Shown here: positions 1 through 64,000 of the stretch, in pieces
Position numbering within the stretch: the stretch's first letter is position 1
How the letters are laid out: each line of letters begins with the position of its first letter
IMG/VR virus record: IMGVR_UViG_3300036985_001643
Coordinates: 1-64,000 of that record
From: a virus
Length of the DNA: 64,000 nucleotides
Strand: one strand, 5' to 3'
Made by a program: the position numbers and the translations under genes
The notes under the pieces: generated by a model
The model's database searches: none
What the model was told of the DNA's origin: nothing
The model's input: the letters and a program-made list of their open reading frames with translations, nothing else

Positions 1-238
1 AAATTTAGTAGGGGTTTTTGTTTTAGGTGCTAACCACTTAAGCACACACAGCACTTTAAAATATATGGGGGGATTGTTGTAAAGTTGTCACATATACTCT
101 TTCTTTAGTGTCTAAAAAATATAAAAATTATAGGTAGTGGTTATAGTTAGAAAAAAAATAAAGAATTACTAATAAGCAGGTATTCTTAAAAAACACCCTT
201 GTAGCCTATAGTACCACTACGATACAGAGGATTTATCC
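1..238. other. Non-coding leader of the rightward gene block
   Basis: AT-rich stretch with no open reading frame that has a convincing start or a recognisable product. It contains short homopolymer runs (a G6 run near 66, A8 runs) and a weak TGCT/AGCA inverted repeat near 28-44 that is too poor to call a terminator. Together with the operator region at 239-290 it forms the 318-nt upstream region of the first gene. In crAss-like phages a gap like this often separates two oppositely oriented gene blocks, but the left neighbour lies outside the window. Confidence 0.5.
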
Positions 239-258
239 ATGTACTATAAATCGTACAT
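239..258. promoter_or_regulatory. Operator-like dyad O1 (ATGTAC-N8-GTACAT)
   Basis: ATGTAC at 239-244 and GTACAT at 253-258 form a dyad with an 8-nt centre. The same architecture recurs 32 bp downstream, about three helical turns, on the same DNA face. This is the expected form of a binding site for a dimeric helix-turn-helix regulator. The regulator is unknown; one of the wHTH proteins encoded just downstream is an obvious candidate. Confidence 0.6.
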
Positions 259-270
259 ATATCGCATTCT

Positions 271-290
271 ATGTACGATTAATTGTACAT
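271..290. promoter_or_regulatory. Operator-like dyad O2 (ATGTAC-N8-GTACAT)
   Basis: Second copy of the dyad, with half-sites at 271-276 and 285-290. It ends six bases before the TATATTTG box at 297-304 and covers the place where a -33 element would sit. In addition, AATCGTACAT (249-258) and ATGTACGATT (271-280) are a perfect 10-bp inverted repeat linking the two dyads. The position fits either an activator that replaces the missing -33 contact or a repressor. Confidence 0.6.
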
Positions 291-296
291 TTTTTG

Positions 297-304
297 TATA
301 TTTG
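297..304 (+). promoter_or_regulatory. Candidate Bacteroidota -7 box of the first promoter
   Basis: TATATTTG matches the TAnnTTTG -7 consensus of Bacteroidota housekeeping promoters. No TTTG is present about 19 bases upstream, where the second dyad lies instead. The first start codon follows at 319, which leaves a short leader. This is likely the entry promoter of the rightward block. Confidence 0.55.
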
Positions 305-318
305 TAAGAAAAAGAAGT

Positions 319-837
319 ATGAGTAGTAGGATTATAAAACCTAAAGTAAAAGTAAAAGTTGATGTATCTCAATATGTAAATATGGAGACAGGGGAAAGTT
401 TAGGAGACGAGTTAAATGGTAAAGGAGTTGTTACTACTATCACAGAGGATGGTAAGTATGTGGTGGTAAATTCTGATGATTTTACTATTGTTGATTCTCA
501 AGCTATGAGATATCTTACTGAATGTCTTACTAGATCAGAGTTAGGTTCTTTAGGGATAATGACTTCTGATTTAAAAACTCCTCTTAATCTAGTGTTTAAT
601 TATAGTGTTCCTCACACTAATGAAACTTTACAAGCTGCTTTAGATATTGCCTCACGAAGTACTTTTACAGCACTGATTAGAAAGTTGATGGTTCTAGGTG
701 TACTGTATCAGATTAAGGGTAATATAATGGGAAAGGTTAGAGTGGTTTATATGATGAATCCTCTCTTTGCTAGAAAGAGGGCTAAAATGGATACAGTTAT
801 TTATGATGTGTTCAAAAAGTTAACACCTCTAAAGTAG
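319..837 (+). CDS. Winged-helix protein, RepL-like
   Basis: 172-residue protein. The start at 319 is preferred over the in-frame ATG at 283 because 283 lies upstream of the -7 box and inside the operator. The N-terminus is basic and beta-rich. From about residue 60 there is an alpha-helical wHTH-like domain that ends in a YMMNPLFARKR segment, resembling the end of RepL-type plasmid initiators, where a beta wing leads into an 'NP' motif. It could be a transcription regulator or a replication-initiation-like DNA-binding protein. The operator pair directly upstream makes autoregulation plausible. I recognise the fold type but not a specific family member. Confidence 0.6.
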   Translation: MSSRIIKPKVKVKVDVSQYVNMETGESLGDELNGKGVVTTITEDGKYVVVNSDDFTIVDSQAMRYLTECLTRSELGSLGIMTSDLKTPLNLVFNYSVPHTNETLQAALDIASRSTFTALIRKLMVLGVLYQIKGNIMGKVRVVYMMNPLFARKRAKMDTVIYDVFKKLTPLK

Positions 838-856
838 TCTATCTATATACTCTTAC

Positions 857-873
857 TATAAAATTCTTATATT
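857..873. repeat. 17-bp direct repeat, copy 1
   Basis: TATAAAATTCTTATATT, identical to 898-914 with a 41-bp period. It lies between the first and second genes. Copy 2 is built into the promoter of the second gene, so this copy could be an upstream protein-binding site or a duplicated promoter fragment. Confidence 0.6.
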
Positions 874-885
874 AATTCATTATAA

Positions 886-916
886 TTTGGTAGTTAATAT
901 AAAATTCTTATATTTG
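886..916 (+). promoter_or_regulatory. Consensus Bacteroidota promoter
   Basis: TTTG at 886-889, 19 bases, then TATATTTG at 909-916. This is an exact match to the TTTG-N19-TAnnTTTG arrangement of Bacteroidota sigma factor promoters. The start codon of the next gene is only four bases after the -7 box, so the transcript would be leaderless or nearly so. Copy 2 of the 17-bp direct repeat (898-914) overlaps it. Confidence 0.65.
898..914. repeat. 17-bp direct repeat, copy 2
   Basis: Identical to 857-873. It overlaps the -7 box at 909-916. Confidence 0.6.
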
Positions 917-920
917 CTCT

Positions 921-1193
921 ATGATATTAGTGCATTTAGACATACAAGACTCTATACTTCTTAAGGCCAATGACAGGTCCTTCCATGTACTTCACAGTAT
1001 AATGTTACAGATGGACATAGAATCTAATGTTTGGTATGCTGATAGATTTAACAAACAAGAGCTGTGTAACAAGTTACATATTTCTCTTCCTTCTCTTGAT
1101 AAGATGATAGCTTCACTTAAAGAACGTGAGTTGCTTATACTTATACAGAGAGGTAAATACAAATTGAACGAACAATTGACAAATGGTTACTGA
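921..1193 (+). CDS. Small winged-helix DNA-binding protein
   Basis: 90 residues. Helices around 25-75 (start HVLHSIMLQMD, recognition-helix region HISLPSLDKMIASLKERELL, then a short basic wing RGKYKLN) read as a compact wHTH domain of the RepL/MarR-like kind. It has its own consensus promoter (886-916), with the start codon four bases after the -7 box. Its end overlaps the next gene by 11 nt, which suggests coupled translation. A small regulator is likely; its target is unknown. Confidence 0.6.
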   Translation: MILVHLDIQDSILLKANDRSFHVLHSIMLQMDIESNVWYADRFNKQELCNKLHISLPSLDKMIASLKERELLILIQRGKYKLNEQLTNGY

Positions 1194-1398
1194 GGTTAAA
1201 GTTGGAGAATTTATTTCCGAAGATCTTTTAAAGCTGTTCGCTAGAGAAGAAACTATTGTTAAGTCTTTTGAGCAATACTGCTTAAAGCATAACAAGGTTA
1301 TAACAACCAGGGTTGCATTGACAGCTGCTAACCCTGTTTTATTTATTTTACAAATTTTAATTAAAGATGGGAACAACGGAGAAATTACAACATGCTAA
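1183..1398 (+). CDS. Small hypothetical protein
   Basis: 71 residues, with no recognised family. The predicted product is mostly alpha-helical with a hydrophobic C-terminal third (PVLFILQILI). Its start overlaps the upstream wHTH gene and its end overlaps the most upstream start of the next gene, so it belongs to the same tightly packed cassette. The opposite strand also has an open frame here, but it lacks a promoter-like box and conflicts with the cassette orientation. Confidence 0.5.
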   Translation: MVTEVKVGEFISEDLLKLFAREETIVKSFEQYCLKHNKVITTRVALTAANPVLFILQILIKDGNNGEITTC

Positions 1399-1753
1399 AC
1401 AAATGTTAGCAAGATGCTTTATTAATGCTTCGGATAGAGGTATGATTCATGGTTTAGCTTTTAAATATATTTCTGAGCCTGTAGAAACAGAGCAACATAA
1501 AGGATGGTCTTTTAAGGTTATCGTTAATGAAGCAGGTTACGGAGAAAGAACTATTCAAGAGTTTAAGTATGTGAGACCTGATAACGTAGATGCTAAGAAT
1601 ATGGAATACTTAGTGATCTCTGAGGTATTAGGAGAGTTAGTATTTGGTGCTTTACATACTTGGTACGAAGTTGCTAAGATGCTAGCTTCAGATAAACAGT
1701 TACAAAAAGTAATCATAGATGAAACAAAAAAAGGTAATATCTCTCCCAACTAA
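1367..1753 (+). CDS. Hypothetical protein
   Basis: 128 residues, no family recognised. It is an alpha/beta sequence with a C-terminal helical half (a GELVFGALHTWYEVAKML segment). The ATG at 1367 overlaps the previous gene by 32 nt. An internal ATG at 1403 would remove the overlap and is an equally possible start. The end overlaps the next gene by 35 nt. Its role is unknown; it sits among DNA-binding proteins upstream of the terminase. Confidence 0.5.
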   Translation: MGTTEKLQHAKQMLARCFINASDRGMIHGLAFKYISEPVETEQHKGWSFKVIVNEAGYGERTIQEFKYVRPDNVDAKNMEYLVISEVLGELVFGALHTWYEVAKMLASDKQLQKVIIDETKKGNISPN

Positions 1754-2285
1754 CGAGAGAAAGATATATCGTCAAATTCTTGCGTTTATGAACTTTATGT
1801 TAAACATCACACCGCAAGAAAGAAACGTACTCGCTGAGTTAATAAGATTAGATAGAGAATATGAAGCCTTACCTCAAGATAAAAGAGGTAAGTTCATACT
1901 TTCTACTGATATACGTAAGGATATTTGTAGGGACCTACAGATTCCTGATAAACAGTTTAATGTAGTTATCTCTCGTTTAAGAGCTAAGTTGCTATTTGGT
2001 AAACCTCTTATCGGAGAAGATAACTCTATACATCCTGAGTTATTAGTAAAACCTGATGAAGAAGGTTTCAAGATAGAGATTAACTTTGTTAATACTTTAA
2101 TCCCTCAATCTTCTACTAATACTCTTTCTACTCCTTCTAATATTACAAAACCGTCTATAGAAGAACCTCCTGTGACTACTACTACAGGCTTTTCTAATCC
2201 TGGAGGTTCCGATATAGATGCGTCTAAAGCTCCTGTTATTGAAGAGGAGGTCTTTGAATTTACTATTTCTACTCCTAATGAATAG
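1719..2285 (+). CDS. Winged-helix-like protein with acidic tail
   Basis: 188 residues. Residues about 8-120 form a helix-rich domain (ITPQERNVLAELIRLDREY, then IPDKQFNVVISRLRAK) and a beta hairpin with an IHPELL motif. This is a wHTH pattern that recurs in phages of Bacteroidota. From about 130 the chain is a low-complexity Ser/Thr/Pro-rich tail ending in an acidic stretch (EEEVFEF), which could be a protein-interaction tail. It is the third wHTH-like gene in the cassette. The stop overlaps the next start (ATGAATAG). A regulatory role is inferred. Confidence 0.55.
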   Translation: MKQKKVISLPTNERKIYRQILAFMNFMLNITPQERNVLAELIRLDREYEALPQDKRGKFILSTDIRKDICRDLQIPDKQFNVVISRLRAKLLFGKPLIGEDNSIHPELLVKPDEEGFKIEINFVNTLIPQSSTNTLSTPSNITKPSIEEPPVTTTTGFSNPGGSDIDASKAPVIEEEVFEFTISTPNE

Positions 2286-2532
2286 ACAAGAAAAAATATT
2301 AAAAGAAACAGCACTACACCATGGAATTACGCTCACCCAAGCTCAAGAAGTATGGCATCTATTTACAACTAAAGTTGCTGAAACCCTTAATGCAGTTGAT
2401 GTTAAGACTGACGGTTGTTTTGATCTTAGTAAATTTAACGTTGTTCATATTGATAATTTTGGTAAATTTATACCTAATACAAAAGGTATTACCGTGGCTA
2501 ACACATTAATTAAACAAGCAGAAAACAAATGA
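2278..2532 (+). CDS. Minimal IHF/HU-like DNA-binding protein
   Basis: 84 residues from the ATG at 2278, which overlaps the previous stop. A longer frame from 2218 is only a shadow of the upstream gene. Two N-terminal helices (LKETALHHGITLTQAQEVWHL) followed by VVHIDNFGKFIPNTKG match the HU/IHF body: a helical dimerisation part, then the I-x-x-FG-x-F beta strand. The long DNA-bending arm of HU/IHF is missing, and the chain ends about 18 residues after the FGKF strand. crAss-like phages typically carry IHF-like genes. It may bind DNA near the packaging genes. Confidence 0.55.
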   Translation: MNRQEKILKETALHHGITLTQAQEVWHLFTTKVAETLNAVDVKTDGCFDLSKFNVVHIDNFGKFIPNTKGITVANTLIKQAENK

Positions 2533-2804
2533 TAACAATAGATATTTTTCATCATTCTACTAATACTACACAGCTAGATTCTGTAGGTATTGATTACAAA
2601 CTTACAGATTGTGATTTACGACCTGTTACATTTTATACTATCGATGCTATTTCTTCTCATATTGAAGAAGGTATTAACTACGGTTCTATACATTGTAACG
2701 GTAGAGAATTTATAGCTTCTATTAGTTACCCAGAATTATGGGAAAAAATAAACAAACTTAAAAAAGATGAAGGCTCAACACGAAACGGTATATTGGCTTA
2801 CTAA
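2529..2804 (+). CDS. Small hypothetical protein
   Basis: 91 residues, beta-rich N-terminus and a charged C-terminal helix (WEKINKLKKDEG). The start overlaps the previous stop by ATGA and the end overlaps the next gene by 38 nt, so it is part of the coupled cassette. No domain is recognised. Confidence 0.5.
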   Translation: MITIDIFHHSTNTTQLDSVGIDYKLTDCDLRPVTFYTIDAISSHIEEGINYGSIHCNGREFIASISYPELWEKINKLKKDEGSTRNGILAY

Positions 2805-3288
2805 TGCTGATCTTCTTATAATACCTTCTTTCCTTAAACTACACACCAAGGATAAGTCTAAAGGTAAAGAAGAATCTTCGAAGATAATGTGGGCAATGTA
2901 CTATGCGTTTCACCCTGAGTCTAAGTTCTTTCACTATCCTAACAAACAAGAAACAATAGAGAAATCTTTTATCAAAGATCCTAAGTTTAAGTGGGAAGCT
3001 TATCAAGATATAGTAGAAGACTTTAAGAACCTTGTACTTACTGATGCAGAACGTGCTTTACTATCTTGGAACGATATAATGATCATGAGGGATAACTCTA
3101 TCAAAGCATTATACAAACGTGCTTTAGAAATGTCTGATGTTGATGAGTTAGTTAAGATCGATAAGATGTTGGCCAATACTCCTAAGATGTTTGAGGACTA
3201 CAAAAAGATTAAAAAGGATTACGAAGAAGAACGTACTACCAAGAAAGGTAAGAAGATTTTATCATTAACAGATTCAGGAGAGATATAA
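2767..3288 (+). CDS. Conserved helical protein; possible small terminase
   Basis: 173 residues, almost entirely alpha-helical and charged. The N-terminal part (NADLLIIPSFLKLHTKDKSK) leads into long helices and a basic C-terminus (EERTTKKGKKILSL). It lies two genes before TerL, where a small terminase is often found. The Crassvirales small terminase is poorly defined and I see no diagnostic HTH, so this role rests on position only. Codon use and tight spacing support a real gene. Confidence 0.55.
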   Translation: MKAQHETVYWLTNADLLIIPSFLKLHTKDKSKGKEESSKIMWAMYYAFHPESKFFHYPNKQETIEKSFIKDPKFKWEAYQDIVEDFKNLVLTDAERALLSWNDIMIMRDNSIKALYKRALEMSDVDELVKIDKMLANTPKMFEDYKKIKKDYEEERTTKKGKKILSLTDSGEI

Positions 3289-3290
3289 CG

Positions 3291-3536
3291 ATGAGTATTT
3301 GGGATAACAAGAAACAGATTTTAGAAGGTATTTCTAATACATTACTTAAGCAACAAGTAGTAGAAGCTATTGCTGCAGCAAGACAAGGGATATGTAACAA
3401 GTGTCCTAATAAGTCTACTGAATGTGCTGCACTTATTAGTACTTGCTGTTCACTATGTGGATGTTCTTTAAAATTTAAAACACGTTCATTGGAGTCTTCA
3501 TGTCCCGATGGACGTTGGCCAGCAATAAAAGAATAA
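3291..3536 (+). CDS. Cys-rich zinc-binding small protein
   Basis: 81 residues with a CNKCPNKSTEC knuckle, then CCSLCGCSLKFKT and a late SCPDGRW. Eleven cysteines in paired CxxC-like spacing suggest two structural zinc sites. Similar small proteins with the order CxxC, CGC-x-L-x-x-K, SCP-x-G-x-W are common next to phage packaging genes of Bacteroidota. The gene begins three bases after the previous stop and ends just before TerL. Its function is unknown. Confidence 0.6.
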   Translation: MSIWDNKKQILEGISNTLLKQQVVEAIAAARQGICNKCPNKSTECAALISTCCSLCGCSLKFKTRSLESSCPDGRWPAIKE

Positions 3537-3538
3537 GT

Positions 3539-5719
3539 ATGTTAATAGAAAATTCTAACTTTCGTTTAAAAGAAATACCTACTTATCATCCTGAGTTAGA
3601 GTATTACGAACGTACTTCTTTTTGGAAGGATGAGAAACGTAAGTGTATAGAAGGATACTGGGTATCAGGTAAGTGGATGCCTGGACCTCTTTACTATTAC
3701 ATCAACTTCCACAACATACAATTTGAGGATGATTCATCTGTAGCACAGTCTTTTGGTTTACCTTTCTTAAGAGATATCGATTGGGAGTTCTTCTTACTGT
3801 ATGAAGAATGTAGAGGATTCTCAGGTTTCGCAGGAGATACTAAATACACATGCGATAGAAAGTATGGACCAGAAAAAGATCTAGCTCTTAAACTAAAACG
3901 TATTACTCAAGCACAGATTGATTCTATGACTTACGTTCCTGCAAGGGATTACTTAAGAAAGAATCATGGTAAGTCCCTAGGTAAACCTTTATACCGTAAT
4001 AGTTCTAAACACTTTATGAGTATACAGTCAAGGGGTGGTGGTAAGTCTTACGGTTCTTCAGGGTTAATTGCCCACAACTTTCTATTTGACGGATCAACAG
4101 ATTATGACGATTACCTAGAAAGACGTAAAGCTAAACAATATACTTCTTCTGAAACTATTGTAGGGGCTATTGATACTAAATATACGGAAACATTGGTATC
4201 TAAAGTGAAGACTGCTTTCGAGTTACTTCCTGGAAGTTTCCAAATGGGAGAGGATAGTATTTATTCTTCACCTTTATTTTCTGACTATACTGGTTCTTTA
4301 GCGTCTAACAGGTTTATCACTTCTAACCTTTCTAAGTCAAAGATTCACCATAAGACCTTTAAAGATAATCCTTTAGCAGCCAATGGTACACGTCCTAACT
4401 TAGTAGTAATGGATGAGGTAGGTTTCATGTACAACATCAAGGAAGCTTGGGGTGCTACAGAAGCTACTCAAGCATCAAAAGAAAAGAAGAATCTTGTTAT
4501 ATGGGCACTAGGAACAGGAGGTTTGGTATCGGGTAAAGCAGCTCTATACGCAGAGTCTATCTTTCGTAACCCTCAGGATTACAACTGTGTAGAGTTTGAG
4601 GATATATTTGAACATAGAGGTACTATAGGTTACTTTGTTCCTTACTCTAAAACACTAAACGAGTTTAAGAAAAATATTAACAAAGAGACTGATGAAGAAC
4701 TAGCAAGGTTATACATTCAGAATAAGAGAGATATCGCAAAGAAATCTTCCGATCCTACTGTATACCAAACAGAAATAATTAATGGACCAATGGTTCCTTC
4801 AGAGGCTTTCTTAGTACTAGAAGGTGCTTTCTTCCCTACACTACAGCTGAAAGAACAGTTAGCAGAAGTAGAAGGAGGAAAGTATAAGAAGTATATGGAA
4901 GCTTCGTTCAAAGGACATATTAGTTTTAACGATAAGAACGAACCAGAGTTCCACACCGAACAAGATGCTACACCTATTCGTAAGTTTCCTCTTTCAAGAA
5001 ACGATGAGAAAAAAGGATGCATAGAGTTGTGGATGAAACCACAAAAGAATCCTGAAGGAGTTATTCCTAGAGGTACTTATATAGCTGGTATTGACGTTGT
5101 TGATAAAGATAAAGCTACTACTGATTCTTTACCGTCTATTGTAGTAATGAATCGTTACACCCGTCAAATAGTTGCTGAGTATACAGGTAGAACTTCCGAA
5201 GCTAAAGACTTCTACGAGATATGTCGTAAGTTATTACTGTACTACAATGCAATAGGGATGTATGAGAAAAACCTTATTGGTTTGTACAACTACTTTGATC
5301 AAAACAAATGTACTTACCTATTAGCAGATACACCTTACCAATTACGTTCAAGTGATACGTACAAAGCAGGTACTAATACAGCTAAAGGTATTAATGCATC
5401 AGGAAGTGTTAACGCTGAAGCTCGTAACATGATTAAATCTTGGCTACAAGAAAAAGTATCAGAGAAATCAGAGTTAAGAGTATACGAAACTATATACTCT
5501 CCTGCAATGTTAACAGAGTTAACTATGTGGAATCCTGATGGTAACTTTGACCGTGTGTCTTCATTAGGTATGTTAATGTGGTTAGATGCTACAATGTTTA
5601 AAGAAGTACAGACTGTACGAGAAGAAGTAAAAGATTTTATGTCTCACGATTATTGGAGACAGATGGGAGTTATTAAAAAACCTCAAGACTTTGTAGATAC
5701 TTCAAAATATTATTCATAG
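3539..5719 (+). CDS. terL: Terminase large subunit (TerL)
   Basis: 726 residues from the ATG at 3539, three bases after the previous stop. An upstream in-frame ATG at 3500 would overlap the zinc protein and add an unrelated leader. The ATPase domain has the Walker A motif SRGGGKS (164-170) and the Walker B motif NLVVMDE (acidic pair D292/E293). The C-terminal RNase H-like nuclease starts at IAGIDVV (D519), with a second acidic strand at YLLADTP (D597). It packages phage DNA into the prohead through the portal. Length and motifs fit crAss-like TerL. Confidence 0.95.
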   Translation: MLIENSNFRLKEIPTYHPELEYYERTSFWKDEKRKCIEGYWVSGKWMPGPLYYYINFHNIQFEDDSSVAQSFGLPFLRDIDWEFFLLYEECRGFSGFAGDTKYTCDRKYGPEKDLALKLKRITQAQIDSMTYVPARDYLRKNHGKSLGKPLYRNSSKHFMSIQSRGGGKSYGSSGLIAHNFLFDGSTDYDDYLERRKAKQYTSSETIVGAIDTKYTETLVSKVKTAFELLPGSFQMGEDSIYSSPLFSDYTGSLASNRFITSNLSKSKIHHKTFKDNPLAANGTRPNLVVMDEVGFMYNIKEAWGATEATQASKEKKNLVIWALGTGGLVSGKAALYAESIFRNPQDYNCVEFEDIFEHRGTIGYFVPYSKTLNEFKKNINKETDEELARLYIQNKRDIAKKSSDPTVYQTEIINGPMVPSEAFLVLEGAFFPTLQLKEQLAEVEGGKYKKYMEASFKGHISFNDKNEPEFHTEQDATPIRKFPLSRNDEKKGCIELWMKPQKNPEGVIPRGTYIAGIDVVDKDKATTDSLPSIVVMNRYTRQIVAEYTGRTSEAKDFYEICRKLLLYYNAIGMYEKNLIGLYNYFDQNKCTYLLADTPYQLRSSDTYKAGTNTAKGINASGSVNAEARNMIKSWLQEKVSEKSELRVYETIYSPAMLTELTMWNPDGNFDRVSSLGMLMWLDATMFKEVQTVREEVKDFMSHDYWRQMGVIKKPQDFVDTSKYYS

Positions 5720-5724
5720 ATTTG
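5717..5724 (+). promoter_or_regulatory. Candidate -7 box before the portal gene
   Basis: TAGATTTG overlaps the TerL stop codon and lies 21 bases before the portal start. The nearest TTTG is 23 bases upstream, longer than ideal, so this is a tentative internal promoter. Confidence 0.3.
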
Positions 5725-5745
5725 CGTATTAAATAAATTATTAGT

Positions 5746-8190
5746 ATGAGTTCTCCAGTTAAGATGCAAGGTTATATCAGTTTCCCAAGACAGAAACTGC
5801 CTGATAGTAAGAAAGATGATAATTGGTACAAGAAGAATATAGACTTCGCTGAGCATTTGCTTACGTCTGATGTAAACCTACGTTCTAACTTTAAGAACAA
5901 GAAAACCAATTATAACCTAAGAGCTAACATTATTAATGTTAAAGACTTTGAAAAGTTTATTAATCCTGACAACCTTGACCTAGAGTCACTACCTGCTTCT
6001 TATCAACATATTGGTATTGAGAACAGTAAGATTAACTTGCTGTTAGGAGAATACGCTAAAAGAAAGAAAGAGTTTAAAGCTTACATATCTGCTAACGATA
6101 CTGACGGTATTGGAAGAAAAGAACAACAATTGATGGAACAAATCCGTCAAGAAGTTACAGGTATTATTACTTCTACTTCTGTTACAGAAGATGAGATTAA
6201 AAAAAGATTAGACCAATTACAACGTAATACTTACGAGTTCCAAGATATCGCTGAGATTACTGCCAATAAGATCTTGAAGAAAGAGTATAAAGAAGGAGAC
6301 TTTGATTTCCTATTCTTAAGAACTTTCGAAGATTTATTAGTAGGGGGAGAAGAGATAATGTATTGTGGAGTATTAGGAGGTAACCCAGTAATGAGAAGGG
6401 TTAATCCTATGAACCTTTATACAATGGGAGGTAACTCTATGTACTTAGAGGATGCTGACATTATTGTAGAATACGGTTATAAATCTATAGGTCAAATAAT
6501 AGATGACTATTGGGACGTTATATCTGAAGAAGATGTAGATTTCCTAGAGAGAGGTAAAACAGATGCTTCTGCTGGAGGTGGAGGTATAGGATTAAATAGA
6601 GATGTATCAGTATATGATTACTACGGTGAACAAGGTGCTCTATCTATATTTCATCCTAACGAGATGGGAACAAGAACTTTTGCTGGAGCTTTTGACACTT
6701 ATGGGAATGTACGTGTATTAAAAGTATGTTGGAGATCTAGAAGAAAGATTGGTGAGCTTACTTACTTTGATGAAGACGGTAACGAACAAAAAGATTATGT
6801 TCCTGAAGATTACAAACCTAATAAAGAATTAGGAGAAGTAGTTAATTGGAAGTGGGTTAATGAGTGGATGGAAGGTACAAAGATTGCTGACCATATTTAC
6901 ACAGTAATGAGACCTGTTCCTTATGCTTCTAAATCTCTAGTAAACAAATCTAAAGGTACACCACCTTACGTAGGTTCTGTAAATAGTACTAACGATTACA
7001 AAGTACAATCATTGATGGATATCATGAAACCAATGACATACTCTTACGATATCGCCTATTACAAAAGAGAACTAGCTATTGCTACATACAAAGGTTCTTT
7101 CACTGCATTAAATAGTTCATTAGTACCTGCAGGATGGGATCCTAAAGAATGGATGAGATACGTTACTATCAATAAGTTTGCTTGGTTAGATCCTACTAAT
7201 GAGATACTTAAAGGACCTTCTCAAGGTAAATCAGCAGGAGCTTTCAATACCTTAACAGCACAACAAATACAAGTAGGAGATCCTAACGAGATATCTATGT
7301 ATACTAATTTAATGTATGATATAGAAACTACTCTAGGTAAACTTGCTGGTGTTACTGGTGCACGAGAAGGACAAATTGGTACTAACGATGCAGTAGGTAA
7401 TACAGAAAGAGAACTTACACAAACTTCACATATTACTGAAAAGTGGTTTGCGATAGACGCTAACTTCCGTAAAAGAGTACTTACTAAATTCTTGGAGTGT
7501 TGTAAATATGCTTACAAAACTAATCCTAAGAAAGGACAATTCTTACTTGATGACTTAGGACAACAGATGGTATCACACTTTGACGAATTTGTTTCTTCAG
7601 AGTTTGACTTACATGTTTCTAATTCTACTAACGATACTAAGTTATACGAAGACTTAAGAGCTCTATCTCAAGCAGCTATCCAAAATGGTCAAGCTACTAT
7701 CAGTGACTTAATTGCTATTACTCAGTCTGAATCTGTACAAGAAATTGCTAAACGTTTAGAAGACTCAGCAAGAAGAATCAAAGAAGATAACGATAAGATG
7801 CAACAACAACAGTTGGAGCAACAAGCACAAGCACAACAAGCTCAAATGCAAAACGAGAAAGAAAAACGTGCTTTCGAGATTCAAAAACACAATGACGAGA
7901 TTGCTGTTAAACGTGAACAAATTGATGCTGACATTCAAATAGCAGGTATGAAGGAAGATTATACTAATCTACGTCACGGTATTGATACTAGTTTAGAAGC
8001 TAATAGAATAGATACAGATAAGAATGGTATTGATGATTATCTAGATACTAAACGTACAGAGATCGATGAAAACTATAAAAACGAACAAGTAAGAATAGCA
8101 GATGCAAAACTTGCAGAGACTGCAAGAGCTAACAGAGCTAAAGAAGAAATACAGCGTAAAGCTGCTAATAGCAAACCTACAGTCAGATAA
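5746..8190 (+). CDS. Portal protein
   Basis: 814 residues, directly after TerL, as expected for crAss-like portals. The central alpha/beta body (about 100-600) includes a wing and stem-type pattern with a DVSVYDYYGEQG segment and a conserved GVTGAREGQIGTNDAVGN loop. The C-terminal 180 residues are a Gln-rich, charged coiled coil (QQQQLEQQAQAQQAQMQ) that may form an extended barrel or bind scaffold. It forms the dodecameric DNA channel at the capsid vertex. The identification rests on position, length and overall pattern. Confidence 0.88.
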   Translation: MSSPVKMQGYISFPRQKLPDSKKDDNWYKKNIDFAEHLLTSDVNLRSNFKNKKTNYNLRANIINVKDFEKFINPDNLDLESLPASYQHIGIENSKINLLLGEYAKRKKEFKAYISANDTDGIGRKEQQLMEQIRQEVTGIITSTSVTEDEIKKRLDQLQRNTYEFQDIAEITANKILKKEYKEGDFDFLFLRTFEDLLVGGEEIMYCGVLGGNPVMRRVNPMNLYTMGGNSMYLEDADIIVEYGYKSIGQIIDDYWDVISEEDVDFLERGKTDASAGGGGIGLNRDVSVYDYYGEQGALSIFHPNEMGTRTFAGAFDTYGNVRVLKVCWRSRRKIGELTYFDEDGNEQKDYVPEDYKPNKELGEVVNWKWVNEWMEGTKIADHIYTVMRPVPYASKSLVNKSKGTPPYVGSVNSTNDYKVQSLMDIMKPMTYSYDIAYYKRELAIATYKGSFTALNSSLVPAGWDPKEWMRYVTINKFAWLDPTNEILKGPSQGKSAGAFNTLTAQQIQVGDPNEISMYTNLMYDIETTLGKLAGVTGAREGQIGTNDAVGNTERELTQTSHITEKWFAIDANFRKRVLTKFLECCKYAYKTNPKKGQFLLDDLGQQMVSHFDEFVSSEFDLHVSNSTNDTKLYEDLRALSQAAIQNGQATISDLIAITQSESVQEIAKRLEDSARRIKEDNDKMQQQQLEQQAQAQQAQMQNEKEKRAFEIQKHNDEIAVKREQIDADIQIAGMKEDYTNLRHGIDTSLEANRIDTDKNGIDDYLDTKRTEIDENYKNEQVRIADAKLAETARANRAKEEIQRKAANSKPTVR

Positions 8191-8212
8191 GGCTATAGGT
8201 TTGTTTATGTTT
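8172..8212 (+). terminator. Hairpin with T-rich tail after the portal gene
   Basis: CAAACCTA (8172-8179) pairs perfectly with TAGGTTTG (8196-8203) across a 16-nt loop. It is followed by TTTATGTTT. The stem begins inside the last codons of the portal gene. It could attenuate transcription between portal and scaffold. The right arm also fits TAnnTTTG, so the same bases could be a promoter box. Confidence 0.45.
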
Positions 8213-8278
8213 ATAAAATAAATTGCTATAATTTATTAAAATAATTTTAATATTGTAACCAATTAACGACAGCATACA

Positions 8279-9433
8279 ATGAGTGTAGAAAACGATGATT
8301 TATTTGAAGGACTTCAAATAATGTCTCCCTCAGAGTTAAATAGTGCAGTAGCAGCTACTAACGAAGGGACACCAACAGAAGAAGTAAATGAAGAATTTAC
8401 TTTAGAACCAGTAAGATCTGAAAGTGGAGATTCAGAAACGACTAAAGAAACAAGAGAAGCAACACCTCGCACAAACGACACTAACGAGAGTCAGAGCGAT
8501 GTAGTTTATAAAGCTTTAATTAAAGAACTTGTTAAAGGAGGTGTAATTACTGCAGAAGAAGCAGAGTTAGACGAATTACCAGGTAGCTTTGATACAATTA
8601 AAGATTTATTAGCTAAGACTATTGATAAAACAGTCGAAGAGAAACAAGAAGGATGGAAGAAAGGTTTGTCACCTACTAAAAAAAGATTCTTAGAAATCGA
8701 AGATGCATTTGACGAAACTGATCACGCTATCTTGATGGCTCAACGATTAGAGTTCTTTGAAAATACTAGTGTAGAACAAGTGAAAGAAAGCGTAGACTTG
8801 CAAAAACAAATCTACTATGAGCAATTAAAAGCTAAGAACTTCTCTCACGAAGATGCAGTAGAAGCTATTGATGATGCATTAGCAGTGAACAAATTAGAAG
8901 AGAAAGCTTTAAAAGCTATCCCTGAATTAAAGTCACAGTCTGAAGCTATCGTTAGAGAAGCTAAAGATGCTAAAGAAACAAAAAGCAAAGCTGAGTTAGA
9001 AGCTCAGACTAAAGCGTTTGAATCTTTATTGTCTAATGTAGATTCTAGAGATGCTTTCATCGATGGTCTTACTTTAAACAAAGTAGCTAAAGATAAGTTA
9101 AAAGCTAACATCATTAACCCTGTACACACTGATCCTAAAACAGGAAAAGAGTATAACAGTTTAATGTACAAACAACACAGAAACCCTGCAGAGTTTGAGA
9201 TGCTTATCAACTACTACGATACACTAGGATTATTTAATATTGATAAAGAAGGTAAGTTTAAACCAGATATTACCAAAATTAAAGCAGTAGCTAAAACAGC
9301 AGCCATCAACGAGTTGGATAAAGTAATAGCTACAGAGGAACAAAGAGGAGTAGGTCGTAACACATCTATGGAAACCTCTAAGAAAACAGAAGGGATATTA
9401 AGCATGCTTGAAAGAGCAATTAGTAATAAATAA
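8279..9433 (+). CDS. Putative scaffold or capsid-assembly protein
   Basis: 384 residues between portal and major capsid genes, the usual place for a scaffold. The N-terminal 85 residues are acidic and low-complexity (Glu/Thr/Ser-rich). The rest is helical and highly charged, with many Lys/Glu/Ala (SEAIVREAKDAKETKSKAEL), typical of coiled-coil scaffolds. No protease domain is visible. An 88-nt AT-rich gap with the hairpin at 8172-8212 precedes it. The assignment is by position and composition. Confidence 0.65.
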   Translation: MSVENDDLFEGLQIMSPSELNSAVAATNEGTPTEEVNEEFTLEPVRSESGDSETTKETREATPRTNDTNESQSDVVYKALIKELVKGGVITAEEAELDELPGSFDTIKDLLAKTIDKTVEEKQEGWKKGLSPTKKRFLEIEDAFDETDHAILMAQRLEFFENTSVEQVKESVDLQKQIYYEQLKAKNFSHEDAVEAIDDALAVNKLEEKALKAIPELKSQSEAIVREAKDAKETKSKAELEAQTKAFESLLSNVDSRDAFIDGLTLNKVAKDKLKANIINPVHTDPKTGKEYNSLMYKQHRNPAEFEMLINYYDTLGLFNIDKEGKFKPDITKIKAVAKTAAINELDKVIATEEQRGVGRNTSMETSKKTEGILSMLERAISNK

Positions 9434-9468
9434 CAACAGATTCGTCTAACAATTAATTAAAAAAGGAA

Positions 9469-10980
9469 ATGAGTCAATTACTTCCATTACAAAAGTACGA
9501 AGCGGTAGATTTCAATGGTTTGGTTACAGATAACCACTTCCATTCATTGTACCAACAAAAACCACAATTGATCTCTAATGTGATCAAACAAATCTACAAA
9601 ACTAACTTACAAGGTAAGTTACGTGAGTTTGTAGACAGATTCCCTGTTAAAGAAGTAGAACAAGAGAATGGTTTCTACAACTGGATGTTACAAGGACAAC
9701 ATGACAAAAACCTTCCTTTAGTAGATGCTGAAACTATCGATGGTAGAACTATTTCTGCTGGTACTTTCCCTGCTAACGTAGGTGCAAACGGTGAGAGATT
9801 TTACTTAATCTTTGACGAGCCTTTATTCGAAGCTACTAACGTATTACGTGGAGAGTTAGATGACTACCACTTATTGGTTAAGAAAGCAATGGATGCTGGT
9901 TCTCGTTACAAGTTTGAAGTAGAATTAGTTACTGATAACGCTAATAAATCTGTTCCTTCTGAGGAATTATTTATTGGAGGTCGTTGGTCTAAGTTCTATT
10001 CTTTAGCTCCATCTACTCTTTCTTACGAAGGTTCTAAACCGTATTTCACATCTCCTTGGAGAATGGAAAACCGTCCTTCTACTTTAAGAATGGAGTATGA
10101 AGTTGCTGGTAACACTATCAACAAAGGTAAAAATGAGCCTTTAGAATTTGGTTTCAACTACAAAGGGACTCAAGAGTCTATTTGGATTAACTACCAAGAT
10201 TTAGTTGCTCACCACCAATGTGAAGAAATGTTCGCAAGAATGTTGATGTACGGTAAGAAAAACTGGACAGCTGATCACAAGTACTTGAACAAAGACGATA
10301 AAACTAAATATGCTATCGAATCAGGTTCAGGTTTCTTTGAGCAAATCGCTCCTTCTAACGTTCACTACTACAACTCTTATGACTTAGATTGGCATTTAGA
10401 ATTGTTATTAGACATGGGTGTTGGTAAGATCGAAAGAGGTAAACGTGTTATTCACTTGTTAACAGGTGAGTTCGGTGCTATCGAAATTTCTAAACAAATT
10501 CAAGCTAAATCAGGTACAGGTAAATTTACTGTAATCTCTGACAAATTCTTGATGTCTAATACGGATGCAGGTAACTTAGGTGGTAAAAACACTAAAGGTT
10601 TAATGGAACCACAATGGAACGTTTACGAGTGGTACAACGGTGTAGTTATTATGGTTGAGATCGTTGATTTCTTCGATGATGATGTATACTTCCCACAACG
10701 TCACCCAGATGGAAAAGGTATCGTAGAATCTCACAGAATCTTAGCTTTAGATTATGGTGATAATGCAGGTATCTACCGTGTTAAACCAAAAGGAGTTCCG
10801 GATTACAACTGGGCATATATCCCAGGTATGAGAGATCCTTTCTCTCCTGCAGGTAAAGGTTCACCAAAAATGGTTGCTTCTCCTGTTGATGGGTACTCTG
10901 TACACTTCCAAAAATGGGGAGGATTAATGATTGAAGATCCTACTAAAATTGTAGATATCAGACTTAATGTTGAAAGATAG
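9469..10980 (+). CDS. Major capsid protein
   Basis: 503 residues, HK97-type capsid protein of the crAss-like kind, with long aromatic-rich beta regions. It follows the scaffold candidate and is preceded by a clear purine-rich AAAAAAGGAA just before the ATG, one of the few good ribosome-binding-like sequences here. Its codon use is the most polished in the window (AAC, TAC, GGT and CGT favoured), as expected for an abundant protein, and a strong terminator follows. It forms the icosahedral shell. Confidence 0.9.
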   Translation: MSQLLPLQKYEAVDFNGLVTDNHFHSLYQQKPQLISNVIKQIYKTNLQGKLREFVDRFPVKEVEQENGFYNWMLQGQHDKNLPLVDAETIDGRTISAGTFPANVGANGERFYLIFDEPLFEATNVLRGELDDYHLLVKKAMDAGSRYKFEVELVTDNANKSVPSEELFIGGRWSKFYSLAPSTLSYEGSKPYFTSPWRMENRPSTLRMEYEVAGNTINKGKNEPLEFGFNYKGTQESIWINYQDLVAHHQCEEMFARMLMYGKKNWTADHKYLNKDDKTKYAIESGSGFFEQIAPSNVHYYNSYDLDWHLELLLDMGVGKIERGKRVIHLLTGEFGAIEISKQIQAKSGTGKFTVISDKFLMSNTDAGNLGGKNTKGLMEPQWNVYEWYNGVVIMVEIVDFFDDDVYFPQRHPDGKGIVESHRILALDYGDNAGIYRVKPKGVPDYNWAYIPGMRDPFSPAGKGSPKMVASPVDGYSVHFQKWGGLMIEDPTKIVDIRLNVER

Positions 10981-10995
10981 TCTATAACTCAAGTC

Positions 10996-11030
10996 GTTCC
11001 CCGGAGTTGAAAGCCTGGGGAACACTTTTT
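10996..11030 (+). terminator. Rho-independent terminator after the capsid gene
   Basis: GTTCCCC (10996-11002) and GGGGAAC (11017-11023) form a perfect 7-bp GC-rich stem with a 14-nt loop, followed by ACTTTTT. The stem can extend with AGT/ACT around a bulged C. It lies 16 bases after the capsid stop and probably limits transcription of downstream genes. Confidence 0.8.
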
Positions 11031-11061
11031 ACTAATCAATAACAAAAGACAGCAAAACAAA

Positions 11062-12000
11062 ATGGAGACAGCAACAAAAGAAAAAGTAGTTTACGGGACC
11101 TTTTTACAAGACAGGAGAGTCAAAGTAAAACCTGTAGAATCATCGGGTAAATGGAGTAACCTATTAGTACAAGGACAGAATAACACAAAAGATCCTTTCT
11201 TGTACAACAAAGTAAAAAGAAGTTACCAAGTTCCTTTAAATAGTGCAAACTTAGGAGGAGGAGTAAAAGTAATATTAGAAGATCAACGTAGAGTTAAGAT
11301 TCAAAAATACATGGAGTCTTTTCCAAACGGAATGACACAAAAAGAGTTCTTTGAAAAAGAGTTAGGGTGTGACTTAAATCCTACCCTAAAACAAGAGGAA
11401 AACTTCTGGAGAACAGACAGAAGAGGTAGAGTAGTATTAACTAAAGAAGGTATAGAGTTAAATCTTAACTTACCTTTAGATATGTTAAAGTACTTAATCT
11501 TATTATCTAATAAGTCGGCTATCTGTCCTTCTTATGATGAGAGAAACTTGAAAGCTACTTACGAGTTTATGATGGTTGACGAAGCTAAGGTTATCGTTAA
11601 GAATCTTGAAGAGGCTTCAACTAAAGCTGACGCTTATGTTAAGTTTGCAGAGATCATCGCTTCTAAGAAAGCTACTATCGGTTTCATCAAGTCATTAGGA
11701 AGAACAATTCCTGCTTCTGCTACAGAAGATTGGTTAAAAGGAGAGATATTAAAGGTTATTGATAATAATCCTAAATATTTCTTAGAAATTGTTAACCATC
11801 CTCAATATAATGAACGTATATTTGTACAAGATTCTATTGAAGCAGGTGCAATACTTCGTAAAGGAGAAAAAAGATATACTCTTGACAACGGTGCAGAGTT
11901 AGGTGATTTAACAGATACTGTTAATTACTTATTGAACCCTGAGAATCAAGAAGTGAAGATGAGAATAAAAGCTAAGATTGAATTATTAAATCGTAAATAA
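11062..12000 (+). CDS. Conserved structural or assembly protein of unknown role
   Basis: 312 residues, mixed alpha/beta and basic at the N-terminus. Segments such as YNKVKRSYQVPLNSANLGGG and a central LPLDMLKYLILLSNKSAICP look globular. No domain is recognised. It sits between the capsid terminator and a ring-protein candidate, the block that in crAss-like phages encodes virion and head-completion proteins. It ends two bases before the next start. Confidence 0.55.
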   Translation: METATKEKVVYGTFLQDRRVKVKPVESSGKWSNLLVQGQNNTKDPFLYNKVKRSYQVPLNSANLGGGVKVILEDQRRVKIQKYMESFPNGMTQKEFFEKELGCDLNPTLKQEENFWRTDRRGRVVLTKEGIELNLNLPLDMLKYLILLSNKSAICPSYDERNLKATYEFMMVDEAKVIVKNLEEASTKADAYVKFAEIIASKKATIGFIKSLGRTIPASATEDWLKGEILKVIDNNPKYFLEIVNHPQYNERIFVQDSIEAGAILRKGEKRYTLDNGAELGDLTDTVNYLLNPENQEVKMRIKAKIELLNRK

Positions 12001-12002
12001 GA

Positions 12003-12755
12003 ATGACTGCAAACCAAATGGCTGACGAATTAGAATTAAAACTAGACAGAAGTGATAGTTTTGGTTCTCCTGGGTACGAAGATTTCGAGTTATCTTCTGT
12101 GCTTACTGAAGCTCAGCATTTGTATGTAAAGAAATTTTACGATGAATTAAACAATCGTAAGCTTAAAGGTTTTCAAGAAGCTGAAGCAAGAAACCAAGGT
12201 TTGGGAGCGTTGATTAAAGACGCTCCTTCTCTTACTCCTTCTGCTTCACAAGTAGGAGTTTTAAGATACGGAAAGTTCTTTGATTTACCTTTAGATCACA
12301 TGTACACAACATTCGAGGAGTGTACAATAGATAAAAACGAATGTTATACAACAAACCCTATTGTTGCTTATATAGTAACTGTAGGAGATAACGAGGTTCA
12401 ACGTTTTGATTGGAGTAAGTACAAAAAACCATTCTACAAGTCTCACGGTGAGTCTAGAGTTTGGAGAAAGGAATACTCAAGAGCTGTTACAGGTTTACTA
12501 CCTTCTACTACAGCTACTGCAAAACGTCATGAATTAATCACGGATGGAACTTTTAATGTAACTACTTATCACATGAGATACATTAAAAACCCTGAAGGAA
12601 TAGTAGTCGATAGAGATACGCCTACAAATGCTAGGAACTGTGAATTAGATACTTCTACTCACGTAGTAATAGTAGATTTAGCATTAGACTTAATGTTAAC
12701 AAGAGTAAAAGAACAAAAAGTGCAAATAGTTGAGCCATTTAAAGAGCTCGAATAA
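12003..12755 (+). CDS. Head-tail connector or ring protein candidate
   Basis: 250 residues. The N-terminal helices (SSVLTEAQHLYVKKFYDELN) and a C-terminal helix after HVVIVDLALDLMLTRVKEQK resemble the layout of podovirus head-tail adaptor proteins (P22 gp4-like or crAss ring proteins). In these a helical core is interrupted by a beta region. Spacing to the upstream gene is two bases, and the next gene encodes an abundant capsid-decoration candidate. It likely docks the tail barrel to the portal. Confidence 0.55.
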   Translation: MTANQMADELELKLDRSDSFGSPGYEDFELSSVLTEAQHLYVKKFYDELNNRKLKGFQEAEARNQGLGALIKDAPSLTPSASQVGVLRYGKFFDLPLDHMYTTFEECTIDKNECYTTNPIVAYIVTVGDNEVQRFDWSKYKKPFYKSHGESRVWRKEYSRAVTGLLPSTTATAKRHELITDGTFNVTTYHMRYIKNPEGIVVDRDTPTNARNCELDTSTHVVIVDLALDLMLTRVKEQKVQIVEPFKELE

Positions 12756-12783
12756 ATAGAATAAATAACTTAAAATTTAAACA

Positions 12784-14079
12784 ATGTTAAGAAAAGCAAA
12801 CAACGTGTTTTCTGTTATCGTTGATGATAACGCACAAGCAGCATTAGGATTCGCAGCAGGTACTTTGGTTACTGACGCTAATCTTCCAAAAGGAGCTGTT
12901 GCTTTAGTGGATTTAGGAAACGAATTTTTAACTGCAGCAGCTTATACTGCTTTACCTAGTGCAGGGCAGTACAGAATTTTACAAGGTAAAGGATTAGGTT
13001 TACCATTAATGAAGTCTCCAATCCTTACTAAAGGAAAAACGGCTATCACTATTGCTAAACATAAACCAGCTGTACAACAAGTAACTACTATTGGTTACAA
13101 CGGAACTACAGGTGCTTTACCTATAGCTAACAACACTTCTTTCTTCATCAAAATTCGTAAGAGAGATAATGATGCAGCTAACCGTTCTCAACCAATGTCT
13201 TTGTTCGCTGGACCTGTTAAAACAGATTCTACAGGAACACAAGCAGAGTTAGCAGGATTGTTAGTACGTAGTGGTTACAAAAACTTTACTGACGAACCAG
13301 CTAACAACTACTTGAAATTTGAAGCTATTTGTTCAGATGCAGGTGCTGTTCCAACAGGTACTACAACTATCTTTACTCCAGTAGTAGGATCTAAAACTGT
13401 AGCTATCGATGGTACTTTAACTAACGTTGCTGTAGGTGACTACATCCGTTTAGAAGGTACAGGTGTTACTTCAGCTGTTTACAAAGTAGTTGCTTACACT
13501 GCTTCTACATCTATTGTATTAGATACTCCATTCACAGGAACTGCTACTATTTACGCTATCGCTAACGTTAGACGTATCACAGCTGCTTTAGCTGCTGCTG
13601 CTAACTTCGGTATCGTTATCACAGGTAAAGTTGCTCCTTTTAATGTAAACTCTTTCCGTAATTACTACGCTAACAGATTTACTGCTACTTTCTCTGATGC
13701 ATCAACTTTAGTTACTTCAACTACAGGTGCTCAAAATGGTAACGGTGTTTTCCAACAAGTAGCAATGGATGAGTACATGTCTTACGGTTTCGAAGGACAA
13801 AACAACCAAATGTCTGTTCCTGCTTTATCTAGAGATCAAGAAGTTAAAATCCCAGGTGTAGGTACTGCAACTGCGTTGACTTCTAAATACTCTGCTTTAT
13901 CTATCGCATGGGACGAAACAAATGTAGGTTTAGTTTCTACTGCTAATGGAAAAGGACAAGTATTAGTTTACTTGAACTTATTAAATAGTGGTGGTTCAGG
14001 AACTTTAAGTGGTGGTACTTCTTCTGGAAAAGAATTAGTAACTAACTTAGGGTTAACTCCTGCAGATTTTAATCAGTAA
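12784..14079 (+). CDS. Auxiliary (decoration) capsid protein candidate
   Basis: 431 residues, rich in Ala, Thr, Gly and beta strands, with an Ig- or SH3-like stretch near 190-260 (VGSKTVAIDGTLTNVAVGDY) and a Gly/Ser-rich end. Its codon use resembles that of the capsid gene, and a strong terminator follows it. Both suggest high expression. Position after the connector fits the auxiliary capsid protein of crAss-like virions. A signal peptide and catalytic residues are absent. Confidence 0.6.
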   Translation: MLRKANNVFSVIVDDNAQAALGFAAGTLVTDANLPKGAVALVDLGNEFLTAAAYTALPSAGQYRILQGKGLGLPLMKSPILTKGKTAITIAKHKPAVQQVTTIGYNGTTGALPIANNTSFFIKIRKRDNDAANRSQPMSLFAGPVKTDSTGTQAELAGLLVRSGYKNFTDEPANNYLKFEAICSDAGAVPTGTTTIFTPVVGSKTVAIDGTLTNVAVGDYIRLEGTGVTSAVYKVVAYTASTSIVLDTPFTGTATIYAIANVRRITAALAAAANFGIVITGKVAPFNVNSFRNYYANRFTATFSDASTLVTSTTGAQNGNGVFQQVAMDEYMSYGFEGQNNQMSVPALSRDQEVKIPGVGTATALTSKYSALSIAWDETNVGLVSTANGKGQVLVYLNLLNSGGSGTLSGGTSSGKELVTNLGLTPADFNQ

Positions 14080-14092
14080 TTCTCCAACCCTC

Positions 14093-14138
14093 AGTAACCT
14101 GCTCCCACGCTGTCTAGGGAGTGGGTTACTATTTTTTT
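14093..14138 (+). terminator. Strong Rho-independent terminator after the auxiliary capsid gene
   Basis: AGTAACC (14093-14099) pairs with GGTTACT (14124-14130). An inner CTCCC/GGGAG stem closes a 10-nt loop. Seven Ts follow from 14132. It separates the head genes from the fibre genes. An upstream ATG of the next frame lies inside this hairpin and was not used. Confidence 0.85.
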
Positions 14139-14162
14139 ACCATTATCAATAAAATATCCATT

Positions 14163-15191
14163 ATGAATACTCTTATCACAAACAACAAAAACATCCAAAA
14201 TTCGGATAATTCTACAATAGAACTTTACTATTCTAAAGAAATAAACTCTTTATGTTATAAAGATTATAAAGGAAATGTTGTTCCTGTGGGATCAGAGATA
14301 TCATCGGGAGATCTTATTAATACTGTTTACAGCGGTTTAACTGCTAATAGTACTTCTCAAAGTACTACCAGTATTTTAAAGTATGGAGTAAACGTGTTTA
14401 CTACAAGTACAAATACTGACAATTCTGCAAAACTTCCTCAACCAAAAACAGGAAAATCTACAGTAATTGTAAACAACAGTACTACAGCAATAAAATTATA
14501 CCCTTCTAATATAGGAGGACGTATTAACAACTACGCTGTAGATACTCCAGCTATTATACCTGCTGATGGTAAATCTTACACATTTACTTGTGTAGAGAAT
14601 CCACTTCCAGGTGCTTGGGTTTGGACACCTCCAGCAACAACACAAATTGTTATAAACGAAATTAGTATTAGTCATACTAACGGAGTTGCTTCAGGAGGTT
14701 ATGGATACTCAACAGCAACTTTAGGTAGTGCTAGTGCTACATTAGATATGTCATTAGATAATATTGTATTAACAGGAAATTGGTTAACAGAAAATGTAGC
14801 AACGACTGTAATAAATATGAAAACTTATACAAATATTTTATCTACTGATTTACTAAGTACTAGTATACCAAACTCTATTCAAGTAGGTTTATATCAGGTT
14901 TTTAAACCTAGTCCTACTACATTATCTTTTACTCCGCAAATTAATTCTGTATTTGGACCTGCTCCTAGTTTTCTTGCTCCTGTAGGAACATTAAATACTC
15001 CTGCTCAAGTAGGAGACACAGATACATATTATTCTATATTACCAGTTGCTGTAGGAAACAATGGAACAACTGATCAATTAGGTATTGGAGGTTTATATTC
15101 TAGAGCTTTTTATACTTTTGGTTTTGGTATACCTGCTTCTGCAGCTACTAAAGTATACAAGTTTAAAATTATATTAGAAGTTGCACAATAG
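14163..15191 (+). CDS. Fibre or head-appendage protein
   Basis: 342 residues from the ATG at 14163, the first start after the terminator. The N-terminus has a short tag-like motif (STIELYYSKEINSLCYKDYK). It is followed by Thr/Ser/Asn-rich beta repeats and a C-terminal beta domain with a GPAPSFLAP stretch. This is typical of phage fibre or head-spike proteins. It is the first of a run of fibre-like genes. No enzymatic motif is visible. Confidence 0.55.
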   Translation: MNTLITNNKNIQNSDNSTIELYYSKEINSLCYKDYKGNVVPVGSEISSGDLINTVYSGLTANSTSQSTTSILKYGVNVFTTSTNTDNSAKLPQPKTGKSTVIVNNSTTAIKLYPSNIGGRINNYAVDTPAIIPADGKSYTFTCVENPLPGAWVWTPPATTQIVINEISISHTNGVASGGYGYSTATLGSASATLDMSLDNIVLTGNWLTENVATTVINMKTYTNILSTDLLSTSIPNSIQVGLYQVFKPSPTTLSFTPQINSVFGPAPSFLAPVGTLNTPAQVGDTDTYYSILPVAVGNNGTTDQLGIGGLYSRAFYTFGFGIPASAATKVYKFKIILEVAQ

Positions 15192-15214
15192 TAAATTTTT
15201 AAAAAGATTATATA

Positions 15215-15820
15215 ATGGCTTTAGTTCCTCAAATTTCTTTATCTTTAGGTAACAAATGTGATACAGTCACATTAACCGAATCTACTAAATCCTATACTGT
15301 AGGTACTAACCCAGGAGGTTGGGGAACACCTAACGATAGTGCATCAGCTATTACAGTAGCTAATGTTAAAGTATACGATTCAACAGCAACAACATTATTG
15401 CAAACATTTCCCCTTAAAAGCACTAGTGTTAACTTATATGCTGGTAATATAAACTATCCAACTTCTGACGAGTTTGTTATTCTACAAGACGCTTTGTGGA
15501 CACAACCTGACGGTATATACAAAATAGTTTATACTATTACTACTACAGCTACAGTTGTTACTAATACTTACGAATTATTCTTATGTAATTTGTGTAACTG
15601 TAGAGACAATTTAATTGTCAAATTGATAGACGCTTGTTCAACAGAAACCGTTAAAAGGTTAAAAGATCAAGTAGATCAAATGGAAATATTTATTTACGGA
15701 ATAGAATCATCTTTTGCATGTGGTGACTTTGATACTGCTGAGGCTATACTTACAGCAGCTAGTACTTATTGTACTACTATATCAGGTTGTTTAGATTGTG
15801 GATGTGGAGGTAACTGTTAA
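15215..15820 (+). CDS. Fibre-associated protein with Cys-rich tail
   Basis: 201 residues. An N-terminal beta-sandwich-like part (about 1-125) is followed by a helical linker (KRLKDQVDQMEIFIYGIESS). There are two Cys clusters, CNLCNC in the middle and CLDCGCGGNC at the very end. The clusters could bind metal or form cross-links. The next two genes begin with Cys motifs (MCKDCKG and MGACKCN), so the three products may interlock. The family is not recognised. Confidence 0.55.
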   Translation: MALVPQISLSLGNKCDTVTLTESTKSYTVGTNPGGWGTPNDSASAITVANVKVYDSTATTLLQTFPLKSTSVNLYAGNINYPTSDEFVILQDALWTQPDGIYKIVYTITTTATVVTNTYELFLCNLCNCRDNLIVKLIDACSTETVKRLKDQVDQMEIFIYGIESSFACGDFDTAEAILTAASTYCTTISGCLDCGCGGNC

Positions 15821-15831
15821 TTTTAATTATT

Positions 15832-17082
15832 ATGTGTAAAGATTGTAAAGGTATTACTCTTATAAAAGGAGAGGACGGAGTAGGAATAGTAAATATAGCA
15901 AATAATCCTAATGGGACAATTACTGTTTTATTATCTAATGGAACTAGTTATACTACTACTAGTCTTATGGGACCTGCTGGAGCAGCAGGAGCTCAAGGAG
16001 CTTACGGAGGATGGTCAAGTAATTGGTTGTATAATACTGCTACTACTAATACTCCTGCAACTACTACAATGAGGTTTAATACTGTAAATCCTGCAGCAGC
16101 TACTAAGATTTATATTAATCAAGTTAATGCAGCTGGAACAACTATTTCTGACTTCTTAGATTCTTTTAAGAATACTAACGACAGTATTAATTATTACGGA
16201 TTTCTTAAAATTTATAGAGAAGCTTCTCAAGAAGATGATTTCTTATACGTTAAAATTACAGGTTATTCTTTAGTTTCAGGTGTTGCTACTATAGATATTA
16301 CACAGTTAGTTGCTAATGGTAGTTTTACAGCTAATGATTCTTTAGTTGTAGACTTTACTCCTCAAGGACCAACAGGTACAACAGGTGGTTGGTCAAGCAA
16401 GTGGTCATTTAGTACTGCAGTAACAAGTACTCCCGTAGCTACAAAGTTACAGTTTAACAATGTTGATTTAGATATTGCTAATATTATCTATATTAACAAG
16501 ATTAATATCACTAATACTCTTTCTTTAGGAGATTTCTTAAATGCTTTTAAAAACACTGTTGGTGGTGTAAATTACTACGGATTACTTAAAATCTACAACA
16601 TAAATTCTCCAGAAACTAACTTTTGGATAGGAGAAATTACAGGATATACAGCAGTAGGTAGTGTAGTTCACTTGAATGTAACAATGATTCAACGTGAAGG
16701 TGTTTTCTTAGCAAACGATACTTTAGCAGTAGACTTTACACCTAATGGTTCTACAGATTTTAGACCTTATAAAGTGTATTCAGCTTTAATCTCACAATCA
16801 AGTACTTCTGCTCCAACAGCTGTAGTATTAGAAAATAATTTAAGTGGACCTATTGTTTGGACTAGAGATTCATTAGGTACTTACTTTGGAACTCTTGTAG
16901 GAGCATTTACTGCTTCTAAAACAATGGTATTATTAACTTTAAATTATGCTGCTGCATCAGTAACAGGTTATGCAGTTAGAAGTAGTACCGATGTTGTTAT
17001 GTTGCAAACAATTAATGCTGGAAATACAGCAACAGATGGTAAATTAGTATCTGCTTCTTTAGAGATTAGAGTTTATAATTAA
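15832..17082 (+). CDS. Fibre protein with tandem-duplicated domain
   Basis: 416 residues. The N-terminus carries a CKDC knuckle and a very short collagen-like GPAGAAGAQG segment. Two consecutive copies of a domain of about 125 residues follow (16006-16380 and 16384-16758). Both begin GGWSS-x-W, share a DFL-x-x-FKNT and YYG-x-LKIY core, and end in a VDFTP motif. The C-terminal about 105 residues form a different beta domain. It is likely a trimeric tail or head fibre. Confidence 0.65.
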   Translation: MCKDCKGITLIKGEDGVGIVNIANNPNGTITVLLSNGTSYTTTSLMGPAGAAGAQGAYGGWSSNWLYNTATTNTPATTTMRFNTVNPAAATKIYINQVNAAGTTISDFLDSFKNTNDSINYYGFLKIYREASQEDDFLYVKITGYSLVSGVATIDITQLVANGSFTANDSLVVDFTPQGPTGTTGGWSSKWSFSTAVTSTPVATKLQFNNVDLDIANIIYINKINITNTLSLGDFLNAFKNTVGGVNYYGLLKIYNINSPETNFWIGEITGYTAVGSVVHLNVTMIQREGVFLANDTLAVDFTPNGSTDFRPYKVYSALISQSSTSAPTAVVLENNLSGPIVWTRDSLGTYFGTLVGAFTASKTMVLLTLNYAAASVTGYAVRSSTDVVMLQTINAGNTATDGKLVSASLEIRVYN

Positions 17083-17100
17083 TCAATAACACAATAGGTA

Positions 17101-18117
17101 ATGGGTGCTTGTAAATGCAATATTAGACTTACTTTCCAATTAGATAGTGGAGGAGCTTATCCTTTTACAACTACAGGATTAGTTTCTCCTGAAGCTACTC
17201 TAATCAACGGACGTAATTATTACGAAACTCGTATTACTTATATCGATTACAGTGTTGATCCTTATGTAACAACTACAAAATTAATAAGAATATTTTGGGA
17301 TTCTACAAGTAACCTTTGGAAAGTTGTAGCGTTAGAAGCATGGGCAGGTTGGTGGAACAATGGAGATACTCTATTAACATTAAACCTTAATCAAGATTGT
17401 CCTACTAGTACTTCAGGATGGACACTTGTTGATATAGTTGCTGGTAATATTAAATATCTACAAACAAGATGTGATACTGCAGAAGCTGTTGAAATATGTG
17501 CTAATTGGAGAACAAGAGCTTCAGAGACTGATCCTTTTTTAGACGTACCTTGTATTTGGGATCCTTACATATTTGCATTTACTTATTACGATCCTACACA
17601 ATTATCTGTAGGAGATCCTATATCAATATTACAGTCTGATTTACCTGCAACTAGCACATTAGGTGCTACTATTGCTTTCTTGGTATATCAAGATGTTAAT
17701 ACTCCTACGTTATTTTACTTAGAACCAGGTATTGACAGAGATTTTATTGGAGCAATGTTATATGGTCCTACTGGTCTTTTATTACCTACAAATTATAACG
17801 GAAGTACATCTGCACCTAACTATGGTTATTTATGTCTTTACAAGTCTTCTTCTATTTCTACACCTACACAACAAGAAATTGATGAAGAGTGTTATAACAT
17901 ATTAGTGTGGGATAAACAGTGCGAGTTTGGTAAAAACGTACATCACTATTTATTAAAATTAAAATTCGGTATTCAAACTTGTGAGGAGTTAGAGTGTTTA
18001 AAGAATCAACGTAGAGCTTTAAAAATACTAAACTGTTACGATACAAGAGATTTAGGTAGTATCATCCCTGAATACAATGCTTTACCTTATTCAACAATAA
18101 AAAAATTACTTGATTAA
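17101..18117 (+). CDS. Fibre-like structural protein
   Basis: 338 residues. It begins with MGACKCN, followed by a beta-rich, aromatic-rich body (about 1-250). The C-terminal domain is helical and Cys-containing (YNILVWDKQCEFGKNVHHYL, then CEELECLKNQR). This C-terminus resembles in style the helical Cys-containing segment of the protein two genes upstream. It is probably part of the same appendage. No known enzymatic motif is present. Confidence 0.5.
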   Translation: MGACKCNIRLTFQLDSGGAYPFTTTGLVSPEATLINGRNYYETRITYIDYSVDPYVTTTKLIRIFWDSTSNLWKVVALEAWAGWWNNGDTLLTLNLNQDCPTSTSGWTLVDIVAGNIKYLQTRCDTAEAVEICANWRTRASETDPFLDVPCIWDPYIFAFTYYDPTQLSVGDPISILQSDLPATSTLGATIAFLVYQDVNTPTLFYLEPGIDRDFIGAMLYGPTGLLLPTNYNGSTSAPNYGYLCLYKSSSISTPTQQEIDEECYNILVWDKQCEFGKNVHHYLLKLKFGIQTCEELECLKNQRRALKILNCYDTRDLGSIIPEYNALPYSTIKKLLD

Positions 18118-18148
18118 TTCAAGTTACTTATATATTTATAAACAAATA

Positions 18149-18166
18149 AATCGTAAATTAGCGATT
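18149..18166. promoter_or_regulatory. Weak dyad beside the 18170 promoter box
   Basis: AATCG (18149-18153) and CGATT (18162-18166) flank an 8-nt centre and end three bases before the -7 box. The left half shares AATCGTA with O1 (249-255). The centre length is the same as in O1 and O2, but the half-sites are short. It could be a degenerate operator or only a small hairpin. Confidence 0.3.
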
Positions 18167-18169
18167 AAA

Positions 18170-18177
18170 TATTTTTG
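18170..18177 (+). promoter_or_regulatory. Candidate -7 box before the spike genes
   Basis: TATTTTTG fits TAnnTTTG and ends four bases before the ATG at 18182. It is in the only sizeable gap (64 nt) of the fibre module. No TTTG is seen at the -33 position. Confidence 0.4.
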
Positions 18178-18181
18178 AGAT

Positions 18182-18535
18182 ATGTCACAAAGAGAAGTAT
18201 CAATCGTTGGAGGTCCTTACGGTACTAAAGCAAAGGTAACAGGACAAGAAGAATTAGTAGTTACCTTATCTAGTGGGGGTACAGTAGTACCTGTAGGAGG
18301 TGCTCCTAAAACACCTAACTTTATTAGAGCTACAGGTTCTAGTTCTATTGCAAGTGATTGTACTAGTGTATCAGTTGCTAACGTAGGAGCTGCTAATGGT
18401 ACTTTCTTAGGAACTACTATTAAAACAGGTGAAACATTAAGTTTTGATGCAGGAGCAATAGGTAATTATTTTGCTGCAGGTTCTATCACATATAATGGTA
18501 CAGGAACAGAATTATTAATTATTTATATCGTATAG
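18182..18535 (+). CDS. Small structural protein upstream of the spike
   Basis: 117 residues, all-beta, rich in Gly, Ser and Thr. It has a VGGPYGTKAKVTGQEELVV start and no charged helices. It looks like a small decoration or spike-adaptor protein. It is three bases upstream of the beta-helix spike gene and probably co-translated with it. The family is not recognised. Confidence 0.5.
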   Translation: MSQREVSIVGGPYGTKAKVTGQEELVVTLSSGGTVVPVGGAPKTPNFIRATGSSSIASDCTSVSVANVGAANGTFLGTTIKTGETLSFDAGAIGNYFAAGSITYNGTGTELLIIYIV

Positions 18536-18537
18536 TT

Positions 18538-20301
18538 ATGCCTACAGGAATTAGTATATCTTCAGGTGGTTCAATAACTACCAATAATGCAGTATATGTT
18601 GCAGCTAATGGTGTAGATGCTACCGGAGCTAGAAACAATCTTGCTAAACCTTTTCTTACTTTAGAAGCAGCTAAAGCTGTAGCTGTATCAGGTGACACTA
18701 TCTATGTATATCCTGGTACTTATACTATCACAACTACAGAAACAAGTGGTGTTGCTAAATCAGGTGTAAACTATGTGTTTGCTCCAGGTTGTATTATTAA
18801 CAAATCTTCAGCAGGAGATATGTTTAATGACAATGGTTTTGCGTTACCTTGTAATGTATTTGGTTATGGATCAGCATTTTCTAAAACAGGTTCTGTAGGT
18901 GTTATCTACAAACAATATATAGCTAATGCTATTTTTGAAGCTACTACTGTAACTAATACTATCTCTCATTGTTTTGTAACATATAGAGGTGAAATACACT
19001 TTAAAGTAGATTATGCTACTTCTACAGCTGGTGTTGTATTAGGTATGGCTCAATCTAATAGTTATGCAACCAATAGAGTAAGAGTAGATATGGTTACTTG
19101 GAGATCTACAGCTGCTAATGTTATAGGTGGATTCTCTTGGTGGTATTATACAGATTTAATTGTTAATGGTTCAGTAATGGAATCTACAGCTGCAAATGCA
19201 GTGGATAGTACACAATTAGCTACTTGTGTATTTAATGTTGTAAAAATATTAGGTACTAGTTATGGAATTACAGCTAATGATTTTGGTGCTAATATAACTA
19301 TAAATTGTACTTACTGTACAGGTTTTTCAGGTGGAGGTCAAGTAAAATTAAATGGTCATTTACAAAATGTTAACTATGGTGGATCTTTCTATACTAGTCT
19401 TATAGGAGGTACTTGTTCAAATGTGACAATTTTAGGAGGTACAGTTGACACAACTGTTCAAAATTATAATAGTGGTGAAAATACTAATATAACTATATCA
19501 GGAGGTAGTGCAAATATTAAAATTGGTACTAGTCATTACGGTTTTGGTATAAGTTCAACAGGTGGTTTATTAAATCTTTATGGTACGCTTGTACAACAAC
19601 AACAATCAGCTACTAGAGAAAGAACTATTAATGGTGGTACAGTAAATGTATACGCTAACTTTACACATGGAGGTAATCCTGATGCTGCAAGATGGTATTT
19701 CTTTAGACTTCAATCTGGTACTTTAAGATTAAAAAGTGCTAACATGAGAAACAACTTTAATTTTACAACAGCTCACGGTATTGTGTGGACAGGTGGTACT
19801 TTAATAGTTGATGGTGTAAGTATGTACATTACTAATACTGGAGCATATCCTATTCAAGCATTAACAGCAGGTTTAAATTTAAAAGTTCTTTCAGGTGGTT
19901 TATCTACTAATCGTGTAGAAAGTGGTGGTGTATTAGCAGGTAAGAAAAGAAAAGATACACAAACTGTAGGATCTGTAATTACTACATCTATACAATTAAA
20001 CGATAATATAGCAGGTGGTTTTGAAACATTTACTGTTACAGATTTAGTTACTTATAATACAACAGCTAAAATAGCTCAACAAATGGTAGCTCTTATTAAC
20101 GCTTCTGCTACTTTAGATATAACAGCTAGTCAAGATATTCCAGGTACAGATACTTATTTCTATATAGAAGCAGACACAGTAGGAGTATCTTATACTCAAC
20201 AAAGTGTAGTTAATATTGCTACAACTGCTATTAGAGAAAGTGCTTACGCTATTACTAACATTACAGGTGGTACTATTATAGAAGATGCTGACGTAGAATA
20301 A
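18538..20301 (+). CDS. Right-handed beta-helix tailspike, possible depolymerase
   Basis: 587 residues. The N-terminal segment NAVYVAANGVDATGARNNLA, followed by PFLTLEAAKAVAVSGDTIYV and YPGTYTI, is the classic entry to a pectate-lyase-like beta-helix. The body is a long series of short strands and Asn/Gly turns (N-x-TI-x-GG patterns) up to about residue 480, then a C-terminal alpha/beta cap. Such spikes bind or cleave host surface glycans. Catalytic residues cannot be assigned by eye, so depolymerase activity is only possible. Confidence 0.65.
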   Translation: MPTGISISSGGSITTNNAVYVAANGVDATGARNNLAKPFLTLEAAKAVAVSGDTIYVYPGTYTITTTETSGVAKSGVNYVFAPGCIINKSSAGDMFNDNGFALPCNVFGYGSAFSKTGSVGVIYKQYIANAIFEATTVTNTISHCFVTYRGEIHFKVDYATSTAGVVLGMAQSNSYATNRVRVDMVTWRSTAANVIGGFSWWYYTDLIVNGSVMESTAANAVDSTQLATCVFNVVKILGTSYGITANDFGANITINCTYCTGFSGGGQVKLNGHLQNVNYGGSFYTSLIGGTCSNVTILGGTVDTTVQNYNSGENTNITISGGSANIKIGTSHYGFGISSTGGLLNLYGTLVQQQQSATRERTINGGTVNVYANFTHGGNPDAARWYFFRLQSGTLRLKSANMRNNFNFTTAHGIVWTGGTLIVDGVSMYITNTGAYPIQALTAGLNLKVLSGGLSTNRVESGGVLAGKKRKDTQTVGSVITTSIQLNDNIAGGFETFTVTDLVTYNTTAKIAQQMVALINASATLDITASQDIPGTDTYFYIEADTVGVSYTQQSVVNIATTAIRESAYAITNITGGTIIEDADVE

Positions 20302-20311
20302 AACAATAATC

Positions 20312-21814
20312 ATGGCTATAGAAATTATAAATAAAACAGGAGGAGCATTTCCTGTTACTAGACAAGTAGGAAGTTCTGCCGACCATGCAGGATTACCTAA
20401 CAATTGTTACTTTGAACAAATAGATTTAAACTATCTTGTAAGATATAAAGATGCTACAGGTGCTATTATTGATGCTTTTAGTGCAGCAGCAGGTGGTTTA
20501 ACATACTTCACAGAAGCTCAAAATAGTTCAGCACCAAATGCAACTGTAAAAGTTGATTCATTAACAGCTGTTTCAAGTACAGCAAATGCTGATATTTCAA
20601 TTGTGCCTAAAGGTACTGGAGCATTTCAATTAGCTGTTCCAGATAATACAACAACTGGTGGAAATAAAAGAGGCACTTATGCAGTAGATTTACAAATATC
20701 TAGGATTAGTAACTCTCAAGTATCAAGTGGCGTTTATTCTACTATTTTAGGTGGAAGAGATAATACTGCATCAGGTTCTTATTCAGTTTGTATAGGTGGA
20801 TATTCTAATTCATCTTCATCTTCTTATAGTTTATCAGGGGGACTTTATGCTCAATCTAGTGGAGTAGGATCTGTTGCATTTGGTTTAAGAACAAAAGCAA
20901 CAAATGATGGGGCTGTTTCTTTGGGTGGTAGTGCAAGTAGTGATAATACTGCTAGTGGTCAAAATTCTGTTGCAATAGGAATTAGTAATATATCAAATAA
21001 TTTAGCTTCAGTTGCATTAGGGAATTCTAATACAGCGAGTGGTTCTGGTTCAGTATCATTAGGAGTATCAAATACAGCAAGTGGTTTATATAGTGTGTCA
21101 ATTGGTTATGGAAATAACAATACTGGTACTTATGGTGCATTAGCTACTGGGTGGGTTAATACAATGTCTTCACAAGGTGGTTTTGTAGGTGGTTATAGTT
21201 GCAATCATTCTGGTAGTTATGGTCTTACAATGGGTTATGGTTCTTCTAATAGTGGTTCACAAACAATTGTTATTGGTCAAAGTATTACATCCACAACTGC
21301 ATATTCTTTAGTTGTGGGACAAAATCATAATGTAACTGGGGGAAATAATTCAGTTGTTGGTGCTGGTGGAGTTATTATAAATGGTTTTGGAAGGCAAGTA
21401 CAAGCTTTTTATAACACAGTTGTTGGAGATGCTCAAAATACAAAAATGGTTCTTACTAAAAGAACAACAGATGCCACATTAACCCCATTAACAGTTGGTG
21501 GTACAGCACCTTATTTTGGTCAAAATGAATTTTCATTACAAGATAATAGCTGTGTAAGATTCAGAGGAACAATAGTTGGAAAACAAACTGGAAGTGCTAA
21601 TATTGGAGTTTGGGATATAGATGGAGTTATATCTAAAGTTGGAACAATTACTATAAATGTAAATAATGTAACAGTTGTAACAAATACTTCGGCATGGGGT
21701 ACACCAACTTTAACTGTAAATGGTTTGCAAGGATTAAGAATAAATGTTTCAGGATTAGCAGGAACAAATATTCAATGGACTTGTTATATAGATGCAACTG
21801 AAGTAGTATATTAA
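20312..21814 (+). CDS. Receptor-binding adhesin with YadA-like head repeats
   Basis: 500 residues. Residues 1-55 are an anchor module (ADHAGLPN then LVRYKDATGAIIDAF) shared with the 635-residue protein at 22721. From about residue 130 to 355 there are head repeats of the YadA/trimeric-autotransporter type (SVALGNSNTASGSGSVSLG and similar, period about 14). They should form a left-handed beta-roll trimer. A C-terminal beta domain follows. The distal part uses more AAT, GGA and ACA codons than the anchor, which fits an acquired tip. Confidence 0.65.
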   Translation: MAIEIINKTGGAFPVTRQVGSSADHAGLPNNCYFEQIDLNYLVRYKDATGAIIDAFSAAAGGLTYFTEAQNSSAPNATVKVDSLTAVSSTANADISIVPKGTGAFQLAVPDNTTTGGNKRGTYAVDLQISRISNSQVSSGVYSTILGGRDNTASGSYSVCIGGYSNSSSSSYSLSGGLYAQSSGVGSVAFGLRTKATNDGAVSLGGSASSDNTASGQNSVAIGISNISNNLASVALGNSNTASGSGSVSLGVSNTASGLYSVSIGYGNNNTGTYGALATGWVNTMSSQGGFVGGYSCNHSGSYGLTMGYGSSNSGSQTIVIGQSITSTTAYSLVVGQNHNVTGGNNSVVGAGGVIINGFGRQVQAFYNTVVGDAQNTKMVLTKRTTDATLTPLTVGGTAPYFGQNEFSLQDNSCVRFRGTIVGKQTGSANIGVWDIDGVISKVGTITINVNNVTVVTNTSAWGTPTLTVNGLQGLRINVSGLAGTNIQWTCYIDATEVVY

Positions 21815-21831
21815 TATTTAATAATATAAAA

Positions 21832-22179
21832 ATGAAAATACAAACATTAATACCAGTAACTTATAATTCTGGAATCGCAAGTCAAGAAACATCAATTGTA
21901 AATGGTGTTTTAAACATGGTAGGTCAAGATTATTATAGAGATATGTATAACTTCAACTTCGCTTACACAAATGCTGAAGGAGTAAATATAAACACGACAT
22001 CTTCTAGTTTTAGCTTAACAAAAGAACAAGTAGATGCTTTTTATGATGTAATTAAATTAGGAGTGCCAACAGATTTAGAATACTTTGAAACTACTCAATA
22101 TATTTACTATTTAGGTTTTAAAATTGAAATGGCTAACACTTTTGGAATTACACCTAACGACATCGAAATAATTTTATAA
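21832..22179 (+). CDS. Hypothetical protein downstream of adhesin
   Basis: 115 residues, mixed alpha/beta, with a beta strand start (KIQTLIPVTYNSG) and an acidic C-terminal helix. It lies 17 bases after the adhesin. Small genes in this place sometimes encode chaperones or tip-attachment proteins, but nothing in the sequence proves it. Confidence 0.45.
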   Translation: MKIQTLIPVTYNSGIASQETSIVNGVLNMVGQDYYRDMYNFNFAYTNAEGVNINTTSSSFSLTKEQVDAFYDVIKLGVPTDLEYFETTQYIYYLGFKIEMANTFGITPNDIEIIL

Positions 22180-22188
22180 TTTAACAAA

Positions 22189-22377
22189 ATGGAGAAAGAA
22201 TTGACAGCAGTAGAACAAGCACAAGCTATACTACAACAAGAGAAAGAAGAACGTGTACATAAATGTATCGAAGAGTTAAAAGAGTTATTAAAAGCTAATA
22301 ACTGTGATTTAACTATTATACATTCAGTAAACGATCAGAATCAAATTTTAAGTAATATTCAATTAGTAGCTTTATAA
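22189..22377 (+). CDS. Small coiled-coil protein
   Basis: 62 residues. Helical and Glu/Lys-rich in the first 40 (VEQAQAILQQEKEERVHKCI), then a beta hairpin. Its stop is fused to the next start (TAATG), so the two are coupled. No family is recognised. Confidence 0.45.
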   Translation: MEKELTAVEQAQAILQQEKEERVHKCIEELKELLKANNCDLTIIHSVNDQNQILSNIQLVAL

Positions 22378-22721
22378 TGGAATTACAAAATATAACAGTA
22401 GACTTCATTAAAAACGAAGTATTTACAATGTTCAACGAAGAGCATTACCAAGTAGACGTATTAGATAGTATCTTACCTATCAAGGAAGAGTTTGAATCTA
22501 CATACGGTATTACTTTTGAGAAAGTAGTAGTACAGTTAACAGAGGATCAACATCTATGTGAGGCACGTATATTGTGTCAGAACCCAGGTGATGATTTAGC
22601 ACCTATTACTTTAGCTAGTATTGCAACAGAACATCCTAGTTTAATGACAACTCTACACAACATGAGGTTGGCTATTGAAGTAAAAGTACAAGAACAAATT
22701 GATGCTAAAATACCTGCATAA
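22377..22721 (+). CDS. Hypothetical alpha/beta protein
   Basis: 114 residues, acidic. It starts inside the previous stop and its stop is again fused to the start of the second adhesin (TAATG). The chain of couplings ties it to the adhesin, perhaps as an assembly helper. No domain is recognised. Confidence 0.45.
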   Translation: MELQNITVDFIKNEVFTMFNEEHYQVDVLDSILPIKEEFESTYGITFEKVVVQLTEDQHLCEARILCQNPGDDLAPITLASIATEHPSLMTTLHNMRLAIEVKVQEQIDAKIPA

Positions 22722-24628
22722 TGGCAATAAGATCGGTAAATATATCAGGAGGTAATGGTTTTCCTGTAAAGTTTGAGATAGACACTGACGCAGATCATAG
22801 TGGTTTACCTAATAGTGTATTCTTCAAACAAGCAGATAAAGACTTTGTAGTTAGATACAAAGATGCTTTAGGTAATATAGTAGACGCATTCTTATCTCCA
22901 GGTAGTGGTGCAGGTCCTACTGTAGTAGCTAACTATTCAGCGTTACCTGCAGCTGCTGCAGCTATAGGATTATTTTATTGGGCTAGTAGTTCTCAAGGAA
23001 CAAAATGGTTACCTGGTTCAGTAGGAGGAACTTATTATCCTAATGGATTATACTACTCAAATGGAACTAGTTGGGAATATTTTGAAAGTCCTTACCAAGC
23101 TACACAGTCTGAAGTAAATACAGGAACAAATACTGATAAATTCGTTACTCCTTCTACTCTTTCTAATTCTACTCAATGGGCAACTAAATTAGATGCTAAT
23201 AGTTCAATCAATGCTTTAAACGATGTAACTGTTTCAAGTCCTACTAATGGTCAATTATTGCAATACAACTTTACTACTTCACAGTGGGAAAACCAAAGTA
23301 TTACAATAGGAACAGGTGATATGCAGAAAACAACTTATGACACAGATAATGATGGAATAGTTGATTACTCTGAAACTGTGCCAGTATTAGTAAGAAATAA
23401 TAGTTCAGTTGATACATTAAGAAGAGGAACAATTGTTTATTTAAGTGGTTCAACTGGTTATAGACCAAATGCTGTAAAGGCTCAAGCAAATGCAGAAAGT
23501 ACATCTAGTGGAACTTTTGGAAGTATTATTTCAGATATTGCTCCAAATTCTGATGGTTTAGTTTGTGCGATGGGAACTCTTCATAATTTAGATACAAGAA
23601 GTGGTGCACCTTTTCCATTTACTGCTGATACTTTAGTTGATGGAGATGCTTTATGGTTAGATCCTAATAATGCTGGTTATGTAACTAAAACAAAACCACA
23701 AGCTCCAAATCATATAGTTTTTATTGGAATAGTTGCTAGAACACACCCTAGTTTGGGTCGTGTTGTTTACCGTATTTCAAATGGTTTTGAATTAGATGAA
23801 TTACATAATGTTAAAATTGATAGTGGAACATTAGCAAATAATGACATCATTCAATATAATAGTTCAACTTCTTTATGGGAAAATAAACAACCTATAACAT
23901 TTTTAAATCCTATTGAAACTTATAGAGGTATTTCATTTAATAATAATAGTACAACTGTTGTTTCTGAAGGTGGAATAACAATGTCTAGTTCAGCTTCGAC
24001 AACTGCTCAATCGGTTGCTTCTACTAATTTTGCTACAAAACAAATAAGATTAAGATATAGTGCAACAGTTGTTTCTGGTGGTCGATATACTGGAACTCGT
24101 GGAAGTGCATTACTTTGGTACATTCATGGTGGGTTTAGATATGTTTGTGATTTTAATATTTCAGATACTGCATATTCTGCTGGTTGCCAACAATTTTATG
24201 GGCTAGCTTCACAAACTACTGACTTAGCTTATGGTGGTGTTGGTGGTACTTTAGTAAGTACTTTAACTAATATTATAGGAGTAGGTTCTGAAAATGGAGA
24301 TACTAATTTACAAGTTTTTCATAATGATGCAACAGGTACAGCAACTAAAGTAGATTTAGGAGTTAATTTTCCAGCTAATAGAACGGTAGGAGCAATTTCA
24401 ACAACTGTATATTCAATTGAATTATACAATGAACCTAGTTCTACAAATGTAAAATACAAGGTTACAAATAGCGAAACTGGAGCAATTGCAAACGGTACAA
24501 TTTCAACAAACTTACCTTTAAGCTCTCAAGGTTTAAACTTTTTTGCTAGTAGGTGTATGTCAGTAACTTCAGTAACTAGTACTGGTCAATTTGACTTAAT
24601 GAAATTAGGCGTTTATTCTCAATTATAA
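22721..24628 (+). CDS. Second receptor-binding adhesin sharing the anchor module
   Basis: 635 residues. Residues 1-58 (ADHSGLPN, VVRYKDALGNIVDAF) match the anchor of the protein at 20312. A beta-rich linker with a Ser/Thr-rich stem follows (SEVNTGTNTDKFVTPSTLSN and WENQSITIGTGDM, which are fibre-like registers). The C-terminal domain (about 400-635) resembles a lectin-like jelly-roll with many Ser, Thr and Asn. Codon use shifts near 23300 towards AAT/GGA, which suggests recombination of the tip. Host specificity is probably set here. Confidence 0.6.
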   Translation: MAIRSVNISGGNGFPVKFEIDTDADHSGLPNSVFFKQADKDFVVRYKDALGNIVDAFLSPGSGAGPTVVANYSALPAAAAAIGLFYWASSSQGTKWLPGSVGGTYYPNGLYYSNGTSWEYFESPYQATQSEVNTGTNTDKFVTPSTLSNSTQWATKLDANSSINALNDVTVSSPTNGQLLQYNFTTSQWENQSITIGTGDMQKTTYDTDNDGIVDYSETVPVLVRNNSSVDTLRRGTIVYLSGSTGYRPNAVKAQANAESTSSGTFGSIISDIAPNSDGLVCAMGTLHNLDTRSGAPFPFTADTLVDGDALWLDPNNAGYVTKTKPQAPNHIVFIGIVARTHPSLGRVVYRISNGFELDELHNVKIDSGTLANNDIIQYNSSTSLWENKQPITFLNPIETYRGISFNNNSTTVVSEGGITMSSSASTTAQSVASTNFATKQIRLRYSATVVSGGRYTGTRGSALLWYIHGGFRYVCDFNISDTAYSAGCQQFYGLASQTTDLAYGGVGGTLVSTLTNIIGVGSENGDTNLQVFHNDATGTATKVDLGVNFPANRTVGAISTTVYSIELYNEPSSTNVKYKVTNSETGAIANGTISTNLPLSSQGLNFFASRCMSVTSVTSTGQFDLMKLGVYSQL

Positions 24629-24631
24629 AAT

Positions 24632-24862
24632 ATGCAACAATTTATATTAACAGCAGAAACAATTACTTTAGACGATGGTAATTATAACATAATGCTACAC
24701 CCAAATGAAGCTATACATAATTACACACACACTTATAAATTTGTAGAAAGTGGAAGTTTAAATCAAGCATTAATTGATAATTTCATTATTGAACAAACTC
24801 CTTTATTATTTAATACTTTACAAACTTATTATCCTGCTATTGCAGCTAATTATTATTTATAG
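24632..24862 (+). CDS. Small protein after the second adhesin
   Basis: 76 residues, three bases after the adhesin stop. It contains a beta-rich N-terminus (QQFILTAETITLDDGNYNIM) and a helical C-terminus. Size and place fit a tail-fibre assembly helper, but there is no recognised family. Confidence 0.45.
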   Translation: MQQFILTAETITLDDGNYNIMLHPNEAIHNYTHTYKFVESGSLNQALIDNFIIEQTPLLFNTLQTYYPAIAANYYL

Positions 24863-24897
24863 TATTAAAATAAAAATTAATTATTAAATTTACAGTT

Positions 24898-25140
24898 ATG
24901 AATATTAAAGAAAGATTTTTAGGAAAAACTCCAAAGTTTTGGAAAAAAGTACAACGCATAGGAGTAGTAGCGTTAGGAATATCAGGTGTTATTATGGCAT
25001 CTCCTATTGCATTACCTGCTGCAGCTATTACAGCTGCTGGATACTTAGCTACTGTAGGAGGTACTATTACAGCATTAAGTCAATTAACTGTAGAAGATTC
25101 TACTGCTACTACTACTAAAACTAAAAGAACTAGAAAATGA
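24898..25140 (+). CDS. Holin
   Basis: 80 residues. A basic N-terminus (KTPKFWKKVQRIG) is followed by a hydrophobic Gly/Ala-rich segment (about 20-38) and a second one (about 40-62), then a charged Thr/Lys tail. Two short transmembrane helices with a charged C-tail are the usual class II holin layout. Its stop overlaps the start of the cysteine peptidase gene (ATGA). It makes the inner-membrane hole at lysis. Confidence comes from topology plus the lysis context. Confidence 0.7.
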   Translation: MNIKERFLGKTPKFWKKVQRIGVVALGISGVIMASPIALPAAAITAAGYLATVGGTITALSQLTVEDSTATTTKTKRTRK

Positions 25141-25631
25141 ATCCAACTAACTTAAAAACAGGTGATGTATTACACTGTAGAGGTAAAAGATTATTAAGTA
25201 ACCTAATTGCAGGTGCTACTAAATCTAAGTTTTCTCACACTGCTTTGTTTGTAGAAATATGGGGACAACCTTATGTTATCGATGCACAAAAAGATGGAGT
25301 TAACGTAAGACCTTGGGATGCTTGGATGAAAGAGTACGACTATACTATTACAGCAATGAGATCTCCTAATAAATTACAAGAGAAATCTTTTGCTGCAAGA
25401 GCTTTAACTAAAGTAGGTCATACAGGATACGACTTTGAAAGTTTATTCTTACGTCAACCTAGTAAGTTACTTACAGGTAAATGGAAGGTTAAAGGTAACG
25501 AAGACGAGCGTATGTATTGTAGTGAATACGTAGCTTGGGTATACGGTGTAGAAAAAAGTTACAGAATGTCACCAGAAGACTTTTACAATTGGTGTATTAT
25601 TAATAACTTTACAGAAATTAAACTATCATGA
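25137..25631 (+). CDS. YiiX/NlpC-like permuted cysteine peptidase or amidase
   Basis: 164 residues. The pattern is GDVL near residue 9, FSHTALFVE with His34, and MYCSEYVAWVYG with Cys128. This is the order of the permuted papain-like YiiX/LRAT-NlpC fold: Gly-Asp turn, His, then late Cys nucleophile. Members cut peptide or amide bonds in cell-wall or lipid substrates. It overlaps the holin and the M15 peptidase gene, so a role in lysis is likely. Confidence 0.7.
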   Translation: MNPTNLKTGDVLHCRGKRLLSNLIAGATKSKFSHTALFVEIWGQPYVIDAQKDGVNVRPWDAWMKEYDYTITAMRSPNKLQEKSFAARALTKVGHTGYDFESLFLRQPSKLLTGKWKVKGNEDERMYCSEYVAWVYGVEKSYRMSPEDFYNWCIINNFTEIKLS

Positions 25632-26086
25632 AGTTAAGCGAACATGTAACATTAAAGGAGTTTTGTGATTCTAACACAGCAACTGCTAGAGGGATAAATA
25701 ATACTATTACTAATCCTGTACATTTAGAGAATGCTAAAAAGTGGGCTATTAATGTGTTTGAACCATTAAGAGCTCATGTAGGTCACGCTATTAGGATTAA
25801 CTCAGGTTATAGAAGTGCTGCTTTAAACAAAGCTATTCCTGGCTCTTCTACTACTTCTCAACATTGCTTCGGTGAAGCAGGGGATTTAGATTTACATGAT
25901 AGAGATCTTTTTGAGTGGATTATAGACAATATTACTTTCGATCAAATGATTTTTGAAGGAGGTACAGAAGATAAAGCTAATTGGTTCCACATCTCGTATA
26001 GAGAAGGTAGAAACCGTAAAGAAGTATTACGTATGGTAAAAAAAGGTGGTAAATCTACTTACCTTCCTTACAAACGTAAAAGTTAA
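25628..26086 (+). CDS. M15A peptidase endolysin
   Basis: 152 residues. INSGYRSAALN is followed by the zinc motif SQHCFGEAGDLD, with His79 and Asp86. Glu110 precedes NWFHISYR with the third ligand, His121. These are all the catalytic features of the D-Ala-D-Ala carboxypeptidase/M15A family. It cleaves peptidoglycan peptide bonds. The start overlaps the previous stop by ATGA. No signal sequence is present, so the holin is expected to release it. Confidence 0.85.
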   Translation: MKLSEHVTLKEFCDSNTATARGINNTITNPVHLENAKKWAINVFEPLRAHVGHAIRINSGYRSAALNKAIPGSSTTSQHCFGEAGDLDLHDRDLFEWIIDNITFDQMIFEGGTEDKANWFHISYREGRNRKEVLRMVKKGGKSTYLPYKRKS

Positions 26087-26122
26087 TCCTCATAATCCTT
26101 TAATACATAAACCCTCTGCAAC

Positions 26123-26440
26123 ATGAACAATCCTATAGAAGATTTAGTAAAATACATTATTGGTCTAGCAATAGTAATTATCGGTTACTTTTTAAAAGAC
26201 ATAATGGCTAAATTTAAGAAATTAGAAGAAACTACTACGAAAGATAAAGAGTCTATCTTATTACTTAAATCTAAAGTACATCAACTAGAAGAGAATCATG
26301 AGAGTGGTTTTATACAGTTAGAGAAGTTATTTGAAGAAAAGTTTAAACGTTTTGAAGAAAAGTTTACACACATGGAAGGAACTTTAAAAAACTTTAACGA
26401 GTATATTAAGCTTCTTACAGAAGAAATTAAAAAAAAATAA
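26123..26440 (+). CDS. Membrane-anchored coiled-coil lysis protein candidate
   Basis: 105 residues. There is one N-terminal transmembrane helix (about 9-27, YIIGLAIVIIGYFL), followed by a long charged coiled coil (KLEETTTKDKESILLLKSK to the end). This fits an XhlA-like haemolysin or a spanin-type inner-membrane protein, with no lipoprotein partner visible nearby. It follows the endolysin by 36 nt. The role is inferred from topology and neighbours. Confidence 0.55.
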   Translation: MNNPIEDLVKYIIGLAIVIIGYFLKDIMAKFKKLEETTTKDKESILLLKSKVHQLEENHESGFIQLEKLFEEKFKRFEEKFTHMEGTLKNFNEYIKLLTEEIKKK

Positions 26441-26470
26441 TCTAATTATTTAACTATAAAATTAGTAGCA

Positions 26471-26605
26471 ATGGCAAAAGCGACTACAGGTAGTGTTAAA
26501 GAAACTATTAAAGTTTCAAGACCAGGAATCCACAGCAAGACCAAAGTGTCTAAGTCTAAGGGTTCTAAGCTTTATGCAAAAAAGTATAAAGGACAAGGAA
26601 GATAA
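26471..26605 (+). CDS. 44-residue very basic protein
   Basis: Short reading frame that starts MAKATTGSVKETIKVSRPGI and ends LYAKKYKGQGR. It has 10 Lys, 2 Arg, no Asp and one Glu. It is preceded by an A/T-rich leader and lies directly upstream of a promoter box. Proteins with the SRPG-x-HSK and GQGR ends recur as small genes in crAss-like and other phages of Bacteroidota. The charge suggests binding to DNA, RNA or an acidic protein, possibly in the virion. Confidence 0.65.
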   Translation: MAKATTGSVKETIKVSRPGIHSKTKVSKSKGSKLYAKKYKGQGR

Positions 26606-26616
26606 AAAAATAATTG

Positions 26617-26624
26617 TATATTTG
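26617..26624 (+). promoter_or_regulatory. Candidate -7 box before the ring-protein gene
   Basis: TATATTTG ends five bases before the ATG at 26630. No TTTG appears at -33. It would give a nearly leaderless transcript for the tail genes. Confidence 0.45.
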
Positions 26625-26629
26625 TTATT

Positions 26630-27331
26630 ATGTTATCATTAGAAGATTATCACGCACAGATTGATGAGCTATTAGCTATCAACTCTATAGAGTCGAGTTA
26701 CTCTTACGAGATGTATACAGATTTAATCAACGAGCAAAGAGCCTTGTGGATAAGAAACGAGTATAACAAAAATAGATCAATAGATCCTTATATTCTACAA
26801 GACTTAAATTGTCTAGAGTTAGAACTAGTTAATCCTATTGATTGTTGTATCGATGTACCTGCAGGTTGTAAGGTATTAAGAACTAAAAAGAAAATACCTA
26901 ATACTATAGAGTTTTACTTTACTAAAGGTTTAAGCACTGTAGGACCAGCAGATATAATGAAACCTAGATTCGTTCTTATAGACTATTCTAGAGTACCTTA
27001 TATAGGACACGGAAGAACCACAAGTAAATCTATTTATGCTTTCTTATACGGAGGTTATTTATATCTTACTAGTAGAAATCTTAGTTACACATTAATTAAC
27101 TATATTACAGCAAGAGGTATTTTTGAAGATCCTACTGCTTTAGCAGATTATACTAACTGTAGTACTTCAGCAGCTTGTTGGTCACCTAGTGATCCTTATC
27201 CTATGAATCAATGGATGTGGGCATATGTTAAACAACAAGTGTTACAACAATTGATGCAGAAAGGACAGTTTAATACGGATGATAATAACAATGCTGATGA
27301 TCAAAGAGTAGAGAATAATAATTCTAAGTAA
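26630..27331 (+). CDS. Tail ring protein candidate
   Basis: 233 residues. N-terminal helices (SLEDYHAQIDELLAIN and MYTDLINEQRALWIRNEYNK) lead into a beta-sandwich with a PIDCC motif (residues 72-76) and a Tyr-rich region. A C-terminal helix (WMWAYVKQQVLQQLMQK) precedes an Asn/Asp-rich tail. This pattern is found in crAss-like phage tail ring proteins next to the IHF-like gene. It likely forms a dodecameric tail-barrel ring below the portal. Confidence 0.6.
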   Translation: MLSLEDYHAQIDELLAINSIESSYSYEMYTDLINEQRALWIRNEYNKNRSIDPYILQDLNCLELELVNPIDCCIDVPAGCKVLRTKKKIPNTIEFYFTKGLSTVGPADIMKPRFVLIDYSRVPYIGHGRTTSKSIYAFLYGGYLYLTSRNLSYTLINYITARGIFEDPTALADYTNCSTSAACWSPSDPYPMNQWMWAYVKQQVLQQLMQKGQFNTDDNNNADDQRVENNNSK

Positions 27332-27335
27332 CTAT

Positions 27336-27848
27336 ATGAGGCAACCACAAGTAACAGCTAATATTAAGAAAAAAGATTTCAGAGATTTCTACATGAAGAA
27401 TCATAAAGAAAAATCTTTAACAACTTCTCAGTATAATGCTTTTTTATCAGACTTGTTAAAACGATTAGCAACGGCTATTGTAGAAGAAGGAATAGAAGTT
27501 AAAATAGCTAGAGTAGGGAAAATCAGAGTAAAGACTGAGAAAATGCCAATACTAAACAAAGAGTCTAAGTTTAATAAACTTAGTCCTGATTGGCAAGCTA
27601 CTAAAGCTTATTGGGCAGTTAAGTATCCTGGTTTAACACCAGAGGAACTAAAAGCTATTCCTAATAAAACTTTAATATATCACGAAAACAATCACACTGA
27701 TGGTGAACATTATCGCCATTATTGGGACAAGACAACAAGTATACTAATGAGAGTACACTTGTATAAATTTAAAGCAGCTAGACAGTTCTCAAGACTAATA
27801 GCTAAAACAGTTAAAGATCCAAACCGAAAAGTATTTTATTATGGATAA
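27336..27848 (+). CDS. crAss-type IHF-like protein
   Basis: 170 residues. It has an N-terminal helical pair (TTSQYNAFLSDLLKRLATAI) and a strand with ARVGKIRVKT, resembling the IHF G-x-I/F strand. A long extension follows (WQATKAYWAVKYPGLTPEEL, then NNHTDGEHYRHYWDKTTS), ending in a basic helix. A gene like this, sitting between tail genes, is a marker of crAss-like phages, where it is annotated as an IHF subunit. Its role in virion or DNA handling is not known. It overlaps the next gene by eight bases. Confidence 0.65.
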   Translation: MRQPQVTANIKKKDFRDFYMKNHKEKSLTTSQYNAFLSDLLKRLATAIVEEGIEVKIARVGKIRVKTEKMPILNKESKFNKLSPDWQATKAYWAVKYPGLTPEELKAIPNKTLIYHENNHTDGEHYRHYWDKTTSILMRVHLYKFKAARQFSRLIAKTVKDPNRKVFYYG

Positions 27849-28116
27849 TGAATTAGTACAAAACGAAAAATCTTCTACAGGTGTAGAATCAGTAGTAAAG
27901 ATAACTCGTAAAGAGTTTGAAGACGGTGGTTACGAAGAGACTAGAATAGAAGAAGTTGAAGGAGGTTTTATTACAACTGTGTGTACTCGTAAAAAAGTAA
28001 ATGGAGAGTGGGAGTATAAAGACGAGAAGTCTGTAAGCACTACTGATCCTACACAAGACAAATCTTCTGAAGGTATAGCAAACAGATTAGAATCAATCCT
28101 TAAAGGCTTAGTATAA
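27841..28116 (+). CDS. Small acidic hypothetical protein
   Basis: 91 residues, acidic and beta-rich in the middle (GGFITTVCTRKKVNGEWEYK), with a short C-terminal helix. It is coupled to both neighbours: eight-base overlap upstream, TAATG downstream. It keeps its place between the IHF-like gene and the stabilisation protein, so it is probably conserved. Its function is unknown. Confidence 0.5.
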   Translation: MDNELVQNEKSSTGVESVVKITRKEFEDGGYEETRIEEVEGGFITTVCTRKKVNGEWEYKDEKSVSTTDPTQDKSSEGIANRLESILKGLV

Positions 28117-28946
28117 TGCACGCAGGTAAAACAGTTTCCTATAAAGCAATCCTTGATAAAGTTATCAGGGATTTCGGCTTTAATTACGACATTCAAGAAG
28201 AAGAAGGAGTAGAATGGTTGGCAGAGTTCATGGCTCACACTAATGTAGGTGTTACCATGGAGGAGAAAATCGAGTACATCCAAATATGTGACGGTAGAGG
28301 AGACTTACCTTTTGACTTATACAAGATAGGACAAACTGCTCATATTGAAGGAGTTGACACTATTGAAGAAGCTCAATGTGGAGAAGGTAAAATGTATCCA
28401 ATGCGTTGGAAGACTGATTACTTTCACAAACGCTATCACCACGATACTAGAGATTATACTACGGAAGGTAGAGAGACTTACACTGTAGGACAAGGTTATA
28501 TCTTTCCTTCTTTTGATAAAGGTTTTGTAGCAATGTCGTATAGTGCTATCCCTACAGATGACTGTGGATATCCTACTATACCAGCAGAACAAGAATGGTT
28601 AGAAGCAGGAGCTCATTATATAGCTCACCGTATATCTCGTAAACTATGGATTAGAGGAGAGTTATCTTCAGAAAAGATGCAGTTTATTGAAAGAGATAAA
28701 GAATGGTACTTCGCTCAAGCTGTTAATCATGCTAAACAATGGAACGGTGTTGACGAAGCAGAAACTGTTAAGAATAGTGTAGTAAGAACTATACCTGACT
28801 TACAGGCTCACTCATCATTCTTTGCTAACATGCAATTACCGGAACAACGTAAATTTAGACCTAAAGCAGGTACAGGTTTAGTATCTACTATTAATGTACT
28901 TAGCCAAAACGCTCAAGGTTCTAATCCAGCAACCGTAACACCGTAA
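28116..28946 (+). CDS. Tail ring or stabilisation protein
   Basis: 276 residues. N-terminal helices (LDKVIRDFGFNYDIQEEEGV and MAHTNVGVTMEEKIEYIQ) are followed by beta strands with DGRGDLPFDLYKI, and a C-terminal helical part (HYIAHRISRKLWIRGELS). This matches a conserved crAss-like tail protein usually found immediately before the giant muzzle or gp10-like gene. It likely builds one ring of the tail barrel. The start is fused to the previous stop. Confidence 0.65.
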   Translation: MHAGKTVSYKAILDKVIRDFGFNYDIQEEEGVEWLAEFMAHTNVGVTMEEKIEYIQICDGRGDLPFDLYKIGQTAHIEGVDTIEEAQCGEGKMYPMRWKTDYFHKRYHHDTRDYTTEGRETYTVGQGYIFPSFDKGFVAMSYSAIPTDDCGYPTIPAEQEWLEAGAHYIAHRISRKLWIRGELSSEKMQFIERDKEWYFAQAVNHAKQWNGVDEAETVKNSVVRTIPDLQAHSSFFANMQLPEQRKFRPKAGTGLVSTINVLSQNAQGSNPATVTP

Positions 28947-28952
28947 AACAAT

Positions 28953-31900
28953 ATGGAAACTCACGTAAATACTTATCAAGGATTAAACAAGGATACTGCT
29001 TACGATAGTATTCCTGCTAATCAATATATAGATGCCAAAGATATTAGAATAACTACTACTAGTGGGGAATCCCAAGGTGCTTATACTAATATCAAAGGTA
29101 ACACTTTGAGTTTCTCAATTCCTACATCAGGTACTTTTAATGGTGGTTCTTGGACAGCTTTAAACCCTGAAGTAATAGGACACACTACTATTAGAAATAG
29201 AATAATATTATTAGTAGCTGATGATTCAGATACTAAAGGTTGGGTATATGTAGTAGAGTATGATCCTGCTACTAAAGCTATTAACCCAGGTTTTCCCGAG
29301 TTAAAATACTACAATCCTAATTTTAATTTTAAAAAAGAATGGCCAATAGAAGCATTAGGTAGATTCGAATCTAACTGTATGCAAAGATTATATTGGTCAG
29401 ATTACAATAACTTCTTTAGGTCTCTAAACTTAGAAGATCCTAATATAACTACTCTTACTGCAGGAGAAATAGATTTGTTTCCTGATGTACAATACTATAC
29501 TCCATTAATTAAAGTAATAGCTTCAGGTTCTTTACTAACAGGTGAATGGCAGTTTGCTTACCGTTTAACAACAGCTGATGGTAAACAATCTTTAATATCT
29601 CCTCCAAGTGCTTTAACTCACATTGTATCTAAGTCTGAATCTTTAGTACAGTCTGCTCAATATGTAGGTAATATTACACCTGCAGGTTCGGGAAAATCTG
29701 TATCTATCGATATCAACACTGCTAGTTATACAGCCTTTGATAAGATAGAACTTATCTCTATCTATACTGGTTCTAGTACTGCTACTCCTGTAGTCAAAAG
29801 TGTTGAAACTAAGTCTATTAATGGGCAAAGTACTATCAACTTTGTATGTACAGGTAGCGAAACAGAGGCTTATGTTATTGAGTTACTTACTTATACTAAC
29901 AAAAACTATTCTTTTAAGACTCCTAAAACGATGACTCAAAAGGATAATAGTTTAGTTATAGCTAACATAAAAACTTCTTCTATATCAATCAATGAGTTAT
30001 TACCTCAAGGAGAAAGTTTTAACGCTAATACTTTAAGATACTTAAGTGACGGAGTTACTCCTTGTAGTAACTCTTTTAATAAAGAATTAAACGATGATGC
30101 TCAGTGGAATAGTACTTGGCATTCTACTAAACAATATAAATTTCAACCTGCTCCTAACAATACTATACTAGGAGGTAAAGGACCAAACATCAGTTACAAG
30201 TTCTCTTTAGAACCTTTTACTTTAGATGCTTCCAATACACCAGGTTTTGTTAACATTTCTAATACACCCGATTATGTTCTTACTCACAATTTTAATGACG
30301 GTTATGGGACTTACACTAATAGTACTTACCCTAACTTCGCTTCACCTTTCCTTTCTGGAGTCATGCGAGGATACAAACGAGGAGAAACCTACAGATTTGG
30401 AATTGTTTTCTACACCAAAAAAGGAGAAGCAACGTTTGTAGAACATATTGGAGACATTAAGTTTCCCGATATTTCTGAACCAAACGGTGTAGACACTGTC
30501 CCAGGAACAGGTATTAAGTATTGGCCATTAACTTTAGTTGATGCAACTAGTTTTGCTTATCCTGTAACTATAGGTTATTCTATGGGTATAGAGTTTACTA
30601 TTGACTTTAGTACGTGTCCTTCTTTAGCTTTAGAAATCGAGAGTTATCAAATAGTAAGAGTAAAAAGAGAGGAAGCTGATAAACGTAGATTAACTCAAGG
30701 AGTTGTTAAAAGTTTCTATAATGCTCCTACAGGTAACACTACTCCTAAAGATTTTGACCTACGTGTTAGTGGAAGTGTTAACTCTTTACACTTATTTCCT
30801 GTGTACCCCAAAGGTAATTTTGGATCTATTTCAGGTACTACTACTAATGCTAATTTTTTAACACTTGGTGATAATAACGAAGGAAATAGTGCTATTGCTC
30901 AATTCGAAAATTACTATCTAAAAGGACAATACTTAAGTATGTATTCTCCAGAAATAAGTTACGGATGGGATAACGTAAGAGGTTTAACTTCTAATGTATC
31001 AAGTAATCCTTGTTTGCTTATAACAGGTGCTTATTCTACAAGAACAGAAAACGTTGTAGACGCAGGAAGAGATTTATCTGCTAAAAACATAGGACAACAC
31101 GATCAAGATATTAGATATCATCATAAATTAACATTACCTGTTAACTTTCAAACAATAGAGAATATTAAACAAATAGTTAATGCTACGACTATAACTATGG
31201 AAGACACTTCTGTTATTGATGATAAAGTAACAGGTCTTTGGGGAAGTTCTTACTTACGTAATTACTATGCTATTCCTGATTATAATAAAAATACAGCTAC
31301 GTTAAACGATCCTCAAGATGGTGCAGGTACTTCAGATAGAGCAGAGTTATATAGAGCAGGTACTAGTGTACTCACTCAAATAGCTAAAATATCTACTGAC
31401 TTCTTAACAGGTGCTACTATAACACCTACTGCTTATAATAGTTTTACCTACGGTTCATCAAAAGTTATAGTAGAAGACGCTGTAACAAGAGCTAATGCTA
31501 GTGCTACTGTACAAGAAGAATCTTTTCCAATAGTAGAAGTAGTAATACCTAGAGTAGAAGTATATGGTGGAGCCGATCAAAACGCACTAGAAGCTAATAT
31601 TTTTATTCAAGCTTCACCTGTTATTGATATTGCTAATACTAATCCTACTGTTTACGGAGGAGATACTTTTATTAACATGTATACTCTACAGTCTAGTATG
31701 TTAGAAATTACTAATACTTCGTACTATGGTAATAACAAATATCACACTAACAGTGCTCACACTGAAGTATATCCAGTAGAGTCTTTTATCAATATAGACT
31801 TAGACTGTGGAGCTACTATTAAGAGAGGTGTTAAATATACTTTTGATGGTTTACAAGATACTATTCTTAGACAAGAAGGTAATAATAGTCAAACAGATTA

Positions 31901-33251
31901 TGGGTATGATTACGCAATGTACAAGTACAATGCTGTATACTCTGTAGAGAACAGTGACGTAACATTCTTTGTTAAACCTTCTAATAGTTTAGATTGTTCG
32001 GTAATCACTAATGATACTAGAGCTTATCTTTCTGATGTTAAAACTAACGGAGAGTTAGTAGATTCATGGACAAAGTTTGGTACTAATAACTTTTACGATA
32101 TTGATGACTACGGTCCTATTAATAAGATAGTTAACTGGCAAGATCAAGTACACTTTATTCAAGATAGAGCTGTAGGTGTTTATGCTATTAATAGAGCTGC
32201 TATTACTACTACTTCTGATGGTGTTCCTACTTCTTTAGGAACAGGTCAAGGTTTTGGTAAACACCAATACTATACTAAAGAATATGGAAGTATTCACCAA
32301 TGGGGTATCAAAACTACGGATCAAGGTATCTACTTTTTTGATGCTTTACACCGTAAGATATTTATGACTGCTGGACAATCTGCTCCTCTATCAGAGATAA
32401 AAGGTATCCATAGTTTATTACAAACTTTACCTGACCAAGTGTTCTTAAGAAAAGAACATGGAGGTGATGCTCCAACTATGGGAGTAGGAGTAGTGTTAGG
32501 AAGAGATGCTATTAATGATGAAGTATTGTTTACTTTTTTAAGTGGAAATAAACCTACAGGTTTACTTTTATCTTATACTTTTCCTATAGGTTCTATTATT
32601 TGGGTAGGTCAATACTACTATGTTACTAGTGAATTTACTACTACTGAAGATCCTACAGCTTCGTTAGTACTAATGTTTCAGAATGTTACACAAGCTACTC
32701 AAGAACAGTTACTTAACGGTACTACTTTAGTATATGACGAACTTGCACAACAATTCTCTTCTTTCTATTCTACTACTCCTAAAACTTGGATAGAGAACTC
32801 TGACATTCTAATGTCTCCTAATCCTTTACAAGGTAAAGATATCTACACTCACAATATAGGTAACTATGGTGAGTTCTACGGTATTGTAGAAGAATGCTCT
32901 ATATCTATTGTGATTAATCCACAAGCAGATATCAACAAGATATTAAGAACTATAGAGTTTAACTCTGTAGTAAGAGATGCTAACAAAGTAGTAGACCGTA
33001 CACAGACTATTACAGGTTTTAGAATTAATAACCAATACCAAGATACGGGTGTTGTTCCTTATTCATCAGGTAGAATTAAACGTAAGTTTGACAAGTGGAG
33101 AGTAAAGATTCCTAGAGATCAAAACACTATTAATAAACACGGACGTTTGAGAAGTTCTTATTTTGTATTAACTTTATACTTTGATAACTCTTATAACAAA
33201 GAGTTAATAATGAACAGAGTGCTTACTTATTTTGATTATCAAGTATTTTAA
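28953..33251 (+). CDS. Tail stabilisation or muzzle protein (P22 gp10-like)
   Basis: 1432 residues. The N-terminus (GLNKDTAYDSIPANQYIDAK, then GAYTNIKGN) is the typical opening of these long proteins. The body is all-beta with repeated Thr/Asn-rich blades. Near residues 1060-1155 a conserved stretch reads WQDQVHFIQDRAVGVYAINR, TSLGTGQG and GIYFFDALHRKIF. This family forms the distal tail tube and muzzle in crAss-like podoviruses. It starts six bases after the ring protein. No break was found over 4.3 kb. Confidence 0.75.
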   Translation: METHVNTYQGLNKDTAYDSIPANQYIDAKDIRITTTSGESQGAYTNIKGNTLSFSIPTSGTFNGGSWTALNPEVIGHTTIRNRIILLVADDSDTKGWVYVVEYDPATKAINPGFPELKYYNPNFNFKKEWPIEALGRFESNCMQRLYWSDYNNFFRSLNLEDPNITTLTAGEIDLFPDVQYYTPLIKVIASGSLLTGEWQFAYRLTTADGKQSLISPPSALTHIVSKSESLVQSAQYVGNITPAGSGKSVSIDINTASYTAFDKIELISIYTGSSTATPVVKSVETKSINGQSTINFVCTGSETEAYVIELLTYTNKNYSFKTPKTMTQKDNSLVIANIKTSSISINELLPQGESFNANTLRYLSDGVTPCSNSFNKELNDDAQWNSTWHSTKQYKFQPAPNNTILGGKGPNISYKFSLEPFTLDASNTPGFVNISNTPDYVLTHNFNDGYGTYTNSTYPNFASPFLSGVMRGYKRGETYRFGIVFYTKKGEATFVEHIGDIKFPDISEPNGVDTVPGTGIKYWPLTLVDATSFAYPVTIGYSMGIEFTIDFSTCPSLALEIESYQIVRVKREEADKRRLTQGVVKSFYNAPTGNTTPKDFDLRVSGSVNSLHLFPVYPKGNFGSISGTTTNANFLTLGDNNEGNSAIAQFENYYLKGQYLSMYSPEISYGWDNVRGLTSNVSSNPCLLITGAYSTRTENVVDAGRDLSAKNIGQHDQDIRYHHKLTLPVNFQTIENIKQIVNATTITMEDTSVIDDKVTGLWGSSYLRNYYAIPDYNKNTATLNDPQDGAGTSDRAELYRAGTSVLTQIAKISTDFLTGATITPTAYNSFTYGSSKVIVEDAVTRANASATVQEESFPIVEVVIPRVEVYGGADQNALEANIFIQASPVIDIANTNPTVYGGDTFINMYTLQSSMLEITNTSYYGNNKYHTNSAHTEVYPVESFINIDLDCGATIKRGVKYTFDGLQDTILRQEGNNSQTDYGYDYAMYKYNAVYSVENSDVTFFVKPSNSLDCSVITNDTRAYLSDVKTNGELVDSWTKFGTNNFYDIDDYGPINKIVNWQDQVHFIQDRAVGVYAINRAAITTTSDGVPTSLGTGQGFGKHQYYTKEYGSIHQWGIKTTDQGIYFFDALHRKIFMTAGQSAPLSEIKGIHSLLQTLPDQVFLRKEHGGDAPTMGVGVVLGRDAINDEVLFTFLSGNKPTGLLLSYTFPIGSIIWVGQYYYVTSEFTTTEDPTASLVLMFQNVTQATQEQLLNGTTLVYDELAQQFSSFYSTTPKTWIENSDILMSPNPLQGKDIYTHNIGNYGEFYGIVEECSISIVINPQADINKILRTIEFNSVVRDANKVVDRTQTITGFRINNQYQDTGVVPYSSGRIKRKFDKWRVKIPRDQNTINKHGRLRSSYFVLTLYFDNSYNKELIMNRVLTYFDYQVF

Positions 33252-33253
33252 TT

Positions 33254-36200
33254 ATGGCAAAGCAGAATATTCCCCCAAGAAAACCGTTAGCAATAAGTAA
33301 TCCTAAAGAGTTTGCTTATAGAGATCAAATGTATTCGGATAGTTTAAGTTTATACAATACAAATAAAGCAGACTTGCTTTTTGGTAATCTTAAAAAGACA
33401 GATAAAAATACGTACAATAAATACGAAAAAGAAAGAGAACTTGTAAATAATGCAAATCCAAGATGGAACTCTAAAGGTAAATTTCCAGTAACTACTAAAG
33501 AAGGGTTGATTAAAACTTCTACATGGTTAGATAAAAATGGAAATCCTGAATGGGGAAAATATAAAACATTTAATCCTGTTACAGGCACTACTAAAGAATA
33601 TACTATTGGAAATAAATTATATGAGGTATCCAATGATCATATTAAACCTATTAAAACTGATTACTTTACAGGTACTACACAATTTGGACGTATACAGGAG
33701 AAAAAAAATTATTATAAAAAACCTGTACAACCTGTAACGTTTGTACCTGAAACTCCTAAAGCAGTAAACTCTTCAAAGCCACCAATAAACCAATATAAAA
33801 AATCTATTTCATCTGAACCTGTTAAAAAACAAATGACAGTACCTGTACAAAATTCTGTACAAAAAACAATGCGTGTACCAGTTCAGGGTGTAGAAGAGTA
33901 TTGGGTTAAAGATCCTGTATTAGGAAATGTAAAAAGACAAAAACCAGTTACTACATATAGAGAAGTTCCTTGGACAGATGAGGCTCCTAGTAGTCAAAAT
34001 TATAATATTAATACCGGTACTCTTCAAGACAATAAAAATAAAGCAAAAACATATGATGTACCAGATTCTGTAAAAGGTATTACATTTGCAGGTGGTGGAT
34101 CATTAGGTGACGGAACCTCTTCTTCAAAATTAGTAATACGTCAGAGTAAAAATCCTAGCAAGTTAGAATTTTCTCCATATACAGTATCACAAGAAAACCC
34201 ATATGGTAGTGGGGCTATGAGTACTATAAAGTATACTAGTCCTGCTCTTAAACCTATAAAAGGAGGGTTAGCAGGTAACAAACCTTATTTAACAGGTAGA
34301 TTGGGTTTAGGTTTAAACGATTCTAGTAAAGATATACAATTAGGAATAACATCGGTGGGACCAAAAACACCAGGTAAAGTAGCAACAGATTCTTATGCAA
34401 ATTTAGGTTATAACACAGAAAATGGTTTAAACGCAAATGCAGGATGGAATACTAGATTAAATTTTGGTAATGCTGCAAACTTAAGAAAACCAGGAGACGT
34501 AAATGCTTACATGGGAGTATCTCCACAAATAAGTGTAGGTAAAAAATTAGATGCTTCTGTACCATTGACTGCAGGTCTTGAATATAAACCTAGCAAGCTT
34601 CCTTTGTCTTTATATGCTAATGCATCATATGCTCCTCAAATTGCTCAAAGAATATCGGATAAGTTTAACCCTAACGAAAAGTTTAATGTTTCAGCAGGTT
34701 TAAAACTAAACATACCTAGTGCAAAAATAAAGAAAAGTCCAAAACCAAAAACTACTCCTTCTCCAATCCCTGAAGCTAATTGGGTAAAAGAGTTAGGAGG
34801 ACAATTATTTGCAGATGGTGGTCCATTAAACGATATAAACAACGGTCAATACTTAAACAGTGTATATGCTTCAGCTTTAGGTAATTACTATCCTGATGGT
34901 GGTCCTATTAATACAGACGGACCAAGAGCAACAGAACCAGGTTACCTTACAGATTCACAAATGAAAGCTAAAATGGCTTATGAACAAGCTATTGGTAATC
35001 CGGCAGCTAGTCGTATGTTATCATTAAACCCTAAAACAGGTATGACACCTGAAGGAATGGGTACTCATTATATGTCAAGTTTTGATAATTATGCTGTTCC
35101 TACCTTACAAGATAGAGGAGGTTCAGAATTAGAATATAACGAGAATCCTTCACCAAGTAGAGAAGACTTTAGATTTCAAACTCCTGAGGAAGCAAATTAC
35201 TTTGCGACACATTATAAAACAGTTGCTCCTATGATGACAGGGCAATATAAAAACGGAGGACAATTTCCTACACCTTATTCTTTACCTGAGGATAATTTTA
35301 AACAAGGAGGTAACAATTTACACAACAGTGTATATGCATCGTCTCCTGCTCAATACCCTGCTCCTTATGGGTTAGGAGGTTACATAGGAGAATCTACACG
35401 TCAACAAATGTACATGCCTTTAGATCATGTAACTAAAAATGGTGGTAGTATTTTATCAATGTCTAACACTCCACAATTAGAAGGAGAAGGTAAAGACTTA
35501 AGTGAACCAAAAAATTCTTATATTTACAATCAAGGAGGTTTAATAAACAACAATATGAAAAATAGTTTCAACAACCAAGGTTTTATGTCTTTACCTAAGG
35601 AGGTACAAGATAAAATTAGAGCTAACAGTTTTGCTAACGGAGGTCCTTTAACAGAGTTCAACGAAGGTGGTACACATGAAGAAAATCCATTAGGTGGTAT
35701 CCCTCAAGGTGTGGCTCCAGACGGAGGTACAAACCTTGTAGAACAAGGAGAGACTAAATTAAATAGTGCTAACTATATATTCTCTGATACTTTAAAAGTA
35801 GATAAAGAAACTGCAGCAAGTTTAGGAATAAACAACGCTGTAGGTAAAACTTTTGCAGAGTTGTCTAAAAAGATGAATAGACCAAACTCTCGTAGAGAGA
35901 ATGATACTATTGAAGAGAATGCTAAGAAAAGAGATTTAGATTCTTTAATGCAAGCTCAAGAAGAGTTTAAACAAAAAGAAGCTCTTAAAAAGTTAGAAGA
36001 AATACAATCATTAGATCCTAACTTATTAGGAAGTTTAATGGGACAAGGACAAGGACAACCTGTTGAGCCTCAACAAGATCCTAATCTTATGCAGCAGCCG
36101 ATGGGTAGTGAACAACCTGGAGGGCAACCTCCCGTTGATCCTGCAATGCAACAAATGATGGCTCAGCAAGGAGGTTCTCTTGGAGGAATAGTACCTATGG

Positions 36201-37678
36201 CTATGGGTGGTTCTTTACAACATAGTTATGGTTTAGGAGGTTTTGGTGAGGTAATGCGTAACTACGGTTTAGGTATGGCTGATACAGCTTTAAGTACTTT
36301 AGGTGCTAAAAACGTAGTACAAGACTCTGCTTATAAAGGACAAGGTTCAGAGTTTATGAGAAAAGCTTCTGGTATCGCAGGAGGAATAGGTGGTGCTTTA
36401 TTACCTATGGCTGCTAATATAGTAGCTCCAGGTATGGGAGGTATGATTGCAGGGGCTGCACAACAAGGTATAGGTATGTTAGATCCTGAAGATGAACGTA
36501 CTAAACAATTAAGAATGGGTGACAATAATCAAAATGGTGTTAATCAACAACAAGGTTTACCTATTGGTACTAATTATAAAACAGGTGGTCACATGTATGC
36601 TGTAGGAGGTTATCCACAGTTAACACCTGGTACAATATCGTATATTAAGCAAGATCCTATAGGAAAACTTCCTTTAAGAAGTTATGCTCCTTTAACACTT
36701 AATGCAGAGTCTTCAAAAACTCCTCAAAATCCTTGGAGTTTTCAAGCACCTGATGTAGTAGATGACGGCTTAGGTTTAGAATATTTTCAAGGAGATTCTC
36801 CTGAAGCAATTGCTGAATACGAAAAATTCGGTATGGTTAAAAACGAAAACGGAGATTGGGTAGATAGAAACCCTACACCTGAAGAAAGACCTTTTACAAA
36901 CGAAACTGATGAAGAATATCCTATTAGTGAATTAGAATACGAAGAAGAAGAAATTCCTACAGGAGAATTTGTAGACGAAGCAGGTAATCCTATTACAGAA
37001 GCTGAGTACAAATCTAAATTAGCTAAACACGATGAGTCTTTAAAAGACAAAAACTTAAATTTAAACATGGATCCTAAGTGGTATCAAACTGTAGGACAAG
37101 CTTTACCTGCAGCTTACAATATAGGAACAGGTTTGTTTGAAAAAGCTCAACAGTTAAATGCTAATGATTACTATACTAAAGCTAACATTAAACCTTGGGA
37201 GTATAACGCAGATCCTGAATTAGCTGCAGTAAGAGAAGCTTATGCAGGTGCTTCTGCAGGATTAAAGAACACAATGCCAGGAGCGGGTGCTTATTTAACT
37301 AACAGAGCTAATCTTGCTAATCAAGAAGCTATGAGTAAGAAACAAGTATTAGCTAACAAACAAAACATTGATGCTCAAAACTATATGCAGGCTCAATTAG
37401 CTAACAAGCAAATAGAAGGTCAAAACGCAGGTACTAAATTAAACGTTGTAAATTGGAACGCTCAAGCTAAAGCAGCTAAACGTAAAAACTTACAGACAGG
37501 TTTAAGTCAATTAGGTGACGTTGCTCAAAACGATCAAGCGTTAGCTATGCAAAAAGCTTATTTACAAACAGTAAGTCCAGATTTTGCTAATTCGCTAAGT
37601 GTTGATAACTTTGCTAAACTTTATTTCGCAAATCAAAAAGCAAAAAAAGCTAATACAAATACAGAAGAAGGACAATAA
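33254..37678 (+). CDS. Large virion cargo protein with Gly-Gly repeats
   Basis: 1474 residues. Residues about 290-495 alternate polar and non-polar residues in strands with aromatic girdles (SYANLGYNTENGLNANAGW), resembling an outer-membrane beta-barrel. From about 515 the chain has many N/D-GG-P/Q motifs (FADGGPL, YKNGGQF, FANGGPL) and two NSVYAS copies. Next is a conserved NLVEQGETKLNSANYIFSD module near 827. A Gly-rich hydrophobic segment at about 1040-1076 could insert in a membrane. The C-terminus is helical. It is probably ejected with DNA. The front third has different codon use. Confidence 0.6.
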   Translation: MAKQNIPPRKPLAISNPKEFAYRDQMYSDSLSLYNTNKADLLFGNLKKTDKNTYNKYEKERELVNNANPRWNSKGKFPVTTKEGLIKTSTWLDKNGNPEWGKYKTFNPVTGTTKEYTIGNKLYEVSNDHIKPIKTDYFTGTTQFGRIQEKKNYYKKPVQPVTFVPETPKAVNSSKPPINQYKKSISSEPVKKQMTVPVQNSVQKTMRVPVQGVEEYWVKDPVLGNVKRQKPVTTYREVPWTDEAPSSQNYNINTGTLQDNKNKAKTYDVPDSVKGITFAGGGSLGDGTSSSKLVIRQSKNPSKLEFSPYTVSQENPYGSGAMSTIKYTSPALKPIKGGLAGNKPYLTGRLGLGLNDSSKDIQLGITSVGPKTPGKVATDSYANLGYNTENGLNANAGWNTRLNFGNAANLRKPGDVNAYMGVSPQISVGKKLDASVPLTAGLEYKPSKLPLSLYANASYAPQIAQRISDKFNPNEKFNVSAGLKLNIPSAKIKKSPKPKTTPSPIPEANWVKELGGQLFADGGPLNDINNGQYLNSVYASALGNYYPDGGPINTDGPRATEPGYLTDSQMKAKMAYEQAIGNPAASRMLSLNPKTGMTPEGMGTHYMSSFDNYAVPTLQDRGGSELEYNENPSPSREDFRFQTPEEANYFATHYKTVAPMMTGQYKNGGQFPTPYSLPEDNFKQGGNNLHNSVYASSPAQYPAPYGLGGYIGESTRQQMYMPLDHVTKNGGSILSMSNTPQLEGEGKDLSEPKNSYIYNQGGLINNNMKNSFNNQGFMSLPKEVQDKIRANSFANGGPLTEFNEGGTHEENPLGGIPQGVAPDGGTNLVEQGETKLNSANYIFSDTLKVDKETAASLGINNAVGKTFAELSKKMNRPNSRRENDTIEENAKKRDLDSLMQAQEEFKQKEALKKLEEIQSLDPNLLGSLMGQGQGQPVEPQQDPNLMQQPMGSEQPGGQPPVDPAMQQMMAQQGGSLGGIVPMAMGGSLQHSYGLGGFGEVMRNYGLGMADTALSTLGAKNVVQDSAYKGQGSEFMRKASGIAGGIGGALLPMAANIVAPGMGGMIAGAAQQGIGMLDPEDERTKQLRMGDNNQNGVNQQQGLPIGTNYKTGGHMYAVGGYPQLTPGTISYIKQDPIGKLPLRSYAPLTLNAESSKTPQNPWSFQAPDVVDDGLGLEYFQGDSPEAIAEYEKFGMVKNENGDWVDRNPTPEERPFTNETDEEYPISELEYEEEEIPTGEFVDEAGNPITEAEYKSKLAKHDESLKDKNLNLNMDPKWYQTVGQALPAAYNIGTGLFEKAQQLNANDYYTKANIKPWEYNADPELAAVREAYAGASAGLKNTMPGAGAYLTNRANLANQEAMSKKQVLANKQNIDAQNYMQAQLANKQIEGQNAGTKLNVVNWNAQAKAAKRKNLQTGLSQLGDVAQNDQALAMQKAYLQTVSPDFANSLSVDNFAKLYFANQKAKKANTNTEEGQ

Positions 37679-37693
37679 TTAATAATAAATATT

Positions 37694-40486
37694 ATGGCAT
37701 TTACTCCCTATAGTACTCCAATACAATACGAATACAAACCGTTAAACTTAATGGGTTTCGCAGCTCCTTTAAGCGAAATGCAAAAGGAATTTGATACTAC
37801 TACTTCTGCAATTGACGAAGCAGATGTAGACTTGTCACATTTAGATTTAGGAAAGGATCCTGAAAAAGCTAAAGCTTTAAAAGAATTATATCGAAGTAAA
37901 ACAGAAGAATTAGCTAAAAACTTATATACTTCTAAAAACTATAGACAAGCTGCGTCTAAGTTAAAAGAATTAAATCGTTTATTTCAAACAGATCCTGAAA
38001 AGTTAGCATTAGAAGCTAATTACAAAGCTAGACAAGAATATCATAAAGCTCAAAAAGAACGTATTGATAAACCAGGTGGTATTACTAGAGATCAATACTA
38101 TGAAGATATTGCTCGTAAAGATAGGGAGTATGTCAGTAAAGAAGGAACAAATTGGAAAAACGATCCTAATTTAGAAACAGGAGATTATAATCTTTATGGT
38201 ACTAAAGCTAGACTTGAAGACTTAGAAAAAGAATTTCAAGAAATTTCTTTTAAAGTAGCAAGTGCTGTATCTGGAGATAAACGTACAGGAGCTTTAAAAG
38301 AAATGGGAATAGATCCTGAGTTAATGGATAAACAGTATTCTCAAACAATCATTGATGAACGAGATCCTAAAAAAGTACAAGTTGCTGTAGAGAATTATTT
38401 AAAGACTTTACCAAGATTTAAAAATTGGGCATTGGAAGTTGCTGATTATAAATATGATGCTTTAGCACAAAACCCTGAAGCATTAAAAGAAAAAAATGAT
38501 GCATTAGCTACTAGTGCTTTAAAAAGTATTGATGCTCAATTAGCTAGTTTAGAAAAATCTGCTAAAAAAGATAAAGCCGTTTTAAACAGTGATGAATATA
38601 AAGAATTAGTAGAGTTTAAGCAAGAGTTAGAGCAAGGTAAAACTACAGGAGAATATGATAATGATTTAATGTCTTCTTTGTATAAACAAGAACACTTAGG
38701 TAATGTTTACGACATGAAAGCATTAGGAGAAGTGTTTAAGTATAAAAACGTTGATGTTAACTACAGTTGGAGAGCTATACCAAAAGAAGACACAGGAGAT
38801 GGTGGTGACGGAAGTGATAATTCTTTTAGTTCAGAAACAGGATACTTTATTCCTAATTCTGAAGAAAAATGGTCAATTGATGCTTTAGCTACTAATAAAA
38901 ACAATAGTGCTAAAGCTCTATGGGGTGTTGTAGGAAAAGTAAACGATTTAGTAAGCGGTAATGTTAGAGCAGTAGTAATGGGAGGTGATAAAAATTCTGC
39001 TTCTTATAAAAAGTTATTACAAGATCCTTCTGCTATTAGAGCAAGACAAGCACAATTACTTGGAGCTATTTCTGAAACTTTAGAAGGTGGAGGAGATTGG
39101 AAAGCCTTTAAAAATAAGGCTGCACAAAAAGGTCTTAAAATGGAAGACGGTAGAGCATATACTATTTGGAAAAGTTTAACTAAAAACGGTAATCAAGGTA
39201 TTGCTGATTTTAAAGCTTCTATAGATGCTACTGAAGAAGACGCTAATCAATATATTAATTCTCAAAAGTTATTAAACACTATTCAAAAGAATGTAACTGA
39301 AACACAAGAATTTAAAAGTTTTGCTAATACATTAGGTTCATATGTACCTGGTGATACTGAATTAGGTTACAATTCAGGTATAGGTCAAGATTACGTACCA
39401 AGTAGAGCTGATGAAGAACGTGATAAAAAAGCACAAAAATTATTTAACCCTGATTCATATAGTAAAGAAGCTTTAAATAAAATAGGTTTTATATCAGGAT
39501 CATCATTTTCAAAAGCATTAGGAACTGTTTTCAAAGGATTTACTAAATACTTAAGTATGGATCAAGTGGCTCAATTACATGGTTATAAAAATGCTTTAGA
39601 CGCTGCAAATAAAGGATACGACTTTGCAGGGTTTAAACCTGTTATTAATGCAAAAGGAGAACTAGGAAGTACTAATATTATTTGGGGTGATGCTAAATAT
39701 ACAGGAAAAACAGCTCCTCAAATATTTCAAGAAAAACAAAACGAAGTTTATAGTAAAGGATTAGTAGCTAATGAGATGTCTTATCGTTTTATTAATGATA
39801 AAAATTTAGATAAACAAATGTCTAAATTCTTTTTAAGTGCTGGAGACTTAGCTAGTTATGTACCTGCTTATAGTAAAAATTGGAAAAATGTACCAGGTTT
39901 TACAGAGGAAGGTGGTTTAGCTGCAGGTACTAAATTAAACATTAACGAAAATAGAGCTCCTAAAATAGTAATGCACGGTAATCAAATGTTATACGAAATT
40001 CCTATTTCATACGAAAAAGATGGAGTATCTACTGAGACTACTGTTACTGTTAAACCTAAAAAAGGAATGAATGTCAGACACGATAAATTATTAAAAGATT
40101 TAGATTGGGCGTCAGGTGGAGGAACAGCTACAGAAGCTGCTGATAGTGAAACTAATACAATGATAAAAGCTATGAGATTTGATAACAAATTTCAAAACAA
40201 TAATTTATCACCTCAATTAATACAGTCTATTGATGTAGCTAAAGGACAATCTCCTGTAGAGTTATTCTCTGCTCCTTTTAGTAATACTACAAAATTAGTA
40301 GTATACAAAGCGAATACTAATGGTACAGATCCTTCTTTAAACATAGCTCAAGTAGATAAAAATTCAGGAAAAGTATTAGGTTATCTTAATAACCCTAAAA
40401 CGGGAAAACCTTTCTACACACACGCTGATGATCCAGAAGCTTACGTTGAAGTAAAAAATCTTATAATGCAAGCTTTAGGAGATTAA
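37694..40486 (+). CDS. Helical internal virion protein
   Basis: 930 residues. It starts FTPYSTPIQYEYKPLNLMGF, then has long alpha-helical repeats (about 25-130) of the kind found in crAss-like cargo proteins. A Gly/Asp-rich loop near 372 (DGGDGSDNSFSSE) interrupts the chain. The C-terminal 250 residues are alpha/beta. It is placed between the GG-repeat cargo protein and the polymerase block, so ejection into the host is likely. It uses AAT and AAA more than the head genes do. Confidence 0.6.
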   Translation: MAFTPYSTPIQYEYKPLNLMGFAAPLSEMQKEFDTTTSAIDEADVDLSHLDLGKDPEKAKALKELYRSKTEELAKNLYTSKNYRQAASKLKELNRLFQTDPEKLALEANYKARQEYHKAQKERIDKPGGITRDQYYEDIARKDREYVSKEGTNWKNDPNLETGDYNLYGTKARLEDLEKEFQEISFKVASAVSGDKRTGALKEMGIDPELMDKQYSQTIIDERDPKKVQVAVENYLKTLPRFKNWALEVADYKYDALAQNPEALKEKNDALATSALKSIDAQLASLEKSAKKDKAVLNSDEYKELVEFKQELEQGKTTGEYDNDLMSSLYKQEHLGNVYDMKALGEVFKYKNVDVNYSWRAIPKEDTGDGGDGSDNSFSSETGYFIPNSEEKWSIDALATNKNNSAKALWGVVGKVNDLVSGNVRAVVMGGDKNSASYKKLLQDPSAIRARQAQLLGAISETLEGGGDWKAFKNKAAQKGLKMEDGRAYTIWKSLTKNGNQGIADFKASIDATEEDANQYINSQKLLNTIQKNVTETQEFKSFANTLGSYVPGDTELGYNSGIGQDYVPSRADEERDKKAQKLFNPDSYSKEALNKIGFISGSSFSKALGTVFKGFTKYLSMDQVAQLHGYKNALDAANKGYDFAGFKPVINAKGELGSTNIIWGDAKYTGKTAPQIFQEKQNEVYSKGLVANEMSYRFINDKNLDKQMSKFFLSAGDLASYVPAYSKNWKNVPGFTEEGGLAAGTKLNINENRAPKIVMHGNQMLYEIPISYEKDGVSTETTVTVKPKKGMNVRHDKLLKDLDWASGGGTATEAADSETNTMIKAMRFDNKFQNNNLSPQLIQSIDVAKGQSPVELFSAPFSNTTKLVVYKANTNGTDPSLNIAQVDKNSGKVLGYLNNPKTGKPFYTHADDPEAYVEVKNLIMQALGD

Positions 40487-40497
40487 ACTAAATTTAG

Positions 40498-40505
40498 TAT
40501 ATTTG
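40498..40505 (+). promoter_or_regulatory. Candidate promoter of the polymerase block
   Basis: TATATTTG lies 19 bases before the ATG at 40525. A TTTA at 40474-40477 sits 20 bases upstream and differs by one base from the -33 TTTG. It is the only gap before the giant genes, so it could drive their separate transcription. Confidence 0.5.
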
Positions 40506-40524
40506 TTAGATAATATTATACCTC

Positions 40525-43500
40525 ATGGCAAAGAAAAAAATTGTTCCCCCACCACCAAGTCCTGTTAGGTTACAGGCTTTATCTTTAGATACTAAATCAG
40601 ATAAAACTTTAGGATATAATTCAGATATTATTGACGAAGTAGGTGCAGGAGAAGAGGCAGACAGTGGTGTTATGCAAAAACACTACGCTCAAAAAGATGC
40701 TAATTTTTTTGATCCTTATGAGGATTATGTAGATAGAAAAACTTTACATGGTGGGCAATTTGATATAGAAGAATTAAATACTATTAGAGCAACTAATCAA
40801 TCTAATTGGGAACAAGCAGGTCATGCTGTTGCTAGAGTTGCTACTAACATTGTACCTCAAATTATATCAGGGTTTGCTTCTATGGTAGATTTACCAGGTT
40901 ATATAGACGCTGAACATGCTGCTAGTAATAAGATTGTCAATTGGGCAATGGATTTAAAAAAGGAAGTTGATGAAGATTGGTTTCCTATTTACGAAGAAAA
41001 ACCTGGACAATCTATGAGTCTTTCCGATCCTGCTTGGTGGATGTCAAGAGGTTCAGGATTAGTAGAATCGGTAGGTTCTTTTCTTGCTCAAGGTTTTGGA
41101 GTAGGTAAAGTAGTTTCTTTAGGAGCAAAAGGAATAGGTAGTGTTTTACAAGGTAAGAAGTTATTCGCAGCTTTAGAGGCTATACCTGGAGTTACAAGTG
41201 GAGCAAACGTAGCTAAAAGAATAGGAGGAGCTACTCAAAGTTTAACTACAGCTGCAATGTTAAATCAATCTGAAGCTGTAATAGAAGCTACTCAAGTATT
41301 TAATGATACTTATAAAGCTAGACTAGACGAAGGTTGGGATTATGCTAAAGCTAAAAAAGCGGCTGCTGAAGCTGCTTCTACTACTATGAATCTTAACAGG
41401 ATTAATATCTTGTTAAACTTAAGTTCTGCTACAGCGTTCTTAAAAGGACAAAAGTATACTAGACAATTATTAAAAAACCCTACGTTAGGACATACTTCAA
41501 AAGAATTAGTAAAAGAAGGTTCTCAAGAAGCAGTTGAAGAGTTAATCAATCATGTTGCTTCTAAAGCAGGTATGGCTAAAGGAGCTGAGAAAAATTATAC
41601 TTTTGAAAATGCTTTAAACGATATCCATTCTATGGAAGGTTTAGAAGCTGCATTTTTAGGAGCTATTGGAGGTATTGCTCAAACAGGTGGTACTAAAGCT
41701 TTAGAATACAGTAAGTATGGACCAGGAAGTACTACAGACGAATCAGGTGTTAAGATAAGTAAAGTACAAGATGCTCGTAATAGATACCAACAACAACAAG
41801 AAGTTATTAACGAATTAAAGGATAAAGGTGTTAAAATCACAGATGCTTTAAATAGTGTTAAAGAACAACTTGTATTTGAAGAAAAATTAAATGCTGCTTA
41901 CGCAAGTGGTAACGTAGAAGAGGTTAAAACTTTACACGCTCAAATGTTTGAGAATGTAGCAGCTAAACATTTTTCTGCAGGTACTACTGAAGTATTAGAA
42001 AACTTATTAAAAGCAGAGTCTCAAAAAGATCCTGAAGAAGTAGGACAAGACTATATTGATAGAGCTAAACAAGCTGTTAAAGATTTAAGAACCTTAGAAA
42101 ACATCTATAACAATGCTGAAGAATACGCTAATGTAGATGAAGTATATAGAAATAGAGCTAGTAAATTAAGAGCAGAAAAAGTTGTTCCTGAGGCTACTAC
42201 GTTACAAAAAGAATCTGAGTTCCAACTTAATCAAGAAGTTGACGCTATTGCTAAAAAACACATGTTTGATAGAGAGCGTCAAGTATTAATTAAGAAAAAC
42301 GGAGTAGTAGTAGACACAGAAACTAAAACAGAGAAAGCTCCTATTACATATTCTCTTTCTGACTTAGAAAACAATACTGGAGACACTGATGCTAACAAGG
42401 CTGTATATGAGAAATTCTTAGCAGAAGTAAAAGCATTACCTTCTTATGAAAGTACTAATTTTTATACTGAACAATTAGATGCTTTACAAAAGCAAATAAG
42501 AGATTTAGATAAAGATTATAAAAATATTACTTCAGATGCTTATCAAAAAACAGCTAAAGCTAAAGCAGCTGAAAAAACTAAAGTAGAACAACTTACTAAA
42601 GATTTACCTAAAGTATCTACTATCTCTGAAGTAGAAAAAATGAAAGAATCTACTACAGATAAAGACTTTCACAAAGCTGCTGATGCTAAAATCGAAGAGA
42701 TCAAAAAGAGTAACGATGCTCAAGCTAAACAGAAGAAGACTCAAGCTACAGTTGCAGAGCTTAACACTAGAATAGAAAAAGCTACTGAAGAAGAATTAGA
42801 AGGGTTATTAGAAGAAATTAATAATGCAGAATTAAGTCAAACACATAAGACTAATCTACGTAACGCTTACGATAGAAGAGCAAGTATACTTAACGGTACA
42901 CCTGTAGCTGTATCTCCTGAAGAAGAAAACCCTTTAGGTGCTTTTGGTTTTACTAATAATAACCCTAACGATACAGCAGAGGAAATAAAAAGAGAAGAGG
43001 AATCTCGTGCTACTAATCTTCCTAAGGATTTACCTAATCCTAAAACAGAGACTAAAGATGTAGAACAACAAGTTGCTGATACAGCAACTAAGTTATTAGA
43101 AACAGATACTACTAGAGTTACAGGACAAGATACTCAAGGTAACTTAACTTATGCTTACGGTAAGTCTACAGAAGGTCACAACTCTGGAGCAGTATTAAGT
43201 AGAGAGTTTACACAAACAGAAAATGGAGGAATAGTAACAAGAGAGGAATCTACAGATGATATAGAAAATCTACAAGTGTTAGATCCTGAAGTATTACAAT
43301 CAGGTACTCCGTTAATAATGGAAGTAGATACTGATTACATAGGTCCTAAGTATGATCCTTCTTCTAGTACTAGAGAAACTACTTCTTGGGTAGATAGATT
43401 AGCAGTGTTAAAAGCTAAAGCTGAACAACAAGGTATTCCTTTAACACAGTTAAAGGAGTATATTGCTGAAGTACCTATTAAGGTAACTATGGAAGACGGT

Positions 43501-46500
43501 ACTACTGTATTCTACGTACACGATAATGCTTGGTTTAGAGAAGAAAACCTTGACAATACACCTGATGCTATTGCTCAAGATAAAGCTAACAACTTTAAAA
43601 TCAGAGAACAAATAATCAAAAAAGGTAAAGTTACTACTAAAGTATCTTATAAAAGTTTTGGTCATTTATTCAGAGCTTACGATGGCTCTAAGATTACTAC
43701 TTCTGAAGCAATGCCAGATAGTGACTTAGCGTTATCTGTTTGTAAGAATGAATCTTTAGATTTTACAAAAGGTAAACTATTACCAACTACTTTACAAGAA
43801 GGTAGAACTTATGCAATAGTACCTGTAGGACCAGATACTTACTTACCTGTTCCTTTAGAAAGAGCTCCTATTACTCAAGAGATAGTTGATTCTATTATGA
43901 TTGCTGTAGAGGCTCACCTTTCAGGTGACACTGAGAATCCTGTTGTACAGGCTATCGGTAACTCTAACTTAGGCTTAGACATTACTACTACTGAAGGTTT
44001 AAATAAATATGTTCAACAATTTATCTACTTGTATCCTACAGAGAAACAAGAAGGTATTGAGAATCTTTTAATTAACCAAGGTGGTTCTAAAAGTACTTTG
44101 TCTTCTAGTAGACCTATTATTGCAATAACAGCAACAGGTATCGAGTTTGGTAAACCTGGTGTACAAATGGGTTCTTTTACTAATCAAGATGGTGTTAAAG
44201 TACAATCTTTTGCTGTAGTTCTTTCTAAGAACTTTAAGAAAGATGCTAAGACTACAAAAGGTTTAGCAGCGTTAAGAGCTATCTTAGAAAGTGGTAATAT
44301 ACTTTCTCATACTCGTTTAGAAAACTTACAAAAGAATCTTGACAGTGTTATCTTATTAGATAACCAAGGAGCTACTAGAACTATTAAGTACTCTCAACAA
44401 GTAAAAGATTCTACAGTTACTAATCTACGTTCTATTAATATAGGTACAGAGGAAGCACCTAAGTATGTGTATACTATACAACCTACTATTAAGTTTGATG
44501 TAGCGTTTGCTAAATTAGATAAAGTTAAAAAAGCTAGTTCTACTACTAAGAAAAAAGTTACTGTTCCTAAAGTTACTGTAACTCCTGTTGCTACTAAAAC
44601 TACTATTCCTGTTACTACTACAGTTGCTGTATTACAACCAAATGATCTTCAACTTAATGTATCTGCTACTACTAAAAAAGCAGGTATGGATTCTATTACA
44701 AAGCAAGATTCTAGCATAGAGTCATTTGATGAAAATAAGTTTATCAGAGTAACAAAAGCTAATGCAGATGATGTTAATGGTAAATATTATGCTATTGATA
44801 ATGGAGTACTAAGAATAAGAATTAATGGAAAAGATGCTGTTTCAGGCAGAACAGGAGGAGCAACCCAAATAAGTGTTAAAGTCCCAGTAGGATTTAATGA
44901 AAAAGTCTTTGCGGAAAAACTTAAAAACATAAGTCATAAAGACGGTGTTACTACTGATAAAGCTGTACAACAAGTTGTTAATGATGTTAGAAAAGCAATC
45001 ATAGAAGCACAATCAACTTCCGCAACTACTTCTACTATAGAAGCTAAGAAAGCTGATATAGAAAGAAGAAGACAGACAGGAACTAATGTTAGAGGTACAA
45101 CTTATAAAGGAGAAACTACTGAAAAAGATGAATTAAAAGTTACTAAGTATTCTGAGTTTTTTCCTGATGGAAAAAGGATCTCTAAAGGAGGTAGAATAAT
45201 GTTACCTGCTGAATTTATAGAAGAGTACAATATAACTGATCAAGATTATTTAGATAGTCTTGAAGGAGCTACAGAAATAAGAATATATGAAGTAAGAGTA
45301 GGAAAAGATGGTAGATCAGGTATAAGCATACAAGGAACTTTTCCAGAAGGAAACATAGAAACGGATGTTGCTGGTACAGAACTAACTGCTTTAAGTGAAA
45401 CTCGAGATGACATAGAAGCTCAAAAAGCTGATGTAGAAAGAAGAACTACAAAAGTAATATCTTCAGAAATTGTAGAAAAAGGGAACAGAAAAGGTCAAAC
45501 AAGAACAGTAACTCAAACTAATTCTATAAAAGATGTAGAAGGTACAATAGTAAGTGTAACAGAATATGAAGCAAAAGTTGGAGATACTACTATCACACTG
45601 GGAGGTAAATCAATGACTGTTAAAGAGTTCAAAGAAGAATTTCCATTAGATGAGGATTATGAAGAAATATTTGCAAGTTGGCCAGATTTAAATGATGATA
45701 CAATAATTACAGTAAGAAAAGTAAAAAGAACGCCTACTAACTCAAGGTATAAAACTGTTGTGAATATTTTCAACCCTGTGTTAGGGGGTGAGATGGATAT
45801 AACTATTAAAAAAGATGATACTAAATATGATGCAGAACTAGCTGCTTTAAAGCAACCTGTTGCTGGTAAACAAGTTCAGATAGATGATATAGAAAGAAGA
45901 CAAAGAGTGGCTGATATAATTACATCTCAGTTTGAATTAGGTGTTGAACTTCCAAAAATTTTAGAAACATTAGCTGAACAAGGTTATGTAGAAAAGATTA
46001 ATAATAGTGCATTTTTTAAACAAAGTGTTGGTAGAGATGCTATAGTTTTTAATATTGATGGTGCAATAGTACCTATATATAGAAGCTCAGAAGGAACAAG
46101 TAGTAAAACAAAAGGTAAGTGGTATCCTTTTTTCTTTAATGCAGGAGACTGGTTAGTTAAAGGAATGGCTGATAGTTATAAAGATGGTTACAATAATCCT
46201 ATTATTAAACAAATATTAAATAGTTTAAATACTAATTATACCTATGACAAACCAATTGCAAAAGTAAATGGTAACAATAAAGAGGTATTAGTATTATTAG
46301 GTCTTGAAGGATTTGATGAAGAAAATAATGGTATCTATGATTACCAAAATTATCTTGCAGCATCTATAGTATTAAAAGATTGGCAAAGTAAATTAGGTAA
46401 TATTGATGTGTCAGGTTATCAAGAGTATCTTGATGGTGCATTATCTGGGTTAATAAAAGCTAATCCAACTTTAAAATCAGAAATAGAAAGTGCATTTAAA

Positions 46501-49500
46501 ACTGCATCAGATAGTTTTGCAGAACTAGCTGCTTTAGAACAAAGCACAAGTGTTGTAAAAACTCAAAAAACAGAATTAGAGAAAGTAGAACAGGTTAAAG
46601 ATGTAGTAATAAATGGAGAAAAATATTCATATTATCCATTAGCTGTAAGCCAATCTTCAGGAGCATCTGTGTTAATAGCAAACAAAAAATCTATTTTAAT
46701 ATCAGACGATTATGGAAATATTTCTGAGTTAGAAACAGCTGAAGAAAAGATTACAGAAAACGATATTACAGCAGGTAATATTTTTTACATGACTGTAGAA
46801 AAAGGAGTTCCTAGAATTGTTTCAATAGAAGAAAGTTTACCTGAATTAGGTAATGAAAATGGTTTAAGAACTTATTCAATGAGAATAACTTCTTATGACG
46901 CAGGAGGATCAAAAGAAATAGAGTCAGGAATTGGTGATTTAGGAAAAATAAAATCATTAGAAAGTAGTATTGGTAAAAGTGATCTTAGTAAAAAAGAATT
47001 AGCTTCAGAGTTAAATAAACTAGGAGTAAAGAAATTAAAAGTAAAGCAAGGACTTATTGTACCTACAATACCTTCAATTACAAATCAAGGAAACTTTGAA
47101 GAAGATAATACTATTGAGTTACCTAACGATTTAAAGATAGATGCTGCTATTACTTTTACATCTAGTAATGTTTTTCAAAAAACTTTTAAATCTATAACTA
47201 CAGCAATTGTAGCAAGTAAGTTGCAATTTACTAAACCTGGTAGATTTATAACTAAAGAAGGAACTTTAACTAAAGAAGGTGAAGAAATATTAAAAAAATT
47301 AACTTCTACTGCTTCTCCTAAAAATTTAAGAGAGTTAGATGCTTTAATTTCTAGCAACTTAGATAAACAACTTTGGGAAAACGAAAAAGAAAATAGTATA
47401 AACTCTATTGTTTTAGACGCTATTACTCAAAATAAAAAAGTAGCTAATTCGTTATTAAGTACAGGAAGGGTAAAATTTAATTCTGAATATAGTAATGCAT
47501 TTGTTGCTACTAGAGAAACTATTAGAGCTAAAAACAAAGAAAATATACAACAGTCCTTTAATAATATTCCAAGTTTAAAAGAATTAAATTCTCCTGCTTT
47601 AGAACAAACTACAGAGCAAGTTATTGCTAACTCTCCTATTCCTTCTGCTGAACAGCAAGTTGAAGAAGCTATTGATCCTGAAACAATCATAGAACAAGAG
47701 GCTATTCAAATGTTAGCTGATCATACAATTGAAGAAATTAATGGATTCTTAGACAATATTAATATAGGTTTAATCACTGAAGAAGATTTACAAGGACAAT
47801 CTTTAGAACAAGTTAAACAAGCAATTAACAGAGCTAAAGAAATACATAAAAAGAATAGTGAGAAGAAAACAACTTTCCAATTTCCTGGAAAAAAGAGTAT
47901 TACCGTTGATGGTAACACTAAAGATTCTACGGATATCTCAGAGGATACTTTTGATTATTTAATTAGTCCTCTAAACGAAGAACAAGTAGACGAGTTAAAC
48001 GCTGAGGTTGAAGCAATGATTATTAGAGGTGTAGACTCTGAGACACAACGTTCTTTAATTGCTTATATATCTGCAGAGATTATTCAAAAAACTCTTGCTG
48101 AGAAAGAAGTAGGTGGAGCGAGAACAGTGAAGGTTAAAGATATAATGGATACCAATAAAGAATACTTTATTGCCTTAGCAGAGTACTACAAGGAAAACGG
48201 TTTACCTAACAAAGCTAAAAGATTAGAAGCTGTTGTAGAACAGTTTGATAAAGTAGATAGGTTAGTACAACAATACATGAGTCTTCTTACTACAGGTACA
48301 GTAACTTCTAAACCAAAAACAGAAAGTGAAGAATCAGTAGGATTAGAGAAGACTTTATACACTGATGATTGGGCGTTTACTATCGATTCTAAATCTACAG
48401 CTTCTGGAGATTTAAAGAAATTCTTTGCTAATATACAAGCACAGGATAAAGACGGATTAAAACAAAACAGTCTAGGGTTAGAAGAGATAATGCCTTTTGA
48501 TGCAGTATACGATACTCTTCACGAGATATTAGCTAACAAACCTGCTGACTATACAACAATGATGGAGATTCTTAAGTTGTATGCAGAGAATTTCCCTTGG
48601 ATAAACTCTGTAGTAGAATCTATAGAAAAAGCTCCTGAACGTATTAAAAACGAATTTGTTTCAGATATGGCTAAACACCATATAGAGATGTCGTTTGTAA
48701 TGTGGGAAAGAAACAAAAACGGTACTTATAACCTACAACGTTGGTCAAGTAACTCTGCATCTAAAGAGAATAGATTAAGAGCGATGTGGCAATCTAACTT
48801 AAGAGGTGTAGGTACTTCTAGTAACATTGTAGTAGTTAATGACGAAGACGAATACGTATTTGACCACGTAGTTGTAGATAGATTAATAACTCAAGCAGAG
48901 AAGTTTGCTGAGGATCCTTCTGTGGTTACTAACGATGATATTGCTAATTGGTTAGGTCAATTAGGTATTGTACTTGCTGATGACACTTACGATGACTTAC
49001 GTAACGGTTTATTCAACAATAAAGGTAAGAAAACCTTTAACCAATTATTTACTCATTCTCAAGGGTTATTTAAAGTACTTACTGCTAAATTAAAAACTAT
49101 CAGTAATGGTAGACCTAAACCAGGAAAACCTAATACTAACTTAGTAGATAACGCTAATTTAATGACGGATAGTGTTGTTAAAGCATTGGCTAAATTAGAC
49201 GCTACTAATAGTCTTAATACTTCTTCTAACTCTTTCCAATCGGGTGGTAAAACTGTTTACTCTTACGGTAACAATAACTACTTAGTAAACCGTATGAGAG
49301 ACTTAACGGCTCACAATGGAGAAAAGTTTATTAACGAAGAACTTATTAAGCATTTACAAGATACTTCTTTTACTAAAGATAGTTTATGGTTAAAAGATAT
49401 TACTTCTACAGATGCTTTAGGAGAAGCTGCTAGAAGAGAGTTAGGGTTAAACTACTTATCGTTAGAAGCGTTAAAGAAAAAGTTTACACCTTCTCAAGAT

Positions 49501-51450
49501 GATCGTAAACTAAACAACTTGACACCTGCAGAACACGAGGTAATTAAGTTAGGTTTATTCTTAAATAATTCTGGACAAACAATAGGTAAAGAAACTAGAC
49601 GTAGTGTACAATTCTTTTATCCTACAATGTCGGATAAAACTACTATGTTGAGTATCACTGCTTTAGCTAGAGAGTTAACACTTGAAGAAGGAGTAATATC
49701 TAAAGACAACATCAAGTTGTTATTTGATGCTTTAGTACAACCGGAAATTAATCGTATTAGAGATAAACAGGCTTCTGACATTAAAGGTTACGAACCAAAC
49801 TACTTTTACTTTCTTCCTGCTCTTAATACTCACCCTATTACTATTAATGGTAAAGAGAAAACAGTGTTAGACTTTGTTAAAGATAAAGACGATAGTATTT
49901 ACTCACAAGAGTTTAAAGATCAAGTAGAGGCTAAAATTAAAGAAACATACGAACAGTTAGTAGAAGACAAATTAAAAGACTGGAAAACTTTAGGTATTGG
50001 TAAAACAGTTAAAGACAATAAAGGAAGAGTATCTGAACAATATATGTTTTTAAATTCTTCTTACATGGCCGATGTAGCTAAAGGTATAGGAGAAGCTAAA
50101 GTTAAATATGCAGCAATGGATTACATATTTAACAGTTTAATAGCTAACTCTGAATCGTTTAAGTTATTTGCTGGAGATCCTGCGTTGTATGCTAAGTTTA
50201 AAAAAGATAAAACTTTACAACAAAACCTTGAAGAAACTTTTATCAATATTGGTAAACGTCTTGCTGGAGATATTGCTCCAGGTATAGAGTTAGCCAACAG
50301 TACTAACAATAAGTACCTTCAAGTATTCTTAGAAGATAAGGAGTTAAACAGTAACAATGTTAACGATTCTGTGCAGTTAGAGTACTTCTCTAAGATAATG
50401 AAGGACTATAAGAAAAACTATTCAGGGATAGAAGGATCGGATGCTCAAGAGTATACTACTTGGCAAGAACACATCTACGTAATGAAACAATTAGGTAGAA
50501 TTACAGATAACCAATTTGAAGTATTTAATCGTAAGTTGACTGCTCAAACAGATAAAGCTGCTAAAGGTATTCCTTTAAGCAAAGCTGATAAACTTACATA
50601 CGAAGAGTTAGGTTTAGTAATGCAACCTATCAAACCTGTATACGTAGGTAACATCGCTGTAACAGATGACAACGTAGACAGAAGAATCTATATTAAGTCT
50701 TCTAGTTTCCCATTGATTCCTGAGTTAACTGCAGGTCTACAAATAGAGAAAGTACGTAAAGCTATAGAAAAGTTTGAAAAAGAAGTAGGTGGTAATATAT
50801 CTTCAGATGGTAACCCTGCTTTTGTTAGAGCTTCTTTTGGTACAGCCAACAAAGTAGGAGCTGTTAAAAACGCAGTAAAACTATTTGATGATAATGGTAA
50901 CGTAAATGATAACTTAGAAATTAAAGAAGAAAACTCTTTAGTACTAAATCGTTCAAACTTCCGTATCCAACAAGACGTACCTTACAAAAGAGAAAAGAAC
51001 GAAATCAACGTAGGTTCTCAAGAGATGAAGTTATTGTTCGTTAACTTATTAGACGTACAAATCGATGAGAATCACACAGGGGAACAATTGTTAACTAGTT
51101 ACAATCAAGCATATAAAGAATTGTACGAATATGCTAACGAAAAATTAGCAGAAAGATTAGGATTAGTTACCGAGACTACTTCTACTCCAGAGTTAGTAAG
51201 TTTGTTAGAAACTCCTACAACTACTGCTGTTGCTGATACTCACGCATTAAAAGAATCTTTGAAAGGTAAATCTACTGTACAAAATGTAATAGCTAAACAA
51301 AAATTCTCTGAAGAAAAAGGTGAAAATACAATAGATAGAGTTAAATTTATAGACAAAAACTTTGACAAGATTGTAGCATCTTTACTTAAAGACGAGCAAA
51401 TTAAAGTCTTATTCCAAGACGAGAATAACCAAAATAAAAAATGTGAATAA
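40525..51450 (+). CDS. Giant cargo protein ending in a beta-like RNA polymerase half
   Basis: 3641 residues without a break. Residues 1-400 carry hydrophobic helical segments (IVPQIISGFASMVDLPGYI, GSFLAQGFGVGKVV), as in ejected proteins, then charged coiled coil to about 800. About 1395-2190 is an inserted zone with three DIERR linkers (1512, 1636 and 1789) and two similar globular domains. The C-terminus from about 3210 has FAGDPALY, KRLAGDIAPG, DAQEYTTWQEHI, KPVYVG (3370), ASFGTANKVGAVK (3437-3448) and VGSQEMKLLFVN. These fit the first double-psi beta-barrel of crAss/YonO-type RNA polymerase. The catalytic Asp motif is in the protein at 51934. Confidence 0.65.
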   Translation: MAKKKIVPPPPSPVRLQALSLDTKSDKTLGYNSDIIDEVGAGEEADSGVMQKHYAQKDANFFDPYEDYVDRKTLHGGQFDIEELNTIRATNQSNWEQAGHAVARVATNIVPQIISGFASMVDLPGYIDAEHAASNKIVNWAMDLKKEVDEDWFPIYEEKPGQSMSLSDPAWWMSRGSGLVESVGSFLAQGFGVGKVVSLGAKGIGSVLQGKKLFAALEAIPGVTSGANVAKRIGGATQSLTTAAMLNQSEAVIEATQVFNDTYKARLDEGWDYAKAKKAAAEAASTTMNLNRINILLNLSSATAFLKGQKYTRQLLKNPTLGHTSKELVKEGSQEAVEELINHVASKAGMAKGAEKNYTFENALNDIHSMEGLEAAFLGAIGGIAQTGGTKALEYSKYGPGSTTDESGVKISKVQDARNRYQQQQEVINELKDKGVKITDALNSVKEQLVFEEKLNAAYASGNVEEVKTLHAQMFENVAAKHFSAGTTEVLENLLKAESQKDPEEVGQDYIDRAKQAVKDLRTLENIYNNAEEYANVDEVYRNRASKLRAEKVVPEATTLQKESEFQLNQEVDAIAKKHMFDRERQVLIKKNGVVVDTETKTEKAPITYSLSDLENNTGDTDANKAVYEKFLAEVKALPSYESTNFYTEQLDALQKQIRDLDKDYKNITSDAYQKTAKAKAAEKTKVEQLTKDLPKVSTISEVEKMKESTTDKDFHKAADAKIEEIKKSNDAQAKQKKTQATVAELNTRIEKATEEELEGLLEEINNAELSQTHKTNLRNAYDRRASILNGTPVAVSPEEENPLGAFGFTNNNPNDTAEEIKREEESRATNLPKDLPNPKTETKDVEQQVADTATKLLETDTTRVTGQDTQGNLTYAYGKSTEGHNSGAVLSREFTQTENGGIVTREESTDDIENLQVLDPEVLQSGTPLIMEVDTDYIGPKYDPSSSTRETTSWVDRLAVLKAKAEQQGIPLTQLKEYIAEVPIKVTMEDGTTVFYVHDNAWFREENLDNTPDAIAQDKANNFKIREQIIKKGKVTTKVSYKSFGHLFRAYDGSKITTSEAMPDSDLALSVCKNESLDFTKGKLLPTTLQEGRTYAIVPVGPDTYLPVPLERAPITQEIVDSIMIAVEAHLSGDTENPVVQAIGNSNLGLDITTTEGLNKYVQQFIYLYPTEKQEGIENLLINQGGSKSTLSSSRPIIAITATGIEFGKPGVQMGSFTNQDGVKVQSFAVVLSKNFKKDAKTTKGLAALRAILESGNILSHTRLENLQKNLDSVILLDNQGATRTIKYSQQVKDSTVTNLRSINIGTEEAPKYVYTIQPTIKFDVAFAKLDKVKKASSTTKKKVTVPKVTVTPVATKTTIPVTTTVAVLQPNDLQLNVSATTKKAGMDSITKQDSSIESFDENKFIRVTKANADDVNGKYYAIDNGVLRIRINGKDAVSGRTGGATQISVKVPVGFNEKVFAEKLKNISHKDGVTTDKAVQQVVNDVRKAIIEAQSTSATTSTIEAKKADIERRRQTGTNVRGTTYKGETTEKDELKVTKYSEFFPDGKRISKGGRIMLPAEFIEEYNITDQDYLDSLEGATEIRIYEVRVGKDGRSGISIQGTFPEGNIETDVAGTELTALSETRDDIEAQKADVERRTTKVISSEIVEKGNRKGQTRTVTQTNSIKDVEGTIVSVTEYEAKVGDTTITLGGKSMTVKEFKEEFPLDEDYEEIFASWPDLNDDTIITVRKVKRTPTNSRYKTVVNIFNPVLGGEMDITIKKDDTKYDAELAALKQPVAGKQVQIDDIERRQRVADIITSQFELGVELPKILETLAEQGYVEKINNSAFFKQSVGRDAIVFNIDGAIVPIYRSSEGTSSKTKGKWYPFFFNAGDWLVKGMADSYKDGYNNPIIKQILNSLNTNYTYDKPIAKVNGNNKEVLVLLGLEGFDEENNGIYDYQNYLAASIVLKDWQSKLGNIDVSGYQEYLDGALSGLIKANPTLKSEIESAFKTASDSFAELAALEQSTSVVKTQKTELEKVEQVKDVVINGEKYSYYPLAVSQSSGASVLIANKKSILISDDYGNISELETAEEKITENDITAGNIFYMTVEKGVPRIVSIEESLPELGNENGLRTYSMRITSYDAGGSKEIESGIGDLGKIKSLESSIGKSDLSKKELASELNKLGVKKLKVKQGLIVPTIPSITNQGNFEEDNTIELPNDLKIDAAITFTSSNVFQKTFKSITTAIVASKLQFTKPGRFITKEGTLTKEGEEILKKLTSTASPKNLRELDALISSNLDKQLWENEKENSINSIVLDAITQNKKVANSLLSTGRVKFNSEYSNAFVATRETIRAKNKENIQQSFNNIPSLKELNSPALEQTTEQVIANSPIPSAEQQVEEAIDPETIIEQEAIQMLADHTIEEINGFLDNINIGLITEEDLQGQSLEQVKQAINRAKEIHKKNSEKKTTFQFPGKKSITVDGNTKDSTDISEDTFDYLISPLNEEQVDELNAEVEAMIIRGVDSETQRSLIAYISAEIIQKTLAEKEVGGARTVKVKDIMDTNKEYFIALAEYYKENGLPNKAKRLEAVVEQFDKVDRLVQQYMSLLTTGTVTSKPKTESEESVGLEKTLYTDDWAFTIDSKSTASGDLKKFFANIQAQDKDGLKQNSLGLEEIMPFDAVYDTLHEILANKPADYTTMMEILKLYAENFPWINSVVESIEKAPERIKNEFVSDMAKHHIEMSFVMWERNKNGTYNLQRWSSNSASKENRLRAMWQSNLRGVGTSSNIVVVNDEDEYVFDHVVVDRLITQAEKFAEDPSVVTNDDIANWLGQLGIVLADDTYDDLRNGLFNNKGKKTFNQLFTHSQGLFKVLTAKLKTISNGRPKPGKPNTNLVDNANLMTDSVVKALAKLDATNSLNTSSNSFQSGGKTVYSYGNNNYLVNRMRDLTAHNGEKFINEELIKHLQDTSFTKDSLWLKDITSTDALGEAARRELGLNYLSLEALKKKFTPSQDDRKLNNLTPAEHEVIKLGLFLNNSGQTIGKETRRSVQFFYPTMSDKTTMLSITALARELTLEEGVISKDNIKLLFDALVQPEINRIRDKQASDIKGYEPNYFYFLPALNTHPITINGKEKTVLDFVKDKDDSIYSQEFKDQVEAKIKETYEQLVEDKLKDWKTLGIGKTVKDNKGRVSEQYMFLNSSYMADVAKGIGEAKVKYAAMDYIFNSLIANSESFKLFAGDPALYAKFKKDKTLQQNLEETFINIGKRLAGDIAPGIELANSTNNKYLQVFLEDKELNSNNVNDSVQLEYFSKIMKDYKKNYSGIEGSDAQEYTTWQEHIYVMKQLGRITDNQFEVFNRKLTAQTDKAAKGIPLSKADKLTYEELGLVMQPIKPVYVGNIAVTDDNVDRRIYIKSSSFPLIPELTAGLQIEKVRKAIEKFEKEVGGNISSDGNPAFVRASFGTANKVGAVKNAVKLFDDNGNVNDNLEIKEENSLVLNRSNFRIQQDVPYKREKNEINVGSQEMKLLFVNLLDVQIDENHTGEQLLTSYNQAYKELYEYANEKLAERLGLVTETTSTPELVSLLETPTTTAVADTHALKESLKGKSTVQNVIAKQKFSEEKGENTIDRVKFIDKNFDKIVASLLKDEQIKVLFQDENNQNKKCE

Positions 51451-51923
51451 TGGAAAAATTACTTACTGACGTAGAGCAAAAAGAATTAAATAAGTTTGGT
51501 AAATTAGAGTTAACAGCTTCACAAGCTTACTTACACCTTACTAATAGAATGAAGACATTGGGTTACTTTGGTGCAGAGAAGTTCTTTGCAGGTGAATCTA
51601 ACGATGAAAGAGAGCACTATGCTAAACATGAAGACTTTATGAACAAGTTTAATTGTGAATTAAGTGTTGAAGCATTGAGCCCTATTGCTTCTGATGTTAG
51701 TAACATTAAAGAAGCTTTAGAAATGGCTTACCAAATGGAGGTAGACTTATTAAACGAGTACGAAAAGTCTTGTAAACTTCCAGAGTTATCAATAAAAGTT
51801 GTACTTTTGTTACAAGAGTTTGTTGAAATACAAAGTGGTGCAGTTGGAGAATACGGAGATCTATTAGCTAGATTAACTCTAACAGACAACATGTTATTAT
51901 TCGATCAAGAACTAGGAAACTAA
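51450..51923 (+). CDS. Phage-encoded ferritin
   Basis: 157 residues, a four-helix ferritin. ELTASQAYLHL has Glu20. GYFGAEKFFAGESNDEREH has Glu53 and His56. AYQMEVDLLNEY has Glu97, and EFVEIQ has Gln128. These match the ferroxidase ligands of H-type ferritin (Glu, Glu, His, Glu, Gln). A late ligand seen in E. coli FtnA (Glu130) is Ala131 here. The C-terminal LLFDQELG matches the fifth-helix end of bacterial ferritins. The start is fused to the stop of the 3641-residue gene (TAATG), so it is made with the polymerase. It would oxidise and store Fe(II), or protect DNA from iron chemistry. Confidence 0.88.
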   Translation: MEKLLTDVEQKELNKFGKLELTASQAYLHLTNRMKTLGYFGAEKFFAGESNDEREHYAKHEDFMNKFNCELSVEALSPIASDVSNIKEALEMAYQMEVDLLNEYEKSCKLPELSIKVVLLLQEFVEIQSGAVGEYGDLLARLTLTDNMLLFDQELGN

Positions 51924-51933
51924 AAGTACAATT

Positions 51934-54900
51934 ATGGCTTGTCAATATTTTGTAAACGGAGAATGGATCTCTGAGGAACAGTTTAAAGAAGTTTTAAACA
52001 ATGGTTTATTAGATAATTTAGTAGCCAACGGTACTGTTAAAGAAGAAGGATTTCCCGTAGATAATACTAAACTCCTTAAAACTGAGACAGTTACTACTAC
52101 TAAAACAACTGTACCTGTAGAAAAACTAGCAGCAATCTTAGCAAAAGAAGTGAGTACTCGTTCAGGGTATCCATTAAACATGTTAAGTGCTCTAGAGTTG
52201 AAAGAAGACAAGTCAGACTTTAAAATTCCTTTATGGGCTTCTCCTTACGCAAGTAAGTTTGAGTCTTTATTAACTTCTTTAGTAAGTAATAAAGTAGTTA
52301 AACAAAAGTTTGCTGGTACATCAAGTGTATTAGGTTCGGAAGAAGGGTTTAGAATTAAACAAGGTGACGAAGCAGCAGGTAGTTTAAAGGACTCCTCTAT
52401 TGTATTTTCAGACAACTTTGATCCTGAGAAAGGTTTACAACCGATGAGGGTAGATCCTAAAACAGGTAAAATATTACCTGCTCAAATAATGTTACCTTTT
52501 AAGTTTAGAGACGAGTCAGGTAACATATTGTTTATCAACGATTTCCTTAAATTAGATTCTTCAGGAAGACCTTTAAGAACTCCAGACGGAAGAGTAACTA
52601 TTGACGATAGTAAATTACCTGCTAAATTAAGACAGTTATTTGGTTTCCGTATTCCTACACAGGAGCGTAACTCTATGGCTGCTGTAGAAATAGTAGGGTT
52701 TTTACCTGAAGCAATGGGAGATTTAGTACTAGCTCCTAGAGATTTTACTAAACAGATGGGTTCGGATTTTGACGTTGATAAGTTGTACAGTTACTTGTAT
52801 AACCACTTCTATAAAGACGGTAAATTATACACTAATTTCCCAAGTGATAAGAAGACTATTAAAAAACTAACAGATGCTGCTAAAGAACATTTAGCTACAT
52901 TGAAAAGTTCTTTAAAACTAAATAGTGCAGAACAAGCATTGTTAAATGCTTACATTGATAACAAGTTAGAAAAAAACGATGATAACGATCAAGACGAGTT
53001 GCTTACTAAAGCTACTACTCTTATCGCTAGACTTACTAATTCTCCAATAATGGAGGAGATAGAAAACGTTACTAACGATTTATCTATTTACAACAGAGCT
53101 TACAAAGCTTCTCGTCAAAATAAAATATTAGACATTCACTTATCAGTGATGTTGAGTAATAACCCTGAGGTTATTAAATCTATTATTGCATTAGATTCCT
53201 TTGGAGATTTTGAGCAATTAGCTCAAGACTTATATAAAGTAAGAAGTGAGCGAGGTTTAATTCCTCCTATTACCACTATTCTTTCAGATACTTATCAAAG
53301 AACTAAATACATTAACGCTACAGCAGGTAAAACTGGGGTAGGTTCTTTCTCTTTAGATTCTACTTTTAATGCATCTGCTCAAGGTAAAGAGTTGACCATC
53401 ATCAATATGGACGATGAGACTCAAACAAATGTATTTGGTACCCCTATAGAACCTAAGAATCCTACTGCTGCTGAAGTATTAGAAGCTAATATGACTGTTG
53501 CTGCTTTTGGAACTAACGTTTCTAAAGGAGATTTATCAGACAAATATACACTACGTTCTAGAAACTTAATCAACAAAGCTAAAGAAGAAGGTAGAGAACT
53601 TACAGAGGAAGAAAAAGATTCTTTAAAGATGAAGTCTACTATTATTAGATCTTTACAATCTACAGCTGTGGATAATGAAAAAGCTCAAATATTAGATAAA
53701 CTTAACATCAACGATCAAACTATGGATGCTGTTAGAGCCCTTACTATATTAGGGTTTGAAGAGAAAGAAATAGTAGGATTGATAACACAAGAGATTATTT
53801 GGGAGTTTACTGCAGCATTAAAGGATAACGGTTCTTCACTGACTCCTTTCCAAGCTAACGCTGCAGAAACTTTATTTATTGATTTAGTAAAGAAATACGA
53901 TCCTGAAGGTAAACTAGCAGAATTAAAACCTTACGAATTAGAAGCTTTACAAAGTGCTACTAGTGAGTCATTAATGAGTGACATCAATACTCAAACGTTA
54001 CAAGAGTTAAGCGTAGGACCAACACCAGATGCTAATCTTAGACAGTTAGCTGCTTTAGCTAAATTCCTTAAACTTACTCAAATAGGTAAAGATATTAAGA
54101 CCTTACAGTCTACTATAAATACTGATTCTAAAGGTGTTCCTAAATCTTTAGTAGAAACAGATGCTAAAGTAAAACAAATAGAAAGGTTAGCTGCTTCTAA
54201 CATCTTTAATGCTACTAAGTTGTTAGGAGAATATGAAGGATCTAAATTAGTTACACCTACTACTCTAAATGGTTTTGCTTCTAAATACGGTACTATGTTT
54301 GCAGATACTATCTACAAACAATATTTCCCTTATCATACTACAGGTTTTAAAGTATTAGTAGATGAGTTACTACAATATATACCTAAAGGTAAAAATGCTT
54401 CGTTAACTAAACAAGCAGAGTTACAATTAGAGTTAATGGACGCTGTTAAGTCTTTCCTTTATGGTAATGCTAATACAAACTTGTTTACAGAAAACCCTGA
54501 TAGTGAACGTGCTAGATTGTTTATAGACACTAAAACTAACAAAAGTTTAGCTACTATACTACAGTCAGTTTCTGAAGAAAAGTGGTATACTTCTAATGGT
54601 TTCCTTAATAAGTTATCGTTAGACCAACAAAAGAATGGTCAAGTTTCTAGAGTAAACTTCGAATCTGCTTCAGGAGAAAACTTAGACGAAAGAGATATCT
54701 ATGACGGGTTTAACTACTTGTTATCTAAGAATTTCCCTATTGGTACTTTTAACGGTATCGATTATACTTCTCGTATGTTGGCTCAAGATTTAGTAGCTTC
54801 AGCGTTCTTAGAAGGAGGTCAACAAGGTTCTAAACAATACTTGAAGTATGTACCTACTGCTTACCTTAAAACTATAGGTTTTGGAGATTACTTATCAAAT

Positions 54901-57900
54901 ACTTCTTTTAATTACCTTGATACTTTCTTAGGTAATTTAAGCCCTGAAGGACAGTTAATGTATAACAATCCTTCTAGTTTTATGAGACAATACTTCCAAA
55001 ATAATGCTGATAAAGCTAAAAAGGTATCGTTGTCTGACTTACAAGGTAAAATATCAGCTGTTCCTGAAGGATACTTTACACTAAACGAAGAAGCTCTAAA
55101 GGACAATATAGTAGAGATTACGGATCCTTACACAGGTGAACCAACTACTACACAGACTAAGTTCTTATCTATCTATGATAGTAAAGTACCAGGTAAGTAT
55201 GCATTATTCGAGTTTGACGCTGTAGATAGATTGTACCGTAGAATACCTACTTTACAAGGTTCTTTCGGTTTTGTATCGTATAACTCACAAGTTGGTACAC
55301 CGTTACCTATTGAAAAAGCTAACAGAACTGTTAAACAAGAAGGTAACCAAGAAATACCAGGTTATACTTTACCTCATACACCTACTACTCCTACAAAGTC
55401 TTTTGATGTAAACGTGGTTAACAATACTGTTAAACCAGTAACTGCTAATACTTTACCTATTTCAAAAACATTGTCTGGTACTAAAGAAGCACTAGACGAT
55501 TTAATTAATAATATACAATTTGAAGACGGAGTATCTAGTTTAAACAGACAGTTGTTAAGTTCTTTAAGAGATTTACAATTACCTGATAACTTTAAAGTAG
55601 TGTATGATGATACTTTAAGTAGTAGAGGAGGTTATAGTTATGACAAACAAATATTGTTTATTAACTTAAAACATGAAGCTAATCAAAATATTGACGGTTT
55701 AGCTACCGCTGTTGCTCACGAATTAATACATGCTTTAACAAGTGAGGCTATTTATGAATACCAAAAAGGTGATTTAAGTAAGTTAACAGCTGACCAAATT
55801 AAAGCTATTGAGTCTTTAAAAGCTTTACAAGATAAGTATATTGATCATTTAAAAACTAAAGGTGAAGCAGGTGCTTTACAAGCATTTAAAGATAAATATG
55901 AAGCTTGGGTAGCACGAGGTAAAACAGGAAAAGTAGGAGTTTCTGCAGAAGATATTTCTAAGTTTTATGCAGGTATTAAACTATCAGAGTTTGTTACTAT
56001 GACTCTTAGTGATCCAGGTTTTCAACAACATCTAGCTTCTGTTATCGATGAGTCAGGAAAATCTCTTTGGGAACAAATTAAAGAAGTTTTAGGAGAATTG
56101 TTAAATACTTTAGGTTTAGATATTAAACCAGGTTCTGCTTTAGCATCTGCTGTAAAAAGCTCTATGGATTTAATTACTGCTAACCAACAAGCAATGGGTA
56201 CTAAATTATTTGTTACTAAAATTGATCAATTTAACTACTCTTACGATGCTGTTAATAACGTTGTTATCCACAATGCTAAAACAGGTGATAAAGTAGAAAC
56301 TAACGATACACAAATTAATAAGGTATTAGTACAATATGCATTAGCTAATAATAAGGAACAACGTGTGTTTAATGGTTCTACTTATGTTGCTATTGCTGAT
56401 AGAATATTAAACATTAAAAACGCTAACGAAGTAAGTCTAGAAACTTGGGAGTCTGCTAAATCTACTAAGCCATCTACTAGTATTAAACCTACAATAGATA
56501 CATCAAGAGAATGGAAAGGTGATTTAGAATCAAGACCTGTCTATACTTCTGAAGGAGTTAATACTATGAGAACTACTTCTGCTAAAGCTGATGAACATTT
56601 TGGTAATCCGTTTAGTGAAGCAGGCTATGGTAATACTATAAAAGTAGCTAGCATAGGTGCGGCTGTCAGAATGTATAAGGATTGGTTATTAAACAATGCT
56701 GTAACTGAATCAGAAATTGTAAAAGGAAATGTTAGTGACTTAGCTAAATTTGATAACCAAAGAGCTTGGATACTTAATCAAATTAATCAAGGTAAACTTG
56801 ATGGAGCTACATTGCTTTATGCTGGTAAATCTGAAGCAAGAGGTCAAGGTATGCACCCTACAGCATTAGCTGAAGTAGTAGAACAATTAAGAAGTAAATC
56901 AACTCAACCATCTACTCAACAACAAACTCCAGTAAGTGAAGTTAAAGAAGGTGTGCAAGAAATATTTGAATCTAATCCTGAATTAGCTAATATAGGTACA
57001 CCTGAACAATACTCTCAATATCTTGATACTATATTTCCTGATAGTAAAGTAAAAGATATTCTTTATCATGGTACAGCTTCTCCTAACACTATTGAGAAAT
57101 TACAACCTCAAAATGATAGAATATACTTTAGTGATAATCTTACAGCTGCAAGATATGCTAGTTGGGATCAAGATAATAGAGTACAATTTGAACCAGGTTC
57201 TCAAACAAAGTTACAAGTAATACCTGCTATTATAAATTTAACAAATCCTGTAAAATTATCAGACGTTAACTTTAAAGAAACAGAGACTAATAAAGAAGGA
57301 GACGGTATTATTGGTACTAATATAGAAGATCCATTAGGAGGTAGAGAAAATCAAATAGTAGTAAGAAATGCTGATCAAGTTTATGAATTAGGTACTAAAC
57401 AAGATTTAGAAGGATTTAAAAAGTTTATTGCTAAAGATACTAAATACGAACTATTCCCAGGTGTATATGCTAATCAAGGTCAAACAGAAGCTTTAGATAA
57501 GTTAACAGATTTCTTAAGCTCTGATAAACAAGCATTCTTACTACAAGGAAAAGGTGGTACAGGTAAAACTACTATTATTAAAAAGATTGTTAAAGAAGCT
57601 CAAGCTCAAGGTAACAGTGTATTAGCAATTGCTCCTACTCATAAAGCTAAAAAAGTATTAGCTAAATCATTAAACGATCCAGGTATTAAGTCTACTACTT
57701 TAGCAGCTGCTTTAGCTATTAAACTTGATGAAACTACAGGTAAATTTACACCTGATGAGTTTGCTAGAAAAATGGATAAAGTTCCTATTACAAAAACATC
57801 TTTAGTAATTATTGATGAGTCTTCTATGATTTCTGATAAACTATTAGAAGAGATTAAAGAGTTACTACCTAAAGGTACTAAGATTATTTTTATGGGAGAT

Positions 57901-59031
57901 AAGGCACAGTTACCTCCTGTAGGTCAAGAGAAAGACAGTGCTGTATTTGATGTTAAAAATAACTATACATTAACAGAGAAAATGCGTCAAGCTGCTACTT
58001 CTCCTATTATTAATATAGGAACTAAAGTAGCACAAAACGTAGAAACTACTGGACAAAGAGTTGCTAATCCTATTACAAAAGAAGATAGAGTAAATGCATT
58101 TGATGAAGTAAGTGGTTCTTCTATAATTTGGGAGGACAGTGAAAACAAAGCTTTGGATACCTTTGTAGAAGATATAAAAAATGCTAATGGTAATGTTGAT
58201 TTTGCAAAAGTTATTACTTTTAATAATCAAAACCACAATAGTCCTCAATCTGTAAAAAGTTTAAATACTAAGATTAGATTAAAATTATACGGAGAACAAG
58301 CAAATCAACAACAATTTATACCAGGTGAGATATTAACAGCGTACGATACTTTTGGAGGTGAAGATATTTTATTTTACAATAGTGAAGATCTTATAGTAAA
58401 AGAAGCTACTGAGCCAGCAAGAAAAACAATTTCTGTAAATGTTACTTCAAGACAACAAGGTAATCGTTCTAAAAGTTTTGAGTTTAATATAATAAATCTT
58501 ACTCTTAAAAACGAAGAAGGTAAAGATATAACAGTTCCTATTATTGCTGAATCAAGTAAGGAAGAGTATCAAAGAACGTTAAGTCAATTGTTTAAAACAG
58601 ATAAACAAATGGGTTATGCTTTAAGTAGTAAATTTGGTAATTTAGAGTATGGATACGCTATCACTTCTCATAAAGCCCAAGGATCTACGTATACTAATGT
58701 TTACGTGATGGAAGACAATATTATGGGTAGTTCTAACGGAGGTTCTATGAAGGCTAAAAGTCAATCATTATACGTAGCTGTTTCTAGACCTACTACTAAG
58801 TTGGTAATGGTTAGTCAAAAAAACAACCAAAATATCACAGAGGGTACTTTTAGTATGAGTAACTTAGGAGATATCGATTTAGGTAATTATACAGATAAAG
58901 ATAATGCTTATAACAACGATGATTACGAAGCTTATTCTAGAGAAATGTATAACAATGACCAAGATCAATTGTTAGCAGAATCTCCAATAAGTAGAGATAG
59001 ATTAGAAAATTATTTGTTACTTTGTAAATAA
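51934..59031 (+). CDS. RNA polymerase beta'-like half fused to peptidase, ART and SF1 helicase
   Basis: 2365 residues. FRIPTQERNS (238-247) and GSDFDVDKL (276-284) match the beta' double-psi barrel, with three catalytic Asp (278, 280, 282) like NADFDGD. VAHELIH (His1262, Glu1263, His1266), with a likely third ligand Glu1352 in LSEF, is a zinc metallopeptidase. HFGNPF (1555) begins a DUF4326-like domain. LYHGT (1710) and IYFSDN (1730) mark an ADP-ribosyltransferase-like domain. A full SF1B helicase follows: GKGGTGKTT (1872-1880), VIIDES (1958-1963), MGDKAQLPPVG, ITSHKAQGST, LYVAVSR. This is a polyvalent virion protein and RNA polymerase in one chain. Confidence 0.8.
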   Translation: MACQYFVNGEWISEEQFKEVLNNGLLDNLVANGTVKEEGFPVDNTKLLKTETVTTTKTTVPVEKLAAILAKEVSTRSGYPLNMLSALELKEDKSDFKIPLWASPYASKFESLLTSLVSNKVVKQKFAGTSSVLGSEEGFRIKQGDEAAGSLKDSSIVFSDNFDPEKGLQPMRVDPKTGKILPAQIMLPFKFRDESGNILFINDFLKLDSSGRPLRTPDGRVTIDDSKLPAKLRQLFGFRIPTQERNSMAAVEIVGFLPEAMGDLVLAPRDFTKQMGSDFDVDKLYSYLYNHFYKDGKLYTNFPSDKKTIKKLTDAAKEHLATLKSSLKLNSAEQALLNAYIDNKLEKNDDNDQDELLTKATTLIARLTNSPIMEEIENVTNDLSIYNRAYKASRQNKILDIHLSVMLSNNPEVIKSIIALDSFGDFEQLAQDLYKVRSERGLIPPITTILSDTYQRTKYINATAGKTGVGSFSLDSTFNASAQGKELTIINMDDETQTNVFGTPIEPKNPTAAEVLEANMTVAAFGTNVSKGDLSDKYTLRSRNLINKAKEEGRELTEEEKDSLKMKSTIIRSLQSTAVDNEKAQILDKLNINDQTMDAVRALTILGFEEKEIVGLITQEIIWEFTAALKDNGSSLTPFQANAAETLFIDLVKKYDPEGKLAELKPYELEALQSATSESLMSDINTQTLQELSVGPTPDANLRQLAALAKFLKLTQIGKDIKTLQSTINTDSKGVPKSLVETDAKVKQIERLAASNIFNATKLLGEYEGSKLVTPTTLNGFASKYGTMFADTIYKQYFPYHTTGFKVLVDELLQYIPKGKNASLTKQAELQLELMDAVKSFLYGNANTNLFTENPDSERARLFIDTKTNKSLATILQSVSEEKWYTSNGFLNKLSLDQQKNGQVSRVNFESASGENLDERDIYDGFNYLLSKNFPIGTFNGIDYTSRMLAQDLVASAFLEGGQQGSKQYLKYVPTAYLKTIGFGDYLSNTSFNYLDTFLGNLSPEGQLMYNNPSSFMRQYFQNNADKAKKVSLSDLQGKISAVPEGYFTLNEEALKDNIVEITDPYTGEPTTTQTKFLSIYDSKVPGKYALFEFDAVDRLYRRIPTLQGSFGFVSYNSQVGTPLPIEKANRTVKQEGNQEIPGYTLPHTPTTPTKSFDVNVVNNTVKPVTANTLPISKTLSGTKEALDDLINNIQFEDGVSSLNRQLLSSLRDLQLPDNFKVVYDDTLSSRGGYSYDKQILFINLKHEANQNIDGLATAVAHELIHALTSEAIYEYQKGDLSKLTADQIKAIESLKALQDKYIDHLKTKGEAGALQAFKDKYEAWVARGKTGKVGVSAEDISKFYAGIKLSEFVTMTLSDPGFQQHLASVIDESGKSLWEQIKEVLGELLNTLGLDIKPGSALASAVKSSMDLITANQQAMGTKLFVTKIDQFNYSYDAVNNVVIHNAKTGDKVETNDTQINKVLVQYALANNKEQRVFNGSTYVAIADRILNIKNANEVSLETWESAKSTKPSTSIKPTIDTSREWKGDLESRPVYTSEGVNTMRTTSAKADEHFGNPFSEAGYGNTIKVASIGAAVRMYKDWLLNNAVTESEIVKGNVSDLAKFDNQRAWILNQINQGKLDGATLLYAGKSEARGQGMHPTALAEVVEQLRSKSTQPSTQQQTPVSEVKEGVQEIFESNPELANIGTPEQYSQYLDTIFPDSKVKDILYHGTASPNTIEKLQPQNDRIYFSDNLTAARYASWDQDNRVQFEPGSQTKLQVIPAIINLTNPVKLSDVNFKETETNKEGDGIIGTNIEDPLGGRENQIVVRNADQVYELGTKQDLEGFKKFIAKDTKYELFPGVYANQGQTEALDKLTDFLSSDKQAFLLQGKGGTGKTTIIKKIVKEAQAQGNSVLAIAPTHKAKKVLAKSLNDPGIKSTTLAAALAIKLDETTGKFTPDEFARKMDKVPITKTSLVIIDESSMISDKLLEEIKELLPKGTKIIFMGDKAQLPPVGQEKDSAVFDVKNNYTLTEKMRQAATSPIINIGTKVAQNVETTGQRVANPITKEDRVNAFDEVSGSSIIWEDSENKALDTFVEDIKNANGNVDFAKVITFNNQNHNSPQSVKSLNTKIRLKLYGEQANQQQFIPGEILTAYDTFGGEDILFYNSEDLIVKEATEPARKTISVNVTSRQQGNRSKSFEFNIINLTLKNEEGKDITVPIIAESSKEEYQRTLSQLFKTDKQMGYALSSKFGNLEYGYAITSHKAQGSTYTNVYVMEDNIMGSSNGGSMKAKSQSLYVAVSRPTTKLVMVSQKNNQNITEGTFSMSNLGDIDLGNYTDKDNAYNNDDYEAYSREMYNNDQDQLLAESPISRDRLENYLLLCK

Positions 59032-59041
59032 AGAAGACAGT

Positions 59042-62000
59042 ATGAGTGCAGCAACATGTATCAATAAAAATACCCCAGAGTATAAAGCATTGCTAAGTCA
59101 AGTAGGAAGCGAAAGACTAGCAGTGTTAGCTATATTAAACAATGGTTACGAAGTACCAGATGTACGACCTATTACAGAGATTAAGAATGCTATCAAGTTT
59201 AAATCTGAGGTAGAAAACTTTGCAGGTATTGCTGCTAACTTAAGAAGATATAATACTAAAAATAATACTTCCCACTACTTTACTTTTACTAAAGCTTTTG
59301 GTAATACGTTTAAACTAGAGTTGAAGTATAACTACTTACCTGTTGACTTAGAAAGACAACGTCAGCGTAAAGCTAGACAAGGTGATCCTATGTATATGGT
59401 GGTAGGGTTTAATCAACAAGGTTTTAACCAAGTGTATCCTAACAATAATAGACAAAGTAACCTTTTTGAAGGAGCTATTACAGGTAAAGAAACACCTACT
59501 ACATCTACTTCTACTATAGAGGAAGAAAGAGATTTAGGTTTTTACAATGGTGATGCTGCATTACTAGAACAAGAATCTAGAGACATGGATTTCTTAATAG
59601 AAGGTTCAGGAAAGAAAGTAGTTGACTTAGAAAAACGTAGAGAAAGAAAGATTAATGACGAGATTATTAAGCAACGTCAGTTACTAAAAAATGTAACAGA
59701 TGCTGATTCTCTACGTTCGATTATTAATAAGATTGAGGGACTAAGAAAACAATTAGACCAAGCTGAAGGAAGAGTAGTTGTAGCACAAAACATTAATGCG
59801 TTTGAGGACGTATTACAATTTGGTAATTCTCAAGTTAATGAGATACAAAAATTACTTAGCAATCCTGCAGTTAGTTACGAAGATGTTTATTATGCTCAAA
59901 AAGTATTAAACCTTTGGTTAAAAGCAGGTGACTTCTCAACACCAAGTGAGGAACATATTTTCCTAGACGAATACGAGTTTAATACTCCAGAAATACGTAG
60001 TGCTTTTAGAGAGATAGCTTCTAAAGCATCGGACTTACAAAGTCACTTAACAACACTTAAAACTAACTATGTATCTAACTTTGTTAGACAGTACACAGAT
60101 GGTAAATTAAGTAAAGAAGAAATCTTTAAGCATTTAAAACAAGTTGGTAAAATAGGTACTACTACCTTAAACTTATCTCGTCACGATGACGCAATGTTAC
60201 AAGCTATCTTCTCTGCGGTAGAACAAGCAAATATGAATGCTAAGTTAGAAGCAGGAGAAGTATGGGAAAAACTAGATGTATTATCTAAAGCTTTCTTAAA
60301 GAAATCAGGAGGTAATTTTGATATACTTAAACAAGTAGACGAGAACGGTTTAGAAACAGGTAGAGCAGTATCTAGATTTGCTACTAGTTTCTACGAGACT
60401 AGAAACCAATTGATGAAGAATGCTTTCTGGTCCAGAGACGCTGTTACGGGTAAGTTAAAAAAAAATGATGCCGGTGTAAAAGCTTATTATGATTGGATTA
60501 ATAAGAATACAGCATCTTTTGATCCTAGAATATTGCTCCCTGATAGTAACCTAGAAGACGGAGTTATTCCTGAAAGTGCACTATATAAGAGAGTTAAGTT
60601 TGACGAAGGTTCTAGACAAAAACATATTGCCGAATTAAAGTCTCACTTAGGAGAAAAAGGTTACGAGTACTACATTAAAAGAGTAGAAGCTAAGATAGAG
60701 AAGTTTAAGATTCGTAGAGAAGTAGCTTATTCTTCTATTCAATTAGAAGAAGGACTATCTCAACAAGAGAAAGACAGTTTGTTTGATACTTGGCAAAAAG
60801 AACATTCTCCTTATTGGGGTATGGATATGGCAGAAAACCCTGTTAGTAGAAGAAAAGGTAAAGATTCTTTCTATTCTCCTAAAGGTATTAGAGAATACGT
60901 AGAACAAGTTCCTAAGAAAACTGTAGACGGTGTTACTACTAAGTGGTACGATCAAAACTTTGCTAAGATAGAAGCTGACGAAGATTTATTAGCTTACCAT
61001 TCTTTCATGATGGAAACGTTAAATACCTTACGCTATACTCTTCCTCAACAGAAACAAGCATTATTAGGAGTAGGTGTATTACCTACTATCCAAAAAAGCT
61101 TAATGGATATCTTTCAGGAAAAAGGAGTAATGATGGGTATAGTTCCTTTTTGGGACAAAATGAAACAGTTGCAAACTACTACAGATTTTGCTACTACTGT
61201 ACACTCTGACGTTGATTCTTTTACAGGTGATATTGAAAAAAATATTCAACTACAATTTATCGAAGATACTAGTGCTAAAGTTCGAGAAATAGTAAAAGAA
61301 AAAACTATAGCTCATAAACAAGCAACTGGGAAACCAGCTACTACAGCAGAGATAAACCAATTTACTGCTGAAGCTAGAGACTTCTTATCAAAAAATAAGT
61401 CTTGGGATATCACTAAGATCTTAAAAGCATACTCTTTAACAGTATTGGCCCACAAACACAAATCTTTTATAGAACCTCAAATACGTCTTGCTGAACAAGC
61501 GTTTAAGAGTCGTAAACAATTGGTTACCAATAAAGCAGGTGAAGTACAGAAGGATGTTCAAGGTAACGTATTAGTACAAGAAGGTAACGATAACCTTAAA
61601 TCTGCATTAGAGTTTTTCCTAGATTCTGAATATTGGGGTGTAGGAGGACGTAAAGTAGAAGGTGTTACTAAAACTAAGTTATACACTAAAGAAGAAACTG
61701 CCCACAAGAAAGAGTTAGAAGCTTTACTTGCTGAAGCTACTACAGATGAGGATAAACAATTCCTACAAGATCGTATTGATTCTCTAGGAGGTTTCCGTAC
61801 TATGAGTGGTGTAGGAGATGCAGCTTTAAAGTATATGACACTTAAAGGTTTAGGGTGGAACTTTTTCTCAGCATTTTCTAATATTGGTTTTGGTGCTATT
61901 TCTAATATTATCCAAGCTTCGGACGGTAGAGAATACTCAGCTAAACACTTAAGAGACGCTTATTTACTTGTTACTAATTCTATAGGTAGAAACGCTTCCT

Positions 62001-63181
62001 TCAATACTTGGGAAGGTGTTAACGGTAATGCTTTAAAAATTAGAAAATTAATGGACAAGTGGGATTTATTACAGACATCCAACAAAGAGATGTTTGATAC
62101 ATCTAACAAGTCATCAATGAGTAAGTTAAACAGGTTTGGTCCTTTTACCTTACAAGAACGTTCAGAGTACTTAAATATTGCTCCTGTAATGGTAGCAATA
62201 ATGATGGAGTTCCCTGCTACTAACCCTGATGGTAAAGCTACTACAATGTGGGAAGCTTACGACATGTCTACTGGATCTTTAAAAGAAGGATACACTACTA
62301 CTACCGATGAGGTAAAGATGTTCCAAAAGATTAAACGTGTAGTAGAAATGAATCATGGTGATTACAATAATGCACTACAAGTTAAAGCTACTATAGGTGG
62401 TAGAGCTCTTTCACAATTTCGTACTTGGATGTTTGAAGGTTTTGCTAACAGATTTGAAGCAGAAAAAGTAGATTACGCATTATCTTACGGATTAGACGAA
62501 GCTTATGTACGTAAAGGTAGATACAAAAGTTATACTAAAGGGCAACTTAATGTAACAGGTGCTGCAATAGGTACTATGATTCTTCCAGGTATCGGAACAG
62601 CTGTAGGTGCAGGTGCAGGTTATCTGGCGGGTAAATTTTTTGGCATGCAGACTGAAGAGTCAGCAATGGGGGATACTTTGTACACTCTTAAACATTTAGC
62701 TCGTAAGTTAATGTTTAGTAAGAGTAGAAGTACAGATTTTAACGAAAAGTTTTCTAAAGTAGATGCAGCCAACATGCGTAAAAACATGACCGAATTATAC
62801 ATAATTTTAGGTCTTATGGGGCTTGCTTTAATGTTAAAAGCTTTAGCCGGAGGAGACGATGAAGAAGAAGATGCATCATTCGCTACTAACTTCTTATTAA
62901 ACCAAACTATTCGTCTACGTACAGATATTGGGTTCTATACTAACCCTTTAGAGTTTGAGAAACTTACTAAAACAGCTGTACCAATGGCTCAATTAGTATC
63001 TGATGTTACTCAAGTTATGAGTGACATAGGAACACACTTAAACGATAAAAAAGATGACGAAGTATTTAATTCAGGATCTTTTAAAGGTGTCCCAAAATGG
63101 TTAATACATACAGGACAATTACTTCCTGGACCTGCTCAAGGTATACGTTTGTATAAAACAGGTGACAAAGTAATAGATTAA
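59042..63181 (+). CDS. Large ejected virion protein with membrane-active C-terminus
   Basis: 1379 residues. A small alpha/beta N-terminal domain (1-120) precedes a long helical, charged body. Near 1173-1201 is a glycine-zipper stretch (GAAIGTMILPGIGTAVGAGA), and at about 1251-1268 a hydrophobic helix runs into an acidic GGDDEEEDA loop. The C-terminal part (RLRTDIGFYTNPLEFEKL, then LLPGPAQGIRLYKTGD) recurs at the ends of large phage ejection and polyvalent proteins. It may insert into the host membrane during DNA entry. It is the last gene of the rightward block. Confidence 0.6.
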   Translation: MSAATCINKNTPEYKALLSQVGSERLAVLAILNNGYEVPDVRPITEIKNAIKFKSEVENFAGIAANLRRYNTKNNTSHYFTFTKAFGNTFKLELKYNYLPVDLERQRQRKARQGDPMYMVVGFNQQGFNQVYPNNNRQSNLFEGAITGKETPTTSTSTIEEERDLGFYNGDAALLEQESRDMDFLIEGSGKKVVDLEKRRERKINDEIIKQRQLLKNVTDADSLRSIINKIEGLRKQLDQAEGRVVVAQNINAFEDVLQFGNSQVNEIQKLLSNPAVSYEDVYYAQKVLNLWLKAGDFSTPSEEHIFLDEYEFNTPEIRSAFREIASKASDLQSHLTTLKTNYVSNFVRQYTDGKLSKEEIFKHLKQVGKIGTTTLNLSRHDDAMLQAIFSAVEQANMNAKLEAGEVWEKLDVLSKAFLKKSGGNFDILKQVDENGLETGRAVSRFATSFYETRNQLMKNAFWSRDAVTGKLKKNDAGVKAYYDWINKNTASFDPRILLPDSNLEDGVIPESALYKRVKFDEGSRQKHIAELKSHLGEKGYEYYIKRVEAKIEKFKIRREVAYSSIQLEEGLSQQEKDSLFDTWQKEHSPYWGMDMAENPVSRRKGKDSFYSPKGIREYVEQVPKKTVDGVTTKWYDQNFAKIEADEDLLAYHSFMMETLNTLRYTLPQQKQALLGVGVLPTIQKSLMDIFQEKGVMMGIVPFWDKMKQLQTTTDFATTVHSDVDSFTGDIEKNIQLQFIEDTSAKVREIVKEKTIAHKQATGKPATTAEINQFTAEARDFLSKNKSWDITKILKAYSLTVLAHKHKSFIEPQIRLAEQAFKSRKQLVTNKAGEVQKDVQGNVLVQEGNDNLKSALEFFLDSEYWGVGGRKVEGVTKTKLYTKEETAHKKELEALLAEATTDEDKQFLQDRIDSLGGFRTMSGVGDAALKYMTLKGLGWNFFSAFSNIGFGAISNIIQASDGREYSAKHLRDAYLLVTNSIGRNASFNTWEGVNGNALKIRKLMDKWDLLQTSNKEMFDTSNKSSMSKLNRFGPFTLQERSEYLNIAPVMVAIMMEFPATNPDGKATTMWEAYDMSTGSLKEGYTTTTDEVKMFQKIKRVVEMNHGDYNNALQVKATIGGRALSQFRTWMFEGFANRFEAEKVDYALSYGLDEAYVRKGRYKSYTKGQLNVTGAAIGTMILPGIGTAVGAGAGYLAGKFFGMQTEESAMGDTLYTLKHLARKLMFSKSRSTDFNEKFSKVDAANMRKNMTELYIILGLMGLALMLKALAGGDDEEEDASFATNFLLNQTIRLRTDIGFYTNPLEFEKLTKTAVPMAQLVSDVTQVMSDIGTHLNDKKDDEVFNSGSFKGVPKWLIHTGQLLPGPAQGIRLYKTGDKVID

Positions 63182-63191
63182 TATCAATATA

Positions 63192-63240
63192 CCCCCTCGG
63201 CTTCCCGTTAGAACAGCTCGCTTAGAGGGGGTTTTCTTTT
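63192..63240 (+). terminator. Rho-independent terminator closing the rightward block
   Basis: CCCCCTC (63192-63198) and GAGGGGG (63225-63231) pair perfectly across a 26-nt loop that may itself fold. TTTTCTTTT follows. It sits 11 bases after the last rightward stop, between convergent genes. On the minus strand the downstream tract is less T-rich, so it mainly stops rightward transcripts. Confidence 0.85.
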
Positions 63241-63419
63241 TAATTTAGTAAGTCTTCACAAGCATTTACAAAATGATAGTACTCGTTACTAGGACTTTCT
63301 CCACATTCTATTTCGTCCAACATCAATTGGAAAAAATCTTCTACATCATCCTTTGTATGAGGATGTTTGACTATAAAGTCTTTCTTGAAGTTAATAGCTT
63401 CTGTTAATACTTCTTTCAT
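63240..63419 (-). CDS. Small hypothetical protein
   Basis: 59 residues from the ATG at 63419. An in-frame ATG 18 nt upstream would overlap the next gene and is less likely. The product is alpha-helical and acidic at the end (FFQLMLDEIECGESPSNEYY). It is the last gene of a minus-strand cassette that converges on the terminator. No family is recognised. Confidence 0.55.
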   Translation of the reverse strand: MKEVLTEAINFKKDFIVKHPHTKDDVEDFFQLMLDEIECGESPSNEYYHFVNACEDLLN

Positions 63420-63420
63420 A

Positions 63421-63525
63421 TTAAATAAGTTTACCACAGCGTGTACATGCTGTTACATTATGGTTTACAATTATTGCGTCACAGTAATAACAACGCATTA
63501 CTGCTTGATATCTATAAGTCTTCAT
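63421..63525 (-). CDS. 34-residue zinc-ribbon microprotein
   Basis: MKTYRYQAVMRCYYCDAIIV, then ACTRCGKLI. Two CxxC knuckles (Cys12/15 and Cys27/30) are spaced as in a zinc ribbon. It starts by overlapping the stop of the previous gene (ATGA) and ends one base before the next start. Both spacings support real translation. Small zinc ribbons can be nucleic-acid or protein-binding modules, but the role here is unknown. Confidence 0.7.
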   Translation of the reverse strand: MKTYRYQAVMRCYYCDAIIVNHNVTACTRCGKLI

Positions 63526-63773
63526 AGTACTATTTTATCAAGTTTATACTTTAATACTTTGTAAGCAGCTTTCAATGCTGCAGATTCTTTAGTACCATCA
63601 ATAGTAGTATCTTTTGCAGGTGTGTGTTTTCGATTTGCTCTTTCATCGTAAAACTTCATTCTTTCATTATAATACGATAAGTGTAGTTTAGTTTTAGTAT
63701 GGTAATCAGTAAGAACTTCCATAAAACTAATAACCTCTTGTTCTATCTTTTTAACTTTGTGTAGACTCTGCAT
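63522..63773 (-). CDS. Small basic helical protein
   Basis: 83 residues, helical, Lys-rich (KVKKIEQEVISFMEVLTDYH, KAAYKVLKYKLDKIVL). The start at 63773 overlaps the upstream gene by 23 nt. A Met at 63722 is an alternative without overlap. The stop is coupled to the zinc ribbon by ATGA. No family is recognised. Confidence 0.5.
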   Translation of the reverse strand: MQSLHKVKKIEQEVISFMEVLTDYHTKTKLHLSYYNERMKFYDERANRKHTPAKDTTIDGTKESAALKAAYKVLKYKLDKIVL

Positions 63774-64000
63774 CTTGTTGTTTCATTTTAGTTACTACAT
63801 TCTTTACCTGTCTTTCCGTCAACTCTGTTACCACACATCTTCCAAGATCGTATTTATCTCTTACTAACTTAGTAATCAAGTGTAAAGCATTACCATCACC
63901 TGTTGCTATTTGTTTCCCAATTTGAGCAATAGCAAAAGACATGTTAGCAGCAACTACCTCATCAACTTTCCAAATCTTGTCTCGATTCTTTGCGTTCTTT
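63751..64000 (-). CDS. Partial minus-strand gene running off the right edge
   Basis: The reading frame stays open from its stop at 63751 to the window edge, so the Met at 63942 is probably internal. The visible 82 codons give a charged helical start (KNAKNRDKIWKVDEVVAANM), a GDGNALHLITKL segment and a basic, Gln-rich end. No family is recognised. The rest lies outside the window. Confidence 0.5.
   Translation of the reverse strand, partial: KNAKNRDKIWKVDEVVAANMSFAIAQIGKQIATGDGNALHLITKLVRDKYDLGRCVVTELTERQVKNVVTKMKQQDAESTQS

Follow-up and report, generated by a model that had tools for sequence, protein, structure and literature searches.

The window, a 64,000-nucleotide stretch (positions 1 to 64,000) of IMG/VR record IMGVR_UViG_3300036985_001643, is part of a 79,279-bp virus contig that encodes a crAss-like terminase, portal and major head protein. 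crAss-like phages are among the most abundant gut viruses. Between two giant genes lies a 157-aa ORF, free of internal stops, whose product scored 41.2 bits against the Pfam Ferritin model (PF00210), above the gathering cut-off of 24.5 bits. Its start overlaps the stop of the upstream giant (TAATG, 51448-51452), and a gap of 10 nt separates its stop from the next ATG. These observations agree with the preliminary description of a complete ferritin gene fused at its start to the upstream stop. The features of the locus are as follows.

40525..51450, plus strand: upstream giant cargo protein, 3641 aa; g067-like part and N-terminal half of the virion RNA polymerase (gp66 198-1205)
51328..51447, plus strand: conserved C-terminal tail of the upstream giant, FIDKNFDKIVASL...NKKCE; terminal Cys at 51442-51444
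51450..51923, plus strand: ferritin, 157 aa, five helices, ligands E20/Y27/E53/H56/E97/Q128
51934..59031, plus strand: downstream giant cargo protein, 2365 aa; C-terminal DxDxD half of the virion RNA polymerase and C-terminal Dda/RecD-type helicase
51934..52068, plus strand: conserved N-terminal tag of the downstream giant, MACQYFVNGEWISEEQFKEVLNNGLLDNL; Cys3 at 51940-51942; modelled as beta-hairpin and helix
52765..52779, plus strand: catalytic DFDVD motif of the RNA polymerase
57457..58824, plus strand: Dda-like helicase domain, fused to the polymerase half
59023..59025, plus strand: C-terminal junction Cys (residue 2364 of the downstream giant), facing the next cargo protein
59042..63181, plus strand: third cargo protein, 1379 aa, phi14:2 g065-like; sole Cys is residue 6 (59057-59059)

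The virion RNA polymerase is a single chain in the Flavobacterium phage Fpv3 and in phi14:2 (gp66). On Fpv3 gp32 (4287 aa), the match of the upstream ORF ends at residue 2887 and that of the downstream ORF begins at 2897, and the two giants cover a single PHROG consecutively (2749-2993, then 3003-4005). On phi14:2 gp66, whose catalytic DFDID lies at 1361, they map to 198-1205 and 1308-1811, respectively, so that the ferritin parts the region before gp66 residue 1205 from the DxDxD half. The downstream giant carries DFDVD at residue 278 and matches gp66 with E-values of 2e-9 (tblastn) and 1e-22 (profile); it thus has the DxDxD motif in a gp66-homologous polypeptide that marks a Crassvirales virion RNA polymerase. 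The polymerase profile had no match among PDB sequences, and the polymerase was therefore identified via phi14:2 gp66, a virion polymerase with a solved structure. The products of phi14:2 g065-g067 are virion proteins according to MS/MS annotation. By homology, then, the ferritin gene sits in a virion-cargo module at the polymerase split, and its placement in the preliminary description, within the cargo block and between polymerase halves, was correct. No published description of a ferritin in this block, or of the cassette or cargo-cysteine arrangement described below, was found in the open-licence literature, and none is otherwise known to us, in keeping with what had been said earlier of Crassvirales.

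Identity, fold and active site of the ferritin

The AlphaFold2 model of the ferritin (pLDDT 94.6) contains five helices (7-37, 40-66, 86-108, 115-144 and 148-156), forming a four-helix bundle with a short C-terminal helix E. The top Foldseek matches were FtnA from V. cholerae and E. coli (TM 0.91-0.92), with alignments of 158-159 columns that include helix E. A profile built from the ferritin relatives matched eukaryotic and bacterial ferritins in the PDB. The structure prediction proposed in the preliminary description therefore returned a ferritin fold with the five diiron ligands present, and the bacterial-ferritin C-terminus noted there is borne out by helix E. A Dps type was set aside, since both fold and helix E agree with FtnA.

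The residues named earlier as ferroxidase ligands, E20, E53, H56, E97 and Q128, were all correct: these intra-subunit ligands are present without variation in 107 of 107 full-length relatives. The alignment comprised 108 homologues (64 clusters at 90% identity), and its lone gap row is a truncated MAG fragment. The phage ferritins retain E17, Y24, E50, H53, E94 and Q127 of E. coli FtnA, with W at the Y24 position in one group. The glutamates of the third iron site of FtnA, site C (E49, E126, E129 and E130), are replaced by D/S/E, I/H/F/V/L, G/K/R/N/T and A/S, respectively; at the first of these, a minority of sequences have Glu. As Glu is not a conserved feature of site C, the ferroxidase centre is of the H type. 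A bacterioferritin was rejected, as the haem-ligand Met beside the bridging Glu is absent in nearly all sequences (position 54 is mostly Leu or Arg, and Met in 2 of 108). A spurious or decayed frame was likewise rejected, given the invariance of the five ligands in full-length homologues. Absence of the gene from all relatives is refuted by at least 127 IMG/VR stretches that encode one, which also argues that the ORF is neither chance nor decay. Judged by sequence and modelled fold, the window gene product is a genuine, catalytically intact H-type ferritin with a bacterial-type C-terminal helix.

Relatives and the three-part cassette

The IMG/VR contigs are redundant and include some fragments, and their ORFs were called mechanically. 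A search of 50,697 phage records and of plasmids revealed no ferritin of the window type, and no close cellular relative of the phage ferritin was found. Species genomes yielded two loci: in one (L057) the ferritin adjoins a relative of the phage giants, whereas the other (L058) holds a 94-aa ferritin fragment. All contexts examined that had recognisable neighbours were virion modules. The commonest position is between two giant proteins, which vary: crAss-like contigs have the polymerase in this place, high-GC contigs (e.g. L073) an ART-PolyVal-containing protein, and others unknown proteins. In one group (L038-L056) the order is portal-ferritin-scaffold-head protein, in which PHROG identifies the portal, and position and size mark the scaffold and the head protein. 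In others the order is portal-minor head-ferritin-neck (L028, L029 and L108), or the ferritin directly follows the portal (L107 and L109).

In most relatives the ferritin is the middle part of a cassette, consisting of an upstream giant with a C-terminal tail, the ferritin, and a downstream giant with an N-terminal tag. The two conserved flanking tails and the junction cysteines do not appear in the preliminary description. Conservation covers the initial ~45 residues of the downstream giant, even where its remainder is unrelated, and the final ~30 of the upstream giant. The N-terminal tag adjoins the ferritin in 89 of 110 loci and the C-terminal tail in 84 of 108. Among the six cassette groups, defined within this analysis, tag profiles connect A to D1 to D4 (E-values 1e-7 to 1e-21), D4 to D2 (2e-4) and, weakly, D3; the D2 and D3 tag subfamilies are thus only weakly linked to the window tag. 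C-tail profiles connect all six groups, with cross-group E-values down to the order of 1e-15 (best 3e-15). Against 9732 ORFs, the tag profiles matched no other N-terminus; against 5400 ORF C-termini, the C-tail profiles matched only ferritin neighbours (including L134, found by its tag) and one ferritin-less lineage. Diversity within the combined tag alignment (A3) precluded its use in a scan. AlphaFold modelled the tag as a hairpin and helix with moderate confidence, a fold search with the 50-aa tag model gave no match, and tblastn of the tag against cultured phages gave nothing relevant.

In scans seeded with the tag alone, a ferritin lay immediately upstream of it in 20 of 24 and in 26 of 27 loci; the remaining loci belong to one lineage without a ferritin gene and to one contig that starts at the tag. 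The ferritin-less lineage (L127/L131, an 83.6-kb record) retains both tails and all junction Cys, which excludes the notion that the tag always needs a ferritin. Neither tail is present in the relatives of the L038-L056 group, L028/L029/L108, L107, L109 and L067, and the one record among these that was examined from end to end (G005) lacks a Cys junction. In another group (L001/L002/L010), whose ferritin is 67-73% identical to that of the window, the polymerase is unsplit, and the ferritin and tag precede by ~1280 residues the part that is homologous to the upstream half in the window. The occurrence of ferritin and tag at this second polymerase position and on unrelated giants indicates that the cassette moves as a unit. 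Ferritin and tag distances were correlated in a Mantel test (r 0.59, 0/5000), a result confounded by shared ancestry and so not proof.

Cysteines at the cargo junctions

The window cargo proteins nearly lack internal Cys. The upstream giant (3641 aa) has only residues 1073 and 3640, the downstream giant (2365 aa) only residues 3 and 2364, and the 1379-aa third protein only residue 6. The junction between the downstream giant and the third protein has no ferritin. Across the ferritin loci, where the tails are homologous and the counts hence not independent, the 85 upstream giants (151,329 aa in all) contain 95 Cys, of which 86 fall within the last 10 residues, and 76 of these giants have exactly one Cys, located there. 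All 86 downstream giants have a Cys within the first 12 residues (the sole Cys in 59), against 4.34 Cys per 1000 residues in the remaining ORFs of these contigs. Downstream giants of crAss-like members carry a Cys at the C-terminus as well, and the following gene begins with an N-terminal Cys; groups in which the chain ends at the downstream giant have no C-terminal Cys there.

A more independent test was provided by ten cultured, ferritin-free Crassvirales (phi14:2, crAss001, cr112, DAC15, cr106, Fpv3, crAss002, crAssphage ZA, jaberico and cr110), which are related phages and whose chain ends gave only weak matches to the tail profiles. Cys was present on both sides of 15 of 15 cargo junctions and at 0 of 20 free ends, an internal MSC being taken as the true start for three N-termini. 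In 20,000 random placements of Cys, no more than one of the 15 junctions was satisfied in any. Fused proteins lose the Cys pair (Fpv3 gp32 and crAss002 gp33), and a new chain break, as in the window, has one. The three-protein chain of the ferritin-less lineage follows the same rule (Cys 1459 of 1459; 3 and 3446; 4), and this chain, together with the ferritin-free second junction of the window, indicates that ferritin is not needed for the Cys chain. The virion proteins gp15 and gp16 of T7 and gp50, gp51 and gp52 of N4 contain zero Cys.

In phicrAss001, gp47, gp49 and gp50 are virion cargo by mass spectrometry, and disulfides are present in the portal vertex and tail of the virion (PMC10172136). 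For this phage, the calculated cross-link between the terminal peptides gp47 CNS and gp50 CITTNSTIEELAAK has a neutral monoisotopic mass of 1812.82, and that between gp50 ICGANTLYEL and gp49 CAIIPQVR a mass of 1992.02. The junction-cysteine rule can be checked in cultured phages, possibly in existing data, which for phicrAss001 virions include mass spectrometry of reduced and untreated samples (PMC10172136).

Proposed role and comparison with known systems

Lone terminal Cys pairs in Cys-poor chains make end-to-end disulfides the simplest reading, and the ferritin-specific tails would place the ferritin at a cargo junction. We hypothesize, with a probability of about 0.45, that the cargo forms a head-to-tail train, probably disulfide-linked, for ordered ejection, with ferritin docked at one junction. 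Giant cargo proteins would nearly avoid internal cysteines and keep one at each end that meets a neighbour; successive chains would be joined head to tail, most simply by disulfide, ejected N to C in a fixed order, and freed by reduction in the host cytoplasm. The cargo of phicrAss001 is thought to exit N to C and partly unfolded, in an order resting on packing and mutual interactions (PMC10172136). In the window lineage, a new chain break would have arisen between the two polymerase halves, where the upstream C-terminal helix and the downstream N-terminal hairpin-helix may dock the ferritin beside the Cys pair.

Ferroxidase chemistry (Fe(II) and O2, with peroxide released) could help make the junction bond; this oxidase role is the weakest step and a doubtful one. 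Alternatively, the ferritin could guard the junction and the packaged DNA against iron-driven damage. The full picture, in which thousands of residues are covalently chained via single terminal Cys and threaded as one strand, with a docked phage-specific ferritin as built-in redox enzyme or clamp, is possible, though we lean against it. A 24-mer of the ferritin would measure about 12 nm. Constrictions in the crassvirus tail are <50 A (PMC10172136). Such a 24-mer would be too wide for this tail, and a packaged ferritin would have to remain inside the capsid or leave it as unfolded subunits.

The intact ferroxidase site would also suit a plain protectant packaged in the capsid, which oxidises Fe(II) and curbs Fenton damage, with the tails as anchors only and the cysteines unrelated. 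Wherever its neighbours are recognisable, the gene lies within virion modules, including the tail-less portal/scaffold and portal/neck contexts, and some phages are reported to have Dps-type proteins (PMC8008677, PMC6669764). We consider this unlikely, although it deserves serious weight, as it leaves unexplained why the gene falls at a chain break bordered by two conserved tails, each with a terminal Cys. Distinctly less probable is a late cytoplasmic manager of iron or oxidative stress in the infected cell, for which the late operon would serve expression only. Cellular ferritins perform such a job, and both sequence and fold identify the protein as a true ferritin; late virion genes would, however, presumably come too late to reshape metabolism, and in most of >100 loci the gene has a fixed place at a cargo junction and is coupled to the tails. 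The two conserved tails and junction Cys likewise make generic iron storage or a 'Ferrojan horse' less likely than a junction-tied role.

That the ferritin is where one Cys from each side meets could also mean that these cysteines serve as ligands for a metal (iron, zinc or a cluster) that the ferritin provides or shapes, with no disulfide. We regard this as very unlikely, since ten Crassvirales have the same Cys pairs at ferritin-free junctions, and each junction offers just two Cys, with no further conserved ligand seen beside them. Occupation of two different polymerase sites and of unrelated giants, and the clean absence of the gene from one lineage, would fit a functionless mobile insertion in which ferritin and neighbour ends hitch-hike by splitting giant genes. 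The active site is nevertheless invariant across 64 clusters, the tails are conserved, and the cassette is without endonuclease or transposase, so that this origin is scarcely credible.

Phage-encoded ferritin-superfamily enzymes were previously described in Gratiaviridae and Lactobacillus phages (PMC8008677, PMC6669764). They are of Dps or Mn-catalase types, with no cargo junction or tails described, and the Lactobacillus phage gene lies near replication genes. Compared with FtnA of E. coli and V. cholerae and other H-type ferritins, the phage protein shares the fold with helix E (TM 0.91) and the ferroxidase ligands, but lacks conserved site-C Glu, has a phage signature (VGEYxDL) and sits in phage cargo modules. 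With it, a virion gene module gains a redox metalloenzyme that is conserved in >100 phage loci. The chains gp65-gp66-gp67 of phi14:2 and gp47, gp49 and gp50 of phicrAss001 resemble the window in polymerase, neighbours and junction-cysteine rule; they have no ferritin, and their polymerase core is one chain, whereas that of the window is split. For crAss-like phages, the rule offers a simple, testable answer to how megadalton podoviral protein may pass through a narrow tail in order, and the conserved tails could become protein-joining tools.

In encapsulins, an HK97-fold shell encloses a ferritin-like enzyme through a short peptide. A ferritin in a phage virion module would offer a parallel to these HK97-fold shells; here, unlike in encapsulins, the conserved peptides are on the neighbours of the ferritin and not on the ferritin.

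Domain composition of the downstream giant protein

The 2365-aa cargo protein encoded 3' of the ferritin gene includes the C-terminal half of the virion RNA polymerase and contains two further features (window positions):

51934-59031 (+), the giant protein, with a zincin-like AVAHELIHALTSE motif within it
57457-58824, Dda/RecD-type helicase, which follows the polymerase half as a C-terminal fusion

Because of the zincin-like motif, polymerase, protease-like and helicase parts are combined in one protein. The downstream protein is far shorter in several relatives, and the helicase-polymerase fusion is therefore not universal.

Distribution of the ferritin

One lineage (L127, L128, L129, L131) lacks ferritin and retains the conserved ends of the upstream and downstream giants (tail and tag, respectively) and every junction Cys, reflecting either recent loss or the ancestral state. 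Phage-type ferritin was present on Rhodoferax and Zoogloea MAG contigs (L057, L058), which are probably phage DNA binned with bacteria; if so, some hosts would fall in Betaproteobacteria.

In a second phage group, ferritin is flanked by a crAss-type portal on one side and the head genes on the other (L038, L040-L042, L046, L047, L049-L052, L054, L056). No tails were found around ferritin in this group, and no Cys junction in G005, its sole record examined in full.

Junction cysteines in Crassvirales without ferritin

Virion cargo proteins of ten ferritin-free Crassvirales (L169, L176-L183, L021) have a low Cys content; Cys was found at cargo-facing chain ends in 15/15 junctions, versus 0/20 free ends. 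Three fused polymerase genes have annotated starts that are probably too early:

L177:12065-24802, crAss002 gp33
L178:12134-24409, ZA QAU03811
L181:12038-25291, cr110 QOR59078

An internal MSC start matches the rule of a Cys near the N-terminus wherever a cargo protein start faces a preceding cargo protein. For crAss001, the Cys pattern gives the cargo order gp47-gp50-gp49, the genes nevertheless being on opposite strands.
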